Source of the DNA: Nereocystis luetkeana
Taxonomy: Eukaryota; Sar; Phaeophyceae; Laminariales; Laminariaceae
DNA length: 64,000 nucleotides
Direction of reading: 5' to 3'
Assembly: GCA_031213475.1 (NCBI GenBank)
Contig: JARUPZ010000006.1
Coordinates: forward strand, 2,447,501 to 2,511,500
In this document: piece by piece, positions 1 through 64,000 of the stretch
How the letters are laid out: each line of letters begins with the position of its first letter
Position numbering within the stretch: position 1 is the stretch's first letter
Position numbers and translations under genes: made by a program
The notes under the pieces: generated by a model
The model's database searches: none
Told to the model about the DNA's origin: nothing
What the model saw: the letters and a program-made list of their open reading frames with translations, nothing else

Positions 1-60
1 TTGCGAACAGATACTATTATATTGTCCGTCGAATACTTACGACGGTCCACACATTATTGG

Positions 61-64
61 AGAG
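61..64. other. Target-site duplication, left (AGAG); right copy at 7964-7967
   Basis: TTGG-AGAG precedes the 5' LTR and AGAG-ATCCC follows the 3' LTR. The unoccupied site in copy 2 reads TTGG-AGAG-ATCCC, which proves the duplication length of four bases. Confidence 0.93.
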
Positions 65-684
65 TGTTGCAGCGCTACGGGCTTCAGGAGTCGCCCAGGT
101 GGGCGACAGGGTATTCTGTGATGTACGTTGACTGACCTGACCAGTGACGCACGGAGGGTGCATCGTGTAAGGCAGCGATAAAGCCGTAGGATGGCTCGCT
201 GTCATATCGATGTAGGTATACAATGGAGTGTCCCCGGCGGGGGAGGCCATTGTCTGGGTCATGGAAACCCCGTATCGGCTGTAATGGTCGATACGGGTGC
301 TCTCTGGCCCTACCTGGGGTTAGTCAATCCCACCAAAGAACGAAAGAAACAAGTCAAACCATATCCTGTTCACACACCGTGCATGATTGTCGCCTATCAC
401 GTGCCTGTCTGTTAACCACACGTCGCACCTTCTGAGTAATACCAACACTCAACTCGCGTGGCGTCTGGCCACCCATCACGTGCCTGTCTGTTAACCACAC
501 GTCGCACCTGCTGAGTAATACCAACACTCAACTCGCGTGGCGTCTGGCCACCCCGTGGCCAGAGAGGATTCAGGAGCGAGGAAAGGAGGAAACCCCCAGA
601 AGGACTCTCTCAACGAACGACAACAGCTGGCTATCGAGGTGAGACCAAGCCGATAGCGACACACAAGAAGAGGCAGCTGTAACA
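65..684 (+). repeat. 5' LTR
   Basis: 620 bp with TG...CA ends, matching 7344-7963 at essentially every position (offset 7279). The base after it starts TGATGAACCCAGG, which is not the usual TGG-starting tRNA primer site, so the primer tRNA is not identified. Confidence 0.93.
396..553. repeat. 79-bp direct repeat inside the LTR
   Basis: Two adjacent near-identical units starting ATCACGTGCCTGTCTG at 396 and 475. The same pair recurs at 7675-7832 in the 3' LTR. Confidence 0.9.
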
Positions 685-769
685 TGATGAACCCAGGCCG
701 ATGACAGAGAGAGGGGGAGATTGGAGCGCAAGGTCATGAGCTCTGGCGGGGACACGAGAGATCGGTACC

Positions 770-990
770 CAGGGAATTTGTTCGGCCCCGAGCACCTGGG
801 CCCGAGTTTTCTCCCGGGCGGAACGAGGGCCCGAATAACTGGGCCCGAGAGTCCTCCTGGGCGGAATGAGGCCCAAACATCGGGGCCCGAGTTTTCCCTG
901 GGTGGGATCAGTGTCTCTGCCCGAGCTTTTCCGGGATGGAATCTGATGGGTGGCCAAGTATCGAGCCCCGAGTTCTGTCCGGGATGATGG
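770..990. repeat. Imperfect GC-rich minisatellite in the element leader
   Basis: Degenerate units of about 50-60 bp sharing GGGCCCGAGTTTTC and CCGGGCGGAA cores recur four or five times just downstream of the 5' LTR. Confidence 0.7.
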
Positions 991-1224
991 AGTCTGATGG
1001 GTACCAGCGGCGAGGGATACACGTAGAAACTACGATAGAGTACATATATTCGGGTAGCACTACTGCTGTTTATAGCAGTGACCATGCATAACGTATCAGG
1101 AAACAGTAGTCACGGCAGGTAGCCACCATCGCATACTCGCGATAAGGCAGCACCAGAAAAAAAGAAGGCCACAAATCTCTCCGTCCTGACCCTCGATTTG
1201 TTTTTTGTTCCCGCGCACGCCTTG

Positions 1225-1330
1225 ACGATTGTTTGCGGCCGGCCTTCTCCTCAGGTGTAACTCTCGTTTTTTTGCGGCCGTTCTCCGCCTCAGGCGTCAC
1301 TCTCGATTTTTTTTGTTTTCGGCCCCGCAC
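1225..1330. repeat. Short tandem repeat, GCGGCCGTTCTCC type
   Basis: Two to three imperfect units with TTTTTGCGGCCG followed by CTCAGGCGTCACTCTCG, separated by T-runs, inside the LTR element. Confidence 0.65.
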
Positions 1331-3166
1331 ATCTCGTCTGTGTTTTTTGGTGCGGCCGTTTTTTTCTTGCTGTGCGGTACTCCTCGAGGAAAAAAATGGG
1401 GGGGGTCGGCTGTATTCATTTAGACTACCATGGCAATACGTATGCGTACGACTCTAATAATCAGCCCAACCTAAGTGACAGCAGTATTTTCGTGGTCACA
1501 TGTCACATGTAACTGCTGTTTGTTGAAGTATACCTCGCTGCTGGTATCGAAACAGGGAGTACTTTTGAATATCGTTGCGGGAGGAACGCTTTCCGTAGAT
1601 GGTTCTAAGTTTGAAGTTGTACGCAGGAACCGATAACCTACCATGCCCCGAGCACTGAGTAATAGCTGCCTGGAGCAAAGGCGCCTCAACTTGAAAATTA
1701 CACAGAAAAGCCGTATCCCCGTCTACAATACCATCAGTAGTCTATACACTACCTGGTACGCAGTTTCACACGATGCGCAAAAAGATGAGAAGATGGTATA
1801 CCAGGGTATATTATACGACGAGTTGCATTACCGGGCGTACACGACTAAGAATATGAATATTAACGATGGTACATGTAATGTGGAAAAAAGATAGGAAACC
1901 ATACTCCTACTACTAGACAAATCTGAAAAATGAGAACGAAACAAAAAATGAGAACGGACGTTTTTTTTTAGAAAGCAAACCAATTGTGTACAACTCCAAG
2001 AAAAAAAGTTGACAGTCCTGTGGGGCTGTACAGCAGCCTTCGAATGAGCTGTCGCTCAGGCTGGAAGTCCTCGGCATCGCCGCGGTAGCCAGCATCTAGA
2101 GAAATCACAATAGAGCCAGCGTATATCGCTTTTTGCGCCAACCCGAAGGCACGAGATGGAGCATGACCGTTCTGACGAGCTCCTCTCACAGGGCTGGCCA
2201 AGGGGTTTCGCAGGATCATTTTGGTTATGTGATACACCACATGGTTCTGGAGATACGGCTTGGTTCTCATTTTAGGCTTCGTTCCCATTTTTCCGATTTG
2301 TCTACTACTGCTCTACTCTGTACCTGCAGTTTTTTTTTTGATTTTTTCTACCCCAAACAGGGTAACCTCTTGATACACGGTTAAGCATACAGGGGGGGTG
2401 GCTCGCAGTATGTATGCTTTTGACAACATCAATAAAGGGCGTTTATGGGCTATATATAATACTACACACTCCCGTAAAACTGTACCAGGTACCTGGTAGG
2501 CCGTATGGCAAAATCCTTAGGGACCATTTCGTACCTCTCTCTTCCCATCTTTTCGAGTCATGATAACGCGTTGAAAAGCGACATATCAGGATGTACCACA
2601 CACACCGTATGCACACGAGTACCAGGTATCTGGGATTCATACGGGGCATACTACGGTGATGAAGCTGGGTAGAAATGACGAGTTTTAGTCGAAGGCCACA
2701 TATCATACGTGGAGGATGTATCCACAGTATATACAGTATTCATACCACTATCAATATAACCGTTCATGGGACTGAAGGTCGCACGGCAAAAGCTCTCTAG
2801 ATCCTTGGGTCCATCGCTCCTCTTGCTTTCACAAGCGTGGAGACGTTTAACTTTGGCACCACACATCCCTACACACGTACGGGATGAGTGTCCCCTACTA
2901 CCGGAGCAAAGTAATGTTGTTAGGAAGCCGTTCAGCTGTGCAGTGTACGGCATGTTACTATTCGGGGGTAGATGAAAGCTATGTTGAAACAACTGAGGGC
3001 ACATAACGAGAGTCATAGCGGGTTGTTATGGTCTCCAAGTACCCGATACGCTGGAATTCCACTTGTTTCACCCGTTCGGGTCTTCTCACCCGGTACGTTG
3101 GCATTTCACTGGCTTTCCCTGGTCTTTTGACCCGGTACGTGGCCATAGGAAACAACCATACTCATT
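1331..3166. other. LTR-element interior without recognisable genes
   Basis: Only chance-length open frames are present. The 16-bp perfect palindrome TACCAGGTACCTGGTA lies at 2483-2498, with related ACCAGGTATCTGG near 2620. Confidence 0.55.
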
Positions 3167-3424
3167 AGCTTTCGCGCACATAATTAGTCCGTCAATTATA
3201 AGAAAGAAGAACGGACAACCCAGGCGATGGGAATGTTTGCAAAACTGTGATATGAGGTGATCGTGCTCTTTGTATAATCCCAAGTTCTATTTTGCATACT
3301 ATGTTCTAGCTTCCGCGCACATAATTAGTCCGTCAATTATAAGAAATAAGAACGGACAACCCAGGCGATGGGAATGTTTGCAAAACTGTGATATGAGGTG
3401 ATCGTGTTCTTTCTATAATCCCAC
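3167..3424. repeat. 141-bp tandem duplication in the element
   Basis: AGCTTTCGCGCACATAATTA at 3167 recurs at 3308 and the match continues to about 3424 with a handful of differences, so this is a local tandem duplication of period 141. Confidence 0.88.
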
Positions 3425-3592
3425 GTATGTTATGGGATACTCGTTATATGCATATATCCACATGTTTTCGGTGTTGCCTGCCTTGCAGGACGGTGATTCG
3501 TGTGATACGCTGTTATGTATTCACGCTGCCGATGGTGCTCTGCCTGTTGTTTCGTAAGGCTTCGAAGATACTTGTCTGGTCAATGCATGCAG

Positions 3593-3705
3593 GCATCGCC
3601 CCGGTGGTTCAAGTGGTTAACCTCGAATTCTACTTGTTTGAGTCCTGGGTTCGAGCCCTAGGAGGGTCGGACTTTGACTTTATTTGCAAAAATAAAAAAA
3701 AGGGA
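3593..3705 (+). mobile_element. tRNA-derived SINE-like element
   Basis: An RNA polymerase III internal promoter is visible: A-box-like TGGTTCAAGTGG at 3605-3616 and a perfect B-box GGTTCGAGCC at 3648-3657, at tRNA-like spacing. A short unrelated body and an A-rich tail (AAAATAAAAAAAAG, about 3690-3702) follow. The head is tRNA-like but does not fold as an obvious intact tRNA, so a SINE is more likely than a tRNA gene. It is nested inside the LTR element. Confidence 0.6.
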
Positions 3706-5689
3706 TTCAATTGTTGAGAGCGCCTTACAGCGTGGGTAGGCACAATTCGATGCGAGTCGACGAGGGAAGAAAAGGCTGAAATCTTCTCGCGATATAAATG
3801 AAGGCACGTACCGTAGCGGGAAGGGGGGAGAAGAGCCTGCTATGTGACCCCGGATCTGAGTTACGAGTTGGAAGGAGAGAGAGAAGAAGATGTGCGAAGA
3901 TAATGAATGGGATGGAAAAAAAAAAAAAAAAAAAAAAATACTCGTTGCTCGTGCTCGTGCTCGTATGTTCGCTCGTTTCTCATGATCGCACACACATGCA
4001 TGTTCGTTAATAAATGTCTGCATGCGATTGACCACATAATGTCTTCAAGACGAAATGCAACCGACAGGTGTCGATACAAGCCATAGGTGCCGTACGTACT
4101 AATACACGCATGCTCTCGAGGACCGTTTGCTCCGTTAAGTGATAACGGAAACTAACAATGTCGAGCCTTACGCTGTTTGGGCGTACATAACCACCCTTTA
4201 GAACGATGAACCCCTGGACAACAACGTGCATTGTCGGCTGGCAAACATGGAACTTTCGAGAAATCCACGTATATTGTGATGACTGTGGTGTAGTTTGTGA
4301 CCACAGGAAAAATCTCTCTCTAGGATCAAATAAAGGGCACGGACACTGGTTGTGCTGGATGTCGACGGGTAGAAATAATGGTTTAAGGCGAAGAACGCAT
4401 ACACAATACGTGCAGAGTACGAGTCGAACACATACGGCCGCATTACCTTTTTCATCCCGACTGCTGTAAAGTATGTATATTATCTTCATTCAGCATACCG
4501 AGCTGGTATCACATCCCACTGGATACGGCAGGCACGTCGCACGCATTCCGTCCAAGAGCAGAGAGAGATAGCAGTGCGACACCAACGAATAAATAAAACC
4601 TATCAACCTAGTGGCACCGGGCATATTAGTACTGGTAGTTACAAACCACCCGGCACTAGATTATCGACTACCAGGATGTCGACACAGCAGTTTGTGTCAC
4701 CGAATCGGGGATCACACACATAAATAGTTGCAATCCCGTGATCACAGCGCCCGAATACTGGGGGATGCGTGAACAATTACTCGATAGTATCATGCACGAA
4801 TATTTGAAAACCGTGAAAACAGGCGTTTGTTTTACATTCGTGCTGAAAGGACCTCGGAGCGCTGGCCTCTATCCGGAGCGCTTTGCCTGTAGCAAGGGTG
4901 TCTGCTCTTCCAGAGCAAATACATGCATCCTATGCAGTGGATACGAGATACACAATGCAACTCAAACTGAAGAGAGAAAACCTGGTAGTTTCCGATAGGA
5001 AAACAAAGCCCCTCCCCAGCGCGCATACTCACGCGCCGTCTTAGTCGCTGACGCAGTGAACGGAGAATCAAACGAGCTTGACTTTGTTCAAGTATCTGAC
5101 ATGGTTCCCAATGACGATTGGGCATCTTCACCGTTTGAGTACTGCACTGCTGTACATGTACATAAGGTTGACCCTAATTTTCAAGTGCTTCGTCCCCGCA
5201 TGGGGAGGGCAGTTCTATATAGGCGAGGCCACATATGCCCACTGCCCAAACTAAAGGTTCCCTTCATTTGCGAACGCGATCGTGAAGTGGTTGGGCGTAC
5301 CACGCACCTGTTGTGTCGTCCGTCTCCAAGCATCGAGCGATCCGCCTGATCGGAGAAGAACGGTTGTAGGAATTCTAGATTGCATGACTAATGCTGGAAA
5401 ACATTATGTAGGCATGGTGTAACCGAGCAGGATACCTTCCTATTTGACTCTCCAAGATTAGTGGCCCAGTGTTGGAAACACGAAGCGAAAGGTGGGATTG
5501 GGATGCCAATACGCAGTAGGTAGTTTCCGTGCTGGGGGGGTGTTCGTCACCACCTTTCTACAACCACTTTCACGAAAACCGTTATACAAGGGGTACGATC
5601 TTGAAGTGGTGGTGGATGAATGACGTTTGAGGACTCATGAATTAGTTTTAGAACGAAAGGGTCTCACCAGTGGACACTGTTCGGGCTGG
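3706..5689. other. LTR-element interior, no gene seen
   Basis: Contains a 24-base A-run near 3916-3939 and scattered short open frames. None resembles a retroelement protein. Confidence 0.5.
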
Positions 5690-6290
5690 GGGGGTGGCGT
5701 GAAGGTGGCGTGAACGTCAGTGCCTTCAAACGGCTTACTTACGCGGAGTCACGTCAGTACTGGGGGGGGGTGGCGTGAAGGTGGCGTGAACGTCAGTGCC
5801 TTCAAACGACTTACTTACTCGGAGTCATGTCAGTACCTTCAAACGTGGCGTGCACGTCAGTACCTTCAAACGACTTACTTACTCGGAGGCACGTCAGTGC
5901 CTTCAAACGACTTACTTACTCGGAGTCACGTCAGTACCTTCAAACGTGGCGTGAACGTCAGTGCCTTCAAACGACTTACTTACTCGGAGGCACGTCAGTG
6001 CCTTCAAACGACTTACTTACTCGGAGGCACGTCAGTGAAGGTGGCGTGAACGTCAGTGCCCTCAAACGACTTACTTACTCGGAGTCATGTCAGTACCTTC
6101 AAACGTGGCGTGAACGTCAGTGCCTTCCGACGACTTACTTACTCGGAGTCACGTCAGTACCTTCTAACGTGGCGTGAATGTCAGGGCCCTCAACCGATCT
6201 GCTTACTCGGAGTCACGTCAGTACTTGAGGGGGTGGCGTGAACGTCTGAACCTTCAAACGACATACTTTCTTGGAGTCAAACGTCAGTAT
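5690..6290. repeat. Minisatellite, CTTCAAACGACTTACTTACT type
   Basis: About a dozen copies of a core of roughly 37 bp (CGTCAGTGCCTTCAAACG, then ACTTACTTACTCGGAG) alternate with a shorter GTGGCGTGAACGTCAG unit. All frames are open over part of it only because the repeat lacks stops. Confidence 0.92.
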
Positions 6291-6684
6291 CTTCAAAAGA
6301 CCACACTAGGGGTGCACCAAACGTTCCCGAGCGAAGTTTCACACAGAGCTTGCAAAGATGAGTTTCGACGAAATCCTCGATTGCACAGCTGGTGTTGGGG
6401 TATTGGCAGCCAAACTCAAGATCTTCCATGAGCGGCCGAACCACATGAGGCTCGAATGTGAATTCATCCAATTTCGTGGCGGAGAGGCAGCAGATGTTCT
6501 GGAGGCTGAGAGGGATACTCAAGAGACGGCAGGGGAAAAAGAGCCCCAGAAGAGCGCGGGACGACGCGGCAACTCAGAGGAGTTCCTCGGGTGAGCAGAC
6601 GCTGGGGGTTAACAGGGTCTTGATCAAGGAGGCGGCCAGCAAACGCGGAAGGGAAGGCATCCACGCGAATCGGGCGCACGAGCA

Positions 6685-7158
6685 TTGGACCGGGGGGTAG
6701 CGAATCACTTCCGTCGAGCAGCCCGGTCTGAGCTATCAAGCGTCTATGAGAGGACGCCGGATCAGGGGTCGGGTAGGTTTGTGTGTACCCCGTTACATAA
6801 GCGGCAAAGGATGCTAAAGCATCGTACCATTTTCAAGTTAGATGCACGGAGCCGCAGTCGCAGTCGTGACCGCCGTAGTAGCCACCACCGCCGTAGCAGG
6901 AGTGCCACGCAGGAGCGCAACCGCAGTAGCAGCAACCGAGCACGGCAACGGGAAGCGGCAGGACGGGGGGGCGATCAGGTCCACCACCTCCGCCGCCGCG
7001 GAGGGAGCGCAAACAGCCGGCCCAGCAGGAGAAGGAGGAAGAGGTGGAACAGCATCAGGCTCAGCAACTGTGTCATCAGCAGCAGCAGCAGCAACTGCAG
7101 CCGCCGCAGAAGCCGAAACAGCAGCAGCGACCGTCAGAAGGAAAAGCGGAAGGCGTAG
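6685..7158 (+). other. Arg/Ser-rich and Gln-rich open frames in the LTR element
   Basis: Near the 3' end one frame is rich in RS/RD dipeptides and an overlapping frame is rich in Gln and Pro, driven by CAG/CCG-type repeats. No nucleocapsid zinc knuckle or other retroelement motif is visible. It may be a relic of element coding or simple-sequence expansion. Confidence 0.35.
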
Positions 7159-7330
7159 GAGCCGCGTCACGAGCATCGGGGATGTCCGTACGTGGCCGAA
7201 GCTCGTTAATCGTCGAATGGATAAGGAAGGACGCGGCAGCCGGTTCGTCGGGGATATGGAGGAGGAGTTGCCCACGCTGTTACCGGGTAGTGGCCGGGAT
7301 ACCCGCTGTGCACCGACGATAGTTATGCGT

Positions 7331-7343
7331 CGGGCAGGGGGGG
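7331..7343 (+). other. Polypurine tract of the LTR element
   Basis: CGGGCAGGGGGGG immediately abuts the 3' LTR, the expected place for plus-strand priming. It fixes the element's orientation. Confidence 0.7.
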
Positions 7344-7963
7344 TGTTGCAGCGCTACGGGCTTCAGGAGTCGCCCAGGTGGGCGACAGGGTATTCTGTGA
7401 TGTACGTTGACTGACCTGACCAGTGACGCACGGAGGGTGCATCGTGTAAGGCAGCGATAAAGCCGTAGGATGGCTCGCTGTCATATCGATGTAGGTATAC
7501 AATGGAGTGTCCCCGGCGGGGGAGGCCATTGTCTGGGTCATGGAAACCCCGTATCGGCTGTAATGGTCGATACGGGTGCTCTCTGGCCCTACCTGGGGTT
7601 AGTCAATCCCACCAAAGAACGAAAGAAACAAGTCAAACCATATCCTGTTCACACACCGTGCATGATTGTCGCCTATCACGTGCCTGTCTGTTAACCACAC
7701 GTCGCACCTTCTGAGTAATACCAACACTCAACTCGCGTGGCGTCTGGCCACCCATCACGTGCCTGTCTGTTAACCACACGTCGCACCTGCTGAGTAATAC
7801 CAACACTCAACTCGCGTGGCGTCTGGCCACCCCGTGGCCAGAGAGGATTCAGGAGCGAGGAAAGGAGGAAACCCCCAGAAGGACTCTCTCAACGAACGAC
7901 AACAGCTGGCTATCGAGGTGAGACCAAGCCGATAGCGACACACAAGAGGAGGCAGCTGTAACA
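7344..7963 (+). repeat. 3' LTR
   Basis: Copy of the 5' LTR, preceded directly by a purine tract and followed by AGAG, the target-site duplication. Confidence 0.93.
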
Positions 7964-8086
7964 AGAGATCCCGATCCATACATAAACAAATTAGTTCCTA
8001 CAGTTTTCGTGTCTTACTCATACCAGCTATCTTCACTGTGTGCACATAATGTGTACGTAAACCAGTAATCTGTCTACCCCGAAACG

Positions 8087-10150
8087 TTCAGATCATGAAG
8101 AGAGGATCGATAATCTGTCCGATACAGCATGTGAACGTTCCACACCTCGGACACGTCAGATCCCCTCTAGATTATTAAATGTATAAAAATAGGTACGATC
8201 GATAAGCACGATCCGCGGGATCTACATCATTGTTGCTTTGTTGGGATCAATATTTCACTGATGGGATTTGTATGATCAATATCTTACACTACCAGGGTAC
8301 ACATTACACACGTTTTTCCTAGCAGGATCCGCATACGTTGGATGTCGTTCACTTTGTGGGATCTGTATGACCTGCATCATCTGTTAATTGCTCGCGGGTG
8401 ATTGTACACCAGTCAGTGCCTGTTAAACATGCCTACTACAGCAACTCACCCGCATTGTATACACATCGGAACCGTTCGGTACAGGCTGGGAGCTACGTTA
8501 GGGACATGGCAGCTCACCGAGCAAGGTGGTTGCAGCCACCCATTTTTCTCCCCTTCACAAGTAGACTACATACCATGTCACCTCGAGCGTCAAGCATCGC
8601 GGGTATCGAGGGCAGCACCAGCAGTAGCAGCAGCTGCTCTTCTTGTGGCTCTGCGGTTGGTTGCAGATGACCTCGGGTGGGGCCAAACCAGCATATATAT
8701 ATATATATATATATCAGCATATATATATATATCCTGTAGAGCAGTCTAGGCTGGTCTACTGTGGTCGCGTAGGATATGCCGACAATGCTGTTGGCAGAGT
8801 CTAGGTGGGTGTTGTACTTTCGCTTTACCTTTAAGATGGCCACTCAAGTAGTGGCACCACTCTCGCGAAGTGGGATTTATACGTGTTGGGTGGAAACGAC
8901 AATGACCTCTACAAAGCGCTGATTTTGTTGGGCTTTGGTTGTGTTGGAGTTTCCAAGAAGGATATTCTCCTGAGTTTTATCTTATAGCAACACGTTGCCG
9001 CCATTCATCTTACAACCTACCGGTACGAGGCAAGAGCATATTACGTACTCGACATATCTACGGACGGGGTGAGTGCATTACGGAGGGCTTTGAAACGCAC
9101 AACTTTAATTTTCAGTGTGTAAGCTGTAAGATCGTACTGGTACGTGTTTTTGCACACACGATTGCTCGGGTCAAACCTGCACGATCTATATAGCTCTTGC
9201 ACTCACAAGGTGAGATCTGCGTGATCTAGTTCATCATCATACGTTTTTGTTTTGTTTTCTAGTGTGCGTGATCCGTATGGTGATCCGTATGGTTCCCAGG
9301 AGCTGAATCAGGTTTGATCCAAGGGAACTATACGATATACACTTGATCTTACGCACGCGTTAACCTGGGTGGGTTGTGGCTGACCTGCATGATCCACCCA
9401 TATTTGCCGAGTGTGATTCGTATGATCTGTGTGATCTAGACAATGCCTACCTGGTGAGTACTGTACGGTCTAAATCTTATATACACTTTTTGTCTTTGGT
9501 GGGATCTGTGTTACCTGCATGATCCGCATTTTTTTTCGCCATGTATGTGGGGCTTGTATGATCTGCGTAATCTAGACAACATTCACCTGAGGATATCTGT
9601 ACAATCTAGATGTTATACCCAACATTTCCAAATCGGCCAAGGTCTAGATCACTAAAATATATTTCGGTTAATATCGGTATGTTATGCGTAAGATCTGGTG
9701 TCCACAGATATCTTCGGGTAAGTATGCAACAGATCGGCAGTTCACACAGATGATTCCATCCGGCAAAATATGCGAATATCACGCAGATCATGCAGATCCC
9801 AATGGGGCAAACGTGTTGGTCAGATCTAGATCAAACAATTCCTATCAGGTACACATTGCCTACTGCAGATGATCGCGTAGATCATCCAGATGGCACCGAT
9901 GCAAACGCCTGAATACCTTGATAATCATACACATCATACTCACACTAAAATGGACCGGTATGTAAGAGCTGGGTCATTCAGATCCCACTACTGTACAGTC
10001 GGTCTCCCATGTGCGGAAAATCTGATCATACAGATATCTGATTGCGGGTAAGAGTTGCCACTACTCTAGATTGTACATATCCCACACAGCGACCATGATC
10101 TAGACCCCGCAGGTCACATTTGAACAGGGGTGTATCTACCCATCCATCCA
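8087..10150. repeat. GATC-rich degenerate repeat region, copy 1
   Basis: GATC occurs several times more often than the one in 256 expected. To about 9600 the recurring word is like TGATCTGCGTGATCTAG, and after about 9680 it appears mostly as the reverse complement, like CACGCAGATCATGCAGATC. Spacing is irregular, so it is a dispersed motif cluster rather than a clean satellite. No convincing gene overlaps it. Confidence 0.7.
8690..8735. repeat. (TA)n microsatellite, copy 1
   Basis: Two TA tracts are separated by CAGCA. The tract lengths are swapped in copy 2 (37033-37084), as expected for a hypervariable microsatellite. Confidence 0.9.
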
Positions 10151-10257
10151 GAAGGGCCTACCTCATGCAGCGCAGGTCTGATCTGTGTGACTTACTTGTG
10201 GAATATTTAAATCTCAAGCCAACCTGAAGTTGAAATACAGCAGTCAGCTAAGCTCAT

Positions 10258-10374
10258 TCACGTGTCGTTCGCCTGGTCGCCTGATGTACCAGACGTTGAT
10301 GTGGTGAGTACCGTCCCGAGGAGGAAGAGCAGTACCGAGGCAGACGCCGACTTTGGTGCTTTCATAAACCTCAT
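10258..10374 (-). CDS. Putative signal-peptide first exon, copy 1
   Basis: A 38-codon frame encodes MRFMKAPKSASASV followed by a hydrophobic LLFLLGTVL core and small residues, a typical secretory signal peptide layout. A possible donor (GGGACG then GTACTCACC) lies within it, so it could be a first exon, but no downstream exon is evident in the GATC-rich DNA beyond. All 117 bases are identical in copy 2. The function of any mature protein is unknown. Confidence 0.3.
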   Translation of the reverse strand: MRFMKAPKSASASVLLFLLGTVLTTSTSGTSGDQANDT

Positions 10375-11294
10375 GACACCTTCGTTCCAGAAAAACACAC
10401 AACAAAAAATGGCATGTTAGATACCAGATTCTGGATATATTTATGGGAAGAATATTAATAATATGATGCAGATGATCCGAACAGCGGGACAGTATAAACA
10501 TACGCATGGCCGAGAGTACGAGAGCGTGAGTCGGCAAAATTTAATGCAAATCGAGCTGGGCAGTGGAGTGCGAGCGCTGAACTGAGCCCACTGCCCAATC
10601 CAAACGAAAGCACGCAGACAAGAAACGATACCTACTACCTATGACCTGTGACTACAGCAGTGCGGCTTGTACAGGACGCCGCTGAGGGTGCTGAAAGCAA
10701 ATCGTCCCACGTTTTTCACGAGCTGCGAGCTGACAGCGCTGGAAAGTTAGCGTTGGTTTACAAACAATCGTGCTCAAAAAAAAAAAAAACTAAACTGCTC
10801 GTGTGGCCGGCGAAAGAGAGATAAAACCAATCGTATTAAGTATATTTGACCCTCCTTAGGTATACGGACACCCATATATATTTTGTATTAATTGCATGGA
10901 GAGAGAAATTGCTACCATCCAGTAGGCGAAACGTGCCTCAATCCTATTTTTTTGTTTCTGTCCACGGCCAAGCGCGGGATAATTTAGGTGCCAAACTACT
11001 ACTACTGCTGTATAACTATCCGGCGCGGGGAGAGCGGCAACGTCGGACATCAGACAGGGGTGGGAACGATACTGAGGGTCTGACTGAGATGGGCGGCGAC
11101 ATCATGACGAGACGACCAGCACACAGAACAGGCTGACAACAAATTTGGGAAAGACACCCATAAATAATACCGGTATTGCGGTGTGTGTTGTGTGATACTG
11201 ATACCAGATACCAGGTGAAATATATACACGGCAGCTACACCCGGAGCAATCCGGAACAACTTGCCGCGCTGTTCTAGGTGCGCCTCTACAATAC

Positions 11295-11555
11295 TCACGT
11301 GGGTTCGTCTATACAGCACGTGCTCAAAAACACACTGCGAGACGGCACAACCGCGAACGAACAAGAACGAGCTAGAGGAGTGTACACATCGCTCTTGGGA
11401 CGGCGGGACGTTTGGCGGCAAATCTCATTTCGTGTATTATTGCTGATATTCTCACCTGTTTGAAGTCTGTCCGAAGTCGCAGCGTGTCGTCGAGGAAGAC
11501 GGGGGGCGTAAAGCGCGGGCTGGTGCCAAGATCTTGAGGCCGGTCGCACAGTCAA
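11295..11555 (-). CDS. Conserved 86-codon open frame, copy 1
   Basis: A basic, Arg/Ser/Pro-rich frame (starts MTVRPASRSWHQ, ends CCIDEPT). Four bases differ from copy 2: three are silent in this frame and one is a replacement (Ser to Pro), whereas the overlapping frames would take several replacements. That pattern favours coding here, but the sample is small and no family is recognised. Confidence 0.3.
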   Translation of the reverse strand: MTVRPASRSWHQPALYAPRLPRRHAATSDRLQTGENISNNTRNEICRQTSRRPKSDVYTPLARSCSFAVVPSRSVFLSTCCIDEPT

Positions 11556-11559
11556 AGGG

Positions 11560-11913
11560 TCACAGATCCAACGTAGTCAGTCGTTGGGAAATAGAGGGCA
11601 GATGATGGGCTTGAACTTTCTCGTGAACACCGAATAGAACGAAAACGGGTTTTTGTTGTGAGTGCGGTTGTGGTTGTGAGGTTGTGAGGAAGGTGGGAGG
11701 TGCCTCGGGTTTGCTGAACCAGCGCGCCGGGACTGTCACCTTCTCGCTTACAGCCGGGACTGTCACCCTTTCGCTACATAAGAACTTGCCGAGGCTCTTC
11801 CTGCTTTGAGGATCTGCCGAGTACTTGGCGGATTGACGAGGATGCTCCGCCTGTTTTTGAAAGCTTGCATTCAAGATTCGGCGTTTTTTTGTAAGGGGGA
11901 CCCGGCTCGGCAA
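11560..11913 (-). CDS. Conserved 117-codon open frame, copy 1
   Basis: A Lys/Pro/Gln-rich frame (begins MPSRVPLTKKRR) with an internal echo ERVTVPAVSEKVTVPA. It lies in the 11639-11985 stretch with no difference between the two copies, so conservation cannot choose between this frame and an overlapping frame (11774-12127). It could be an exon, part of a non-coding functional element, or a gene-conversion tract. Confidence 0.25.
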   Translation of the reverse strand: MPSRVPLTKKRRILNASFQKQAEHPRQSAKYSADPQSRKSLGKFLCSERVTVPAVSEKVTVPARWFSKPEAPPTFLTTSQPQPHSQQKPVFVLFGVHEKVQAHHLPSISQRLTTLDL

Positions 11914-12051
11914 TAATAATCAAAGTTACGCCGCACATCCAACCTCGCTCGCTCGCCGGCCCGCCCACCAGAAGCACGAGAAACCGATATTGATCTGCCT
12001 TTCCAACTGGCACTACGCTCTCGCTCTCAAGAAAGTGAACCCTCTCAGGCT

Positions 12052-12747
12052 TCATCGTCCTCCACGCAAAGAACCTGCCTGTGTTGTCTTCGTCCACGTT
12101 CGGGCAAGAGGGGCCTGCTGTAAACACTTACTTTGCGGTGAGATTAAACTATCATCCAGTATTTATTTACTGCTGTACGATATAAGCATAATATAGACCA
12201 GGTACCTGGTACCAGGTACCCGGTACAAGGTACTCAGTTAATACCACTCCGTCTGGACATGTAAGGACAGTTTCGACCGGCATATTTACACTCAACGTCC
12301 TTACAATAATAGCGCCGTGTCACGATTATCAGCGAGTGCCTCGAGCTCTCGAGCTGTAGGCGTAAAACACTTTCTTTACCTGAAGTAGTAGTATTCTTCT
12401 GAAGCCACGCGACCGACGATGTGCAGCAACGAGCGGAAACTGTCCTCGCGTGTGTGTCCGTGGTGTGTCGCGTGGTTGTGTCATCTTCCTGAGTCTCGTG
12501 TTGCCTCTCGACTCCAGATTGTCGTTGCTTCCACAAATGCTTGATGTGAAGTGCTGTGCCGCTCTTATCGCGATGATTCTGTAGTTTCACTGATAAACAC
12601 CCACAACAGCAGCACAGTACAGCAGTACCTCGCTTGCTCGGCCGCGCCGCCGATGAAGATATTGCCAGGCACCAGACAGATCGGATCACCGTACAGTCCA
12701 TCCATGTCGGTTTCAAGTATCTGCATCATCTGTGTCATCTGTACCAT
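12052..12747 (-). CDS. Small basic protein gene, three exons, copy 1
   Basis: Proposed exons are 12629-12747 (ATG, MVQMTQMMQILETDMDGL...), 12380-12539 and 12052-12117 (TGA). The donors are AG-GTACTG and CAG-GTAAAG, the acceptors are ATCAAG and TTTACAG, and phases agree across both junctions (119+160+66 = 345 nt, 114 residues). The middle exon is Arg-rich (HTRGQFPLV, HRRSRGFRRI). There is no recognisable domain. Copy 2 keeps the frame, but its first donor is GC instead of GT. This could be a chance assembly, since a 114-residue model is short. Confidence 0.35.
12197..12226. promoter_or_regulatory. ACCAGGTACCTGGT palindrome cluster, copy 1
   Basis: A perfect 14-bp inverted repeat is followed at once by further ACCAGGTACC/CGGTAC half sites, within the last intron of the small basic gene model. 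The same palindrome occurs in the LTR element (2483-2498), so it is not private to this locus. A binding-site role is only a suggestion. Confidence 0.4.
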
Positions 12748-13488
12748 CTAGACAGGTTTCCACGGGGCTCATCTACAGCCTAAAACATATGTTTACACGT
12801 CGCAGTAGTGACCTTCAGGGTGTACTCTAAACATTGATATTGAATAGTCAGGTTATCATGCGTGCGGGCCCGGCTTTGTAATCATATCGTACAGTAGCAG
12901 TACGCTGATCTGGTACGATCTGTGTGATGGATACATGTTTCCACGTGATGATGTGCGAGACATACCCAGTATCTGCGGAATACATGCCATCGGAATACAT
13001 GTCATACGTACCAACGAAGTGATTTGTTTTATCTAATGGTCGATGAGAAAATGAGCGGGATAATAAAAACCGATTAGGCACGTTTTGCGAGTAGCTTAGT
13101 GTCCTTCCTTGCAACTTTCATACACCCGTCCGCGAGACCGCCTAGTACAGACGTTTTTCGCTGTATCCCCACTCCCCACATCCCGATATTTTGCAGATAT
13201 ATATGCCAGAGCAGATATGTTCATGAGCTGTAAGGCCAACCCAATGTTGCCGGGTTCACCGTAGGGCGGTATGATTCGAATGTATGTACAAGTATTACTA
13301 AAGTAGCTAGTAGTTCCTCGGTTGGATCTTTGCTACACCTTACAGTCCTTATTGTTCTGTCAACATATACCCAGCTTAGTATTATATCATGTCAGCGATG
13401 TGAAAGTAATGTGCTGTAGATGATACACCCCATTTAGTAGATCGTGATCTGGCCTGCATGTATGCGTAGTTTGATTTTCTCTCTTCTT

Positions 13489-13792
13489 TCAAACTTTATT
13501 GGAAGAGGAGCGCCTGGAAAGGAGCATTATGAGGATGCGACGTGTTGTCTTCTCGGCGCCTACGGGTGTTCTTCTCTTCAGTGTGGGGCCTACCACATCG
13601 ACTCCTGCCGCTTCGTTGGAAAAAGCAAACCACACGTGAGTAAGCTGCCCGAGTTCGTCAATTTCACGTTTCTTTGAAAAACGAAAGACTTGTTCAAGTG
13701 TGCACGTAGTACCAGGGACGACAAACACTGTGAATCGCATGGCATGTTGTGCACTGACTAAGTCTGCAATAATGCCAATAGCTGATAACGTG
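13489..13792 (-). CDS. Terminal exon of an unknown gene, copy 1
   Basis: Acceptor TTTCTAG at 13793-13799, then an open frame of one base plus 101 codons to TGA, containing RFTVFVVPGTTCTLEQVFRF and a basic tail (SRRSSSNKV). AATAAA overlaps the stop region. Between copies about five silent and six replacement changes are seen in this frame, which is mild constraint. Three clustered changes are all silent (Pro, Thr, Cys codons). Upstream exons toward higher coordinates were not found. Confidence 0.4.
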
Positions 13793-13869
13793 CTAGAAAC
13801 GTAGATTTCATACATTGTACACATAGCCGATCCCCACCTTGTGATCTACTGTATAGGTCCTTAGAGGGG

Positions 13870-15110
13870 GGTAAACGCCTGATCTCTACGCACTGTATGA
13901 CCTTCCGAATTGGTGGGTGGGAGCCGCACAGTCTACAGGATCTAGGTGTCTTTTCTCTGGGCTGGATATATACTAAAATATCAAGATCTCACACAACATG
14001 ACATAATGTCAGGTGACGATGAATTAGTGTTAACAAATGATCTGCAGTAGTAAAGTACATTGTGACCTATCCGGCGCAAGGAAACCCAATGTAACAATAT
14101 CGTCAGGCGGCATCACCCCGATACCGTCACTCTGCTACCGTCACCATCACCCTGCCACCGTTACCATCATTATGTCACCGTGACCCAGTCAACATCACTC
14201 CGCTACATTCCCCTCATCATCGTCACCTCTTCGGCACCACGTAACCCTGTTGCCGCCATGCTGTCACGGCATCAGCGTCATCGTGCCGCACAGTATCGAT
14301 TGACCGTAGCGAACCACGGAACGGAACTAACTGGCCGAATCTGGATCCGAGTCCAAACCAGTAGCTCTGTGTTTTCACGAAAGATACGCCCCGCCTGAAC
14401 CACCTTGCGCAGCCATTAACGACGGAATGCTAACTCTCGCACGGATGATACTGACAGGCTTGAAAATCATGACATCGAGGAATAGGCTTCGCCCTTTATC
14501 TACTGTAGTTCTTGGAATATCAGCATGCCTGGTCTAATGGAGGACTGGGGTTTCGCACTGTCCCTGCAGTACTCTGGCCCCGATCATTCCACACGCAGCC
14601 GAAATGTTCAGCTTAGAACTCGCTACTGTGCAGCGGTAATACCCACGCGGATAGATCAGACTGCCCCTTCTTGATCAACAGTATATATCTTTCGAGGAAG
14701 ACAGCTCCCTGCTCTATGCCATCATTGCACGATATAGCGCGCGAGCACCGGGGTATGTCTGCACAAGCTGGCGCCTACACACGGGAGGAGTTGTACGGTC
14801 TGCACGATCTAGATTTTGATTGGGAGAGGGGGGGGGGGTGTACGATTAAGATCAATATCCCGCACACCATTTATCCAATTTGAGAGCCCTACGATACAAC
14901 CCTCACGTACATGTTTGTCGGGGCGACAGGCGTGTGATACCACTCCTGCGTACATACCGGTACCTGCCTGGCGGTTTGGTCTAATACGACAGCATCTGGA
15001 CATTAAGTTGTGCATGGGTAATCTGCTGTAGACACATCGGAAGTAGATATCCGCTTTACGGACTCTTTCTATTGTACTAACCTGCTTGTCCATGATAGCA
15101 CTCACGACGC
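13870..15110. other. Mostly non-coding stretch, copy 1
   Basis: Holds an imperfect CCGTCACC/ACCGTTACC minisatellite at about 14105-14230 and a G-run at 14827-14837. Part of it (about 14400-15360) differs from copy 2 at under 1 percent, less than most blocks. Confidence 0.5.
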
Positions 15111-15356
15111 GTGGAAACCAGCCCAAGAGCTTGTATCACACGCACAGCTCAACCATGGTCCCTACACCACACCTTGGTGAATCGCAAGGTAGCACGAGCA
15201 CGCGCTCGTTTAACATTACATGAGGTCGTGAGGGAAATGCTCCAATATCTGGTAGAACTGCAGCCAGCCGCGTATCGTTCTACGCCGCATCCAGACCGTG
15301 GATTAAACTGTGGACCCGAGAGTTTTCTTCTAATGTTACGAGTGCGCATGAGTTGA
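15111..15356 (+). CDS. Highly conserved 81-codon open frame, copy 1
   Basis: The frame reads ...LTLHEVVREMLQYLVELQ..., a likely amphipathic helix, then PHPDRGLNCGPESFLLMLRV. In 246 bases only one change separates the copies and it is silent in this frame. It lies on the same strand and about 0.9 kb upstream of the short paralogue, so it could be an upstream exon of that gene, but I cannot show splice connection. Confidence 0.35.
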   Translation: METSPRACITRTAQPWSLHHTLVNRKVARARARLTLHEVVREMLQYLVELQPAAYRSTPHPDRGLNCGPESFLLMLRVRMS

Positions 15357-15603
15357 TGGGAAGTATATTGTGCATTGTGCAGGCACGAGATGGACATTCA
15401 TAACGTTTACAGTTCTGGGTTTCTTTAGCTGACTTAGTTTGCCCTGTGACAACAGAAATCCCTCTGTGCTGCTACACAGCATACCACTGTAGTAGTCGCT
15501 ACTGGCGAAGAGCCTAAATTCGTTGGATGGACACTACAACGTCCCGCAGAACCTGCTGGGTTTCAACCGTTGTGTATCGTCTATCCTACTATCAATACCT
15601 GAC

Positions 15604-16224
15604 TCACACGCATTGTGCTTTGTGGAGGCTGTGCGAACAACATGCACATTCCATTTGTCCATCATCGTACACTTTCTGACGACATGGCATATGTATCGGC
15701 ACTGGCCTTTTGAAGACCTCCTGCAAGCACCTCCTGACACGCGTATTGTGGATTGTATATGGTATCGTTTGTCCGAGTCGAGGGAGAGACAGAAATTTCT
15801 CGCCCCGAACAGATGTATGGATAGCAGCCTCCTGCGAGTTCTTCTCAGTATCCCACCGCCATTTGTTTCCCTGGCTCTCTTTCTCCCTGTTCCCAAGGTT
15901 CCTAACTAAAAGCACCAACCGTAGAGGTGTCTCTGCAAGGTATGCTGTGGTTCCATTCCACTCCCCCAGATCGTAATGTCCAACTGCAAAAAAACGGAAC
16001 CATGGATCATACGTAACCCCGTCTATCTGGAAGTGTTCCCCCTCAAACGATAAGAGGGTGGAAGGGATGGAAAGGAATTCGCGCTCACAAACGTCGATTG
16101 GTTGAGTAACCCTTGGTAGGGCTGATCTCGAATGCTGTCTATCCATGCGTACGGTGATGAACGATAAACACGATGACACTAACAAATCTGGGACGATGCG
16201 CCCTTTCATGTACACGCCCCCCAA
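15604..16224 (-). CDS. 206-codon minus-strand open frame, copy 1
   Basis: Contains FEGEHFQIDGVTYDPWFRFF and GHYDLGEWNGTTAYLAE. Its length is near the limit of what chance gives in a window this size. A 128-codon frame on the opposite strand (15523-15909) overlaps it, and changes between copies do not favour either strand clearly. Treated as unproven. Confidence 0.2.
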   Translation of the reverse strand: MGGVYMKGRIVPDLLVSSCLSFITVRMDRQHSRSALPRVTQPIDVCEREFLSIPSTLLSFEGEHFQIDGVTYDPWFRFFAVGHYDLGEWNGTTAYLAETPLRLVLLVRNLGNREKESQGNKWRWDTEKNSQEAAIHTSVRGEKFLSLPRLGQTIPYTIHNTRVRRCLQEVFKRPVPIHMPCRQKVYDDGQMECACCSHSLHKAQCV

Positions 16225-16237
16225 TACATCCCGCCAG

Positions 16238-16590
16238 TCACTACACTATCAGTCGCCGCGCTTGTCACTAACCAATCTCGCTCGTCGTCCATTGCACGCC
16301 TCGTTGTTACGTCAAACGTTCTTCGTCATGCAAATAATCGCCGTTCTTCAACTGAATCTTTGACAAGAATGCCCAGGCAAAGAGGGTTTATGGCAGGAAA
16401 CACAAACGAAATCTTCGCCTCAGTCGACAACACGTGGGCAAGAACAACTCCGACCCTGTCTTCTACTACTACTTTTTCCGAGTATCACGAATTCGTGCTT
16501 GTCGGCATTCAAGGAGGGACCGCCAATGATCACGGGAAACGTCAGCGATGCACCGACCTGAAACACGTCTGGAACCTACCGCTCATACAG
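16238..16590 (+). CDS. Short paralogue, N-terminal exon, copy 1
   Basis: Acceptor ATCCCGCCAG, then two bases and 117 open codons ending in LKHVWNLPLIQ at the donor CAG-GTGAAG. The long gene's upstream exon likewise starts with two bases and ends phase 0. Both share an SLTR word, an NE(I/V) pair, a Trp followed by Thr/Ser-rich sequence, and Y-x-x-F-x-x-L near the end. The ATG at 16369 could instead be a start, but the frame is open upstream. Between copies: five replacements, one silent. Confidence 0.45.
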
Positions 16591-17252
16591 GTGAAGATAT
16601 CAACTAACGCCGCCATGTAATTCTAAAGATATAGTATAGGTGTCGAAAGGAACTCGCTCAGAAATATGTTTGAAACTGTCGTCAGAATGTGTGCGTTGGT
16701 GGAAGGTTCCACGAAAGTGATCAGAATTTCATCGTAGAGTTCGGCGATCGTGCATAATATTGAAAACCAAGTGAAAAACACCCTCAGTCAGCCAGCCTGC
16801 CAGAGACAAAGGAACCCCTGTGAGTGCGGTCGGTCCCCCGCCGATCCAAAACTTGCATTCGCTGGAAATAATGTTTCGTCTTGGAAGTTGAGGATATCGC
16901 GTCGCTGTGAGTTCTGGTTGGCTGGAATCATTAATAAAATGGTCGTATTGCAATTGGAGAAACAGAGCGTGGTGGGGGATTTGACCTCGAACATCGTGAA
17001 AAACAAACAGATCGCTTGAGTTTTGCCCGTTGATCAGGGTTATTTATGTTTCCTTTTGATTATGGTTTCCCGGGTGTGGATCCTATGGGATTCTTGAAGA
17101 TGACCTGGTCATAATATTTGTCGATTTGGTTCGCGGATTGGCCCTGAGCGTTTTCATTTCTGTTTTCCTAACGTATCGCGTGCATTACAAATGATACGTT
17201 AGTGATATATTATTAGTGGGTTACTGACCTGTTCACGGCGATGCCGCCTCAG

Positions 17253-17900
17253 GTGTTACCGGGGTTCTCGCTCGACGTCGACGTTGAACAAGACCATAGC
17301 GAAAGAGGGCGGTGGACAAGATTTGCGTGGGAGCCACCTATACCACCGGACCAGTTCATGATACGATTCTTGAATGTACTCCTCTACGTGCTCCACATCA
17401 TCCGCTCGAACCACTTTCATGCCTTCCTGTTCGGGAGTAGGCATCGCCGCCGCCGCTACTACATCAACCCCAACAGCACGAGAGGTCGCCGTTATCGCAG
17501 GATTTCGCGGGCAAAGGCCGACATGTCCCGGAGTCTGCGCAGCTTATGGGCGCAGGCTCAGGCTGTTCCTTCGTCCCCTACAGCGAAGAGAAAAGCGCTC
17601 AGGGCGACCGACATACCCATTCCTGCGAGGGCTAGTCTACAGGCGGCTGCTCCTACAGCGCGGCTACTCCTCGTGTCGCCACCTGTGCTGTCGACCCCGT
17701 TGGAGGTAGAGGGTCTGGCGGCTGCGTCGCCTTCCCTGAGCCTTGTTTGCCAGGTCGTTGCTACCGTCTCACCGTGGCCCCTTCACCACTCGACGACGTC
17801 GCTATGGATGCCCGATGCAGCAGTGACTGGCTCACTGTGTGCCGACAAGACGTGGTTGAGTGTGCCGCCACAAACCGTCGCCGTGGCTGAACTGCGATAG
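17253..17900 (+). CDS. Short paralogue, head exon (RWTRF and Arg-rich block), copy 1
   Basis: Open from GTG after the CAG acceptor (an ATG lies just upstream at 17241). It encodes GRWTRFAWEPPIPPDQFMIRF, then LLYVLHIIRSNHFHAFLFG, then an Arg/Tyr-rich block (RHRRRRYY, RGRRYRRISRAKADM). This aligns with the long gene's RWTRF, ALLYAAHVINADHIHALLYG and RRYRRINLNSKRNRRLRRIS. A Pro/Ala spacer follows, and a single PLWMPDAAV word echoes the start of the repeat unit of the long gene. A stop interrupts the frame at 17898. Confidence 0.7.
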   Translation: MLPGFSLDVDVEQDHSERGRWTRFAWEPPIPPDQFMIRFLNVLLYVLHIIRSNHFHAFLFGSRHRRRRYYINPNSTRGRRYRRISRAKADMSRSLRSLWAQAQAVPSSPTAKRKALRATDIPIPARASLQAAAPTARLLLVSPPVLSTPLEVEGLAAASPSLSLVCQVVATVSPWPLHHSTTSLWMPDAAVTGSLCADKTWLSVPPQTVAVAELR

Positions 17901-18640
17901 TCCGGGCGTGTCGTGACTGCGGGTGGGTGGAATTGTGCCGTCCAGCCTGGCGTGGACAGACTTTGGGTTGTGGGAAGAGGGACCAATATTCACTCCCGAC
18001 CTGGTTATATCAAGGTGAATCGACCCCCATTTGATCCGCGTGGAAGCATGCATGTGTGCAAAGGGAACGCCCAGCCGTCGCCACGGTCTCAGCGTGCGCG
18101 GTAACGCCCTCAAGGCACGAGAGGATGTCACCAGCGGCCCCCGGCAGTGTCCCTACGGGCATAGTACGTGCATAGCCTGCTGCTGTAGGCATTTGTAAAA
18201 CGGAAAATGACTACGCCAAACGATATCAACGTCGCGAAATATAATTCTCGGGCTGTCACGCCGTGTGTGTCGAGCGAATACACTGTCCGAACTCCCGAAA
18301 CATTTACAACTAGTGTTCCTGAGGTGCTGCACTGCCCTTCAACGACGAATGTGTATAATACAGTGCAATCGACAGAGGTTGGTGTATAGCAGATGATCAT
18401 ACCGGCGGCCGAGTCGATCAGCGTCATGTATACTCCAACAAACACCCTGTAGCACCCCACGCACGCCCCGTCCCGGCTACACTTTCTTCTCGGTTAGTGA
18501 GAGCCACTTCGGCGATCCTTATCTTCCTTTGGCGATGATGGGCTTGCATATATCGATGTGTATGTTATGACAACCTGAGCCCATCCGCTCTGGCACCAAC
18601 GCTTGAACGTATGGTTTAATTGCTAGCTCCCTCCTACAAG

Positions 18641-18915
18641 TGACCCCTCGCCTGTTCCACGACGATGCCGTGCACCAGGACTCCGACGCTATGCTCACGG
18701 ACTCACTGAATGCCCGGGATTCGCCGGGATTGGCACAATGCCTCACAGTGATGGACTGGACCCAGCCGGGCGGCATCTCGCGAAAGGATAGCTGCTCGAG
18801 TGATTCTGTTCGAGCTTATATAGCTTGGTCGCTATTTGTCTCTTGCATGAAACGAGTGGATGCGATGCGCAGTATGGTGCCGACCGTCGCACTAAACCCC
18901 GACAGCGGCTATCAG
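18641..18915 (+). CDS. Short paralogue, C-domain exon, copy 1
   Basis: The frame covers ...AQCLTVMDWTQPGG...RVDAMRSMVPTVALNPDSGYQ and ends exactly at CAG-GTACGT. The long gene's large exon ends ...TIAVMDMDESD...RAALRWILTEAVELYPCTGYAQ at CAG-GTGAGG, so both the residues (VMD, L-x-P-x-x-GY-x-Q) and the intron position correspond. Confidence 0.55.
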
Positions 18916-19019
18916 GTACGTCGATGCGACCACATGGCTATATCTTCTGTATAAACCTATTCATGGTGCCAACCTCGGTACATTAACCGTGCCAGCACAT
19001 GAAACATTACAAGTTGCAG

Positions 19020-19157
19020 GCTGCCGCACTTCCCGCCACGAATATCGAACGACCATCGTTTGTGTTTGTGTACGTAACAATAGTCCGTCGGTTTGGCAAA
19101 GACAAGGAACTCTTACATAAATCATTCAAATCTTGGATCAGTTCTATGTTACATGCA
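19020..19157 (+). CDS. Short paralogue, small helical exon, copy 1
   Basis: After acceptor AAGTTGCAG the phase-0 frame has FVFVYVTIVRRFGKDKELLH, aligning without gaps to FYHAARAIYRGVRGDKKAAL in the long gene, with shared Phe, Ile, Arg, Asp-Lys, Leu, Phe, Trp, Ser at equal spacing. It meets TGA where the long gene has a Trp codon, in both copies. Confidence 0.5.
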
Positions 19158-19619
19158 TGATATCCCTGACAACATGTTATACCGCGCGCCGATGTCGTTG
19201 GAGCGATTCCATTGAGGTTGGCAATGCGTAGTAGCGTGGGAAACCTAAAAGAATGACGCAGAGCCACTGCTGTTACTCGCCTCCCGTAATTTCAGAATGC
19301 TAAAAAAAGTGTATTTGACGTGACTCTTGACCAATTACGTGAGGAGTTTCCTCCCTGTGATGTGTACCGGGCCGGCGGCCTTCCCAACCATCCATCGGTC
19401 TTCGACTGTTGCTCTGCGACCTTTGCTTATCGTCAAGATGCATGCGCACGACAACCGGCGACCAATACGCACACATTGTTTATGGCTTTTTTACTGCTTG
19501 ACGCCCACGCTTCAATGAGTACCGTCGAACGGTCCTCCTTGTCCCAACGTAATATGATATTGTCTTCTTGTGCGTCGGGCGTTTCGACGGTACCGTCCGA
19601 CCCCTGGCGTATACGTATG

Positions 19620-20132
19620 TAGGGTGTGTGCATTCAGCAGCAGGTGATGATTTACACCGCGCACGGGATCACGACTTGCTTTGATCAGGTCGGCGGGCAC
19701 GCGTCCATCTTTTGTGGCGGCCTCGTCATCGGCCACCAGGCTTCGGCATCTTCGCTGGCATTGCCGGTTGTCCCGTCAGTTTTCCTGCGTACATCGAATC
19801 CCGCTATTGAAGAATGGGGGCTTGTCACTCAGTTCGAAAACGTCGTGGGGCCATGGCCCCCTGCTCGTGTGGCGCGAACGCTGCACGGAGGGCCCGAGGT
19901 GGTGGTGATTTCAGCACTGGATGCCTCGGCTTGGTCGTGCCAAGCACAAACCTTCACCCTGTTGGACGAGACCCAGTCCGACAGCAAGACCCTGGCCCGA
20001 GATGGATGGAAGGGCGCCATACAAACCGGGTTTAGTAGGTGGTCTGCCGCCTGTCCCATGGAGCTGGTAGACTTGCGGTGGAGTATGGCGAAATCCGTCA
20101 CACCACGTCGCTCGTGCAATGACAATGACCAG
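19620..20132 (+). CDS. Open frame ending at a strong donor, copy 1
   Basis: About 170 codons, including GGHASIFCGGLVIGHQASAS and WKGAIQTGFSRWSAACPMEL, end at CAG-GTAGGT (20130-20138). The frame is open throughout here but shifted by a one-base indel in copy 2 (near 48.44 kb). It lies downstream of the short paralogue exons on the same strand and could be its continuation or a separate gene. No domain is recognised. Confidence 0.35.
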
Positions 20133-20565
20133 GTAGGTCAGCCGTTTTTAGTAGTGCGATGAATTGTGTGTCGGTACGGCTGACTTGTACATTTGTAATC
20201 GCCGTCATCGCGCTCAGCGGATGTCGACAAAACCAATATTAGCAGGCAGCGAAAGTCTTGGTGCAGAGCGTGTGCGAGGGCTGAACTGACAAACTTCCTC
20301 CCATCGCTGCAGCCCCGAATCACCTACAGATAGCTACGTTTCCACGTCATGTTGAGCGTTGTTCTGCAGTGGCTCACCTCTTCATTACAATAGGTCGACC
20401 CCCTGGACGACCGGTTGTACGTGAAACCCCAAGAGCATGCCTTGTTGTTTTTCGATTACCCAACGATTCACCTGATCCCCGGGCCGTTGCGGCAGGCCCG
20501 TCTTATCTTTCTTTTGTTCACCGATCACTGACCATCTTATATACCAGTACGATATATTCGCGTGT

Positions 20566-20931
20566 ATGGCCATCACCCCACACTTGCACCGAAGAATTGT
20601 ACAGTACGTTCATATCCTGCACTCGACGGATTTGCCTTACTGCAGAATACTACAGTACTTATCTTCCCAACGGCGCTCGACCCCTGTGTTATGGTTATGG
20701 TTTTCTGGCTATCGTCAATGCCGCACGACTGCTTCAATAACGGTCATGCAGGGCGCACGGAATCAGGCAAGCCAGAATACGCAGGGGGGGGGCGCTGCTA
20801 CGTCCGAGGAGCGCGATCGGCACCAATCAATGTCACTGGCCTACTTCATGGAGACCTACCCCGTTGTGGTTTCCGTGCTCGCTTTGTTGCTTTATGTCTC
20901 TGCGGTTCGGTTGCAGGGCCATTTCGTATAA
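20566..20931 (+). CDS. Open frame with a C-terminal membrane helix, copy 1
   Basis: 121 codons end in SLAYFMETYPVVVSVLALLL YVSAVRLQG, a plausible single transmembrane segment with a short tail. The last 170 or so bases, covering the helix, are identical in copy 2. Another frame over the same bases (Cys/Gly-rich, to 21032) is equally conserved, so the reading frame is not proven. Confidence 0.3.
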   Translation: MAITPHLHRRIVQYVHILHSTDLPYCRILQYLSSQRRSTPVLWLWFSGYRQCRTTASITVMQGARNQASQNTQGGGAATSEERDRHQSMSLAYFMETYPVVVSVLALLLYVSAVRLQGHFV

Positions 20932-21647
20932 TCGTTGACCAACATGTGCGCGTCAAGACTGTTGTTCATGTAGGGGTTGCATATCGTGTACGATGCTGTA
21001 GCTTCTATACGGCATCGACAGATCGGGGTTAGTGATGATCCTTGTAGTCTGCAGGACCGATCGTGTTTGCAGACGAGCTGCCCACCACACCACATCACAC
21101 CACACCTTGGGTTATATTCGTACTGCCAGTGGTACGGGATACCACAAGGGCGCTGGAGGGCGACGTTGATCCTACTGTAGGCAATCCATACGTAGAGCGC
21201 TGTTCAGCATCGTAACGTACACTTCGCATTTCAATCAACACCGGTGGCGCATACGGTTGATAGAACGGACGCCTCAGACGTAAAGGCTGGCCATAGATAC
21301 TGCCAAGTGCATCTTGGACAGAGTGAGCGCTGGGAGCTGGCTAGCCATGTGTACGAACCAAGAGATAGGGACAGGGGGGTACCCTCAAGATTTGGAGGGA
21401 TTTCCCCCCGTTTCGCGAAGAGCGTTAGTCCCTCAAGCGTCAAGTGTAAGACATTGTGGATGCTACCACTATAGGTCGGTTCAAGTAGAACATCATTGAA
21501 TGCCGACTGGCGGAGAAACATACCTGTCATATTATCGTTAAATACATTGCCTCTCGGGGGTGTTTAACCGTGGGTGCTACTACCATCAGGTGACGGGCTT
21601 CACTAGTTGCAATATTACATTGTTACATCGCCGTTCGCGGTGCTCGT

Positions 21648-21884
21648 GTGACTCTGCAGGGAAATATCCCCTGCAGGACAGGTCTACCACATACGGGCGA
21701 CACCCGCACTGCTTGCCTACAATACAGTGCAGTAGATATATCAGGTGTCTCCGAAGTTTCCCAAGGCAGAGCCTACACCATCGTCGAACGTAGCCGCGAA
21801 AACCTACGTCGCCACAATCAGTACATTGCCATTGGACGCTGCGCTACCCCGCATCAAGTACTGCTTCGAGATACTCTACTGTAG
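21648..21884 (+). CDS. Conserved open frame, copy 1
   Basis: Ends ISGVSEVSQGRAYTIVERS, then RENLRRHNQYIAIGRC, to a stop at 21884. In the last 160 bases the single change to copy 2 is silent in this frame and a replacement in the overlapping one. Length is within chance range and no family is recognised. Confidence 0.27.
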   Translation: MTLQGNIPCRTGLPHTGDTRTACLQYSAVDISGVSEVSQGRAYTIVERSRENLRRHNQYIAIGRCATPHQVLLRDTLL

Positions 21885-22462
21885 GACTGAAGAGTAGGCT
21901 CGCATAGCGGGTTCGGGCTACACTCTTGTCGGGAGGAAACTATCGCGGCTCACGCACATCTTGGTACAAGATGCCTACACTATGCATGTTGGAGCTCCGA
22001 CCACCAGGTTGTTTGATAGGCACACTCTCCTAGCGCAAAGTCGCACCAATTGAACTTGGGCATGTACCGTGGACACTCCTGTAGTACTCGACCGTATCGA
22101 TAGTTACTACAAATAACAGTATCCCCTCCTGAAACGAAGCCTGAGCTTTCCAGAGATACGAAAACAACGGCGGCGGTTGAGCTGGAGATTGTGTGGAACA
22201 CACCTCTTTCTGAAACCGAAAGGTTAGTCGAGGCGACAATGCCGGTTTATTACTAGATTGCCGCGGGAAGGTAAAACAGCCTTGAGGGATCGCGTCGAAT
22301 GGAGACCGGCCTTAAGGATTGATTCAATCTGGGGATGGGTTTCTACGCGAGTTGCATAGGGAACGGGGGGGGGGACGGCTACCATGGCCATGTATGAATG
22401 GTTGCGGGTCAAACACACCTCCCCTTTAGAGACGGTGTTGCAGCCCCGGACACCCCAGTTAC

Positions 22463-22672
22463 TTGATAGAGGAAATCTTTCCGTGCAGGGAGCAAGGTGA
22501 TTGGAGACTCGTTCTGGATATTTGTTTCGGAGCTCCGGTTTGTTGCGGAGGTTTGATACCAGATAGGCACTTTTCCTTACAGGGGAAGTCGAACGGGGTC
22601 TTTGACGCCTGCGGGAAATATCCAACTCTAATTAACAGCATTTTGTCTCCACGCGTGTGGCTGCGGTTCTGA
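22463..22672 (+). CDS. Conserved 69-codon open frame, copy 1
   Basis: Contains two Cys-containing loops (EIFPCREQGD, GAPVCCGGLIPDRH) and ends SPRVWLRF. Four differences to copy 2: three silent, one Trp-to-Arg. A G-run precedes it at 22366-22375. The small sample makes this tentative. Confidence 0.27.
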   Translation: MIEEIFPCREQGDWRLVLDICFGAPVCCGGLIPDRHFSLQGKSNGVFDACGKYPTLINSILSPRVWLRF

Positions 22673-22792
22673 CGGAGTAGGGAGTAGGGAGTAGGGATGA
22701 GTTTCCATGTTTGCTGGTTGTTTAGGGTGGTGCACATCGTAGTCATGAACGTCTTCGATTTATCATGGGTTGGGGTCGGGAACGTTCGCTTA

Positions 22793-23935
22793 AACCGTGC
22801 GGTTTTGCATTCCTACGTGCCTCCATCTAGACTTGGTGCGTGTATGCTATACAGTCCTGATGCGAGTAATCGGGTGCTGTTTGTTTTATTGTGCTTGTGA
22901 TCGTTATTCCCGTTGTTCCTATACAGCATGTCGGGGGTGTAGTTGTGCATGCTTCGCTAACATTTGCTTCGCTGTTATCGGAGCAGCCCGCCCAAGGAAC
23001 GCCGCAACTTCTATATCAACTTCGTGGCGACTTGATGCATTTGTTCGTTTAAATCGCGCTGGGAAAATAAAACGAAGACCGCCTGCGCACCTGTCAATTT
23101 TACAAACACAGTGGCCCCTTGATCGCGATTGACAACACTTACATGATCATGCCGAGGTATCGTAATTCCTGTAAGGTATCTTGATGTCTACAACAGTATC
23201 AGTAGTGTTACCATTTTGCTCGCGATTTTGACGATACATTCATGTGATGAGTGAAGCATTCGAGGCATGCCGTTGCTGCAAAGCGTGCCCAACCGTAGCG
23301 CTATGATAAGTCTCCTGCCCCCCCTCGTGTTTTATTCTGGGATGAATATTGTGATATAAGCCCGGCGGTTCTGCTGGAGATGTTGAACGGCGTTTGTCTG
23401 TTCTCATTCGGGTCTGGGATGCGCCTGCTTTCGCCAAACACGCCATATTGTTGGGAACTTTACGGTGGGTTCCGGTAGTCGAGACCTGAATCGTTAACTT
23501 CGCAGCACTAGTTTAAAGGTTTAAAGATTAGAGGGAGATACGTTCTTTAGCGCGATATGAGTAGAACGCATTGCTTTTAGGCTTGAATCGGGAACAACCT
23601 CTTCTGTGTTCATAAAAATTGGCGTCGATTTCTCTGATCTTGTTCACGACTCAATGTCAGCACTCCTGTGTTACATTTTTGATTTAGCATGAAATGGTGA
23701 ACGATTTAGCATGAGATGCCGAACGAGGGAGACATTTACGTCGTAGGTGATGATGCACTGCTGTCTAATTTGTGTTATCGTGCCAATGGTATACTGGAAG
23801 GAACCAATTAATTCCGTATTGCGAAACAAATTTCCCGCTGAAAGAAACAATCTCCGATCCGAGTCGTTTCTCGAAAAGCCACAAAATACACATCATCCCA
23901 CCTAAATAAAGCGGTTGTGAAGTGGCAATACAGAA
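22793..23935. other. Block present only in copy 1
   Basis: About 1.14 kb with no counterpart in copy 2, where flanks join at about 51268-51270. There is no terminal repeat or target duplication at the edges, only a base or so of microhomology, so loss from copy 2 is more likely than insertion in copy 1. It contains a Cys-rich 111-codon frame (22797-23132) of unknown meaning. Confidence 0.75.
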
Positions 23936-24043
23936 AGCATTCCCTCTACTTCGCTGGTCGACGGCCACGACCAAACACGATCCATCCAAAGGACAAACCA
24001 AACATGGTGACTGAACAAGTTGGAGTGCAATAGGATTACAGCT

Positions 24044-24196
24044 ATGTCGGTGGAAAAGTACGACCCGTTCGATTATTCAAATTTAAGGCACATTCCTTGC
24101 TTTTTCGAACTGCAAGTGGCATACATTAATACTATAGAAACTAAGGCGAAACTACCTATATTTGTTTTGTTGTTTTGTACCTGGGATATTCTCATG
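24044..24196 (+). CDS. Possible first exon, copy 1 only
   Basis: ATG, then 51 codons (MSVEKYDPFDYSNLRHIPCF, then FELQVAYINTIETKAKLP and a hydrophobic end), closing at ATG-GTGAGC, a good donor. In copy 2 the same frame has an early TAG and an 8-base loss, so if it was a gene it is broken there. Confidence 0.27.
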
Positions 24197-25887
24197 GTGA
24201 GCAATATATCCCATTGACACTACCCCCACAATCCTCCAGCCGGGGCCAGGAGTACTACACACCATTATGACCGAAAATGTAATCCCCATTTAGGGATTGG
24301 TGTCCATCAACATCAGACGGGTACAATTTTCCCGGCCAAATTTATACGCGACTGCTGGATGCACGTATGCCATGAAGCTGGAAAACAGAAGTGGCCCAAA
24401 CGTTTTTTTCGCCGTGTTGTTGCTGCTACTGTTGTTGTGGTGTACATGAAAAACAAAGCACCAGCCAACAGATGCGGAGAGATGACTGCACTGCATGGAA
24501 CGAAATATTTGCGGGCTAGACACTGCATTTGCGGACATGATACATGTTGCATGAAGTACACCACCTACCATAGTACTGCAGGGTCCTTATTTATAGACCG
24601 GTTCTATGTTGTAATACTGAAAACCGAAGCTATTCAATCGGTTTATGCGTCCCATCTTAGATATATTTATGAATATGCTCATTAGTTAGTTGCTCCAGTG
24701 AATCGGATATATCAAAATATACGCCGGGTGCCAGGAAAGAGTTAATGGCTTGCTGCGCGGAAGGCTCTTGCATTCGGAAGGCCACACTATTACGCCCAAT
24801 CAATTTGTTTGCACCCCTGTCAGATTGCTGGAACATGTGCGAGGTGATAATGCATAAATGTTTTGAAACGTCATTTGCATCCCCCCCCTCTGTAAAAACA
24901 TTTTGCGTAGATCAGTCGGAAGGACCACACGATGCATCACGCTTCACGCTCGTCGGGGAAACTTTCTCAGAACGCTACGATTCAAGCACACGATACAAAC
25001 GACTGGCAATCATACGTCGCTGGGCATACCGCGCACAACCCATCTCATAAAAAGACCCCGAAGATACGCCTAAGGCTCATTCCCCTCTCACGCGCCTACA
25101 TACCATTTTCCTATCACGAAGCAAAACCTATATTCCGAACGTACGTGTGTTACAGGATTGGCCGGCGCTATCCGATCCTCAGCATCCACCATCAAAACAA
25201 TATCCACATATTTTTAGCACTTAGCAAACTCGAGCAGTCCCACTGACAGAAACGCTGTTGTCCTGCGGAAAAATGCTAGAGTAGACCTACATCTCTCTGG
25301 ACCGACACGTAAGGATCGGAATGCATCAAAGTACAGAACGATCAGGTAATTTCCGTTCATAGGGTGGCATTCACTTCGGCACAAACCAAACGCTAATGTA
25401 CAGTGCACCCCCCTTGACGTGGCGTACGATATTACTGTGTACCCCCCCCCCCCCCCCATATAATAGAACGAAAGCACAGGTGAACGTACAAGTTCGAAAC
25501 CATGTTGACGCGCCACTTATATATATATAACGCCCATCGATCTTGTGAAGGAACCATGTTAAACTGAGGCATGGAGTATTCCACTACACCGGTGACCCAG
25601 TAGCGGGATATACGTCATCATCGACCCGACCCCACTCGTGCCAACACCGATCGCTAGACTACACACGAGGCATCGGAGACCCTATGATTTGACCCTCGCG
25701 GGGGGGGGGAGAGCGGAGGGTGTGGATCCGGTTAAACCTTTGGTGAAGGGGTGTGTGGTTCACCTCTCAGGAGAAAAGGAGGGGAGGGGGGGGTCAAGGG
25801 AATCCGGGGAGTTTCAACACCCGTATAGGGCGGACACTTCTCTTTAACCATAACCTCTTTGCTACACTGTGAGTATGATCCTTACAG
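24197..25887. other. No clear gene, copy 1
   Basis: Contains overlapping open frames of about 100 codons (24745-25050, 24932-25246). Changes between copies are nearly all replacements in either frame, with a stop in copy 2 for the first, as expected of non-coding DNA. A C-run of about 15 bases lies at 25443-25457. Confidence 0.45.
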
Positions 25888-26163
25888 GACAGGGTCGTTC
25901 TCGAGGTAGGTGGCCTTGAACCCTCCAATGAATACAACTTCACGCTGAACTTCATGTCTAGCGTCGTGAATAAGAACACCTGTTACATATACCACATACC
26001 TCAGGACACGAAAGGTAAAATGAAAATATGGGCCGACAATCCTGTGCACACGTTAACCGCAGAGAGCTCAACGCTACCTACGATCCACGACAGCGTATAC
26101 AAGTTCTCAGGGCTACGTCGTGGAAAGGAATCGAACGACATGCGTTCTTACAGTACCCGCTAA
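25888..26163 (+). CDS. Terminal exon of an unknown gene, copy 1
   Basis: Acceptor CCTTACAG, then 91 codons in phase 0 to TAA. The start (VVLEVGGLEPSNEYNFTLNF) resembles the V-x-GL-x-P-x-x-x-Y-x-F strand motif found in fibronectin type III domains and also in T-box domains, but the rest supports neither firmly. Copy 2 differs by one silent and two replacement changes in 276 bases. It lies just past the 3' end of the long minus-strand gene, so the two would be convergent. Confidence 0.4.
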   Translation, partial: DRVVLEVGGLEPSNEYNFTLNFMSSVVNKNTCYIYHIPQDTKGKMKIWADNPVHTLTAESSTLPTIHDSVYKFSGLRRGKESNDMRSYSTR

Positions 26164-26408
26164 GAAGCAGGAACACAGCCGCGAGGCATAGATACAAGCT
26201 ACGCATGATATGAAGAAACGCAACGAAATGAAATCCATGGTTTCATCAAAATCACACCACCCTAAGTATTACAATTGGTGGCACAACATAAACCAGCCAG
26301 TCTTCAGGTGTGCGATTGTGCGTTCAGGGCGGAAACCCGAACACACGCACTCAGATTGCATCGTTACTGCTACCGGTTACCGCCCGATCACAGGACTTTT
26401 AATAACGG

Positions 26409-26552
26409 TCAGAACAACCGCACTGTGCCGAACACTGCAGCTGTGTAGCCAGTAACAAAGGAGCCCAGGTCCATGGGCGCGTGTCTCGCCAGGTCGTCGA
26501 AGCTCCTCGTCGTCTGGCCAGCGGAGAAAAGCCTTTCCCGTATGCAGATATC
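26409..26552 (-). CDS. Long gene, terminal exon, copy 1
   Basis: Acceptor GCATTTATAG, then 47 codons and TGA: DICIRERLFSAGQTTRSFDD, LARHAPMDLGSFVTGYTAAV, FGTVRLF. The length including the stop is again 144 nt and the phase matches the previous donor. Copy 2 differs by one silent change and one codon. Confidence 0.5.
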   Translation of the reverse strand, partial: DICIRERLFSAGQTTRSFDDLARHAPMDLGSFVTGYTAAVFGTVRLF

Positions 26553-29500
26553 CTATAAATGCACCAGATATACGTCAAGTTGAGATTCCATGGAGAGAGG
26601 GCCGCAAGCAAGACATCGAGGAGAAGGCAGAGAGGCGTTGAAAGGGGGTATTTATGGCAACTGCACGTATTTTCGATTGGCGCATACAAACATTGTGCGA
26701 TTGTAGAGATAAAGATATCGATACTACAGTCATCATATGTGTACGAATATACCAGGTGCAATATACAGACCAGACCCGAAACAGTGGAGGCACCTGCTTA
26801 AAATACCGATACGTTCATTCACACTCATTCAAGCCCATAGTTAATTCATTTCACTTTTTCGAATGACTCAAGGAACAACCTGCAGCAATATCGAAGTAGT
26901 AGTGCCTCTATTCTAGGTAGTCTATTCCCTCTGTTTCTTCTCTGCTGCACTAAAATTCACTTTGTTTTTAGCTTTACGGTAAATAACAAAATCAACTGCA
27001 ATAATAGTGATGACGTAGTTAGAGGCTTCGAGTGGAGAGACGTGCAGATAGATGATGGTGACCGCGACGTTTACTCGCGTTGCTATTTAAAATACGCCCC
27101 CGTGTCTCACCGAGGTGGCGTCCATGTTTCTCTTGCATTCAGTTTCGGCGACGGCCAGCAAGCTGTGCATCACCCAGAGCGACACCGCGGGGCCGTTGTT
27201 GCCCGCCTCCAGCGTCTTCTCGATCAGGGAGTGCACCACCTCATTGGGCAGCCCCTGGCACGTGCAAAGACAGCCGACAGCGCTGGCAACAAATACGGCG
27301 GGAGCGCGACAAAGCACGGGTGGTTGGGTTGGTTCGTGAAGCGTCGTCTCGAAATAATTCATTCGGAAGCCAGGGAGGGGACATGGAATTTGAATATTTG
27401 TACCACGGTACATGACCCATACCATTACGTATTGTAACATGGTTGAAAAGCCCTAAACATGTCGGATGTTGTTTCAATCATTTTGCGGATGATAACTATT
27501 TAAACTCGAAACGTTGGTTTATCAGTGGTAGGAGAAATGGCTGAATAACGACATTGGTTGACAGACCCCCTGTCTTACACGTGATGGAGTCAACACAATA
27601 GCGCGCTTGCGATACACGATGATGGTGAGTAACGGTTATCACTTTGCAAAACAAAACAGATGTAGGGTTTTGGAATATTCTGCTGTGCCTATTAAGCATG
27701 CTGATAGCGGACGAGCGTAGCCCATCAAGGAGGTCGAGCATATTTAGTTGTTTTAACACGTTCACAGAAAACGTCTTCTCTGACAGGCAAACTGAAACAT
27801 AACTCGAAGGTATTGAATGTTATCGACAAAACAATCCATCCTGGTAAACCCCTTCGTTGACATGACACCTAAATAAGAACCGAAATCGGAATACACAATC
27901 GGAATGCAATGCGACCACTCCGCTCACCTCACGAATATCTCAGCATATAGAGCGTCCATGGTTTCATCTTCTAACCAGATGTGCGCTGTCGGAGACTGCC
28001 TTCGCAACACCTCCCATGAGTGCCTCATACCCTGGGAAATTCAACGACAAAACAAATGTGCGTATTGCGTCGATCAAAAGCTGTGAGCTGTACGCGACTC
28101 CTTGTGGGTTTGGGACCATACCATCCCCAGAACCTTGCGGTTTCTCAATAATGTCTTGCCGTGTACTTGTGGATACAGGCCAGGTATGGTGAGGGGACCC
28201 GTGTGCAAGCTAACAACACAGCAACAGGAAAGGTGGGGACACCATGAACGCGCTACAGTACCGAGAAAATACACAAGGGATGAGGGGGGGGGGGGCCATG
28301 CTCTAGTGCTTGTTTGATTTTTCTTACCTTCTCGAGCAGAACTGGCTGTCCGTCGATCGTAGATCTCTGAAACCAGGCTGCGGGAGACGCCCACTGCACG
28401 AACACTTTTAGCGCTGCTTTCTTGTCTCCTCGTACTCCACGGTAGATTGCCCGTGCGGCGTGGTAAAAGCCCTGCAAATGCGTGACGAGAGGAGGTGAAG
28501 TCATTGGTTTGTACGTACCAGATTTGCGGTTTACGGCGAAATATAGGGTGTGTGTTTTGTGCCTCGTTTCTGCTTCAATGCATTACGCATAAGTGCACTG
28601 CAAACACAAACATTTGTTTTTTAACTGTACTTCAGCTGAAATAATACAAACGGTAAGAAAACCGCGCAAAGTATATGGGATATGAGACTATGTAATCAAC
28701 GTAAGGACTGGTATCGGTGGCTTGGAAGCCAATCATCTACCACGACGTATACCCTCAGGAACCCAACGTCTCGCCAGACAATATGATTTCATTAAAAGAA
28801 GAGTGAGTGCGGCAACAATCTGATGAACAGTGGCTCCAGTGGAGCCTCGGTACAAAACGAAAAATACTGCGTAGGACAGATAAACAATTCCAACAATACA
28901 ATGGTTGTGCAGCCACCAAATGATAATCCAGTCAGCCACAATTTCGTTATCGGAGGGAAAATGTCGATTTGCATACAGCACATGGCATAGATATGGAAGG
29001 GCCTCACCTGTGCATAGCCGGTACACGGGTAAAGCTCCACCGCCTCCGTTAATATCCACCGCAGAGCTGCCCGCTCTGAAGGACACGCCTCGACCGAAAA
29101 TCGGTCCACGTCGGCCTTGATGACGTACCCCCACCCTCGCTTTGGCCTGGCCATGCTGTCGGACTCGTCCATGTCCATCACTGCGATCGTCTTCGCGACC
29201 CTCGCCCAATTAAGGGCATGCAACGTATCCACTGCATCCGACGGAACAATAGCTCTCTCCTCCTCAGACTCCCAGAGACGCGGCGGCACCGCAAGCGCAG
29301 GGGGGAACCATGGTCCCGCCGGAAGTCTGCCCAAATGAATGCCGACACCGAGGGTAGATGCCTGAGGGAAGGGATCCAGGGCAGGCCACAGGGCCGATGA
29401 AGCTTGAAAAAGAACAGGCTCCGGCGCCGATCCAGGTTTCCAGCGAAACGGCGGAAATAAATGGGCAGGGATGATCACTGGTGCCGCGCGTATTCGGTTC

Positions 29501-32286
29501 TGCAGAAACACGGGTCCGAGCGCAACTTCGAGAGAGAAGGCGCTTGTGACAGGCCACGAGCCCTCCGGGGCCTGGTATGGAACTACTTCCATGGCCGCTC
29601 CAGGCTCCCAGAGAAACGGCGCAGGGACGATCACTGGTGCCGCAGGAGGATGCCCCAGCGGAACTACGACTCCGAGCCTAGCTGCCGGATGAAAGGAGTC
29701 CAGGGAGAGACATGACGCGGTGGCGGTGGATTGACTAGGAACTAGTTCCATCGCTTCGCCGTGTTCCCAGCGAACTGGCGCAACCTGAAGCGCAGGGGTG
29801 ATCAACAGTGTAGCAGGAAGGTGTTCCAACGGGAGCACGGCTCCGAGCGCAGCTCCCATAGGAAAGAGGTTCGGGGCAGGCCAAAGTGTCGTCGAGGGTC
29901 TGTGAATAGCTAGATCCATGGTCGACCCAGGCTCCGAACGAAGTGGCGCAAGAGGAAGGGCAGGAGCGATCGATGGTTCCAGTGGGCGTTGTTCAAGCGG
30001 AATATCCGCTCCAAACGCAGCTCCTTGAGATGAGGAGTCCAGAGTAGGCAACAGGGCCGCCGGTGTTTGGCAAACAATTATGCCAATCGTCGCCCCAGTA
30101 CCTCCGAGATGAGGCGCAAGCCCAAGTGCAGAGGCGAGCAACGGTGCTGCAGAAAGGTTCTCCAGTGAAATGTCAAGTCCAAGAGCAGGCGCCGGAGATA
30201 AGCGGTCCCGGGTAGGCCACGGGGTCACCGGGATTTGGTAGCAAACTATTTCCATCACCGGGCCAGGCTCCCAGGTAACAGGCGCAACCGGAAGCGCAGG
30301 GGTGATCAACGGTGCCACTTCAATTTGCTCCAGGGGACCCATGGCTCCGAGTGCAGCTGCAAGAGAAAAGGAGTCCAGGGCAGGAAACGGGGCCGCCGGG
30401 GCTCGGTAGGGAACTAGTTCCATAGCCGCTCCAGGTTCCCAGCGAAGTGGCGCAGCCGGAAGAAGGAAAGGGTCGATGAACAGTGCCACAGAAACGTGCT
30501 CCGGCGGAATGGCAGCTCCGAGCACAGCCGCCATAGGGAAGGCGTCCAGAGCAGGCCTTGGGGTTGCCGGGGCGTGGTAAGGGACGATGTCCATCGCCGC
30601 TCCAGGTTCCCAGAGAAACGGCGCATCCGGGGGCGCAGAGGCCATCAACGGGGGCTGAGGAAGGTGCACCGACGGAAGGGTGGCCGTGGGTGCTGCTGCC
30701 GGGGGCAAGTGTCTTAGAGTAGTCCATGGTTCCGGAGGCGTTTCCAAGGGTGTCAGGACGCTTACGGAGGAAGCAGGAGCCAAGTTGACACCTAAATTGG
30801 CCATCGGGGGCCAGCGCGCCACAGACACCGCAGGAGCAGCAATGATTGCGACCTCCGTCGGGTTCAGATTCAGTGGTGCTGTATCCCTAACTGCGCCCTT
30901 TTCCCGCTCATCTCCGCACAATGTCCATGCAAAGCACATAACCTGTGTCCAGGCGTCCCACAACATCTGGTCAAGGTCGGCATTTACTCGCGAGATGCGG
31001 CGGAGACGGCGATTTCTCTTGCTGTTCAAGTTTATACGGCGGTAGCGGCAGCGGCGGCGGTTTCTTCCTCGCTTCCTTCCGTAGAGCAAAGCGTGTATGT
31101 GGTCCGCGTTGATGACGTGGGCAGCGTACAGGAGAGCGATGAAGAATCGGTCCACGAACTGCTCCAGGGGGGCGGGAGTCTTCCGGTCGAATCTCGTCCA
31201 TCGAAACTCTTCGTCTTGATCGTCATCTGGAGGTTGTTGGAAATCGCCCGCAAGATATGTCGACACCTGGGGCGGGATTAGCGGTAGTTAGTTGTCAATA
31301 ACCGGTGTTAACAGTAGTTCTATGTGTTTTAAAGTTAAGGCTGGGACCCTTGCGGTTTGTCTTACTTCGACAGTGTACGTCTTCCTATACTGGGGTGCTA
31401 ACCTTCGGAGCCAGTGACAACGAACCAAGACTACGCCAGGAACGGGATTCGCGGGGTTCGCTTTCTTTCCCCCGCTCCAACGTACCTTTCTCCTTCTTCG
31501 TGAAATGATCTACTCTAACGCGATGATTCCAACTTCGACAAACTGTTTTTACGGTAGCTTTGAGCATTGTGACTTGCTCTACATAAGTTTTATGTCCTTC
31601 CTTCGCTTGTTGTTCGGACCTACCTGGTAGAGTAGAACGGGACTAGCGAGTTTCGCTTCATCTCTCATCGCGCCTACACGTTTATGTCGCTCTTCGAACA
31701 ACCATCAACAGAGAGGTGGTGTGTTCAACGATGACGACCATACGGGATATATATTGTAGCTATCGGACTGTGACTTGCTCTATTCTAGTTGTATATCGTT
31801 ATTCATCTGCTTTCGTTTTGGTACGGGGCGCCCGGCGCTCCCAGAGTATGCTTCAGCGGCCTCAAATTAGGGCTGCCCATACCTCTCCAGCAGTTGTGAC
31901 AGGAGTGGCAATGCCAGTGTAGGCACCGCTTGACGCTCTTCCTAGGGCGTAGCCGGCCATGAGTTGCGGCAGGACGGCGAATCTATCGTACATGCCCAGG
32001 GATGTCTCGATACTGTTTTCAAGAACGTCGGCGAGGACGGAGACAGCAGACACGCCTGCGGTCGGAATAGATCTGGTAGCAGCGGTCCAAAACCCAGTCC
32101 TCACGTTGCACGTCTTGGCGCCGCCGGCATCATAAGGGTAGTTGACCTCGTTTTGCTCGTTTCGTTTGAATCTCCTTGTCAGCGATCGGCAAGCAACACG
32201 GTAGAAATAAGGTCGTATCGCCCAGACATTCTGCGGTGGCGGACAGGCGATGTTTTTACGAGATGATTCAAGCCTATTTCCCCAAA
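26409..32286 (-). CDS. Long RWTRF repeat-protein gene, copy 1 (seven exons)
   Basis: Proposed exons in order: 32286-31883, 31266-29008, 28471-28328, 28031-27928, about 27791-27643, 27254-27111 and 26552-26409 (TGA). All donors and acceptors are GT-AG, and phases agree except at the fifth exon, whose acceptor in this copy (TTTCAG) sits five bases upstream of the copy 2 one and would shift the frame. Layout of the roughly 1.1-thousand-residue product: N-terminal exon, RWTRF head, Arg-rich basic block (possible nuclear targeting or nucleic-acid contact), eight Trp/Pro/Ala repeats, then a helix-rich C-terminal part. No family is recognised. Further upstream exons are likely because the first exon begins at an acceptor. 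Confidence 0.6.
27111..27254 (-). CDS. Long gene, second 144-nt exon, copy 1
   Basis: Acceptor CACGTGCCAG, donor TCG-GTGAGAC, 48 codons, phase 0: GLPNEVVHSLIEKTLEAGNN, then GPAVSLWVMHSLLAVAETEC and KRNMDATS. Only two changes separate the copies and both are silent, so the peptide is identical. The short paralogue also has GGLPN right after an acceptor (about 47910), which supports a shared exon. Confidence 0.6.
27643..27791 (-). CDS. Long gene, fifth exon, copy 1 (acceptor altered)
   Basis: Homologue of 54980-55124. The coding part (EKTFSVNVLKQLNMLDLLDG...) is retained but the acceptor sequence changed from ATTTAG-CATG in copy 2 to TTTCAG-TTTG here, which predicts a shifted frame. Exact use cannot be judged without transcripts. 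Confidence 0.4.
27928..28031 (-). CDS. Long gene, 104-nt exon, copy 1
   Basis: Acceptor AATTTCCCAG, donor GTGAG-GTGAGCG, 34 codons plus two bases: GMRHSWEVLRRQSPTAHIWL, then EDETMDALYAEIFV. Three silent and three replacement base changes to copy 2. The WLEDETMDALY word recalls the WL-x-D-E-x-(I/M) start of Ulp1-like protease domains, but no downstream catalytic residues fit, so I do not call a protease. Confidence 0.55.
28328..28471 (-). CDS. Long gene, 144-nt helical exon, copy 1
   Basis: Acceptor TTTGCAG and donor GAAG-GTAAGAAA bracket 48 codons in phase 0: GFYHAARAIYRGVRGDKKAA, then LKVFVQWASPAAWF and DGQPVLLEK. Spacing of Ala, Gly-Asp, Ala, Phe and Pro resembles a tetratricopeptide helical hairpin, by inspection only. 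The paralogue exon 19020-19157 aligns with it. Confidence 0.6.
28500..29007. other. Intron of the long gene, copy 1
   Basis: About 536 nt between the large exon and the 144-nt exon. Its 5' end starts GTGAGG. Nothing else recognised. Confidence 0.5.
29008..31266 (-). CDS. Long gene, large exon, copy 1 (753 codons)
   Basis: Opens at GTG right after CCCGCCCCAG, with CTAAC/CTAAT branch-like words upstream, and ends GYAQ at CAG-GTGAGG. The homologous place in the short paralogue has ATG where this gene has ATC, so GTG is an internal codon after a splice acceptor rather than a start. Residues 1-30 are acidic and end RWTRF. Residues 30-65 are hydrophobic with HINADHIHALLYG-type sequence, and about 65-95 are very Arg-rich. 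A Pro/Ala spacer, the repeat array and a C-domain (TIAVMDMDESD, RPKRGWGYVIKADVDRF) follow. An uninterrupted frame of this length is not chance. Confidence 0.9.
29287..30621 (-). repeat. Coding repeat array, eight units, copy 1
   Basis: Eight tandem units of 53-57 residues with consensus P-x-R-W-E-P-G-A-A-M-E-(L/I)-V-P-Y, then A-x-W-P-A-L-D-S-F, L-G-A-x-x-P-L-E and L-I-x-P-A-L. Units are diverged from each other; the first six form one 334-residue block, the last two (29287-29619) are distinct. A ninth degenerate start (PPRLWESEE) follows. Confidence 0.9.
31300..31880. other. Intron of the long gene, copy 1
   Basis: Separates the upstream exon from the large exon; begins GTATGG on the minus strand and ends ATCCCGCCCCAG. 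No other feature seen. Confidence 0.45.
31883..32286 (-). CDS. Long gene, upstream exon, copy 1
   Basis: From acceptor GGACACAG, two bases plus 134 codons to the donor GAG-GTATGG, phase 0. Includes NVWAIRPYFYRVACRSLTRR, a Cys/Arg-rich start, then FWTAATRSIPTAG and SLGMYDRFAVLPQLMAG. It corresponds to 16238-16590 of the short paralogue. Thirteen differences to copy 2 are nearly all replacements, so it evolves fast or without constraint. Confidence 0.5.
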
Positions 32287-32418
32287 CTGTGTCCGCCACG
32301 AATGTCCCAAGCAATAATAGCTACTCCAATGCCACAAAGTAGGCATCATGCTGATCCCCATGAACAGCAGAAGTGTTTGTGATACGCAGTCTCTTCGTTA
32401 AGGGCTAGCGGCGAAACT

Positions 32419-32778
32419 GTGTCCCGAGTAACCGCAGACCACATGAAAGGACAAGCGCAGGAATGGATTTCCGTGATGAAAGGAAACCAGTTTTCTCTGT
32501 ATTGTTCTGAACCAGCCGGCTCAACTGTATCTGCTCCATGTCATTTCCATAGTGCATTTCGCGACAAAAATGAAAAAAAGACTGGGTACGGTCAACCTCA
32601 TGTGTATTGCGACGCTAAGAATCGATCCTACACCGAAGCTGAGACAGAGGAAGGAGCCGGTTCTCCTGCAGATACTCCATGGTATATAGTCAGCACGTTT
32701 CGCATGAAAAATACGAAGATGGACTACAGTACGTCAGGCCGACTGCACGTGGACTTTCGCGATAACAAACGTTCCTAA
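32419..32778 (+). CDS. 119-codon open frame, copy 1
   Basis: Contains GYGQPHVYCDAKNRSYTEAE and YIVSTFRMKNTKMDYSTSGR, soluble and mixed-charge. Lies upstream of the long gene on the other strand. In copy 2 the same frame is cut by a TAA (about 62027) but remains similar after it. Length is within chance, and the copy 2 stop argues against a required gene. Confidence 0.27.
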   Translation: MSRVTADHMKGQAQEWISVMKGNQFSLYCSEPAGSTVSAPCHFHSAFRDKNEKKTGYGQPHVYCDAKNRSYTEAETEEGAGSPADTPWYIVSTFRMKNTKMDYSTSGRLHVDFRDNKRS

Positions 32779-33039
32779 TCTGAAACTTAGATCATATACT
32801 AAGTATCGAATTACTAGTAAACGGCAATTACGTACGCAAAACACGTTTCGGATATTGTTTTCCGCGCTAGATACCAGCGCGATTCCAGTACAATTTGTGC
32901 AATGCATCTATTACAGATCTATTGCTGCAGTATGGAACTCGTATGTATGAAAAAAAAACACACCTTGGACAACGTGACACTAAACGTTCTATGTTAATGT
33001 TACGCGCCAGCAAAAACAAACTCGTAACATTTCGTTAAT

Positions 33040-33600
33040 GCGTTGATTACTTTCTGCATTTTCTGTCCACATACATAGGGTTAGTGCGTTGTGATATTTG
33101 CGGGCGATATCCTAGTGTTATGTTCGAGTGTTGCCTTGATCCCGTACTGGCCGCAGTGGGTGTTACGATGTTAGGGTAGGCATCGCATAGCGAGTAACAC
33201 GATGTTAGCGTGTTAGCGAATTTCCTTGTCGCTATCGTAACGCACGTTGAAGGGATAACGTAGACGGCCAATTAAACGTTAACATTATGCCATCGCGATA
33301 GCGATATCAGCCCGTAGCGAGTAACGTTATGTTAGTGTGTTAGCGGGATTGTTACTTGCTACCGTAATACCCTGTAGACGGATAACGTACACGGCCAAAT
33401 ATACACGTACCCAACATCACCATGATAGGGTATTAGATAGTGAAATACCTTGTGGCTATCGTAGCAAACGTTAGAGATATGACGTAGATGGTCAATACAA
33501 CGTTAACATTGTGCTACCGTATCATTCGCAGGAGCGGTCCATATCGAGCAACGTTATTTGAGGGTGTTAACGGAAGGCTTGCTCCCAAAAACATACATCA
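33040..33600. repeat. TTAGCG/GATAACG degenerate tandem repeat, copy 1
   Basis: Units of roughly 110-120 bp share GTAACGTTATGTTAGTGTGTTA, CTATCGTAACGCACGTT and GGATAACGTAGACGGCCAA words with moderate divergence. The theme continues weakly at 34080-34250. Confidence 0.75.
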
Positions 33601-33625
33601 AACGAATTACGTATACGAGGTATGA

Positions 33626-34024
33626 TCAAATACACATTAGCATCATATTAATGTTTAGGCCTTGTATGCAATGTATGTAGTGAGGGTGTGTCTCAACCCC
33701 CCCCAGGGAGCATTGGAACGGATCGAATGGAATACTATTTGGCGCATGAAATGGTGTTGATTGGTTGTGGGAAACGAATAGATTCCGTGCAGCCCGATAA
33801 AAACAGTACATATATCTAAGAAGAGGAAGAATAAGTGTTGCACCCACTTTTCTTGTTTGGAAGGACCGAACGGCCCTATCGAACGGGAACAAATAACAGA
33901 TTATTTGATGTAGATGGACACTACCGAAGATGGATGCGGACACCAAATCTTCTTTGTCATGTGCAAAGGATACCGTTCGTCCCGATTCGGCTGGCGAGGC
34001 CCGGGATTCTGCATGAATGACCAC
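33626..34024 (-). CDS. 132-codon open frame, copy 1
   Basis: Open in both copies (longer at 63267-63731), including DKEDLVSASIFGSVHLHQII and LRYMYCFYRAARNLFVSHNQ. About eight replacements to two silent changes between copies is what unconstrained sequence gives. It could be an upstream exon of the long gene, but there is no splice evidence. Confidence 0.18.
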   Translation of the reverse strand: MVIHAESRASPAESGRTVSFAHDKEDLVSASIFGSVHLHQIICYLFPFDRAVRSFQTRKVGATLILPLLRYMYCFYRAARNLFVSHNQSTPFHAPNSIPFDPFQCSLGGVETHPHYIHCIQGLNINMMLMCI

Positions 34025-34607
34025 GAAGAGCCTCGTTCCGTTCCGCTCGTTCCATGCTCTTTAGTGGGAGTTGAGTTAAGACATACCCTGACACAAGTAA
34101 GCAGATAACGTACACCCCCACTTTAACATCAACAATATCTTACCGCCCTATTAGCTCGTATGTGCGAGTATGCCGACTACGTTTTAGATAGATAACGTAG
34201 GTTACGGTACTGATGGATAATGTACTGTGATGTAGATGGATAACGGGAGGTGTGAAAAAACACGGGACAGTTGACGCCAGCCATCTTATAAACAAAATGG
34301 ATGAAATAACGCGAACGACGGGAGCCATCCTCCAATAAAATCGCTGTATTATCGGGAATCACGTCGCACACAAACAAGGTGAAGAAAGACACAGCTCGCT
34401 GCTCGCACACCCACAGTCACGCGACGATTGACCTTCGATCTCGACATGTAATCCACCCATGGTCAACGAGCTTCGTGCCGGGCAAGGCTAATGAGTGAAA
34501 TATATGGCCTCGGAGGTATCATTGGTATCCGTGGTATAGGGGGCGAGAGGTTAGCCGCGACGTCCTACGCTATTCGTCAAAACTTTAAAAAAGTTCTGTT
34601 TTATACC

Positions 34608-35036
34608 AACGGAGAGGAATCGAGAGTTTTATCGTCTGAATTCCACACACCAGCTGCCAAATCTGTTTTAAGCAGACGCCTGGCCCACCCACGCCACATA
34701 TCACCGGCCGAAGTGTGAGAACTGTGACACTAGTGTGAATCGGAGCCTCTAATGAGCGCGCTTCATTCAGAGTTCGTGGCGTAATCGTTGGGTGTGTCGA
34801 TCAATGGCAAACCTGTAAAATGATCGATATCTTGGCATCGGAGAGGGGTCGAGATTTTTTGTCGTCTGTCTTATACAGACCAGCGCCAAATGTGATTTTA
34901 TCAGACGCCTGGTCAGGCCACGCCACATATCGCCGACCGAAGTGTGAGCACTGTGACACTAGGGTGGATTGGAGACCTTAACGAGCGCATTACGTTCGGA
35001 TTTCAGGACGGTGTCGTTGGTTTTTGTCGATCGATG
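34608..35036. repeat. Two-unit direct repeat, about 230-bp period
   Basis: CGGAGAGG-x-x-TCGAGA at 34608 and 34839 begin two parallel stretches sharing AGACGCCTGG, CACGCCACATATC, CCGAAGTGTGAG and GTCGATC-ATG words in order, about 75-80 percent alike. Confidence 0.8.
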
Positions 35037-35277
35037 TCTGTCAAGGACTCCCATAAAAGTTGGTTTATATAATGTGTCAATGGGAATGACTCTAGTGCCT
35101 TCCAGAACAACAGGGGTTTTATATACATTACACGGCGCGCAATTCAAGCCTGCGTGAGCTGTCCTGTGACGTTAAAAAATTGCCATGAATAACGTACTGG
35201 TGCGGTTCCCAGAAAATCATGAGGCGTTTTTTTGCGGGGATCCCTCATCAACATCCCCTGTTTAGGGGGTCGAAAAT

Positions 35278-35481
35278 ATGGAGGCGTTTTTCGAGAATGC
35301 CATGCTTTCTTCCGCTCCGGGAATATTTTTTAAGGTATCCCCTACTGGAATGTCGGCTAAATTAGATAACACGGCTACGTTACGTTACTGCCACAGGCCG
35401 CTTTTTAAAGGGATCATGTATGGGCCGGCTAAAACTGCAACGTATCTAACGTACGTTAAGAGTTACGTTATCCGAGCCTAA
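35278..35481 (+). CDS. 67-codon open frame
   Basis: MEAFFENAMLSSAPGIFFKV, then a frame to KSYVIRA. The copy 2 equivalent lies beyond the window, so constraint cannot be tested. Low support. Confidence 0.15.
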   Translation: MEAFFENAMLSSAPGIFFKVSPTGMSAKLDNTATLRYCHRPLFKGIMYGPAKTATYLTYVKSYVIRA

Positions 35482-36260
35482 GGCAATTGGATGGGGGGTC
35501 CAAATGAGGTGGTGTTAGTAGTGCTGGCGAGTATGGTAACCTTTTTTAAGGGTGTTATGTGTAACACTCCTCCTAAGGGTAACAAGATGGTGGTGTGTTA
35601 TGTCTTACGCAGCGTAGACAGTAACATTATGTTATCGTGTTTGTAAAGACGCGAATATCGATCTGGGCAAGTTTAGCGTGGGCACGCTCGTGAGTTTCCA
35701 GGTGACACTGTGTTGCCGCGTTACCGTGATCGCTCCTCCAGTGCTAAGACTATGTAACTGCGTTTGAACGTGCCCGTGTTAGGCGTAGATAAGTTTTACC
35801 CGAGGCGTGAAGAAACCGCAACAGGCATTGGTACGAGTAACACCTACAGGTGTAACATACGAATCCTTTTTGTTTTGTTTGCCGTATACGGACAACACTC
35901 CACACATACATCGGACGGGCCATGCTCTTTCTATTTTTTGTACCTACTGTAGCTCGTACAGACCAGTTAGTTATGTCATGTGTAGGCGTGTAAGTCATGT
36001 ATATTCTCCATACTATCCCGCGGAAAAGTGTATAGATCAAACAGATCCACAAGGATAGACCTGCGCGGATTGTATCAGATCAGAGTACAACATGCTAACA
36101 AACCCCGGCAGACGGAGCACTTTTAATAACATACCCACCCTCTTAGATTGCTACCACCGCGGGAACCCATCCAGATCATTCAGATGGTTCAGACGAGCCC
36201 GGTATAATCCTGCACATACATGCCTCGTTTGATCCAGATCCGATACATAAGATATGTGTG
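35482..36260. other. End of unit, no gene seen
   Basis: Holds more CAGATC-type words (36020-36060, 36165-36245) in the reverse-complement orientation of the GATC-rich region. These lead directly into copy 2. Confidence 0.5.
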
Positions 36261-36320
36261 TTGCGAACAGATACTATTTTATTGTCCGTCGAATACTTAC
36301 GACGGTCCACACATTATTGG

Positions 36321-36324
36321 AGAG
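36321..36324. other. Empty LTR-element target site in copy 2
   Basis: Copy 2 reads straight through ACATTATTGG-AGAG-ATCCCGATCC with no insertion, the pre-insertion state of the site occupied at 61-7967. Confidence 0.93.
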
Positions 36325-36445
36325 ATCCCGATCCATACATAAACAAATTAGTTCCTACAGTTTTCGTGTCTTACTCATACGAGCTATCTTCACTGTGTGC
36401 ACATATTGTGCACGTAAACCAGGAATCTGTCTGCCCCGAAACGTT

Positions 36446-38480
36446 CAGATCATGAAGAGAGGATCGATAATCTGTCCGATACAGCATGTGAACGTTCCAC
36501 ACCTCGGACACGTCAGATCCCCTCTAGATTATTAAATGTATAAAAATAGGTACGATTGATAAGCACGATCTTTTGCGGGATCTACATCATTGTTGCTTTG
36601 TTGGGATCAATATTTCACTGATGGGATTTGTATGATCAATATCTTACAGTACCAGGGTACACATTACACCCGTTTTTCCTAGCATGATCCGCATACGTTG
36701 GATGTCGTTCACTTTGTGGGATCTGTATGACCTGCATAATCTGTTAATTGCTCGCGGGTGATTGTACATCAGTCAGTGCCTGTTAAACATGCCTACTACA
36801 GCAACTCACGCGCATTGTATACACATCGGAACCGTTCGGTACAGGCTGGGAGCTACGTTAGGGACATGGCAGCTCACCGAGCAAGGTGGTTGCAGCCACC
36901 CATTTTTCGCCCCTTCACAAGTAGACTACATACCATGTCACCTCGAGCGTCAAGCATCGCGGGTATCGAGGGCAGCAGCAGCAGCAGCAGCAGCTCTTCT
37001 AGTGGCTCTGCGGTTGCAGATGACCTCGGGTGGGGCCAAACCAGCATATATATATCAGCATATATATATATATATATATATATCCTGTAGAGCAGTCTAG
37101 GCTGGTCTACTGTGGTCGCGTAGGATATGCCGACAATGCTGTTGGCAGAGTCTAGGTGGGTGTTGTACTTTCGCTTTACCTTTGAGATTGCCACTCAAGT
37201 AGTGGCACCACTCTCGCGAAGTGGGATTTATACGTGTTAGGTGGAAACGACAATGACCTCTACAAAGCGCTGATTTATGTTGGGCTTTGGTTGTGTTAGA
37301 GTTTCCAAGAAGGATATTCTCCTGAGTTTTATCTTATAGCAACACGTTGCCGCCATTCATCTTACAACCTACCGGTACGAGGCAAGAGCATATTACGTAC
37401 TCGACATATCTACGGACGGGGTGAGTGCATTACGGAGGGCTTTGAAACGCACAACTCTAATTTTCAGTGTGTAAGCTGTAAGATCGTACTGGTACGTGTT
37501 TTTGCACGCACGATTGCTCTGGTCAAACGTGCACGATCTATATAGCTCTTGCACTCACAAGGTGAGATCTGCGTGATCTAGTTCATCATCATACGTTTTT
37601 GTTTTGTTTTCTAGTGTGCGTGGTCCGTATGGTGATCCGTATGGTTCCCAGGAGCTGAATCAGGTTTGCTCCAAGGGAACTATACGATATACACTTGATC
37701 TTACGCACGCGTTAACCTGGGTGGGTTGTGGCTGACCTGCATGATCTGCCCATATTTGCCGAGTGTGATTCGTATGATCTGTGTGATCTAGACAATGCCT
37801 ACCTGGTGAGTACTGTACGGTCTAAATCTTATATACACTTTTTGTCTTTGGTGGGATCTGTGTTACCTGCATGATCCGCATTTTTTTTCGCCATGTATGT
37901 GGGGCTTGTATTATCTGCGTAATCTAGACAACATTCACCTGAGGATAATATCTGTACAATCTAGATGTTATGCCCAACATTTCCAAATCGGCCAAGGTCT
38001 AGATCACTAAAATATATTTCGGTTAATCTCGGTATGTTATGCGTAAGATCTGGTGTCCACAGATATCTTCGGGTAAGTATGCAACAGATCGGCAGTTCAC
38101 ACAGATCCCGTCCGGCAAAATATGCGAATATCACGCAGATCATGCAGAATCTGATCCCAATGGGGCAAACGTGTGGGTCAGAACTAGATCAAACAATTCC
38201 TATCAGGTACACATTGCCTACTGCAGATCGCGTAGATCATCCAGATGTCACCGATGCAAACGCCTGAATACCTTGATAATCATACACATCATACTCACAC
38301 TAAAATGGACCGGTATGTAAGAGCTGGGTCATTCAGATCCCACTACTGTACAGTGGGTCTCCCATGTGCGGAAAATCTGATCATACAGATATCTGATTGC
38401 GGGTAAGAGCCACACAGCGACCATGATCTAGACCCCGCAGGTCACATTTGAACAGGGGTGTATCTACCCATCCATCCAGA
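36446..38480. repeat. GATC-rich degenerate repeat region, copy 2
   Basis: Counterpart of 8087-10150 with the same motif and the same orientation flip near 38.0 kb. Several motif-sized indels separate the copies (for example near 38140 and 38410). Confidence 0.7.
37033..37084. repeat. (TA)n microsatellite, copy 2
   Basis: Two TA tracts of different lengths from copy 1, preceded by an AGC-repeat tract at 36975-36995. Confidence 0.9.
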
Positions 38481-38581
38481 AGGGTCTACCTCATGCAGCG
38501 CAGGTCTGATCTGTCTCACTTGTGGAATGTTTAAATCTCAAGCCAACCTGAAGTTGAAATACAGCAGTCAGCTAAGCTCAC

Positions 38582-38698
38582 TCACGTGTCGTTCGCCTGG
38601 TCGCCTGATGTACCAGACGTTGATGTGGTGAGTACCGTCCCGAGGAGGAAGAGCAGTACCGAGGCAGACGCCGACTTTGGTGCTTTCATAAACCTCAT
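38582..38698 (-). CDS. Putative signal-peptide first exon, copy 2
   Basis: Identical in all 117 bases to 10258-10374: basic start, hydrophobic LLFLLGTVL core, then Thr/Ser/Gly. No partner exon found here either. Confidence 0.3.
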   Translation of the reverse strand: MRFMKAPKSASASVLLFLLGTVLTTSTSGTSGDQANDT

Positions 38699-39611
38699 GA
38701 CACCTTCGTTCCAGAAAAACACACAACAAAAAATGGCATGTTAGATACCAGATTCTGGTATATGTATGGGAAGACTATTAATAATATGATGCAGATGATC
38801 CGAACAGCGGGACAGTATAAATATACGCTTGGCCGAGAGTACGAGAGCGTGAGTCGGCAAAATTCGATGCAAATCGAGCTGGGCAGTGGAGTGCGAGCGC
38901 TGAATTGAGCCCACTGCCCAATCCAAACGAAAGCACGCAGACAAGAAACGATACCTACTACCTATGACCTGTGACTACAGCAGTGCGGCTTGTACAGGAC
39001 GCCGCTGAGGGTGCTGAAAGCAGATCGTCCCACGTTTCTCACGGGATGCGAGCTGACAGCGCTGGAAAGTTAGCGTTGGTTTACAAACAATCGTGCTTAA
39101 GAAAAAAAAAAACTAAACTGCTCGTGTGGCCGGCGAAAGAGAGATAAAACCAATCGAATTAAGTATATTTGACCCTCCTTAGATATACGGACACCCATAT
39201 ATATTTTGTATTAATTGCATGAAGAGAGAAATTGCTACCATCCAGCAGGCGAAACGTGCCTCAATCCTATTTTTTTGTTCCTGTCCACGGCCAAGCGCGG
39301 GATAATTTATGTGCTAAACTACTACTACTGCTGTATAACTATCCGGCGCGGGGAGAGCGGCAACGTCGGACATCAGACAGGGGTGGGAACGATACTGAGG
39401 GTCTGACTGAGATGGGAGGCGACACCATGACGAGACGACCAGCACACGGAACAGGCTGACAACAAATTTGGGAAAGACACCCATAAATATTATTGCGCTG
39501 TGTGTTGTGTGATACTGATACCAGGTACCAGGTGAAATAAATACACGGCAGCTACAGCCGCAACAATCCGGAACAACTTGCCGCGCTGTTCTAGGTACGC
39601 CTCTACAATAC

Positions 39612-39872
39612 TCACGTGGGTTCGTCTATACAGCACGTGCTCAAGAACACGCTGCGAGACGGCACAACCGCGAACGAACAAGAACGAGCTAGAGGAGTGT
39701 ACACATCGCTCTTGGGACGGCGGGACGTTTGGCGGCAAATCTCATTCCGTGTATTATTGCTGATATTCTCACCTGTTTGAAGTCTGTCCGAAGTCGCAGC
39801 GTGTCGTCGAGGAAGACGGGGGGCGTAAAGCGCGGGCTGGTGCCAAGATCTTGGGGCCGGTCGCACAGTCAA
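39612..39872 (-). CDS. Conserved 86-codon open frame, copy 2
   Basis: Counterpart of 11295-11555, with three silent changes and one replacement. Confidence 0.3.
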   Translation of the reverse strand: MTVRPAPRSWHQPALYAPRLPRRHAATSDRLQTGENISNNTRNEICRQTSRRPKSDVYTPLARSCSFAVVPSRSVFLSTCCIDEPT

Positions 39873-39876
39873 AGGG

Positions 39877-40230
39877 TCACAGATCCAACGGAGTCACTCG
39901 TTGGGAAATAGAGGGCAGATGATGGGCTTGAACTTTCTCGTGAACACCGAATCGAACGAAAACGGGTTTTTGTTGTGAGTGCGGTTGTGGTTGTGAGGTT
40001 GTGAGGAAGGTGGGAGGTGCCTCGGGTTTGCTGAACCAGCGCGCCGGGACTGTCACCTTCTCGCTTACAGCCGGGACTGTCACCCTTTCGCTACATAAGA
40101 ACTTGCCGAGGCTCTTCCTGCTTTGAGGATCTGCCGAGTACTTGGCGGATTGACGAGGATGCTCCGCCTGTTTTTGAAAGCTTGCATTCAAGATTCGGCG
40201 TTTTTTTGTAAGGGGGACCCGGCTCGGCAA
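39877..40230 (-). CDS. Conserved 117-codon open frame, copy 2
   Basis: Counterpart of 11560-11913. Most of it lies in the identical stretch, with a few differences only at its 3' end. Confidence 0.25.
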   Translation of the reverse strand: MPSRVPLTKKRRILNASFQKQAEHPRQSAKYSADPQSRKSLGKFLCSERVTVPAVSEKVTVPARWFSKPEAPPTFLTTSQPQPHSQQKPVFVRFGVHEKVQAHHLPSISQRVTPLDL

Positions 40231-40368
40231 TAATAATCAAAGTTACGCCGCACATCCAACCTCGCTCGCTCGCCGGCCCGCCCACCAGAAGCACGAGAAA
40301 CCGATAGTGATCTGCCTTTCCAACTGGCACTACGCTCTCGCTCTCGAGAAAGTGAGCCCTCTCAGGCT

Positions 40369-41063
40369 TCATCGTCCTCCACGCCAAGAACCTGCCTGTG
40401 TTGTCTTCGTCCACGTTCGAGCAAGAGGGGCCTGCTGTAAACACTTTGCGGTGAGACTAAAATATCATCCAGTATTTATTTACTGCTGTACGATATAAGT
40501 AGAATATAGACCAGGTACCTGGTACCAGGTACCCGGTACCAGGTACTCAGTTAATACCACTCCGTCTGGACATGTAAGGACAGTTTCGACAGGCATATTT
40601 ACACTCAACGTCCTTACAATAATAGCGCCGTGTCACGATTATCAGCGAGTGCCTCGAGCTCTCGAGCTGTAGGCGTAAAACACTTTCTTTACCTGAAGTA
40701 GTAGTAGTATTCTTCTGAAGCCACGCGACCGACGATGTCCACCAACGAGCGGAAACTGTCCTCGCGTGTGTGTCCGTGGTGTGTCGCGTGGTTGTGTCAT
40801 CTTCCTGAGTCTCGTGTTGCCTCTCGACTCCAGATTGTCGTTGCTTCGACAAATGCTTGATGTGAAGTGCTGTGCCGCTCTTATCGCGATGATTCTGTAG
40901 TTTCACTGATAAACACCCACAACAGCAGTACAGTACAGCAGTGCCTCGCTTGCTCGGCCGCGCCGCCGATGAAGATATTGCCAGGCACCAGGCAGATCGG
41001 ATCACCGTACAGTCTATCCATGTCGGTTTCAAGTATCTGCATCATCTGTGTCATCTGTACCAT
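40369..41063 (-). CDS. Small basic protein gene, copy 2 (first donor GC)
   Basis: Exons 40945-41063, 40693-40855 and 40369-40434. The frame is kept, with one extra Leu codon in the middle exon. The first donor reads GCGAG-GCACTG instead of GTACTG, so splicing would need a GC-AG intron or is lost. Replacements: Gly to Arg in exon 1, Gly to Arg and AlaAla to GlyGly in exon 2. Confidence 0.28.
40510..40545. promoter_or_regulatory. ACCAGGTACCTGGT palindrome cluster, copy 2
   Basis: Same palindrome as 12197-12226, here extended by a second perfect half (CCGGTACCAGGTAC). A further ACCAGGT appears in copy 2 near 41519 and not in copy 1. Confidence 0.4.
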
Positions 41064-41811
41064 CTAGACAGGTTTCCACGGGGCTCATCTACAGCCTAAA
41101 ACATATGTTTACACGTCGCAGTAGTGACCTTCAGGGTGTACTCTAAACATTGATATTGAATAGTCAGGTTATCCTGCGTGCGGGCCCGGCTTTGTCAGCA
41201 TATCGTACAGTAGCAGTACGCTGATCTGGTACGATCTGTGTGATGGATACATGTTTCCACGTGATGATGTGCGAGACATGCCCAGTATCTGCGGAATACA
41301 TGCCATCGGAATACATGTCATACGTCCCAACGAAGTGATTTGTTTTATCTAATGGTCGATGAGAAAATGAGCGGGATATTAAAAATCGATTCGGCACGTT
41401 TTGCGAGTAGCTTAGTGTCCTTCCTTGCAACTTTCATACACCCGTCCGCGAGACCGCCTAGTACAGAAGTTTTTCGCTGTATCCCCACTCCCCACATCAC
41501 GATATTTTGCAGATATATACCAGGTATGCCAGAGCAGATATGTTCATGAGCTGTAAGGCCAACCCAATGTTGCCGGGTTCACCGTAGGGCGGTATGATTC
41601 GAATGTATGTACAAGTATTACTAAAGTAGCTAGTAGTTCCTCGGTTGGATCTTCGCTATACCTGACAGTCCTTATTGTTCTGTCAACATATACCCAGCGC
41701 AATATTTTATTATGTCAGCGATGTGAAAGTAATGTGCTGTAGATGATACACCCCATTTAGTAGATCGTGATCTGGCCTGCATGTATGCGTAGTTTGATTT
41801 TCTCTCTTCTT

Positions 41812-42115
41812 TCAAACTTTATTGGAAGAGGAGCGCCTCGAAAGGAGCATTATGAGGATGCGACGTGTTATCTTCTCGGCGGCTACCGGTGTTTTTCTCT
41901 TCGGTGTGGGGCCTACCACATCGACTCCTGCCGCTTCGTGGGAAAAAGCAAACCACACGTGAGTAAGCTGCCCGAGTTCGTCAATTTCACGTTTCTTTGA
42001 AAAACGAAAGACTTGTTCAAGTGTACACGTTGTACCTGGGACGACAAACACTGTGAATCGTATGGCATGTTGTGCACTGACTAAGTCTGCAATAATGCCA
42101 ATAGCTGATAACGTG
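41812..42115 (-). CDS. Terminal exon of an unknown gene, copy 2
   Basis: Acceptor TTTATAG, then the same 101-codon frame as 13489-13792 with about six replacements and five silent changes. Confidence 0.4.
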
Positions 42116-43433
42116 CTATAAACGTAGATTCCATACATTGGACACATAGCCGATCCCCACCTTGTGATCTACTGTATAGGTCTTTAGAGGGGGGTAAATG
42201 CCTGATCTCTACGCCCTGTATGACCTTCCGTATTGGTGGGTGGGAGCCGCACAGTCTACAGGATCTAAGAGTCTTTTCTCTGGGCTGGATATATACTAAA
42301 ATATCAAGATCTCACACAACATGACATAACGTCAGGTGACGATTAATTAGTGTTAACAAATGGTCTGCAGTAGTAAAGTACATTGTGACCTATCCGGCGC
42401 AAGGAAACCCAATGTAACAATATCGCCAGGCGGCATCACCCCGTTACCGTCACTCTGCTACCGTCACCACCACCCTGCCACCGTTACCATCATTATGTCA
42501 CCGTGACCCAGTCAACATCACTCCGCTACATTCCCCTCATCATCGTCACCTCTTCGGCACCACGTAACCCTGTTGCCGCCATGCTGTCACGGCATCAGCG
42601 TCATCGTGCCGCACAGTATCGATTGACCGTAGCGAACCACGGAATGGAACTAACTGGCCGAATCTGGATCCGAGTCCAAACCAGTAGCTCTGTGTTTTCA
42701 CGAAAGATACGCCCCGCCTGAACCACCTTGCGCAGCCATTAACGACGGAATGCTAACTCTCGCACGGATGATACTGACAGGCTTGAAAATCATGACATCG
42801 AGGAATAGGCTTCGCCCTTTATCTACTGTAGTTCTTGCAATATCGGCATGCCTGGTCTAAAGGAGGACTGGGGTTTCGCACTGTCCCTGCAGTACTCTGG
42901 CCCCGATCATTCCACACGCTGCCGAAATGTTCAGCTTAGAACTCGCTACTGTGCAGCGGTAATACCCACGCGGATAGATCAGACTGCCCCTTCTTGATCA
43001 ACAGTATATATCTTTCGAGGAAGACAGCTCCCTGCTCTATGCCATCATTGCACGATATAGCGCGCGAGCACCGGGGTATGTCTGCACAAGCTGGCGCCTA
43101 CACACGGGAGGAGTTGTACGGTCTGCACGATCTAGATTTTGATTGGGAGAGGGGGGGGGGGTGTACGATTACGATCAACATCCCGCACACCATTTATCCA
43201 ATTTGAGAGCCCTACGATACAACCCTCACGTACATGTTTGTCGGGGCGACAGGCGTGTGATACCACTCCTGCGTACATACCGGTACCTGCCTGGCGGTTT
43301 GGTCTAATACGACAGCATCTGGACATTAAGTTGTGCATGGGTAATCTGCTGTAGACACATCGGAAGTAGATATCCGCTTTACGGACTATTTCTATTGTAC
43401 TAACCTGCTTGTCCATGATAGCACTCACGACGC

Positions 43434-43679
43434 GTGGAAACCAGCCCAAGAGCTTGTATCACACGCACAGCTCAACCATGGTCCCTACACCACACCTTGG
43501 TGAATCGCAAGGTAGCACGAGCACGCGCTCGTTTAACATTACATGAGGTCGTGAGGGAAATGCTTCAATATCTGGTAGAACTGCAGCCAGCCGCGTATCG
43601 TTCTACGCCGCATCCAGACCGTGGATTAAACTGTGGACCCGAGAGTTTTCTTCTAATGTTACGAGTGCGCATGAGTTGA
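43434..43679 (+). CDS. Highly conserved 81-codon open frame, copy 2
   Basis: Protein identical to 15111-15356; the single base change is silent. Confidence 0.35.
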   Translation: METSPRACITRTAQPWSLHHTLVNRKVARARARLTLHEVVREMLQYLVELQPAAYRSTPHPDRGLNCGPESFLLMLRVRMS

Positions 43680-43962
43680 TGGGAAGTATATTGTGCATTG
43701 TGCAGGCACGAGATGGGCATTCATAACGTTTACAGTTCTGGGTTTCTTTAGCTGGCTTAGTTTGCCCTGTGACAATAGACATCCCTCTGTGCTGCTACAC
43801 AGCATACCACTGTCGTAGTCGCTACTGGTGAAGAGCCTATATCCGTTGGATGGACACGACAACGTCCCGCAGAACCTGCTGCGTTTCTACCGTTGTGTAT
43901 CGTCTATCCTACTATCAATACCTGACTCACACGCCTTCTGCTTTGTGGAGGCTGTGCGAACA

Positions 43963-44547
43963 TCATGCACATCCCATTTGTCCATCATCGTACACTTTCT
44001 GACGACATGACACATGTATCGGCACTGGCCGTTTGAAGACCTCCTGCAAGCACCTCCTGACACGCGTATTGTGGATTGTATATGGTATCGTTTGTCCGAG
44101 TCGAGGAAGAGACATAAACTTCTCGCCCCGAACAGATACATGGATAGCAGCCTCCTGCGAGTTCTTCTCAGTATCCCACCGCCATTTGTTTCCCTGGCTC
44201 TCTTTCTCCCTGTTCCCAAGGTTCCTAACTAACAACACCAACCGCTCAGTTGTCTCTGCAAGGTATGCTGTGGTTCCATTCCACTCCCCCAGATCGTAAT
44301 GTCCAACTGCAAAAAAACGGAACCATGGATCATACGTAACCCCGGCTATCTGGAAGTGTTCCCCCTCAAACGATAAGAGGGTGGAAGGGATGGAAAGGAA
44401 TTCGCGCTCACAAACGTCGATTGGTTGAGTAACCCTTGGTAGGGCTGATCTCGAATGCTGTCTATCCATGCGTACGGTGATGAACGATGAACACGATGAC
44501 ACTAACAAATCTGGGACGATGCGCCCTTTCATGTACACGCCCCCCAA
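43963..44547 (-). CDS. 194-codon minus-strand open frame, copy 2
   Basis: Counterpart of 15604-16224, ending earlier. Strand and coding status unresolved. Confidence 0.2.
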   Translation of the reverse strand: MGGVYMKGRIVPDLLVSSCSSFITVRMDRQHSRSALPRVTQPIDVCEREFLSIPSTLLSFEGEHFQIAGVTYDPWFRFFAVGHYDLGEWNGTTAYLAETTERLVLLVRNLGNREKESQGNKWRWDTEKNSQEAAIHVSVRGEKFMSLPRLGQTIPYTIHNTRVRRCLQEVFKRPVPIHVSCRQKVYDDGQMGCA

Positions 44548-44560
44548 TACATCCCGCCAG

Positions 44561-44913
44561 TCACTACACTATCAGTCGCCGCGCTTGTCACTAACCAATC
44601 TCGCTCGTCGTCCATTGCTCGCCTCGTTGTTACGTCAAACGTTCTTCGTCATGCATATCTTCGCCGTGCTTAAACTGAATCCTTGACAAGAATGCCCAGG
44701 CAAAGAGGGTTTATGGCAGGAAACACGAACGAAATCTTCGCCTCAGTCGACAACACGTGGGCAGGAACAACTCCGACCCCGTCTTCTACTACTACTGTTT
44801 CCGAGTATCACCAATTCGTGCTTGTCGGCATTCAAGGAGGGACCGCCAATGATGACGGGAAACGTCAGCGATGCACCGACCTGAAACACGTCTGGAACCT
44901 ACCGCTCATACAG
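44561..44913 (+). CDS. Short paralogue, N-terminal exon, copy 2
   Basis: Same boundaries and length (353 nt) as in copy 1, with donor CAG-GTGAAG. Five replacements and one silent change lie in the part after the ATG at 44692. Confidence 0.45.
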
Positions 44914-45572
44914 GTGAAGATATCAACTAACGCCGCCATGTAATTCTAAAGATATAGTATAGGTGTCGAAAGGAACTCGCTCAGAAATATGTTTCAAACT
45001 GTCGTCAGAATGTGTGCGTTGGTGGAAGGTTCCATGAAAGTGATCAAAACTTCATCGTAGAGTTCGGCGATCGTGCATAATATTGAAAACCAAGTGAACA
45101 ACACCCTCAGTCAGCCAGCCTGCCAGAGACAAAAGAACCCCTGTGAGTGCGGTCGGTCCCCTGCCGATCCAAAACTTGCATTCGCTGGAAATAATGTTTC
45201 GTCTTGGAAGTTGAGGATATTGCGTCGCTGTGGGTTCTAGTTGGCTGGAATCATTAAAAAAATAGGTGTATTGCAATTGGAGAAACAGAGCGTGGTGGGG
45301 GATTTGACCTTGAACATCGTTAAAAACAAATAGATCGCTTGAGTTTTGCCCGTTGATCAGGGTTATTTCTGTTTCCTTGTGATAATGGTTTCCCGGGTGT
45401 GGATCGTATGAGATTCTTGAAGATGACCTGGTCATAATATTTGTCGATTTGGTTCGCCGATTGGCCCTGAGCGTTTTCATTTCTGTTTTCCTAACGTATC
45501 GCGTGGTTTACAAATGATACTTTAGTGATATATTAGTCGGTTACTGACCTGTTCACGGTGATGCCGCCCCAG

Positions 45573-46334
45573 GTGTTACCGGGGTTCTCGCTCGACGTCG
45601 ACGTTGAACAAGACCATAGCGAAAGAGGGCGGTGGACAAGATTTGCGTGGGAGCCACCTATACCACCGGACCAGTTCATGATACGATTCTTGAATGTACT
45701 CCTCTACGTGTTCCACATCATCCGCTCGAACCACTTTCATGCCTTCCTGTTCGGGAGTAGACATCGCCGCCGCCGCTACTACATCAACCCCAACAGCACG
45801 AGAGGTCGCCGTTATCGCAGGATTTCGCGGGCAAAGGCCGACATGTCCCGGAGTGTGCGCAGCTCTTGGGCGCAGGTTCAGGCTGTTCCATCGTCCCCTG
45901 CAGCGAAGAGAAAAGCGCTCAGGGCGACCGACAGACCCATTCCTGCGAGGGCTAGTCTACAGGCGGCTGCTCCTACAGCCCGGCTACCCCTCGTGTCCCC
46001 ACCTGTGCTGTCGACCCCGTTGGAGGTAGAGGGTCTGGCGGCTGCGTCGCCTTCCCTGAGCCTTGTTTGCCAGGTCGTTGCTACCGTCTCACCGTGCCCC
46101 CTCCACGACTCGACGACGCCGCTATGGATGCCCGATGCAGCAGTGACTGGCTCACTGTGTGCCGACAAGACGTGGTTGAGTGTGCCGCCACAAACCGTCG
46201 CCGTGACGGAACTGTGCCAGTCCGGCCGTGTCGTGACTGCGGGTGGGTGGAATTGTGCCGTCCAGCCTGGCGTGGACGGACTGTGGATTGTGGGAAGAGG
46301 AACCTATATTCACTCCCGACCTGGTTATATCAAG
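45573..46334 (+). CDS. Short paralogue, head exon, copy 2
   Basis: From the CAG acceptor, 254 phase-0 codons to a plausible donor. RWTRF head, FHAFLFGSRHRRRRYY basic block, Pro/Ala spacer, one degenerate repeat-like PLWMPDAAV. Relative to copy 1 about 14 replacements and 5 silent changes, near the neutral ratio. Confidence 0.7.
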
Positions 46335-46960
46335 GTGAATCGACCCCCGTTTGATCCGCGTGGAAGCATGCATGTGTGCAAAGGGAACACCCAGCCGTCG
46401 CCACGGTCTCAGCGTGCGCGGTAACGCCCTCAAGGCACGAGAGGATGTCACCAGCGGCCCCCGGCACTGTCCCTACGGGCATAGTACGTGCATAGCCTGC
46501 TGCTGTAGGCATTTGTAAAACGGAAAATGACTACGCCAAACGATATCAACGTCGCGAAATATAATTATCGGGCTGTCACGCCGTGCGTGTCGAGCGAATA
46601 CACTGTCCGAACTCCCGAAACATTTACAACTAGTGTTCAAGAGGTGCTGCACTGCCCTTCAACGACGAATGTGTATAATACAGTGCAATCGACAGAGGTT
46701 GGTGTATAGCAGATGATCATACCGGCGGCCGAGTCGATCAGCGTCATGTATACTCCAACAAACACCCTGTAGCACCCCACGCACACCCCGTCCCGGCTCC
46801 ACTTTCTTTTCGGTTAGTGAGAGCCACTCCGGCGATGCTAACCTTCCTTTGGCGATGATGGGCTTGCATATATCGATGTGTATGTTATGAAAACCGGAGC
46901 CCATCCGCTCTGGCACCAACGCTTGAACGTATGGCTTCATTGCTAGCTCCCTCCTCCAAG

Positions 46961-47235
46961 TGACCCCTCGCCTGTTTGACGACGATGCTGTGCACCAGGA
47001 ATCCGACGCTATGCTCACGGACTCACTGAATGCCCGGGATTCGCCGGGATTGGCACAATGCCTCACAGTGATGGACTGGACCCAGTCGGGCGGCATCTCG
47101 CGAAAGGATAGCTGCTCGAGTGACGCTGTTCGAGCTTATATGGCTTGGTCGCTATTTGTCTCTTGCATGAAACGAGTGGATGCGATGCGCAGTATGGTGC
47201 CGACCGTCGCACTAAACCCCGACAGCGGCTATCAG
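46961..47235 (+). CDS. Short paralogue, C-domain exon, copy 2
   Basis: Ends ALNPDSGYQ at CAG-GTACGT. The following intron, lost in copy 1, is present. Confidence 0.55.
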
Positions 47236-47559
47236 GTACGTCGGCTTGTGTTCGACTCACGCGATATGTGGACACATATACGATAGGGGTTCTGCTTGCG
47301 AGTAACTTTATTGGTTAAGCCCGCTATCATGCAACGTGTGTGGTTTCCCTCTGCCACTTGCGGGAATAGGCTATGGCATCAGTGTCTTGAGCACGTTGAT
47401 TGTGTTATCATCGTGGTAGTGCAGACCCTGACTGCAGTGATCCCGATGATGCGACCACATGGCTATATCTTCTGTATCACTTACCCTCGAATAAACGTAT
47501 TCATGGTGCCGACCTCGGTACATTGACCGTGCCAGCACATGAAACATTACAAGTTGCAG

Positions 47560-47697
47560 GCTGCCGCACTTCCCGCCACGAATATCGAACGACCATCGTT
47601 TGTGTTTGTGTACGTAACAATAGTCCGTCGGTTTGGCAAAGACAAGGAACTCTTACTTGAATCATTCAAATCTTGGATCAGTTCCATGTTACTTGCA
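47560..47697 (+). CDS. Short paralogue, small helical exon, copy 2
   Basis: Counterpart of 19020-19157 (FVFVYVTIVRRFGKDKELLL). Shares the TGA at the place of a Trp in the long gene. Confidence 0.48.
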
Positions 47698-48913
47698 TGA
47701 TATACCTGACAACATGTTATACCGCGCGTCGATGTCGTTGGAGCGATTCCATTGAGGTTGGCAATGCGTAGTAGTGTGGGAAACTTAAACAGAAAAGGCA
47801 GAGCCACTGCCGTTACTCGCTTCCCGTAATTTCAGAATGCTAAAAGAAGTGTATTTTACGTGATTCTTGACCAATTCCGCGAGGTGTTTCCTCCCTGTGA
47901 TGTGTACCAGGCCGGCGGCCTTCCCAACCTTCCATCGGTCTTTGATTGTTGCTCTGCGACCTTTGTCGATCGTCGAGATGCATGCGCACGACAACCACCG
48001 ACTCACGAATACGCACACATTGTTTATGGCTTTTTTACTGCTTGACGCCCACGCTTCGATGAGTACCGTCGAACGGTCCTCCTTGTCCCAACGCAATATG
48101 ATCTTGTCTTCTTGTGCGTTGGGCCTTTCGACGGTACCGTCCGACCCCTGGCGTATACGTATGTAGGGTGTGTGCATTCAGCAGCAGGTGATGATTCACA
48201 CCGCGGACGGGATCACGACTTGCTTTGATCAGGTCGGCGGGCACGCGTCCATCTTTTGTGGCGGCCTCGTCATCGGCCACCAGGCTTCGGCATCTTCGCT
48301 GGCATGGCCGGTTGTCCCGTCAGTTTTCCTGCGTACATCGAATCCCGCAATTGAAGAATGGGGGCTTGTCACTCAGTTCGAAAACGTCGTGGGGCCATGC
48401 CCCCTTGCGCGTGTGGCGCGAACGCTGCACGGCTGGCCCGAGCTTGGTTGTGATTTCAGCACTGGATGCCTCGGCTTGGTCGTCTCAACCACAAACCTTC
48501 ACCCTGTTGGACGAGACCCAGTCCGACAGCAGGACCCTGGCCAGAGATGGATGGAAGGGTGCCATACAAACCGGGTTTAGTAGGTGGTCTGCCGCCCGTC
48601 CCATGGTGCTGGTAGACTTGCGGTGGAGTATGGCGAAATCCGTCACACCACGTCGCTCGTGTAATGGCAATGACCAGGTAGGTCAGCCGTTTTTATTCGT
48701 GCGATAAATTGTGTATCGGTACGGATGACTTGTACATTTGTAATCGCCGTCATCACGCTCAGCCGATACCGACAAAACCAATATTAGCAGGCAGCGAAAC
48801 GCTTGGTGCAGAGCGTGTGCGAGGGCTGAACTGACAAACTTCCTCCCATCGCTGCAGCCCCGAATCACGTACAGATAGCTACGGTTCCACGTCATGTTGA
48901 GCGTTGTTCTGCA

Positions 48914-49405
48914 GTGGCTCACCTCTTCATTACAATAGGTCGACCCCCTGGACGACCGGTTGTACGTGAAACCCCAAGAGCATGCCTTGTTGTTTTTCGA
49001 TTACCCAACGACCATCTTATATACCAGTACGATATATACGCGTGTAAGGCCATCACCCCACACTTGCACCGAAGGATTGTACAGTACGTTCATATCCTGC
49101 ACTCGACGGATTTGTCTTACTGCAGAATACTACAGTACTTAACTTCCCAACGGCGCTCGACCCCTGTGTTATGTTTTGCTGGCTATCGTCAATGCCGCAC
49201 GACTGCTGCAATAACGTTCATGCAGGGCGCACGGAATCAGGCAAGCCAGAATACGCAGGGGGGGGGCGCTGCTACGTCCGAGGAGCGCGATCGGCACCAA
49301 TCAATGTCACTGGCCTACTTCATGGAGACCTACCCCGTTGTGGTTTCCGTGCTCGCTTTGTTGCTTTATGTCTCTGCGGTTCGGTTGCAGGGCCTATTTC
49401 TTTAA
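48914..49405 (+). CDS. Open frame with a C-terminal membrane helix, copy 2
   Basis: Counterpart of 20566-20931; the C-terminal helix (TYPVVVSVLALLLYVSAVRL) is identical. About 70 bases found upstream in copy 1 (near 20470-20540) are missing, which joins a longer frame. Confidence 0.28.
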   Translation: MAHLFITIGRPPGRPVVRETPRACLVVFRLPNDHLIYQYDIYACKAITPHLHRRIVQYVHILHSTDLSYCRILQYLTSQRRSTPVLCFAGYRQCRTTAAITFMQGARNQASQNTQGGGAATSEERDRHQSMSLAYFMETYPVVVSVLALLLYVSAVRLQGLFL

Positions 49406-50033
49406 TCGTTGACCAACATGTGCGCGTCAAGACTGTTGTTCATGTAGGGGTTGCATAGCGTGTACGATGCTGTAGCTTCTATACGGCATCAACAGATCGG
49501 GGTTAGTGATGATCCTTGTCGTCTGCAGGACCGATCGTGTTTGCAGACGAGCTGCCCACCACACCGCACCACACGACACCTTGGGTTATATTCTTACTGC
49601 CAGTGGTACGGGATACCGCAAGGGCGCTGGAGGGCGACGTTGATCCTACTGTAGGCAATCCATACATAGAGCGTTGTTCAGCATCGTAACGTACACTTCG
49701 CATTTCCATTAACACCGGTGGCGCATACGGTTGATAGAACGGACGCCTCAGACGTAAAGGGTGGCCATATATACTGCCAAGTGCATCTTGGACAGAGTGA
49801 GCGCTGGGAGCTGGCTAGCCATGTGTAAGAACCAAGAGATAGGGACAGGGGGGTACCCTCAAGATTTGGAGGGATTTCCCCTCGTTTCGCGAAGGGCGTT
49901 AGTCCCTCAAGCGTCAAGTGTAAGACATTGTGGATGCTACCACTATAGGTCGGTTCAAGTAGAACATCATTGAATGCCGACTGGCGGAGAAACATACGTG
50001 TCATATTATTGTTAAATACATTGCCTCTCGGGG

Positions 50034-50363
50034 GTGTTTAACCGTGGGTGCTACTACCATCAGGTGACGGGCTTCACTAGTTGCAATATTACATTGTTAC
50101 ATCGTCGTTCGCGGTGCTCGTGTGACTCTGCAGGGAAATATCCCCTGCAGGACAGGTCTACCACATACGGGCGACACCCCCACTGCTTGCCTACAGTACA
50201 GTACAGCACAGTAGATATATCAGGTGTCTCCGAAGTTTCACAAGGCAGAGCCTACACCATCGTCGAACGTAGCCGCGAAAACCTACGTCGCCACAATCAG
50301 TACATTGCCATTGGACGCTGCGCTACCCCGCATCAAGTACTGCTTCGAGATACTCTACTGTAG
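50034..50363 (+). CDS. Conserved open frame, copy 2
   Basis: Contains the same C-terminal part as 21648-21884. Confidence 0.25.
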   Translation: MFNRGCYYHQVTGFTSCNITLLHRRSRCSCDSAGKYPLQDRSTTYGRHPHCLPTVQYSTVDISGVSEVSQGRAYTIVERSRENLRRHNQYIAIGRCATPHQVLLRDTLL

Positions 50364-50939
50364 GACTGAAGAGTAGGCTCGCATAGCCGGTTCGGGCTAC
50401 ACTCTTGTCGGGAGGAAACTATCGCGGCTCACGCACATCTTGGTACAAGATGCCTACACTATGCATGTTGGAGCTCCGACCACCAGGTTGTTTGATAGGC
50501 ACACTCTCCTAGCGCAAAGTCGCACCAATTGAACTTGGGCATGTACCGTGGACACCTGTAGTACTCGACCGTATCGATAGTTACTACAAATAACAGTATC
50601 CCCTCCTGAAACGAAGCCTGAGCTTTCCAGAGATACGAAAACAACGGCGGCGGTTGAGCTGGAGATTGTGTGGAACACACCTCTTTCTGAAACCGAAAGG
50701 TTAGTCGAGGCGACAATGCCGGTTTATTACTAGATTGCCGCGGGAAGGTAAAACAGCCTTGAGGGATCGCGTCGAATGGAGACCGGCCTTAAGGATTGAT
50801 TCAATCTGGGGATGGGTTTCTACGCGAGTTGCATAGGGAACGGGGGGGGGGACGGCTACCATGGCCATGTATGAATGGTTGCGGGTCAAACACACCTCCC
50901 CTTTAGAGACGGTTTTGCAGCCCCGGACACCCCAGTTAC

Positions 50940-51149
50940 TTGATAGAGGAAATCTTTCCGTGCAGGGAGCAAGGTGATCGGAGACTCGTCCTGGATATTT
51001 GTTTCGGAGCTCCGGTTTGTTGCGGAGGTTTGATACCAGATAGGCACTTTTCCTTACAGGGGAAGTCGAACGGGGTCTTTGACGCCTGCGGGAAATATCC
51101 AACTCTAATTAACAGCATTTTGTCCCCACGCGTGTGGCTGCGCTTCTGA
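50940..51149 (+). CDS. Conserved 69-codon open frame, copy 2
   Basis: Counterpart of 22463-22672 with three silent changes and one replacement. Confidence 0.27.
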   Translation: MIEEIFPCREQGDRRLVLDICFGAPVCCGGLIPDRHFSLQGKSNGVFDACGKYPTLINSILSPRVWLRF

Positions 51150-53224
51150 CGGAGTAGGGAGTAGGGAGTAGGGATGAGTTTCCATGTTTGCTGGTTGTTT
51201 AGGGTGGTGCACATCGTAGTCATGAACGTCTTCGATTTATCATGGGTTGGGGTCGGGAACGTTCGCTTAGCATTCCCCCTACGTCGCTGGTCGACGGCCA
51301 CGACCAAACACGATCCATCCAAAAGACAACCCAAACATGGTGACTGAACAAGTTGGAGTGCAATAGGATTACCGCTATGTCCGTGGAAAAGTACGACCCG
51401 TTCGATTATTCGAATTTATAGCACATTCCTTGCTTTTTCGGACTGCAAGTGGCATACATTAATACTATAGAAACTAAGGCGACACTACCTATATTTGTTT
51501 TGTACCTGGGATATTCTCATGGTGAGCAATATATCCCATTGACACTACCCCCACAATCCTCCAGCCGGGGCCAGGAGTACTACACACCATTATGACCGAA
51601 AATGTAATCCCCGTTTAGGGATTGGTGTCCATCAACACCAGACGGGTACAATTTTCCCGGCCAAATTTATACGCGACTGCTGCATGCACGTATGCCATGA
51701 AGCTGGAAAACAGAAGTGGCCCGAACGTTTTTTTCGCCGTGTTGTTGCTGCTACTGTTGTTGTGGTGTACATGAAAAACAAAGCACCAGCCAACATATGC
51801 GGAGAGATGACTGCACTGCATGGAACGAAATAGGTTCGAGCTAGACACTGCATTAAATTTGCGGACATGATACATGTTGCATGAAGTACACCACCTACCA
51901 TAGTACTGCAGGGTCCTTATTTATAGACCGGTTCTATGTTGTAATCCTGAAAACCAAAGCCATTCAATCGGTTTATGCCTCCCATCTTAGGTATATTTAT
52001 GAATATGCTCATTAGTTAGTTGCTCCAGTGAATCGGATATATCAAAATATAGGCCGGGTGCCAGGTAAGAGTTAATGGATTGCTGCGCGGAAGGCTCTTG
52101 CATTCGGAAGGCCACACTATTACGCCCAATCGATTTGTTTGCACCCCTGTCAGATTGCTGGAACATGTGCGAGGTGATAATGCATAAATGTTTTGAAACG
52201 TCATTTGCATCCCCCCCCTCTGTAAAAACATTTCGCAGAGATCAGTCGGAAGGACCACCCGATGCATCACGCTTCACGCTCGTCGGGGAAACGTTCTCAT
52301 AACGCTACGACTCAAGCACACGATACAAACGACTGGCAATCATACGTCGCTGGGCATACCGCGCAGAACCCATCTCATAAAAAGACCCCGAAGATGCGCC
52401 TAAGGCTCATTCCCCTCTCACGCGCCTACATACCATTTTCCTATCACGAAGCAAAACCTATATTCCGAACGTACGTGTGTTACAGGATTGGCCGGCGCTA
52501 TCCGATCCTCAGCATCCACCATCAAAACAATATCCACATATTTTTAGCACTTAGCAAACTCGAGCAGTCCCACTGACAGAAACGCTGTTGTCCTGCGGAA
52601 AAATGCTAGAGTAGAACTACATCTCTCTGGACCGACACGTAAGGATCGGAATGCATCAAAGTACAGAACGATCAGGTAATTTCCGTTCATAGGGTGGCAT
52701 TCACTTCGGCACAAACCAAACGCTAATGTACAGTGCACCCCCCTTGACGTGGCGTACGATATTACTGTGTACCCCCCCCCCCCCCATATAATAGAACGAA
52801 AGCACAGGTGAACGTACAAGTTCGAAACCATGTTGACGCGCCACTTATATGTATATATAACGCCCATCGATCTTGTAAAGGAACCATGTTAAACTGAGGC
52901 ATGGAGTATTCCACTACACCGGTGACCCAGTAGCGGGATATACGTCATCATCGACCCGACCCCACTCGTGCCAACACCGATCGCTAGACTACACACGAGG
53001 CATCGGAGACCCTATGATTTGACCCTCGCGGGGGGGGGCAGAGCGGAGGGTGTGGATCCGGTTAAACCTTTGGTGAAGGGGTGTGTGGTTCACCTCTCAG
53101 GAGAAAAGGAGGGGCGGGGGCAGGCTGCTGTCAAGGGAATCCGAGGAGTTTCCAGACCCGTATAGGGCGGACACTTCTCTTTAACCATAACCTCTTTGCT
53201 ACACTGTGAGTATGATCCTTACAG
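51150..53224. other. No clear gene, copy 2
   Basis: Includes the junction (about 51268-51270) where 1.14 kb of copy 1 is absent, the broken counterpart of 24044-24196, and a C-run at 52771-52783 two bases shorter than in copy 1. Confidence 0.5.
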
Positions 53225-53500
53225 GACAGGGTCGTTCTCGAGGTAGGTGCCCTTGAACCCTCCAATGAATACAACTTCACGCTGAACTTCATGTCTAGCG
53301 TCGTGAATAAGAACACCTGTTACATATACCACATACCTCAGGACACCAAAGGTAAAATGAAAATATGGGCCGACAATCCTGTGCACACGTTAACCGCACA
53401 GAGCTCAACGCTACCTACGATCCACGACAGCGTATACAAGTTCTCAGGGCTACGTCGTGGAAAGGAATCGAACGACATGCGTTCTTACAGTACCCGCTAA
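53225..53500 (+). CDS. Terminal exon of an unknown gene, copy 2
   Basis: Counterpart of 25888-26163 with the same acceptor and stop; Gly to Ala, Glu to Gln and one silent change. Confidence 0.4.
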   Translation, partial: DRVVLEVGALEPSNEYNFTLNFMSSVVNKNTCYIYHIPQDTKGKMKIWADNPVHTLTAQSSTLPTIHDSVYKFSGLRRGKESNDMRSYSTR

Positions 53501-53745
53501 GAAGCAGGAACATAGCCGCGAGGCATAGATACAAGCTACGCATGATATGAAGAAACGCAACGAAATGAAATCCATGGTTTCATAAAAAAACACCACCCTG
53601 AGTATTACAGGTAGCGTCACAACAAGAAAACAGCCAGTCTTCAGGCATGCGATTGTAATGTTAGGGCGGAAACCCGAACACACGCACTCAGATTGCATCG
53701 TTACTGCTACCGGTTACCGCCTGATCACAGGACTTTTAATAACGG

Positions 53746-53889
53746 TCAGAAGCACCGCACTGTGCCGAACACTGCAGCTGTGTAGCCAGTGACAAAGGAG
53801 CCCAGGTCCATGGGCGCGTGTCTCGCCAGGTCGTCGAAGCTCCTCGTCGTCTGGCCAGCGGAGAAAAGCCTTTCCCGTATGCAGATATC
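53746..53889 (-). CDS. Long gene, terminal exon, copy 2
   Basis: DICIRERLFSAGQTTRSFDD to ...FGTVRCF and TGA; same 144-nt size as in copy 1. Confidence 0.5.
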   Translation of the reverse strand, partial: DICIRERLFSAGQTTRSFDDLARHAPMDLGSFVTGYTAAVFGTVRCF

Positions 53890-56800
53890 CTATAAATGCA
53901 CCAGATATACGTCAAGTTGAGATTCCATGGAGAGAGGGCCGCGAGCAAGACATCGAGGAGAAGGCAGAGAGGCGTTGAAAGGGGGTATTTATGGCAACTG
54001 CACGTATTTTCGATTGGCGCATACAAACATTGTCCGATTGCAGAGATAATGATATCGATACTACAGTCATCATATGTGTACGAGTATACCAGGTGCAATA
54101 TACAGACCAGACCCGAAACAGTGGAGGCACACGATTAAAATACCGATACGTTCGTTCACACTCATTCAAGCCCATAGTTAATTCATTTCACTTTTCCGAA
54201 TGACTCAGGGAACAACCTACAGCAATATCGAAGTAGTAGTGCCTCTATTCTAGGTAGTCTATTCCCTCTGTTTCTTCTCTGCTGCACTTAAATTGACTTT
54301 GTTTTTAGCTTTACGGTAAATAACAAAATCAACTGCAATAATACTGATAACGTAGTTAGAGGCTTCGAGTGGAGAGACGTGCAGATAGATGATGGTGACC
54401 GCGACGTTTACTCGCGTTGCTATTTAAAATACGCCCCCGTGTCTCACCGAGGTGGCGTCCATGTTTCTCTTGCATTCAGTTTCAGCGACGGCCAGCAAGC
54501 TGTGCATCACCCAGAGCGACACCGCGGGGCCATTGTTGCCCGCCTCCAGCGTCTTCTCGATCAGGGAGTGCACCACCTCATTGGGCAGCCCCTGGCACGT
54601 GCAAAGACTGCCGACAGCGCTGGTAACAAACACGGCGGGAGCGCGACACAGCACAGGAGGTTGGGTTGGTTCGTGAAGCGTCGTCTCAAGAGAATTCATT
54701 CGGAAGCCAGGGAGGGGACATGGAATTTGAATGTTTGTACTACGGTACATGACCCATACTATTACGTATTTAAACATGGTTGAAAAGCCCTAAACATTTC
54801 GGATGTTGTTTCAACCATTTTGCGGATGAGAACTAGTTAAACTCGAAACGTTGGTTTATCAATGGTAGGAGAAATGGCTGAATCACGACATTGGTTGACA
54901 GACCCCCTGTCTTACACGTGATGGAGTCAACACAATAGCGCGCTTGCGATACACGATGATGGTGAGTAACGGTTATCACTTTGCAAAACAAAACAGATGT
55001 AAGGTTTTGGAATATTCTGCTGTGCCTATTAAGCATGCTGATAGCGGACGAGCGTAGCCCATCAAGGAGGTCGAGCATATTTAGTTGTTTTAACACGTTC
55101 ACAGAAAACGTCTTCTCTGACATGCTAAATGAAACATAACTCGAACGTATTGAAATTTATCGACAAAGCTATCCATCCTGGTAAAACCGTTCGTTGCCGT
55201 GACACCTAAATAAGAACCGAAATCGGCATACACAATCAGAACGCAATGCGACCACTGCGCTCACCTCACGAATATCTCAGCATAAAGGGCGTCCATGGTT
55301 TCATCCTCTAACCAGACGTGCGCTGTCGGAGACTGCCTTCGCAACACCTCTGATGAGTGCCTCATACCCTGGGTAATTCAACGACAAAAAAGAAATGTGC
55401 GCATTGCGTTGATCAAAAGCTGTGAGCTGTACGCGACTCCTTGTGGGCCAGAAGAGAGGTTGCTTCACTACAAGCTGATAATGACATGTTACCGCCTACG
55501 TAGTTTGAAACACGTGGGGCTACATCGCACCCCAATCGATGCAGGTCCTCACGAGAAACACAGATGGGTACTAAGGGAAAGGTACATCGCCAAGTATCGC
55601 AGCGAGGTGGGTTTGGGACCATACCATCACCAGAACCTTGCGTTATTTAAATAATGTCTTGCCGTGTACTTGTGGATACAGGCCAGGTATGGTGAGGGGA
55701 CCCGTGTGCAAGCTAATAGCACAGCAACAGGAAAGGTGGGGACACCATGAACGCACTACAGCACCGAGAACATACACAAGGGATGAGGGGGGGGGGGGGG
55801 CATGCTCTAGTGCTTGTTTGATTTTTTATACCTTCTCGAGCAGAACTGGCTGTCCGTCCATCGTAGATATCTGAAACCAGGCTGCGGGAGACGCCCACTG
55901 CACGAACACGTTTAGCGCTGCTTTCTTCCCTCCTCGTACTCTTCGGTAAATTGCCCGTGCGGCGTGGTAAAAGCCCTGCAAATGCGTGATGAGAGGATGT
56001 CAAGTCATTGGTTTTAACGTACCAGATTTGCGGTATACGGCGAGATATAGGGTGTGTGCTTTGTGCCTCGTTTCTGCTTCAATGGATTACGCATAAGTGC
56101 ATTGCAAACACAAACGTTTGCTTTGTCACTGTACTTCAGCTGAAAGAATACAAACGGTAAGAAAACTGCGCAGAGTATATGGGATATGAGACTATGTAAT
56201 CAACGTAAGGACTGGTATCGGTGGCTTGGAAGCCAATCATCTACCACGACGTATGCCCTCAGGAACCCAACGTCTCGCCAGACAATATGATTTCATTAAA
56301 AGAAGAGTGAGTGCGGCAACAATCTGATGAACAGTGGCTCCAGTGGAGCCTCGGTACAAAACGAAAAATACTGCGTAGGACAGATAAACAATTCCAACAA
56401 TACAATGGTTGCGCAGCCCACAAAATGAAAATCCAGTCAGCCACACTTTCTTCATCAGAGGGAAAATGTCAAGCCCCCAATTTGCATACAGCACATGACA
56501 TAGATATGGAAGGGCCTCACCTGTGCATAGCCGGTACACGGGTAAAGCTCCACCGCCTCTGTTAATTTCCACCGAAGAGCTGCCCGCTCTAAAGGACACG
56601 CCTCGACCAGAAATCGGTCAACGTCGGCCTTGATGACGTACCCCCACCCTCGCTTTGGCCTGGCCATGCAGTCGGACTCGTCCATGTCCATCACTGCGAT
56701 CGTCTTCGCGACCCTCGCCCAATTAAGGGCATGCAACGTATCCACTGCATCCGACGGAACAATAGCTCTCCCCTCCTCAGACACCCAGAGACGCGGCGGC

Positions 56801-59800
56801 ACCGCAAGCGCAGGGGGGAACCATGGTCCTGCCGGAAGTCTGCCCAGACGAATGCCGACACCGAGGGTAGATGCCTGAGGGAAGGGATCCAGGGCAGGCC
56901 ACAGGGCCGATGAAGCTTGAAAAAGAACAGTCTCCATCGCCGCTCCTGGTTTCCAGCGGAATGGCCAAAATGAATGGGCAGGGATGATCACTGGTTCCGC
57001 ACGTATTCGCTTCTGGAGAAACACGGGTCCGAGCGCAACTTCGAGAGAGAAGGCGCTTCGGACAGGCCACGAGCCCTCCGGGGCTTGGTATGGAACTATT
57101 TCCATGGCCGCTCCAGGTTCCCAGAGAAACGGCGCAGGGACGATCACTGGTGCCGCAGGAGGATGCCCCAGCGGAACTACGACTCCGAGCCTAGCTGCCG
57201 GATGAAAGGAGTCCAGGGAAGGCCATGACGCGGTGGCGCTGGATTGACCAGGAACTAGTTCCATCGCTTCGCCGTGTTCCCAGCGAACTGGCGCAACCTG
57301 AAGCGCAGGGGCGATCAACAGTGCATCAGGAAGGTGCTCCAACGGCAGCACGGCTCCGAGCACCGCTCCCATAGGAAAGAGATTCGGGGCAGGCCACAGT
57401 GTCGTCGAAGCTCTGTGAATAGCTAAATCCATGGTCAACCCAGGCTCCGAACGAAGTGGCGCAAGAGGAAGGGCGGGAGCGATCGATGGTTCCAGCGGGC
57501 GTTGTTCAAGCGGAATATCCGCTCCAAACGCAGCTCCTTGAGATGAGGAGTCCAGAGTAAGAAACAGGGCCGCCGGTGTTTGGCAAACAATTATGCCCAT
57601 CGTCGCCCCAGTATCCCCGAGATGAGGCGCAAGCGCAAGTGCAGAGGCGAGCAACGGTGCTGGAGAAAGGTTCTCCAGTGGAATGTCAAGTCCAAGCGCC
57701 GCCGCCGGAGACAAGCGGTCCAGGGTAGGCCACGGGGTCGCCGGGATTTGGTAGCAAACTATTTTCATCACCGGGCCATGCTCCCAGGAAACAGGCGCAT
57801 CCGGAAGCGCAGGGGTGATCAACGGTACCACTTGAGTTTGCTCCAGGGGACCCATGGCTCCGAGTGCAGTTGCAAGAGAACCGGAGTCCAGGACAGGACA
57901 CGGGGCCGCCGGGGCTCGGTAGGGAACTAGTTCCATAGCCGCTCCAGGTTCCCAGCGTAGTGGCGCAGCCGGAAGAAGGAAAGGGTCGATGAACAGTGCC
58001 ACAGAAACTTGCTCCAGCGGAATGGCAGCTCCGAGCACAGCCGCCGGAGAGAAGGAGTCCAGAGCAGGCCATGGGGTTGCCGGGGAGTGGTAAGGGACGA
58101 TTTCCATCGCCGCTCCAGGTTCCCAGAGAAGTGGCGCAGGGACGATCACTGGTGCCGCAGGAGGATGCCCCAGCGGAACTACTACTCCGAGCCTAGCTGC
58201 CGGATGAAAGGAGTCCAGGGAAGGCCATGACGCAGTGGCGGTGGATTGACCAGGAACTAGTTCCATCGCTTCGCCGTGTTGCCAGCGAACTGGCGCAACC
58301 TGAAGCGCAGGGGTGATCAACAGTGTAGCATTAATGTGCTCCAACGGCAGCACGGCTCCGAGCGCAGCTCCCATAGGAAAGAGGTTCGGGGCAGGCCACA
58401 GTGTCGTCGAAGCTCTGTGAATAGCTAGATCCATGGTCAACCCAGGCTCCGAACGAAGTGGCGCAAGAGGAAGGGCAGGAGCGATCGATGCCTCCAGCGG
58501 GCGTTGTTCAAGCGGAATATCCGCTCCAATCACAGCTCCTTGAGATGAGGAGTCCAGAGTAAGAAACAGGGCCGCCGGTGTTTGGCAAACAATTATGCCC
58601 ATCGTCGCCCCAGTATCCCCGAGATGAGGCGCAAGCGCAAGTGCAGAGGCGAGCAACGGTGCTGGAGAAAGGTTCTCCAGTGGAATGTCAAGTCCAAGCG
58701 CCGCCGCCGGAGACAAGCGGTCCAGGGTAGGCCACGGGGTCGCCGGGATTTGGTAGCAAACTATTCCCATCACCGGGCCATGCTCCCAGGAAACAGGCGC
58801 ATCCGGAAGCGCAGGGGTGATCAACGGTACCACTTGAGTTTGCTCCAGGGGACCCATGGCTCCGAGTGCAGCTGCAAGAGAACCGGAGTCCAGGACAGGA
58901 CACGGGGCCGCCGGGGCTCGGTAGGGAACTAGTTCCATAGCCGCTCCAGGTTCCCAGCGTAGTGGCGCAGCCGGAAGAAGGAAAGGGTCGATGAACAGTG
59001 CCACAGAAACTTGCTCCAGCGGAATGGCAGCTCCGAGCACAGCCGCCGGAGAGAAGGAGTCCAGAGCAGGCCATGGGGTTGCCGGGGAGTGGTAAGGGAC
59101 GATGTCCATCGCCGCTCCAGGTTCCCAGAGAAGTGGCGCAGGGACGATCACTGGTGCCGCAGGAGGATGCCCCAGCGGAACTACTACTCCGAGCCTAGCT
59201 GCCGGATGAAAGGAGTCCAGGGAAGGCCATGACGCAGTGGCGGTGGATTGACCAGGAACTAGTTCCATCGCTTCGCCGTGTTGCCAGCGAACTGGCGCAA
59301 CCTGAAGCGCAGGGGTGATCAACAGTGTAGCATTAAGGTGCTCCAACGGCAGCACGGCTCCGAGCGCAGCTCCCATAGGAAAGAGGTTCGGGGCAGGCCA
59401 CAGTGTCGTCGAAGCTCTGTGAATAGCTAGATCCATGGTCAACCCAGGCTCCGAACGAAGTGGCGCAAGAGGAAGGGCAGGAGCGATCGATGCCTCCAGC
59501 GGGCGTTGTTCAAGCGGAATATCCGCTCCAATCACAGCTCCTTGAGATGAGGAGTCCAGAGTAAGAAACAGGGCCGCCGGTGTTTGGCAAACAATTATGC
59601 CCATCGTCGCCCCAGTATCCCCGAGATGAGGCACAAGCGCAAGTGCAGAGGCGAGCAACGGTGCTGCAGGAAGGTTCTCCAGTGAAATGTCAAGTCCAAG
59701 CGCCGCCGCCGGAGATAAGCGGTCCAGGGTAGGCCACGGGGTCGCCGGGATTTGGTAGCAAACTATTCCCATCACCGGGTCATGCTCCGAGGAAACAGGC

Positions 59801-61803
59801 GCATCCGGAAGCGCAGGGGTGATCAACGGTGCCACTTGAGTTTGCTCCAGGGGACCCATGGCCCCGAGTGCAGTTGCAAGAGAAAGGGAGTCCAGGGCAG
59901 GACACGGGGCCGCCGGGGCTCGGTAGGGAACTAGTTCCATAGCCGCTCCAGGTCCCCAGCGAAGTGGCGCAGCCGGAAGAAGGAAATGGTCGATGAACAG
60001 TGCCACAGAAACTTGCTCCAGCGGAATGGCAGCTCCGAGCACAGCCGCCGGAGGGAAGGAGTCCAGAGCAGGCCATGGGGTTGCCGGGGAGTTGTAAGAG
60101 ACGATTTCCATCGCCGCTCCAGGTTCCCAGATAAACGGCGCATCCGGGGGCGCAGAGGCCATCAACGGGGGCTGAGGAAGGTGCACCGGCGGAAGGGTGG
60201 CCGTGGGTGCTGCTGCCGGGGGCAAGTGTCTTAGAGTAGCCCATGGTTCCGGAGGCGTTTCCAAGGGTGTCAGGACGCTTACGGAGGAAGCAGGAGCCAA
60301 GATGACGCCTAAATTGGCCATCGGGGGCCAGCGCGCCACAGGCACCGCAGGAGCAGCAATGATTGCGACCTCCGTCGGGTTCAGAATCAGTGGTGCTGTA
60401 TCCCCAACTGCGCCCTTTTCCCGCTCATCTCCGCACAATGTCCAAGCAAAGCACATAACCTGTGTCCAGGCGTCCCACAACATCTGGTCAAGGTCGGCAT
60501 TTACTCGCGAGATGCGGCGGAGACGGCGATTTCTCTTGCTGTTCAAGTTTATACGGCGGTAGCGGCGGCGGCGGCGGCGGTTTCTTCCTCGCTTCCTTCC
60601 GTAGAGCAAAGCGTGTATGTGGTCCGCGTTGATGACGTGGGCAGCGTACAGGAGAGCGATGAAGAATCGGTCCACGAACTGCTCCAGGGGGGCGGGAGTC
60701 TTCCGGTCGAATCTCGTCCATCGAAACTCTTCGTCTTGATCGTCATCTGGAGGTTGTTGGAAATCGCCCGCAAGATATGTCGACACCTGGGGCGGGATTA
60801 GAGGTAGTTGTCAATAACCGGTGTTAACAGTAGTTCTATGTGTTTTAAAGTTAAGGCTGGGACACTTGCGGTTTGTCTTACTTCGACAGTGTACGTCTTC
60901 CTATACTGGGGTGCTAACCTTCGGAGCCAGTGACAACGAACCAAGACTACGCCAGGAACGGGATTCGCGGGGTTCGCTTTCTTTCCCCCGCTCCAACATA
61001 CCTTTCTCATTCTTCGTGAAATGATCTACTCTAACGCGATGATTGCAACTTCGGCACACTATTTTTGTCGGTAGCTGTTAGCATTGTGACTTGCTCTACA
61101 GAAGTTGTATGTCCTTCCTTCGTTGGTTGTTCGGACCTACCTGGTAGAGTAGAACGGGACTAGCGATTTTCGCTTCATCTCTCACCGCGCTTACACGTTT
61201 TTGTCGCTCTTCGAACAACCATCAACTGAGAGGTGGTGTGTTCAACGTTGACGACCATACGGGATATAAATTGTAGCTATTTGACTGTGACTTGCCCTAT
61301 TCTAGTTGTATATCGTTATTCATCTGCTTTCGGTTTGGTACGGGGCGCCCGGCGCTCCCAGAGTATGCTTCAGCGGCCTCAAATTAGGGCTGCCCTTACC
61401 TCTCCAGCAGTTGTGACAGGAGTGGCAATGCCAGTGTAGGCACCGCTTGACGCTCTTCCTAGGCCGTTGCCGGCCATGAGTTGCGGCAGGACGGCGAATC
61501 TATCGTACATGCCCAGGGATGTCTCGATACTGTTTTCTTGAACGTCGGCGACGACGGAGACAGCAGACACGCCTGCGGTCGGAATAGATCTGGTAGCAGC
61601 GGTCCAAAACCCAGTCCTCACGTTGCACGTCTTGGCGCCGCCGGCATCATAAGTGTAGTTGATCCCGTTTTGCTCGTTTCGTTTGAATCTCCTTGTCAGC
61701 GATCGGCAAGCAACACGGTAGAAATAAGGTTGTATCGCCCAGACATTCTGCGGTGGCGGACAGGCGATGTTTGTACGAGATGATTCAAGCGTATTTCCCC
61801 AAA
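53746..61803 (-). CDS. Long RWTRF repeat-protein gene, copy 2 (seven exons, intact)
   Basis: Exons in order: 61803-61400, 60786-56521, 55975-55832, 55368-55265, 55124-54980, 54591-54448, 53889-53746. All introns are GT-AG and every junction keeps frame: 5351 nt less two leading bases gives 1783 codons including the stop. The product has an N-terminal exon, RWTRF head, Arg-rich block, 20 repeat units, the C-domain and a helix-rich tail. Compared with copy 1, silent changes predominate in the last exons and replacements in the N-terminal ones. No signal peptide or membrane span is visible in the exons found; a nuclear or structural scaffold role is only a guess. Upstream exon(s) and the true start are not identified. 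Confidence 0.65.
54448..54591 (-). CDS. Long gene, second 144-nt exon, copy 2
   Basis: Protein identical to copy 1 (GLPNEVVHSLIEKTLEAGNN...). Both base changes are silent. Confidence 0.6.
54980..55124 (-). CDS. Long gene, fifth exon, copy 2
   Basis: Acceptor TTCATTTAG, then one base completing Ser and 48 codons (MSEKTFSVNVLKQLNMLDLL, then LFCK), donor AAA-GTGATAA. In-frame on both sides. The donor is moderate, and the frame would remain open to a stop at 54833 if unspliced. Confidence 0.42.
55265..55368 (-). CDS. Long gene, 104-nt exon, copy 2
   Basis: GMRHSSEVLRRQSPTAHVWL, EDETMDALYAEIFV, donor GTGAG-GTGAGCG. Confidence 0.55.
55440..55615. other. About 170 bp retained only in copy 2 (intron)
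   Basis: Flanked by GTGGG at both ends, and copy 1 has a single GTGGG, so copy 1 lost it by microhomology deletion. It lies in an intron of the long gene. Confidence 0.75.
55832..55975 (-). CDS. Long gene, 144-nt helical exon, copy 2
   Basis: Same boundaries as copy 1; donor GAAG-GTATAAA is weaker. Five residue changes in 48 make this the fastest-changing small exon. Confidence 0.58.
56521..60786 (-). CDS. Long gene, large exon, copy 2 (1422 codons)
   Basis: Uninterrupted phase-0 exon from the CCCGCCCCAG acceptor to GYAQ at CAG-GTGAGG. It exceeds the copy 1 exon by 2007 nt: two extra 1002-bp coding blocks plus one Arg codon in the basic block. A GTG at the very start of the exon is probably not an initiator because the sequence before it reads as an acceptor and lacks ATG. 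Confidence 0.92.
57133..58134 (-). repeat. Higher-order coding block 3 (334 codons)
   Basis: Units 13-18, starting PLLWEPGAAMEIVPYHS. The last two units of the block are closer to copy 1 (for example GAAFGADIPLEQRPLEPS), suggesting this end is the ancestral part. Confidence 0.88.
58135..59136 (-). repeat. Higher-order coding block 2 (334 codons)
   Basis: Units 7-12, starting PLLWEPGAAMDIVPYHS; nearly identical to block 3 at 1002-bp offset. Confidence 0.9.
59137..60138 (-). repeat. Higher-order coding block 1 (334 codons)
   Basis: Units 1-6, starting PFIWEPGAAMEIVSYNS. The most divergent of the three blocks at its N-terminal end. Confidence 0.9.
61400..61803 (-). CDS. Long gene, upstream exon, copy 2
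   Basis: Same 404-nt span as copy 1 with a stronger donor, GAG-GTAAGG. The acceptor GGACACAG is retained, while an alternative AAATAG acceptor of copy 1 is absent, which favours the GGACACAG choice. Confidence 0.5.
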
Positions 61804-61899
61804 CTGTGTCCACCACGAATGTCCCAAGCAATAATAGCTACTCCAATGCCACAAAGTAGGCATCATGCCGATCCCCATGAACAGCAGAAGTGTTTGTGA

Positions 61900-62590
61900 T
61901 ACGCAGTCCCTTCGTTAAGGGCTAGCGGCGAAACTGTGTCCCGAGTAACCGCAGACCACATGAAAGGACAAGCGCAGGCATGGATTTCCGTGTTGAAAGG
62001 AAACCAGTTTTCTCTGTATTGTTCTTAACCAGCCGGCTCAACTGTATCTGCTCCATGTCATTCCCATAGTGCATTTCGCGACAAAAATGAAAAAAAGACT
62101 GGGTACGGTCAACCTCAAGTGTATTGCGACGCTAAGAATCGATCCTACACCGAAGCTGAGACAGACGAAGGAGCCGGTTCTCCTGCAGATACTCCATGGC
62201 ATATAGTCAGCACGTTTCGCATGAAAAAGACGAAGATTGACTACAGTACGTCAGGCCGACTGCACGTGGACTATCGCGATAACAAACGTTCCTAATCTGA
62301 AACTTAAATCATATACTAAGTATCGAATTACTAGTAAACGGCAATTACGTACGCAAAACACGTTTCGGATATTGTTTTCCGCACTAAATACCAGCGCGAT
62401 TCCAGTACAATTTGTGCAATGCATCTATTACAGATCTATTGCTGCAGTATGGAACTCGGATGTATGAAAAAAAACACACCTTGGACAACGTGACACTAAA
62501 CGTTATATGTTAATGTTACGCGCCAGCAAAAACAAACACGTAGCATTTCGTTAATGCGTTAATTACTTTCTGCATTTTCTGACCACATAG
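61900..62590. other. Counterpart of 32419-32990, frame interrupted
   Basis: The 119-codon frame of copy 1 is split by TAA. No other gene seen. Confidence 0.4.
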
Positions 62591-62594
62591 GGTT

Positions 62595-63215
62595 AGTGCG
62601 TTGTGATATTTGCGGGCGATATCCTAGTGTTATGTTCGAGTGTTGCGCGATATCCTAGTGTTATGTTCGAGTGTTGCCTTGATCCCGTACTGACCGCAGT
62701 GGGTGTTACGATGTTAGGGTAGGCATCGCATAGCGAGTAACACGATGTTAGCGTGTTACTGTTAGCGAATTTCCTTGTCGCTATCGTAACGCACGTTGAA
62801 GGGATAACGTAGACGGCCAATTAAACGTCAATATTATGCCATCGCGATAGCGATATCAGCCCGTAGCGAGTAACGTTATGTTAGTGTGTTAGCGGGATTG
62901 TTACTTGCTACCGTAATACCCTGTAGACGGATAACGTACACGGCCAAATAAACACGTACCCAAAATCACCATGATAGGGTATTAGATAGTGAAATACCTT
63001 GTGGCTATCGTAGCAAACGTTAGAGATATGACGTAGATGGTCAATACAACGTTAACATTGTGTTACCGTATCATTCGCAGTAGCGGTCCGTATCGAGCAA
63101 CGTTATTTGAGGGTGTTAACGGACGTAGATGGTCAATACAACGTTAACATTGTGTTACCGTATCATTCGCAGTAGCGGTCCGTATCGAGCAACGTTATTT
63201 GAGGGTGTTAACGGA
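62595..63215. repeat. TTAGCG/GATAACG tandem repeat with extra local duplications, copy 2
   Basis: Counterpart of 33040-33600. Two duplications are private to copy 2: a 31-bp unit (GCGATATCCTAGTGTTATGT...) repeated near 62616-62678 and a unit of about 94 bp (GACGTAGATGGTCAATACAA...) repeated at about 63029-63213. Confidence 0.8.
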
Positions 63216-63266
63216 AGGCTTGCTCCCAATAACATACATCAAACGAATTACGTATACGAGGTATGA

Positions 63267-63731
63267 TCAAATACACATTAGCATCATATAAATGTTTAGG
63301 CCTTGTATGCAATGTATGTAGTGAGGGTGTGTCTCAACCCCCCCCAGAGAGCATTGGAACGGATCGAATGGAATATTATTTGCCGCATGAATTGGTGTTG
63401 ATTGGTTGTGGGAAACGAATAGATTCCTTGCAGCCCGAGAAAAACAGTATATATATCTAAGAAGAGGAAGAAGAAGTGTTGCACCCACTTTTCTTGTTTG
63501 GAAGGACCGAACGGCCCTATCGAACGGGAACAAATAACAGATTATTTGATGTAGATGGACACTACCGAAGATGGATGCGGACACCAAATCTTCTTTGTCA
63601 TGTGCAAAGGATACCGTTCGTGCCGATTCGGCTGGCGAGGACCAGGATTCTGCATGGACCCAAACTCGGTTTTTTAGGTAAGAGCGGAACGAATGACCAC
63701 GAAGAGCCTCGTTCCGTTCCGCTCGTTCCAT
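63267..63731 (-). CDS. 154-codon open frame, copy 2
   Basis: Counterpart of 33626-34024 with an N-terminal extension. The change pattern is neutral and the evidence for coding is weak. Confidence 0.18.
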   Translation of the reverse strand: MERAERNEALRGHSFRSYLKNRVWVHAESWSSPAESARTVSFAHDKEDLVSASIFGSVHLHQIICYLFPFDRAVRSFQTRKVGATLLLPLLRYIYCFSRAARNLFVSHNQSTPIHAANNIPFDPFQCSLGGVETHPHYIHCIQGLNIYMMLMCI

Positions 63732-64000
63732 GCTCTTTAGTGGGAGTTAAGACATACCCTGACACAAGTAAGCACATAACGTACACCCCCAATCAATCTA
63801 ACATCAGCAATATGTTACCGCCCTATTAGCTCGTATGTGCGAGTATGCCGACTACGTTTTAGATAGATAACGTAGGTTACGGTACAGATGGATAATGTAC
63901 TGTGATGTAGATGGATAACGGGAGGTGTGAAAAAACACGGGACAGTTGACGCCAGCCATTTTTTTAAAAAATGGATGAAATAACGCGAACGACGGGAGCC
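63732..64000. other. Window end within copy 2
   Basis: GATAACG-type words continue (63855-63925), as at 34190-34250 of copy 1. No gene seen. Confidence 0.45.

What the first reader, a model, noticed from the sequence alone, without database searches (positions are those of the whole stretch)
16238..32286. Undescribed gene family: convergent long and short paralogues sharing an RWTRF head, basic block and exon plan
The plus-strand gene at 16.2-20 kb and the minus-strand gene at 32.3-26.4 kb align at their head (RWTRF, LLY-x-x-H-(I/V)-I, H-(I/F)-HA-(L/F)-L-(Y/F)-G, Arg-rich block), at the C-domain ending GY-x-Q at a donor, and at the following helical exon, with the same intron phases. I know of no described family with this order. 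Only the long member has the repeat array.
Basis: partly seen in the sequence, partly recalled or inferred. Interest (0 to 1): 0.82.

Follow-up and report, generated by a model that had tools for sequence, protein, structure and literature searches.

The report
Orphan gene pair with growing repeats
A eukaryotic stretch of DNA carries two successive pairs of related genes that match no protein family we could search, one gene of each pair holding a protein repeat array whose length differs between the copies; a real but probably lineage-specific gene family of unknown job.

Summary
The core observation is right and can be extended. The minus-strand (long) and plus-strand (short) genes share a 90-residue head far beyond chance (score 209; 2000 shuffles reach at most 50), and codon changes between the heads show protein-level constraint. 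The array has 8 units in copy A and 20 in B, which carries two extra six-unit blocks. Part of the exon plan is wrong or unproven: the closest C-domain counterpart in the short gene lies at 19.88-20.13 kb (0 of 5000 shuffles), not 18.7-18.9 kb, although that seems a second, weaker copy. The 'helical exon' is not convincing (59 of 2000) and the first exons show no similarity. The long gene has two further 144-nt exons. No family was found in Pfam, PHROGs, PDB sequences, IMG/VR, GTDB genomes or phages; AlphaFold2 models are weak. Best reading: a fast-evolving, lineage-restricted eukaryotic family, perhaps a nucleic-acid-binding basic head on a flexible spacer; function is inference only.

The parts
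31883..31993 (-).
   Evidence: the wider frame 31883-32281 shows 1 synonymous and 10 nonsynonymous A/B changes, so only the 3' part is taken as coding
29008..31266 (-). Long gene A, exon 2: head + spacer + repeat array + C-domain, 753 codons without a stop
30943..31227 (-). Head of long A (RWTRF ... HIHALLYG ... Arg-rich block)
   Evidence: tblastn to short head 17286-17555, E 4.5e-23 within the window; shuffles; codon test
29278..30615 (-). Repeat array of long A: 8 units of about 56 aa (168 bp)
   Evidence: AF2 of three units pLDDT 27.7
29008..29241 (-). C-domain of long A, ends GYAQ at donor
28328..28471 (-). Long A exon 3, 144 nt, phase 0
   Evidence: open in A and B; 43 of 48 aa identical; A/B pN 0.055, pS 0.056, no constraint visible
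27111..27254 (-). Long A exon 4, 144 nt, phase 0
   Evidence: 48 of 48 aa identical to B; 2 synonymous changes
26409..26552 (-). Long A exon 5, terminal, 144 nt including stop
   Evidence: 46 of 47 aa identical to B
16369..16590 (+).
17241..17900 (+). Short gene A, head ORF (head 17286-17555); stop at 17898-17900 where copy B is open
18679..18915 (+).
19623..19745 (+). Short gene A, segment similar to long exon 5
   Evidence: score 56, 0 of 300; next best other ORF 33; identity alone not above random placement, 1187 of 5000
19878..20132 (+). Short gene A, C-type segment 2: closest counterpart of the long C-domain, ends Q at donor
   Evidence: E 6.7e-9; 0 of 5000
53746..61510 (-). Long gene B (model by alignment with A): exons 61400-61510, 56521-60786 (20 repeat units), 55832-55975, 54448-54591, 53746-53889
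44692..48677 (+). Short gene B: candidate exon 1 44692-44913, head ORF within 45537-46424, segments 46999-47235, 48167-48289, 48423-48677
7964..34326 (.). Tandem unit A of the roughly 28-kb duplication
36321..64000 (.). Tandem unit B (runs to the end of the window)

Best explanation
These are four members of one eukaryotic, probably lineage-restricted protein family. An old inverted duplication gave a convergent pair (short, plus strand; long, minus strand). A recent tandem duplication of about 28 kb then doubled the pair. All share an N-terminal head (RWTRF, a hydrophobic stretch, then an Arg-rich block) and a small C-type domain. In the long gene the stretch between them is a Pro/Ala/Leu-rich array of 56-residue units that changes length in six-unit blocks, as unequal exchange would give, while the frame stays open. 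Shown: head and C-domain homology, constraint on the head, the tandem duplication, the array difference. Inferred: the order of the duplications and unequal exchange; that the basic head is a nuclear-targeting, nucleic-acid-binding part, the array a flexible spacer of tolerated length, and the C-terminal exons a small helical interaction module, so that the protein would act as a length-variable tether between nucleic acid and a partner.
For: Tandem duplication. Head homology: 0 of 2000 shuffles; 45 identical aa against 33.6 expected if the same base changes fell at random, 2 of 5000, with stops in 4664 of 5000 random placements and none observed. C-domain: 0 of 5000. Long exons 4 and 5 nearly identical between A and B (48 of 48, 46 of 47 aa; 1.4% and 2.1% of bases differ), introns 2.9-5.6%. 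GC3 of the modelled exons outside the array 0.62-0.68 against intron GC 0.42-0.48. Array 8 versus 20 units, 2004 bp extra in B, a multiple of three. Head net charge +8/+11 and 18% Arg; array net charge -16, 17% Pro, 17% Ala. Array model pLDDT 27.7, below 50 at all 169 residues, which fits disorder.
Against: A-versus-B changes show no significant purifying selection in the pooled exons (long outside the array pN 0.022, pS 0.030, p 0.23; short p 0.20; array pN 0.056, pS 0.063, p 0.37), and exon 3 and the C-domain diverge about as much as introns (5.6% and 3.7% of bases). Between array units, identity clearly exceeds random placement in only 2 of the 22 unit pairs printed. Array GC3 is 0.55, not raised. 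The long exon 2 has no in-frame ATG before the head, so it needs exon 1, whose wider frame shows no constraint. Short copy A carries a stop. The head model is weak (pLDDT 62, pTM 0.24). Nothing here shows expression, localisation or binding.
Confidence: 0.45

Rival explanations
1. Decaying or non-coding: the genes were once functional, and some or all copies are now pseudogenes whose array stays open mainly because the unit length is a multiple of three.
For: Near-neutral pN/pS between copies; stop in short A; one-base length difference across the short 19623-20132 stretch between A and B; under random placement 856 of 5000 runs of the A-to-B array changes also give no stop.
Against: Exon 2 is open for 753 and 1422 codons while the other two sense frames hold 25 and 11 stops in A, 53 and 19 in B; exons 4 and 5 almost unchanged; head constraint between long and short.
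Confidence: 0.25
2. The head derives from a mobile-element or viral replication protein of the His-hydrophobic-His (HUH) kind: HIHA/HFHA would be the metal-binding motif.
For: His-hydrophobic-His conserved in all four heads. The comparison with HUH proteins is recalled, not from a call.
Against: The AF2 model puts the motif inside a helix and has no strand, though at low confidence; no head match in Pfam, PHROGs or PDB sequences at E up to 10; no relative in IMG/VR or phages.
Confidence: 0.04
3. One reading: head, C-domain 18679-18915, helical exon 19020 onward, colinear with the long gene.
For: C-type segment 1 ranks directly after segment 2 among 1470 open segments, and an HMM of the long C-domain plus segment 2 finds it at E 7e-5 in B and 0.0045 in A.
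Against: Segment 2 at 19878-20132 is far closer; the 19020 segment is not convincing, ends in a stop, and I saw no obvious donor near its end by eye (not scanned).
Confidence: 0.1
4. The two tandem copies are two haplotypes or an assembly error, so only one pair of genes exists.
For: Divergence of a few percent could be allelic in a highly polymorphic species.
Against: Copies follow each other in one sequence; the LTR-type insertion before A has its empty site before B; a copy of the junction sequence at positions 1-64 suggests a further unit to the left. None of these excludes an assembly error.
Confidence: 0.12

Closest known systems
Lineage-restricted (orphan) tandemly arrayed gene families with internal coding repeats (general kind, recalled)
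   Same: No detectable family outside the locus in the collections searched, recent tandem copies, in-frame repeats that change in number
   Different: Convergent long/short arrangement; array only in one member; C-type segment apparently present twice in the short gene
HUH endonucleases (Rep, IS200/IS605-type transposases; recalled)
   Same: A His-hydrophobic-His string in the head
   Different: No profile hit; model helical at low confidence; I identified no other catalytic motif and ran no direct comparison with HUH sequences
Mitochondrial transcription elongation factor TEFM (PDB 8u8u, 5ola)
   Same: Weak profile match of 31 C-domain positions, E 0.12
   Different: Not significant; no other shared feature tested

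Membership tests
One paralogous family (the long and short genes) | Homologous head beyond shuffled sequence | tested here: met
One paralogous family (the long and short genes) | Homologous C-domain | tested here: met
   Met at 19878-20132; weaker at 18679-18915
One paralogous family (the long and short genes) | Same exon plan and phases throughout | tested here: inconclusive
   Head acceptor matches; exon 1 shows no similarity and the helical exon is not convincing
HUH endonuclease | Profile match to an HUH family | tested here: not met
   No Pfam or PHROGs match of the heads at E up to 10
HUH endonuclease | HUH motif on a beta strand of the core sheet | tested here: inconclusive
   Model is helical but pLDDT 62, pTM 0.24
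HUH endonuclease | Metal-dependent cleavage of single-stranded DNA | not testable with these tools
   Needs purified protein
Any Pfam-A family | Score above the gathering cut-off | tested here: not met
   E up to 1; E up to 10. Matches of family segments, all below cut-off: in the array of long B Hao_C E 2.5e-5 (24.5 of 27 bits, 12 residues) and SR1P E 0.0075; Rab3-GTPase_cat E 0.16 in exon 3; Rep_4 E 0.094 in the 19020 segment

The most novel reading that the evidence does not exclude
An undescribed eukaryotic protein family with a head of unknown fold, whose long member changes spacer length in six-unit steps between tandem copies and whose C-terminal module (C-domain ... exon 5) was duplicated inside the short member; the length variation could be selected, for instance as a recognition or self/non-self locus.
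Probability: 0.1. Interest if true: 0.6.

Novelty: new member of a known kind. Interest (0 to 1): 0.33.

Why it matters
If expressed, it is a clean case for watching an orphan family evolve: an older inverted pair, a recent tandem copy to compare with, an array that differs by whole six-unit blocks, and a head held under constraint. The kind of thing (lineage-specific, repeat-bearing, tandemly copied genes) is common in eukaryotes (general knowledge); only the family itself appears undescribed, as far as these collections reach.

Tried and rejected
HUH idea: raised because of HIHA/HFHA; not supported. Search for relatives: IMG/VR with the long ORF, the heads and the C-domains (2, 35 and 37 pattern matches, none confirmed), GTDB genomes with the long ORF and the heads (3 and 33 pattern matches, none confirmed), phages with the long head: none. 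These scans rest on short peptide patterns and see close relatives best. Organism: no genome held, no tRNA (bacterial setting), no Rfam match at gathering score, no match above cut-off among the 10 ORFs (8 of them not family segments); introns, CpG observed/expected 1.0 and an LTR-type element point to a eukaryote; I did not name the group. Literature: 'RWTRF' anywhere in the held library, 0 papers; two general searches gave listings only and nothing usable; no paper was opened. Three-unit array windows in all registers did not align in register, so 8 of the 24 rows were used for the fold. Internal similarity among the three 144-nt exons: none (1324, 1051 and 1759 of 2000 shuffles as good). 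A counterpart of long exon 4 in the short gene: not found (293 of 300 in A, 264 of 300 in B). A terminal-exon match at 20752-20931 (63 of 5000) was selected by eye and is not claimed. The stretch 19296-19574, a candidate I tried for that exon, has pN 0.051, pS 0.138, p 0.023 uncorrected, and among 290 ORFs scanned no family ORF was outstanding (best 45 printed). No fold search was run because both models are too weak.

Caveats: the codon permutation tests use alignments chosen on protein score, which favours the observed value, most for the short, gappy comparisons. In one search identity alone was not significant for exon 5 versus its counterpart (1187 of 5000) and modest for the C-domains (159 and 251 of 5000); the BLOSUM sums were stronger (1, 0 and 5 of 5000). 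Shuffle tests keep composition only. Several segment choices (18679, 19623, 19878) were made after looking; the ranking over 1470 segments is the control for that.
Full report
What is there. The window looks eukaryotic (introns of 0.5-1.1 kb in the long-gene model, CpG observed/expected 1.0; no genome held). Self-comparison shows a tandem duplication that the finding does not mention: 7964-34326 repeats as 36321-64000 in blocks that are 94-98% identical.

The head. Long and short heads align over 90 codons with 45 identical residues. Score 209 compares with at most 50 in 2000 shuffles; with the Arg block left out, 130 against 46. Within the window the long head finds the two short heads by tblastn at E 4.5e-23 and 8.4e-23 and, besides itself and its B copy, nothing else below 0.39. 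Changes are most frequent at third codon positions (31, 24, 42 in copy A). If the same changes are placed at random, 33.6 identical residues are expected and 2 of 5000 placements reach 45; 4664 of 5000 contain a stop. This supports constraint on the protein since the long/short split. The alignment was chosen on protein score, which favours the observed value somewhat.

The long gene. Model: exon 1 to 31883, exon 2 31266-29008, exon 3 28471-28328, exon 4 27254-27111, exon 5 26552-26409 with the stop. The junctions have GT/AG, are phase 0, and lie at matching places in copy B; exons 3, 4 and 5 are 144 nt each; exon 3 is identical in 43 of 48 residues between copies, exon 4 in 48 of 48, exon 5 in 46 of 47. 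Exon 2 has no stop in 753 (A) and 1422 (B) codons; the other two sense frames hold 25 and 11 stops (A), 53 and 19 (B). There is no ATG in frame before the head in exon 2, so an upstream exon is required; the 37 codons before 31883 begin with an ATG, but the wider exon 1 frame shows no constraint between copies (1 synonymous, 10 nonsynonymous changes).

The array. A profile of the unit finds 8 units with positive score in A and 20 in B, plus one negative-scoring match in each. The difference is two six-unit blocks of 1002 bp (2004 bp). The array is 17% Pro, 17% Ala, 13% Leu and net negative. A three-unit model from 8 in-register rows has pLDDT 27.7 and no residue above 50, which fits disorder but does not prove it. 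A/B changes in the array are near neutral (pN 0.056, pS 0.063).

The short gene. A second segment, 19878-20132, is much closer (score 101, 0 of 5000; B 73, 0 of 5000), and also ends in Q at a donor; tblastn in the window gives E 6.7e-9, and tblastx of the two loci supports it. When all 1470 open segments of 30 or more residues in the window are ranked against the long C-domain, the order is long A, long B, segment 2 of A and B (101, 79), then segment 1 of B and A (52, 47), then 36 and less. So both are probably real, and the short gene has two C-type segments. Between them, at 19623-19745, lies a stretch similar to long exon 5 (score 56, 0 of 300 shuffled queries; next best other ORF 33), although identity alone is not above random placement (1187 of 5000). 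One reading is that the multi-exon C-terminal module was duplicated inside the short gene; counterparts of exon 3 and exon 4 in it were not established. I found no complete open model of the short gene: copy A has a stop at 17898-17900 where B is open, the best-scoring donor after the head, at 18014, lies beyond that stop, and the copies differ by one base in length across 19623-20132. One or both short copies may be decaying.

Selection between tandem copies. Pooled long exons outside the array: pN 0.022, pS 0.030, p 0.23; pooled short exons p 0.20; array p 0.37. These tests have little power (32, 38 and 78 changes) and do not show coding constraint on their own; the long/short comparison does so for the head.

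What it is. Pfam returned nothing above cut-off for 8, 10, 10 and 5 segments; the strongest sub-threshold match, Hao_C at E 2.5e-5 over 12 residues of the long B array, I take as an effect of repetitive sequence. PHROGs: no match for 7 of 8 segments, one at E 0.0088 to a family of unknown function in the array. PDB sequences: the long ORF one chain at E 0.48, head profile none at E up to 10, C-domain profile best E 0.12 to TEFM. No relative in IMG/VR, GTDB genomes or phages. The head model is helical with pLDDT 62 and pTM 0.24, too weak for a fold search. Eukaryotic protein databases could not be searched, so 'undescribed' is limited to these collections.

How it may work. The head carries a strongly basic block next to a hydrophobic stretch; such blocks often serve nuclear import and nucleic-acid binding (general knowledge, not a test). 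The array would be a flexible, length-tolerant spacer and the C-terminal exons a small interaction module. I put about 0.45 on the anatomy-plus-mechanism statement as a whole, most of the doubt being in the function; the homology and duplication parts alone I would put near 0.9.

Verdict. A real paralogous family, correctly spotted by eye, with a better C-domain assignment, a missed tandem duplication and an array that differs between copies; of modest general interest because lineage-restricted, repeat-bearing, tandemly copied genes are a common kind.

Noticed in passing
window 65-7963: LTR-type insertion: 620-bp direct repeats 65-684 and 7344-7963 (TG...CA; one mismatch seen in the alignment), purine run before the 3' copy, 4-bp target duplication AGAG, and the empty site in tandem copy B at 36317-36330. 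No long gag-pol frame; no match above cut-off for the 4 internal or LTR-overlapping ORFs scanned.
   Followed up: partly
window 1-64 and 36261-36324: The junction sequence before unit B also stands at the very start of the window, so unit A is probably preceded by a further tandem unit to the left.
   Followed up: no
window 22793-23935: About 1.1 kb present in unit A and absent from unit B.
   Followed up: no
window 5688-6301: Arrays of 37-, 64-, 76- and 101-bp repeats inside the LTR-type element.
   Followed up: no
window 20752-20931 (+): Possible small terminal exon or gene with a hydrophobic C-terminal stretch, open in both copies; a weak resemblance to long exon 5 (63 of 5000 shuffles), chosen by eye.
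   Followed up: partly
window 63030-63215 and 62616-62677: Two-copy tandem duplications of 92 and 31 bp, 100% matching, in unit B.
   Followed up: no
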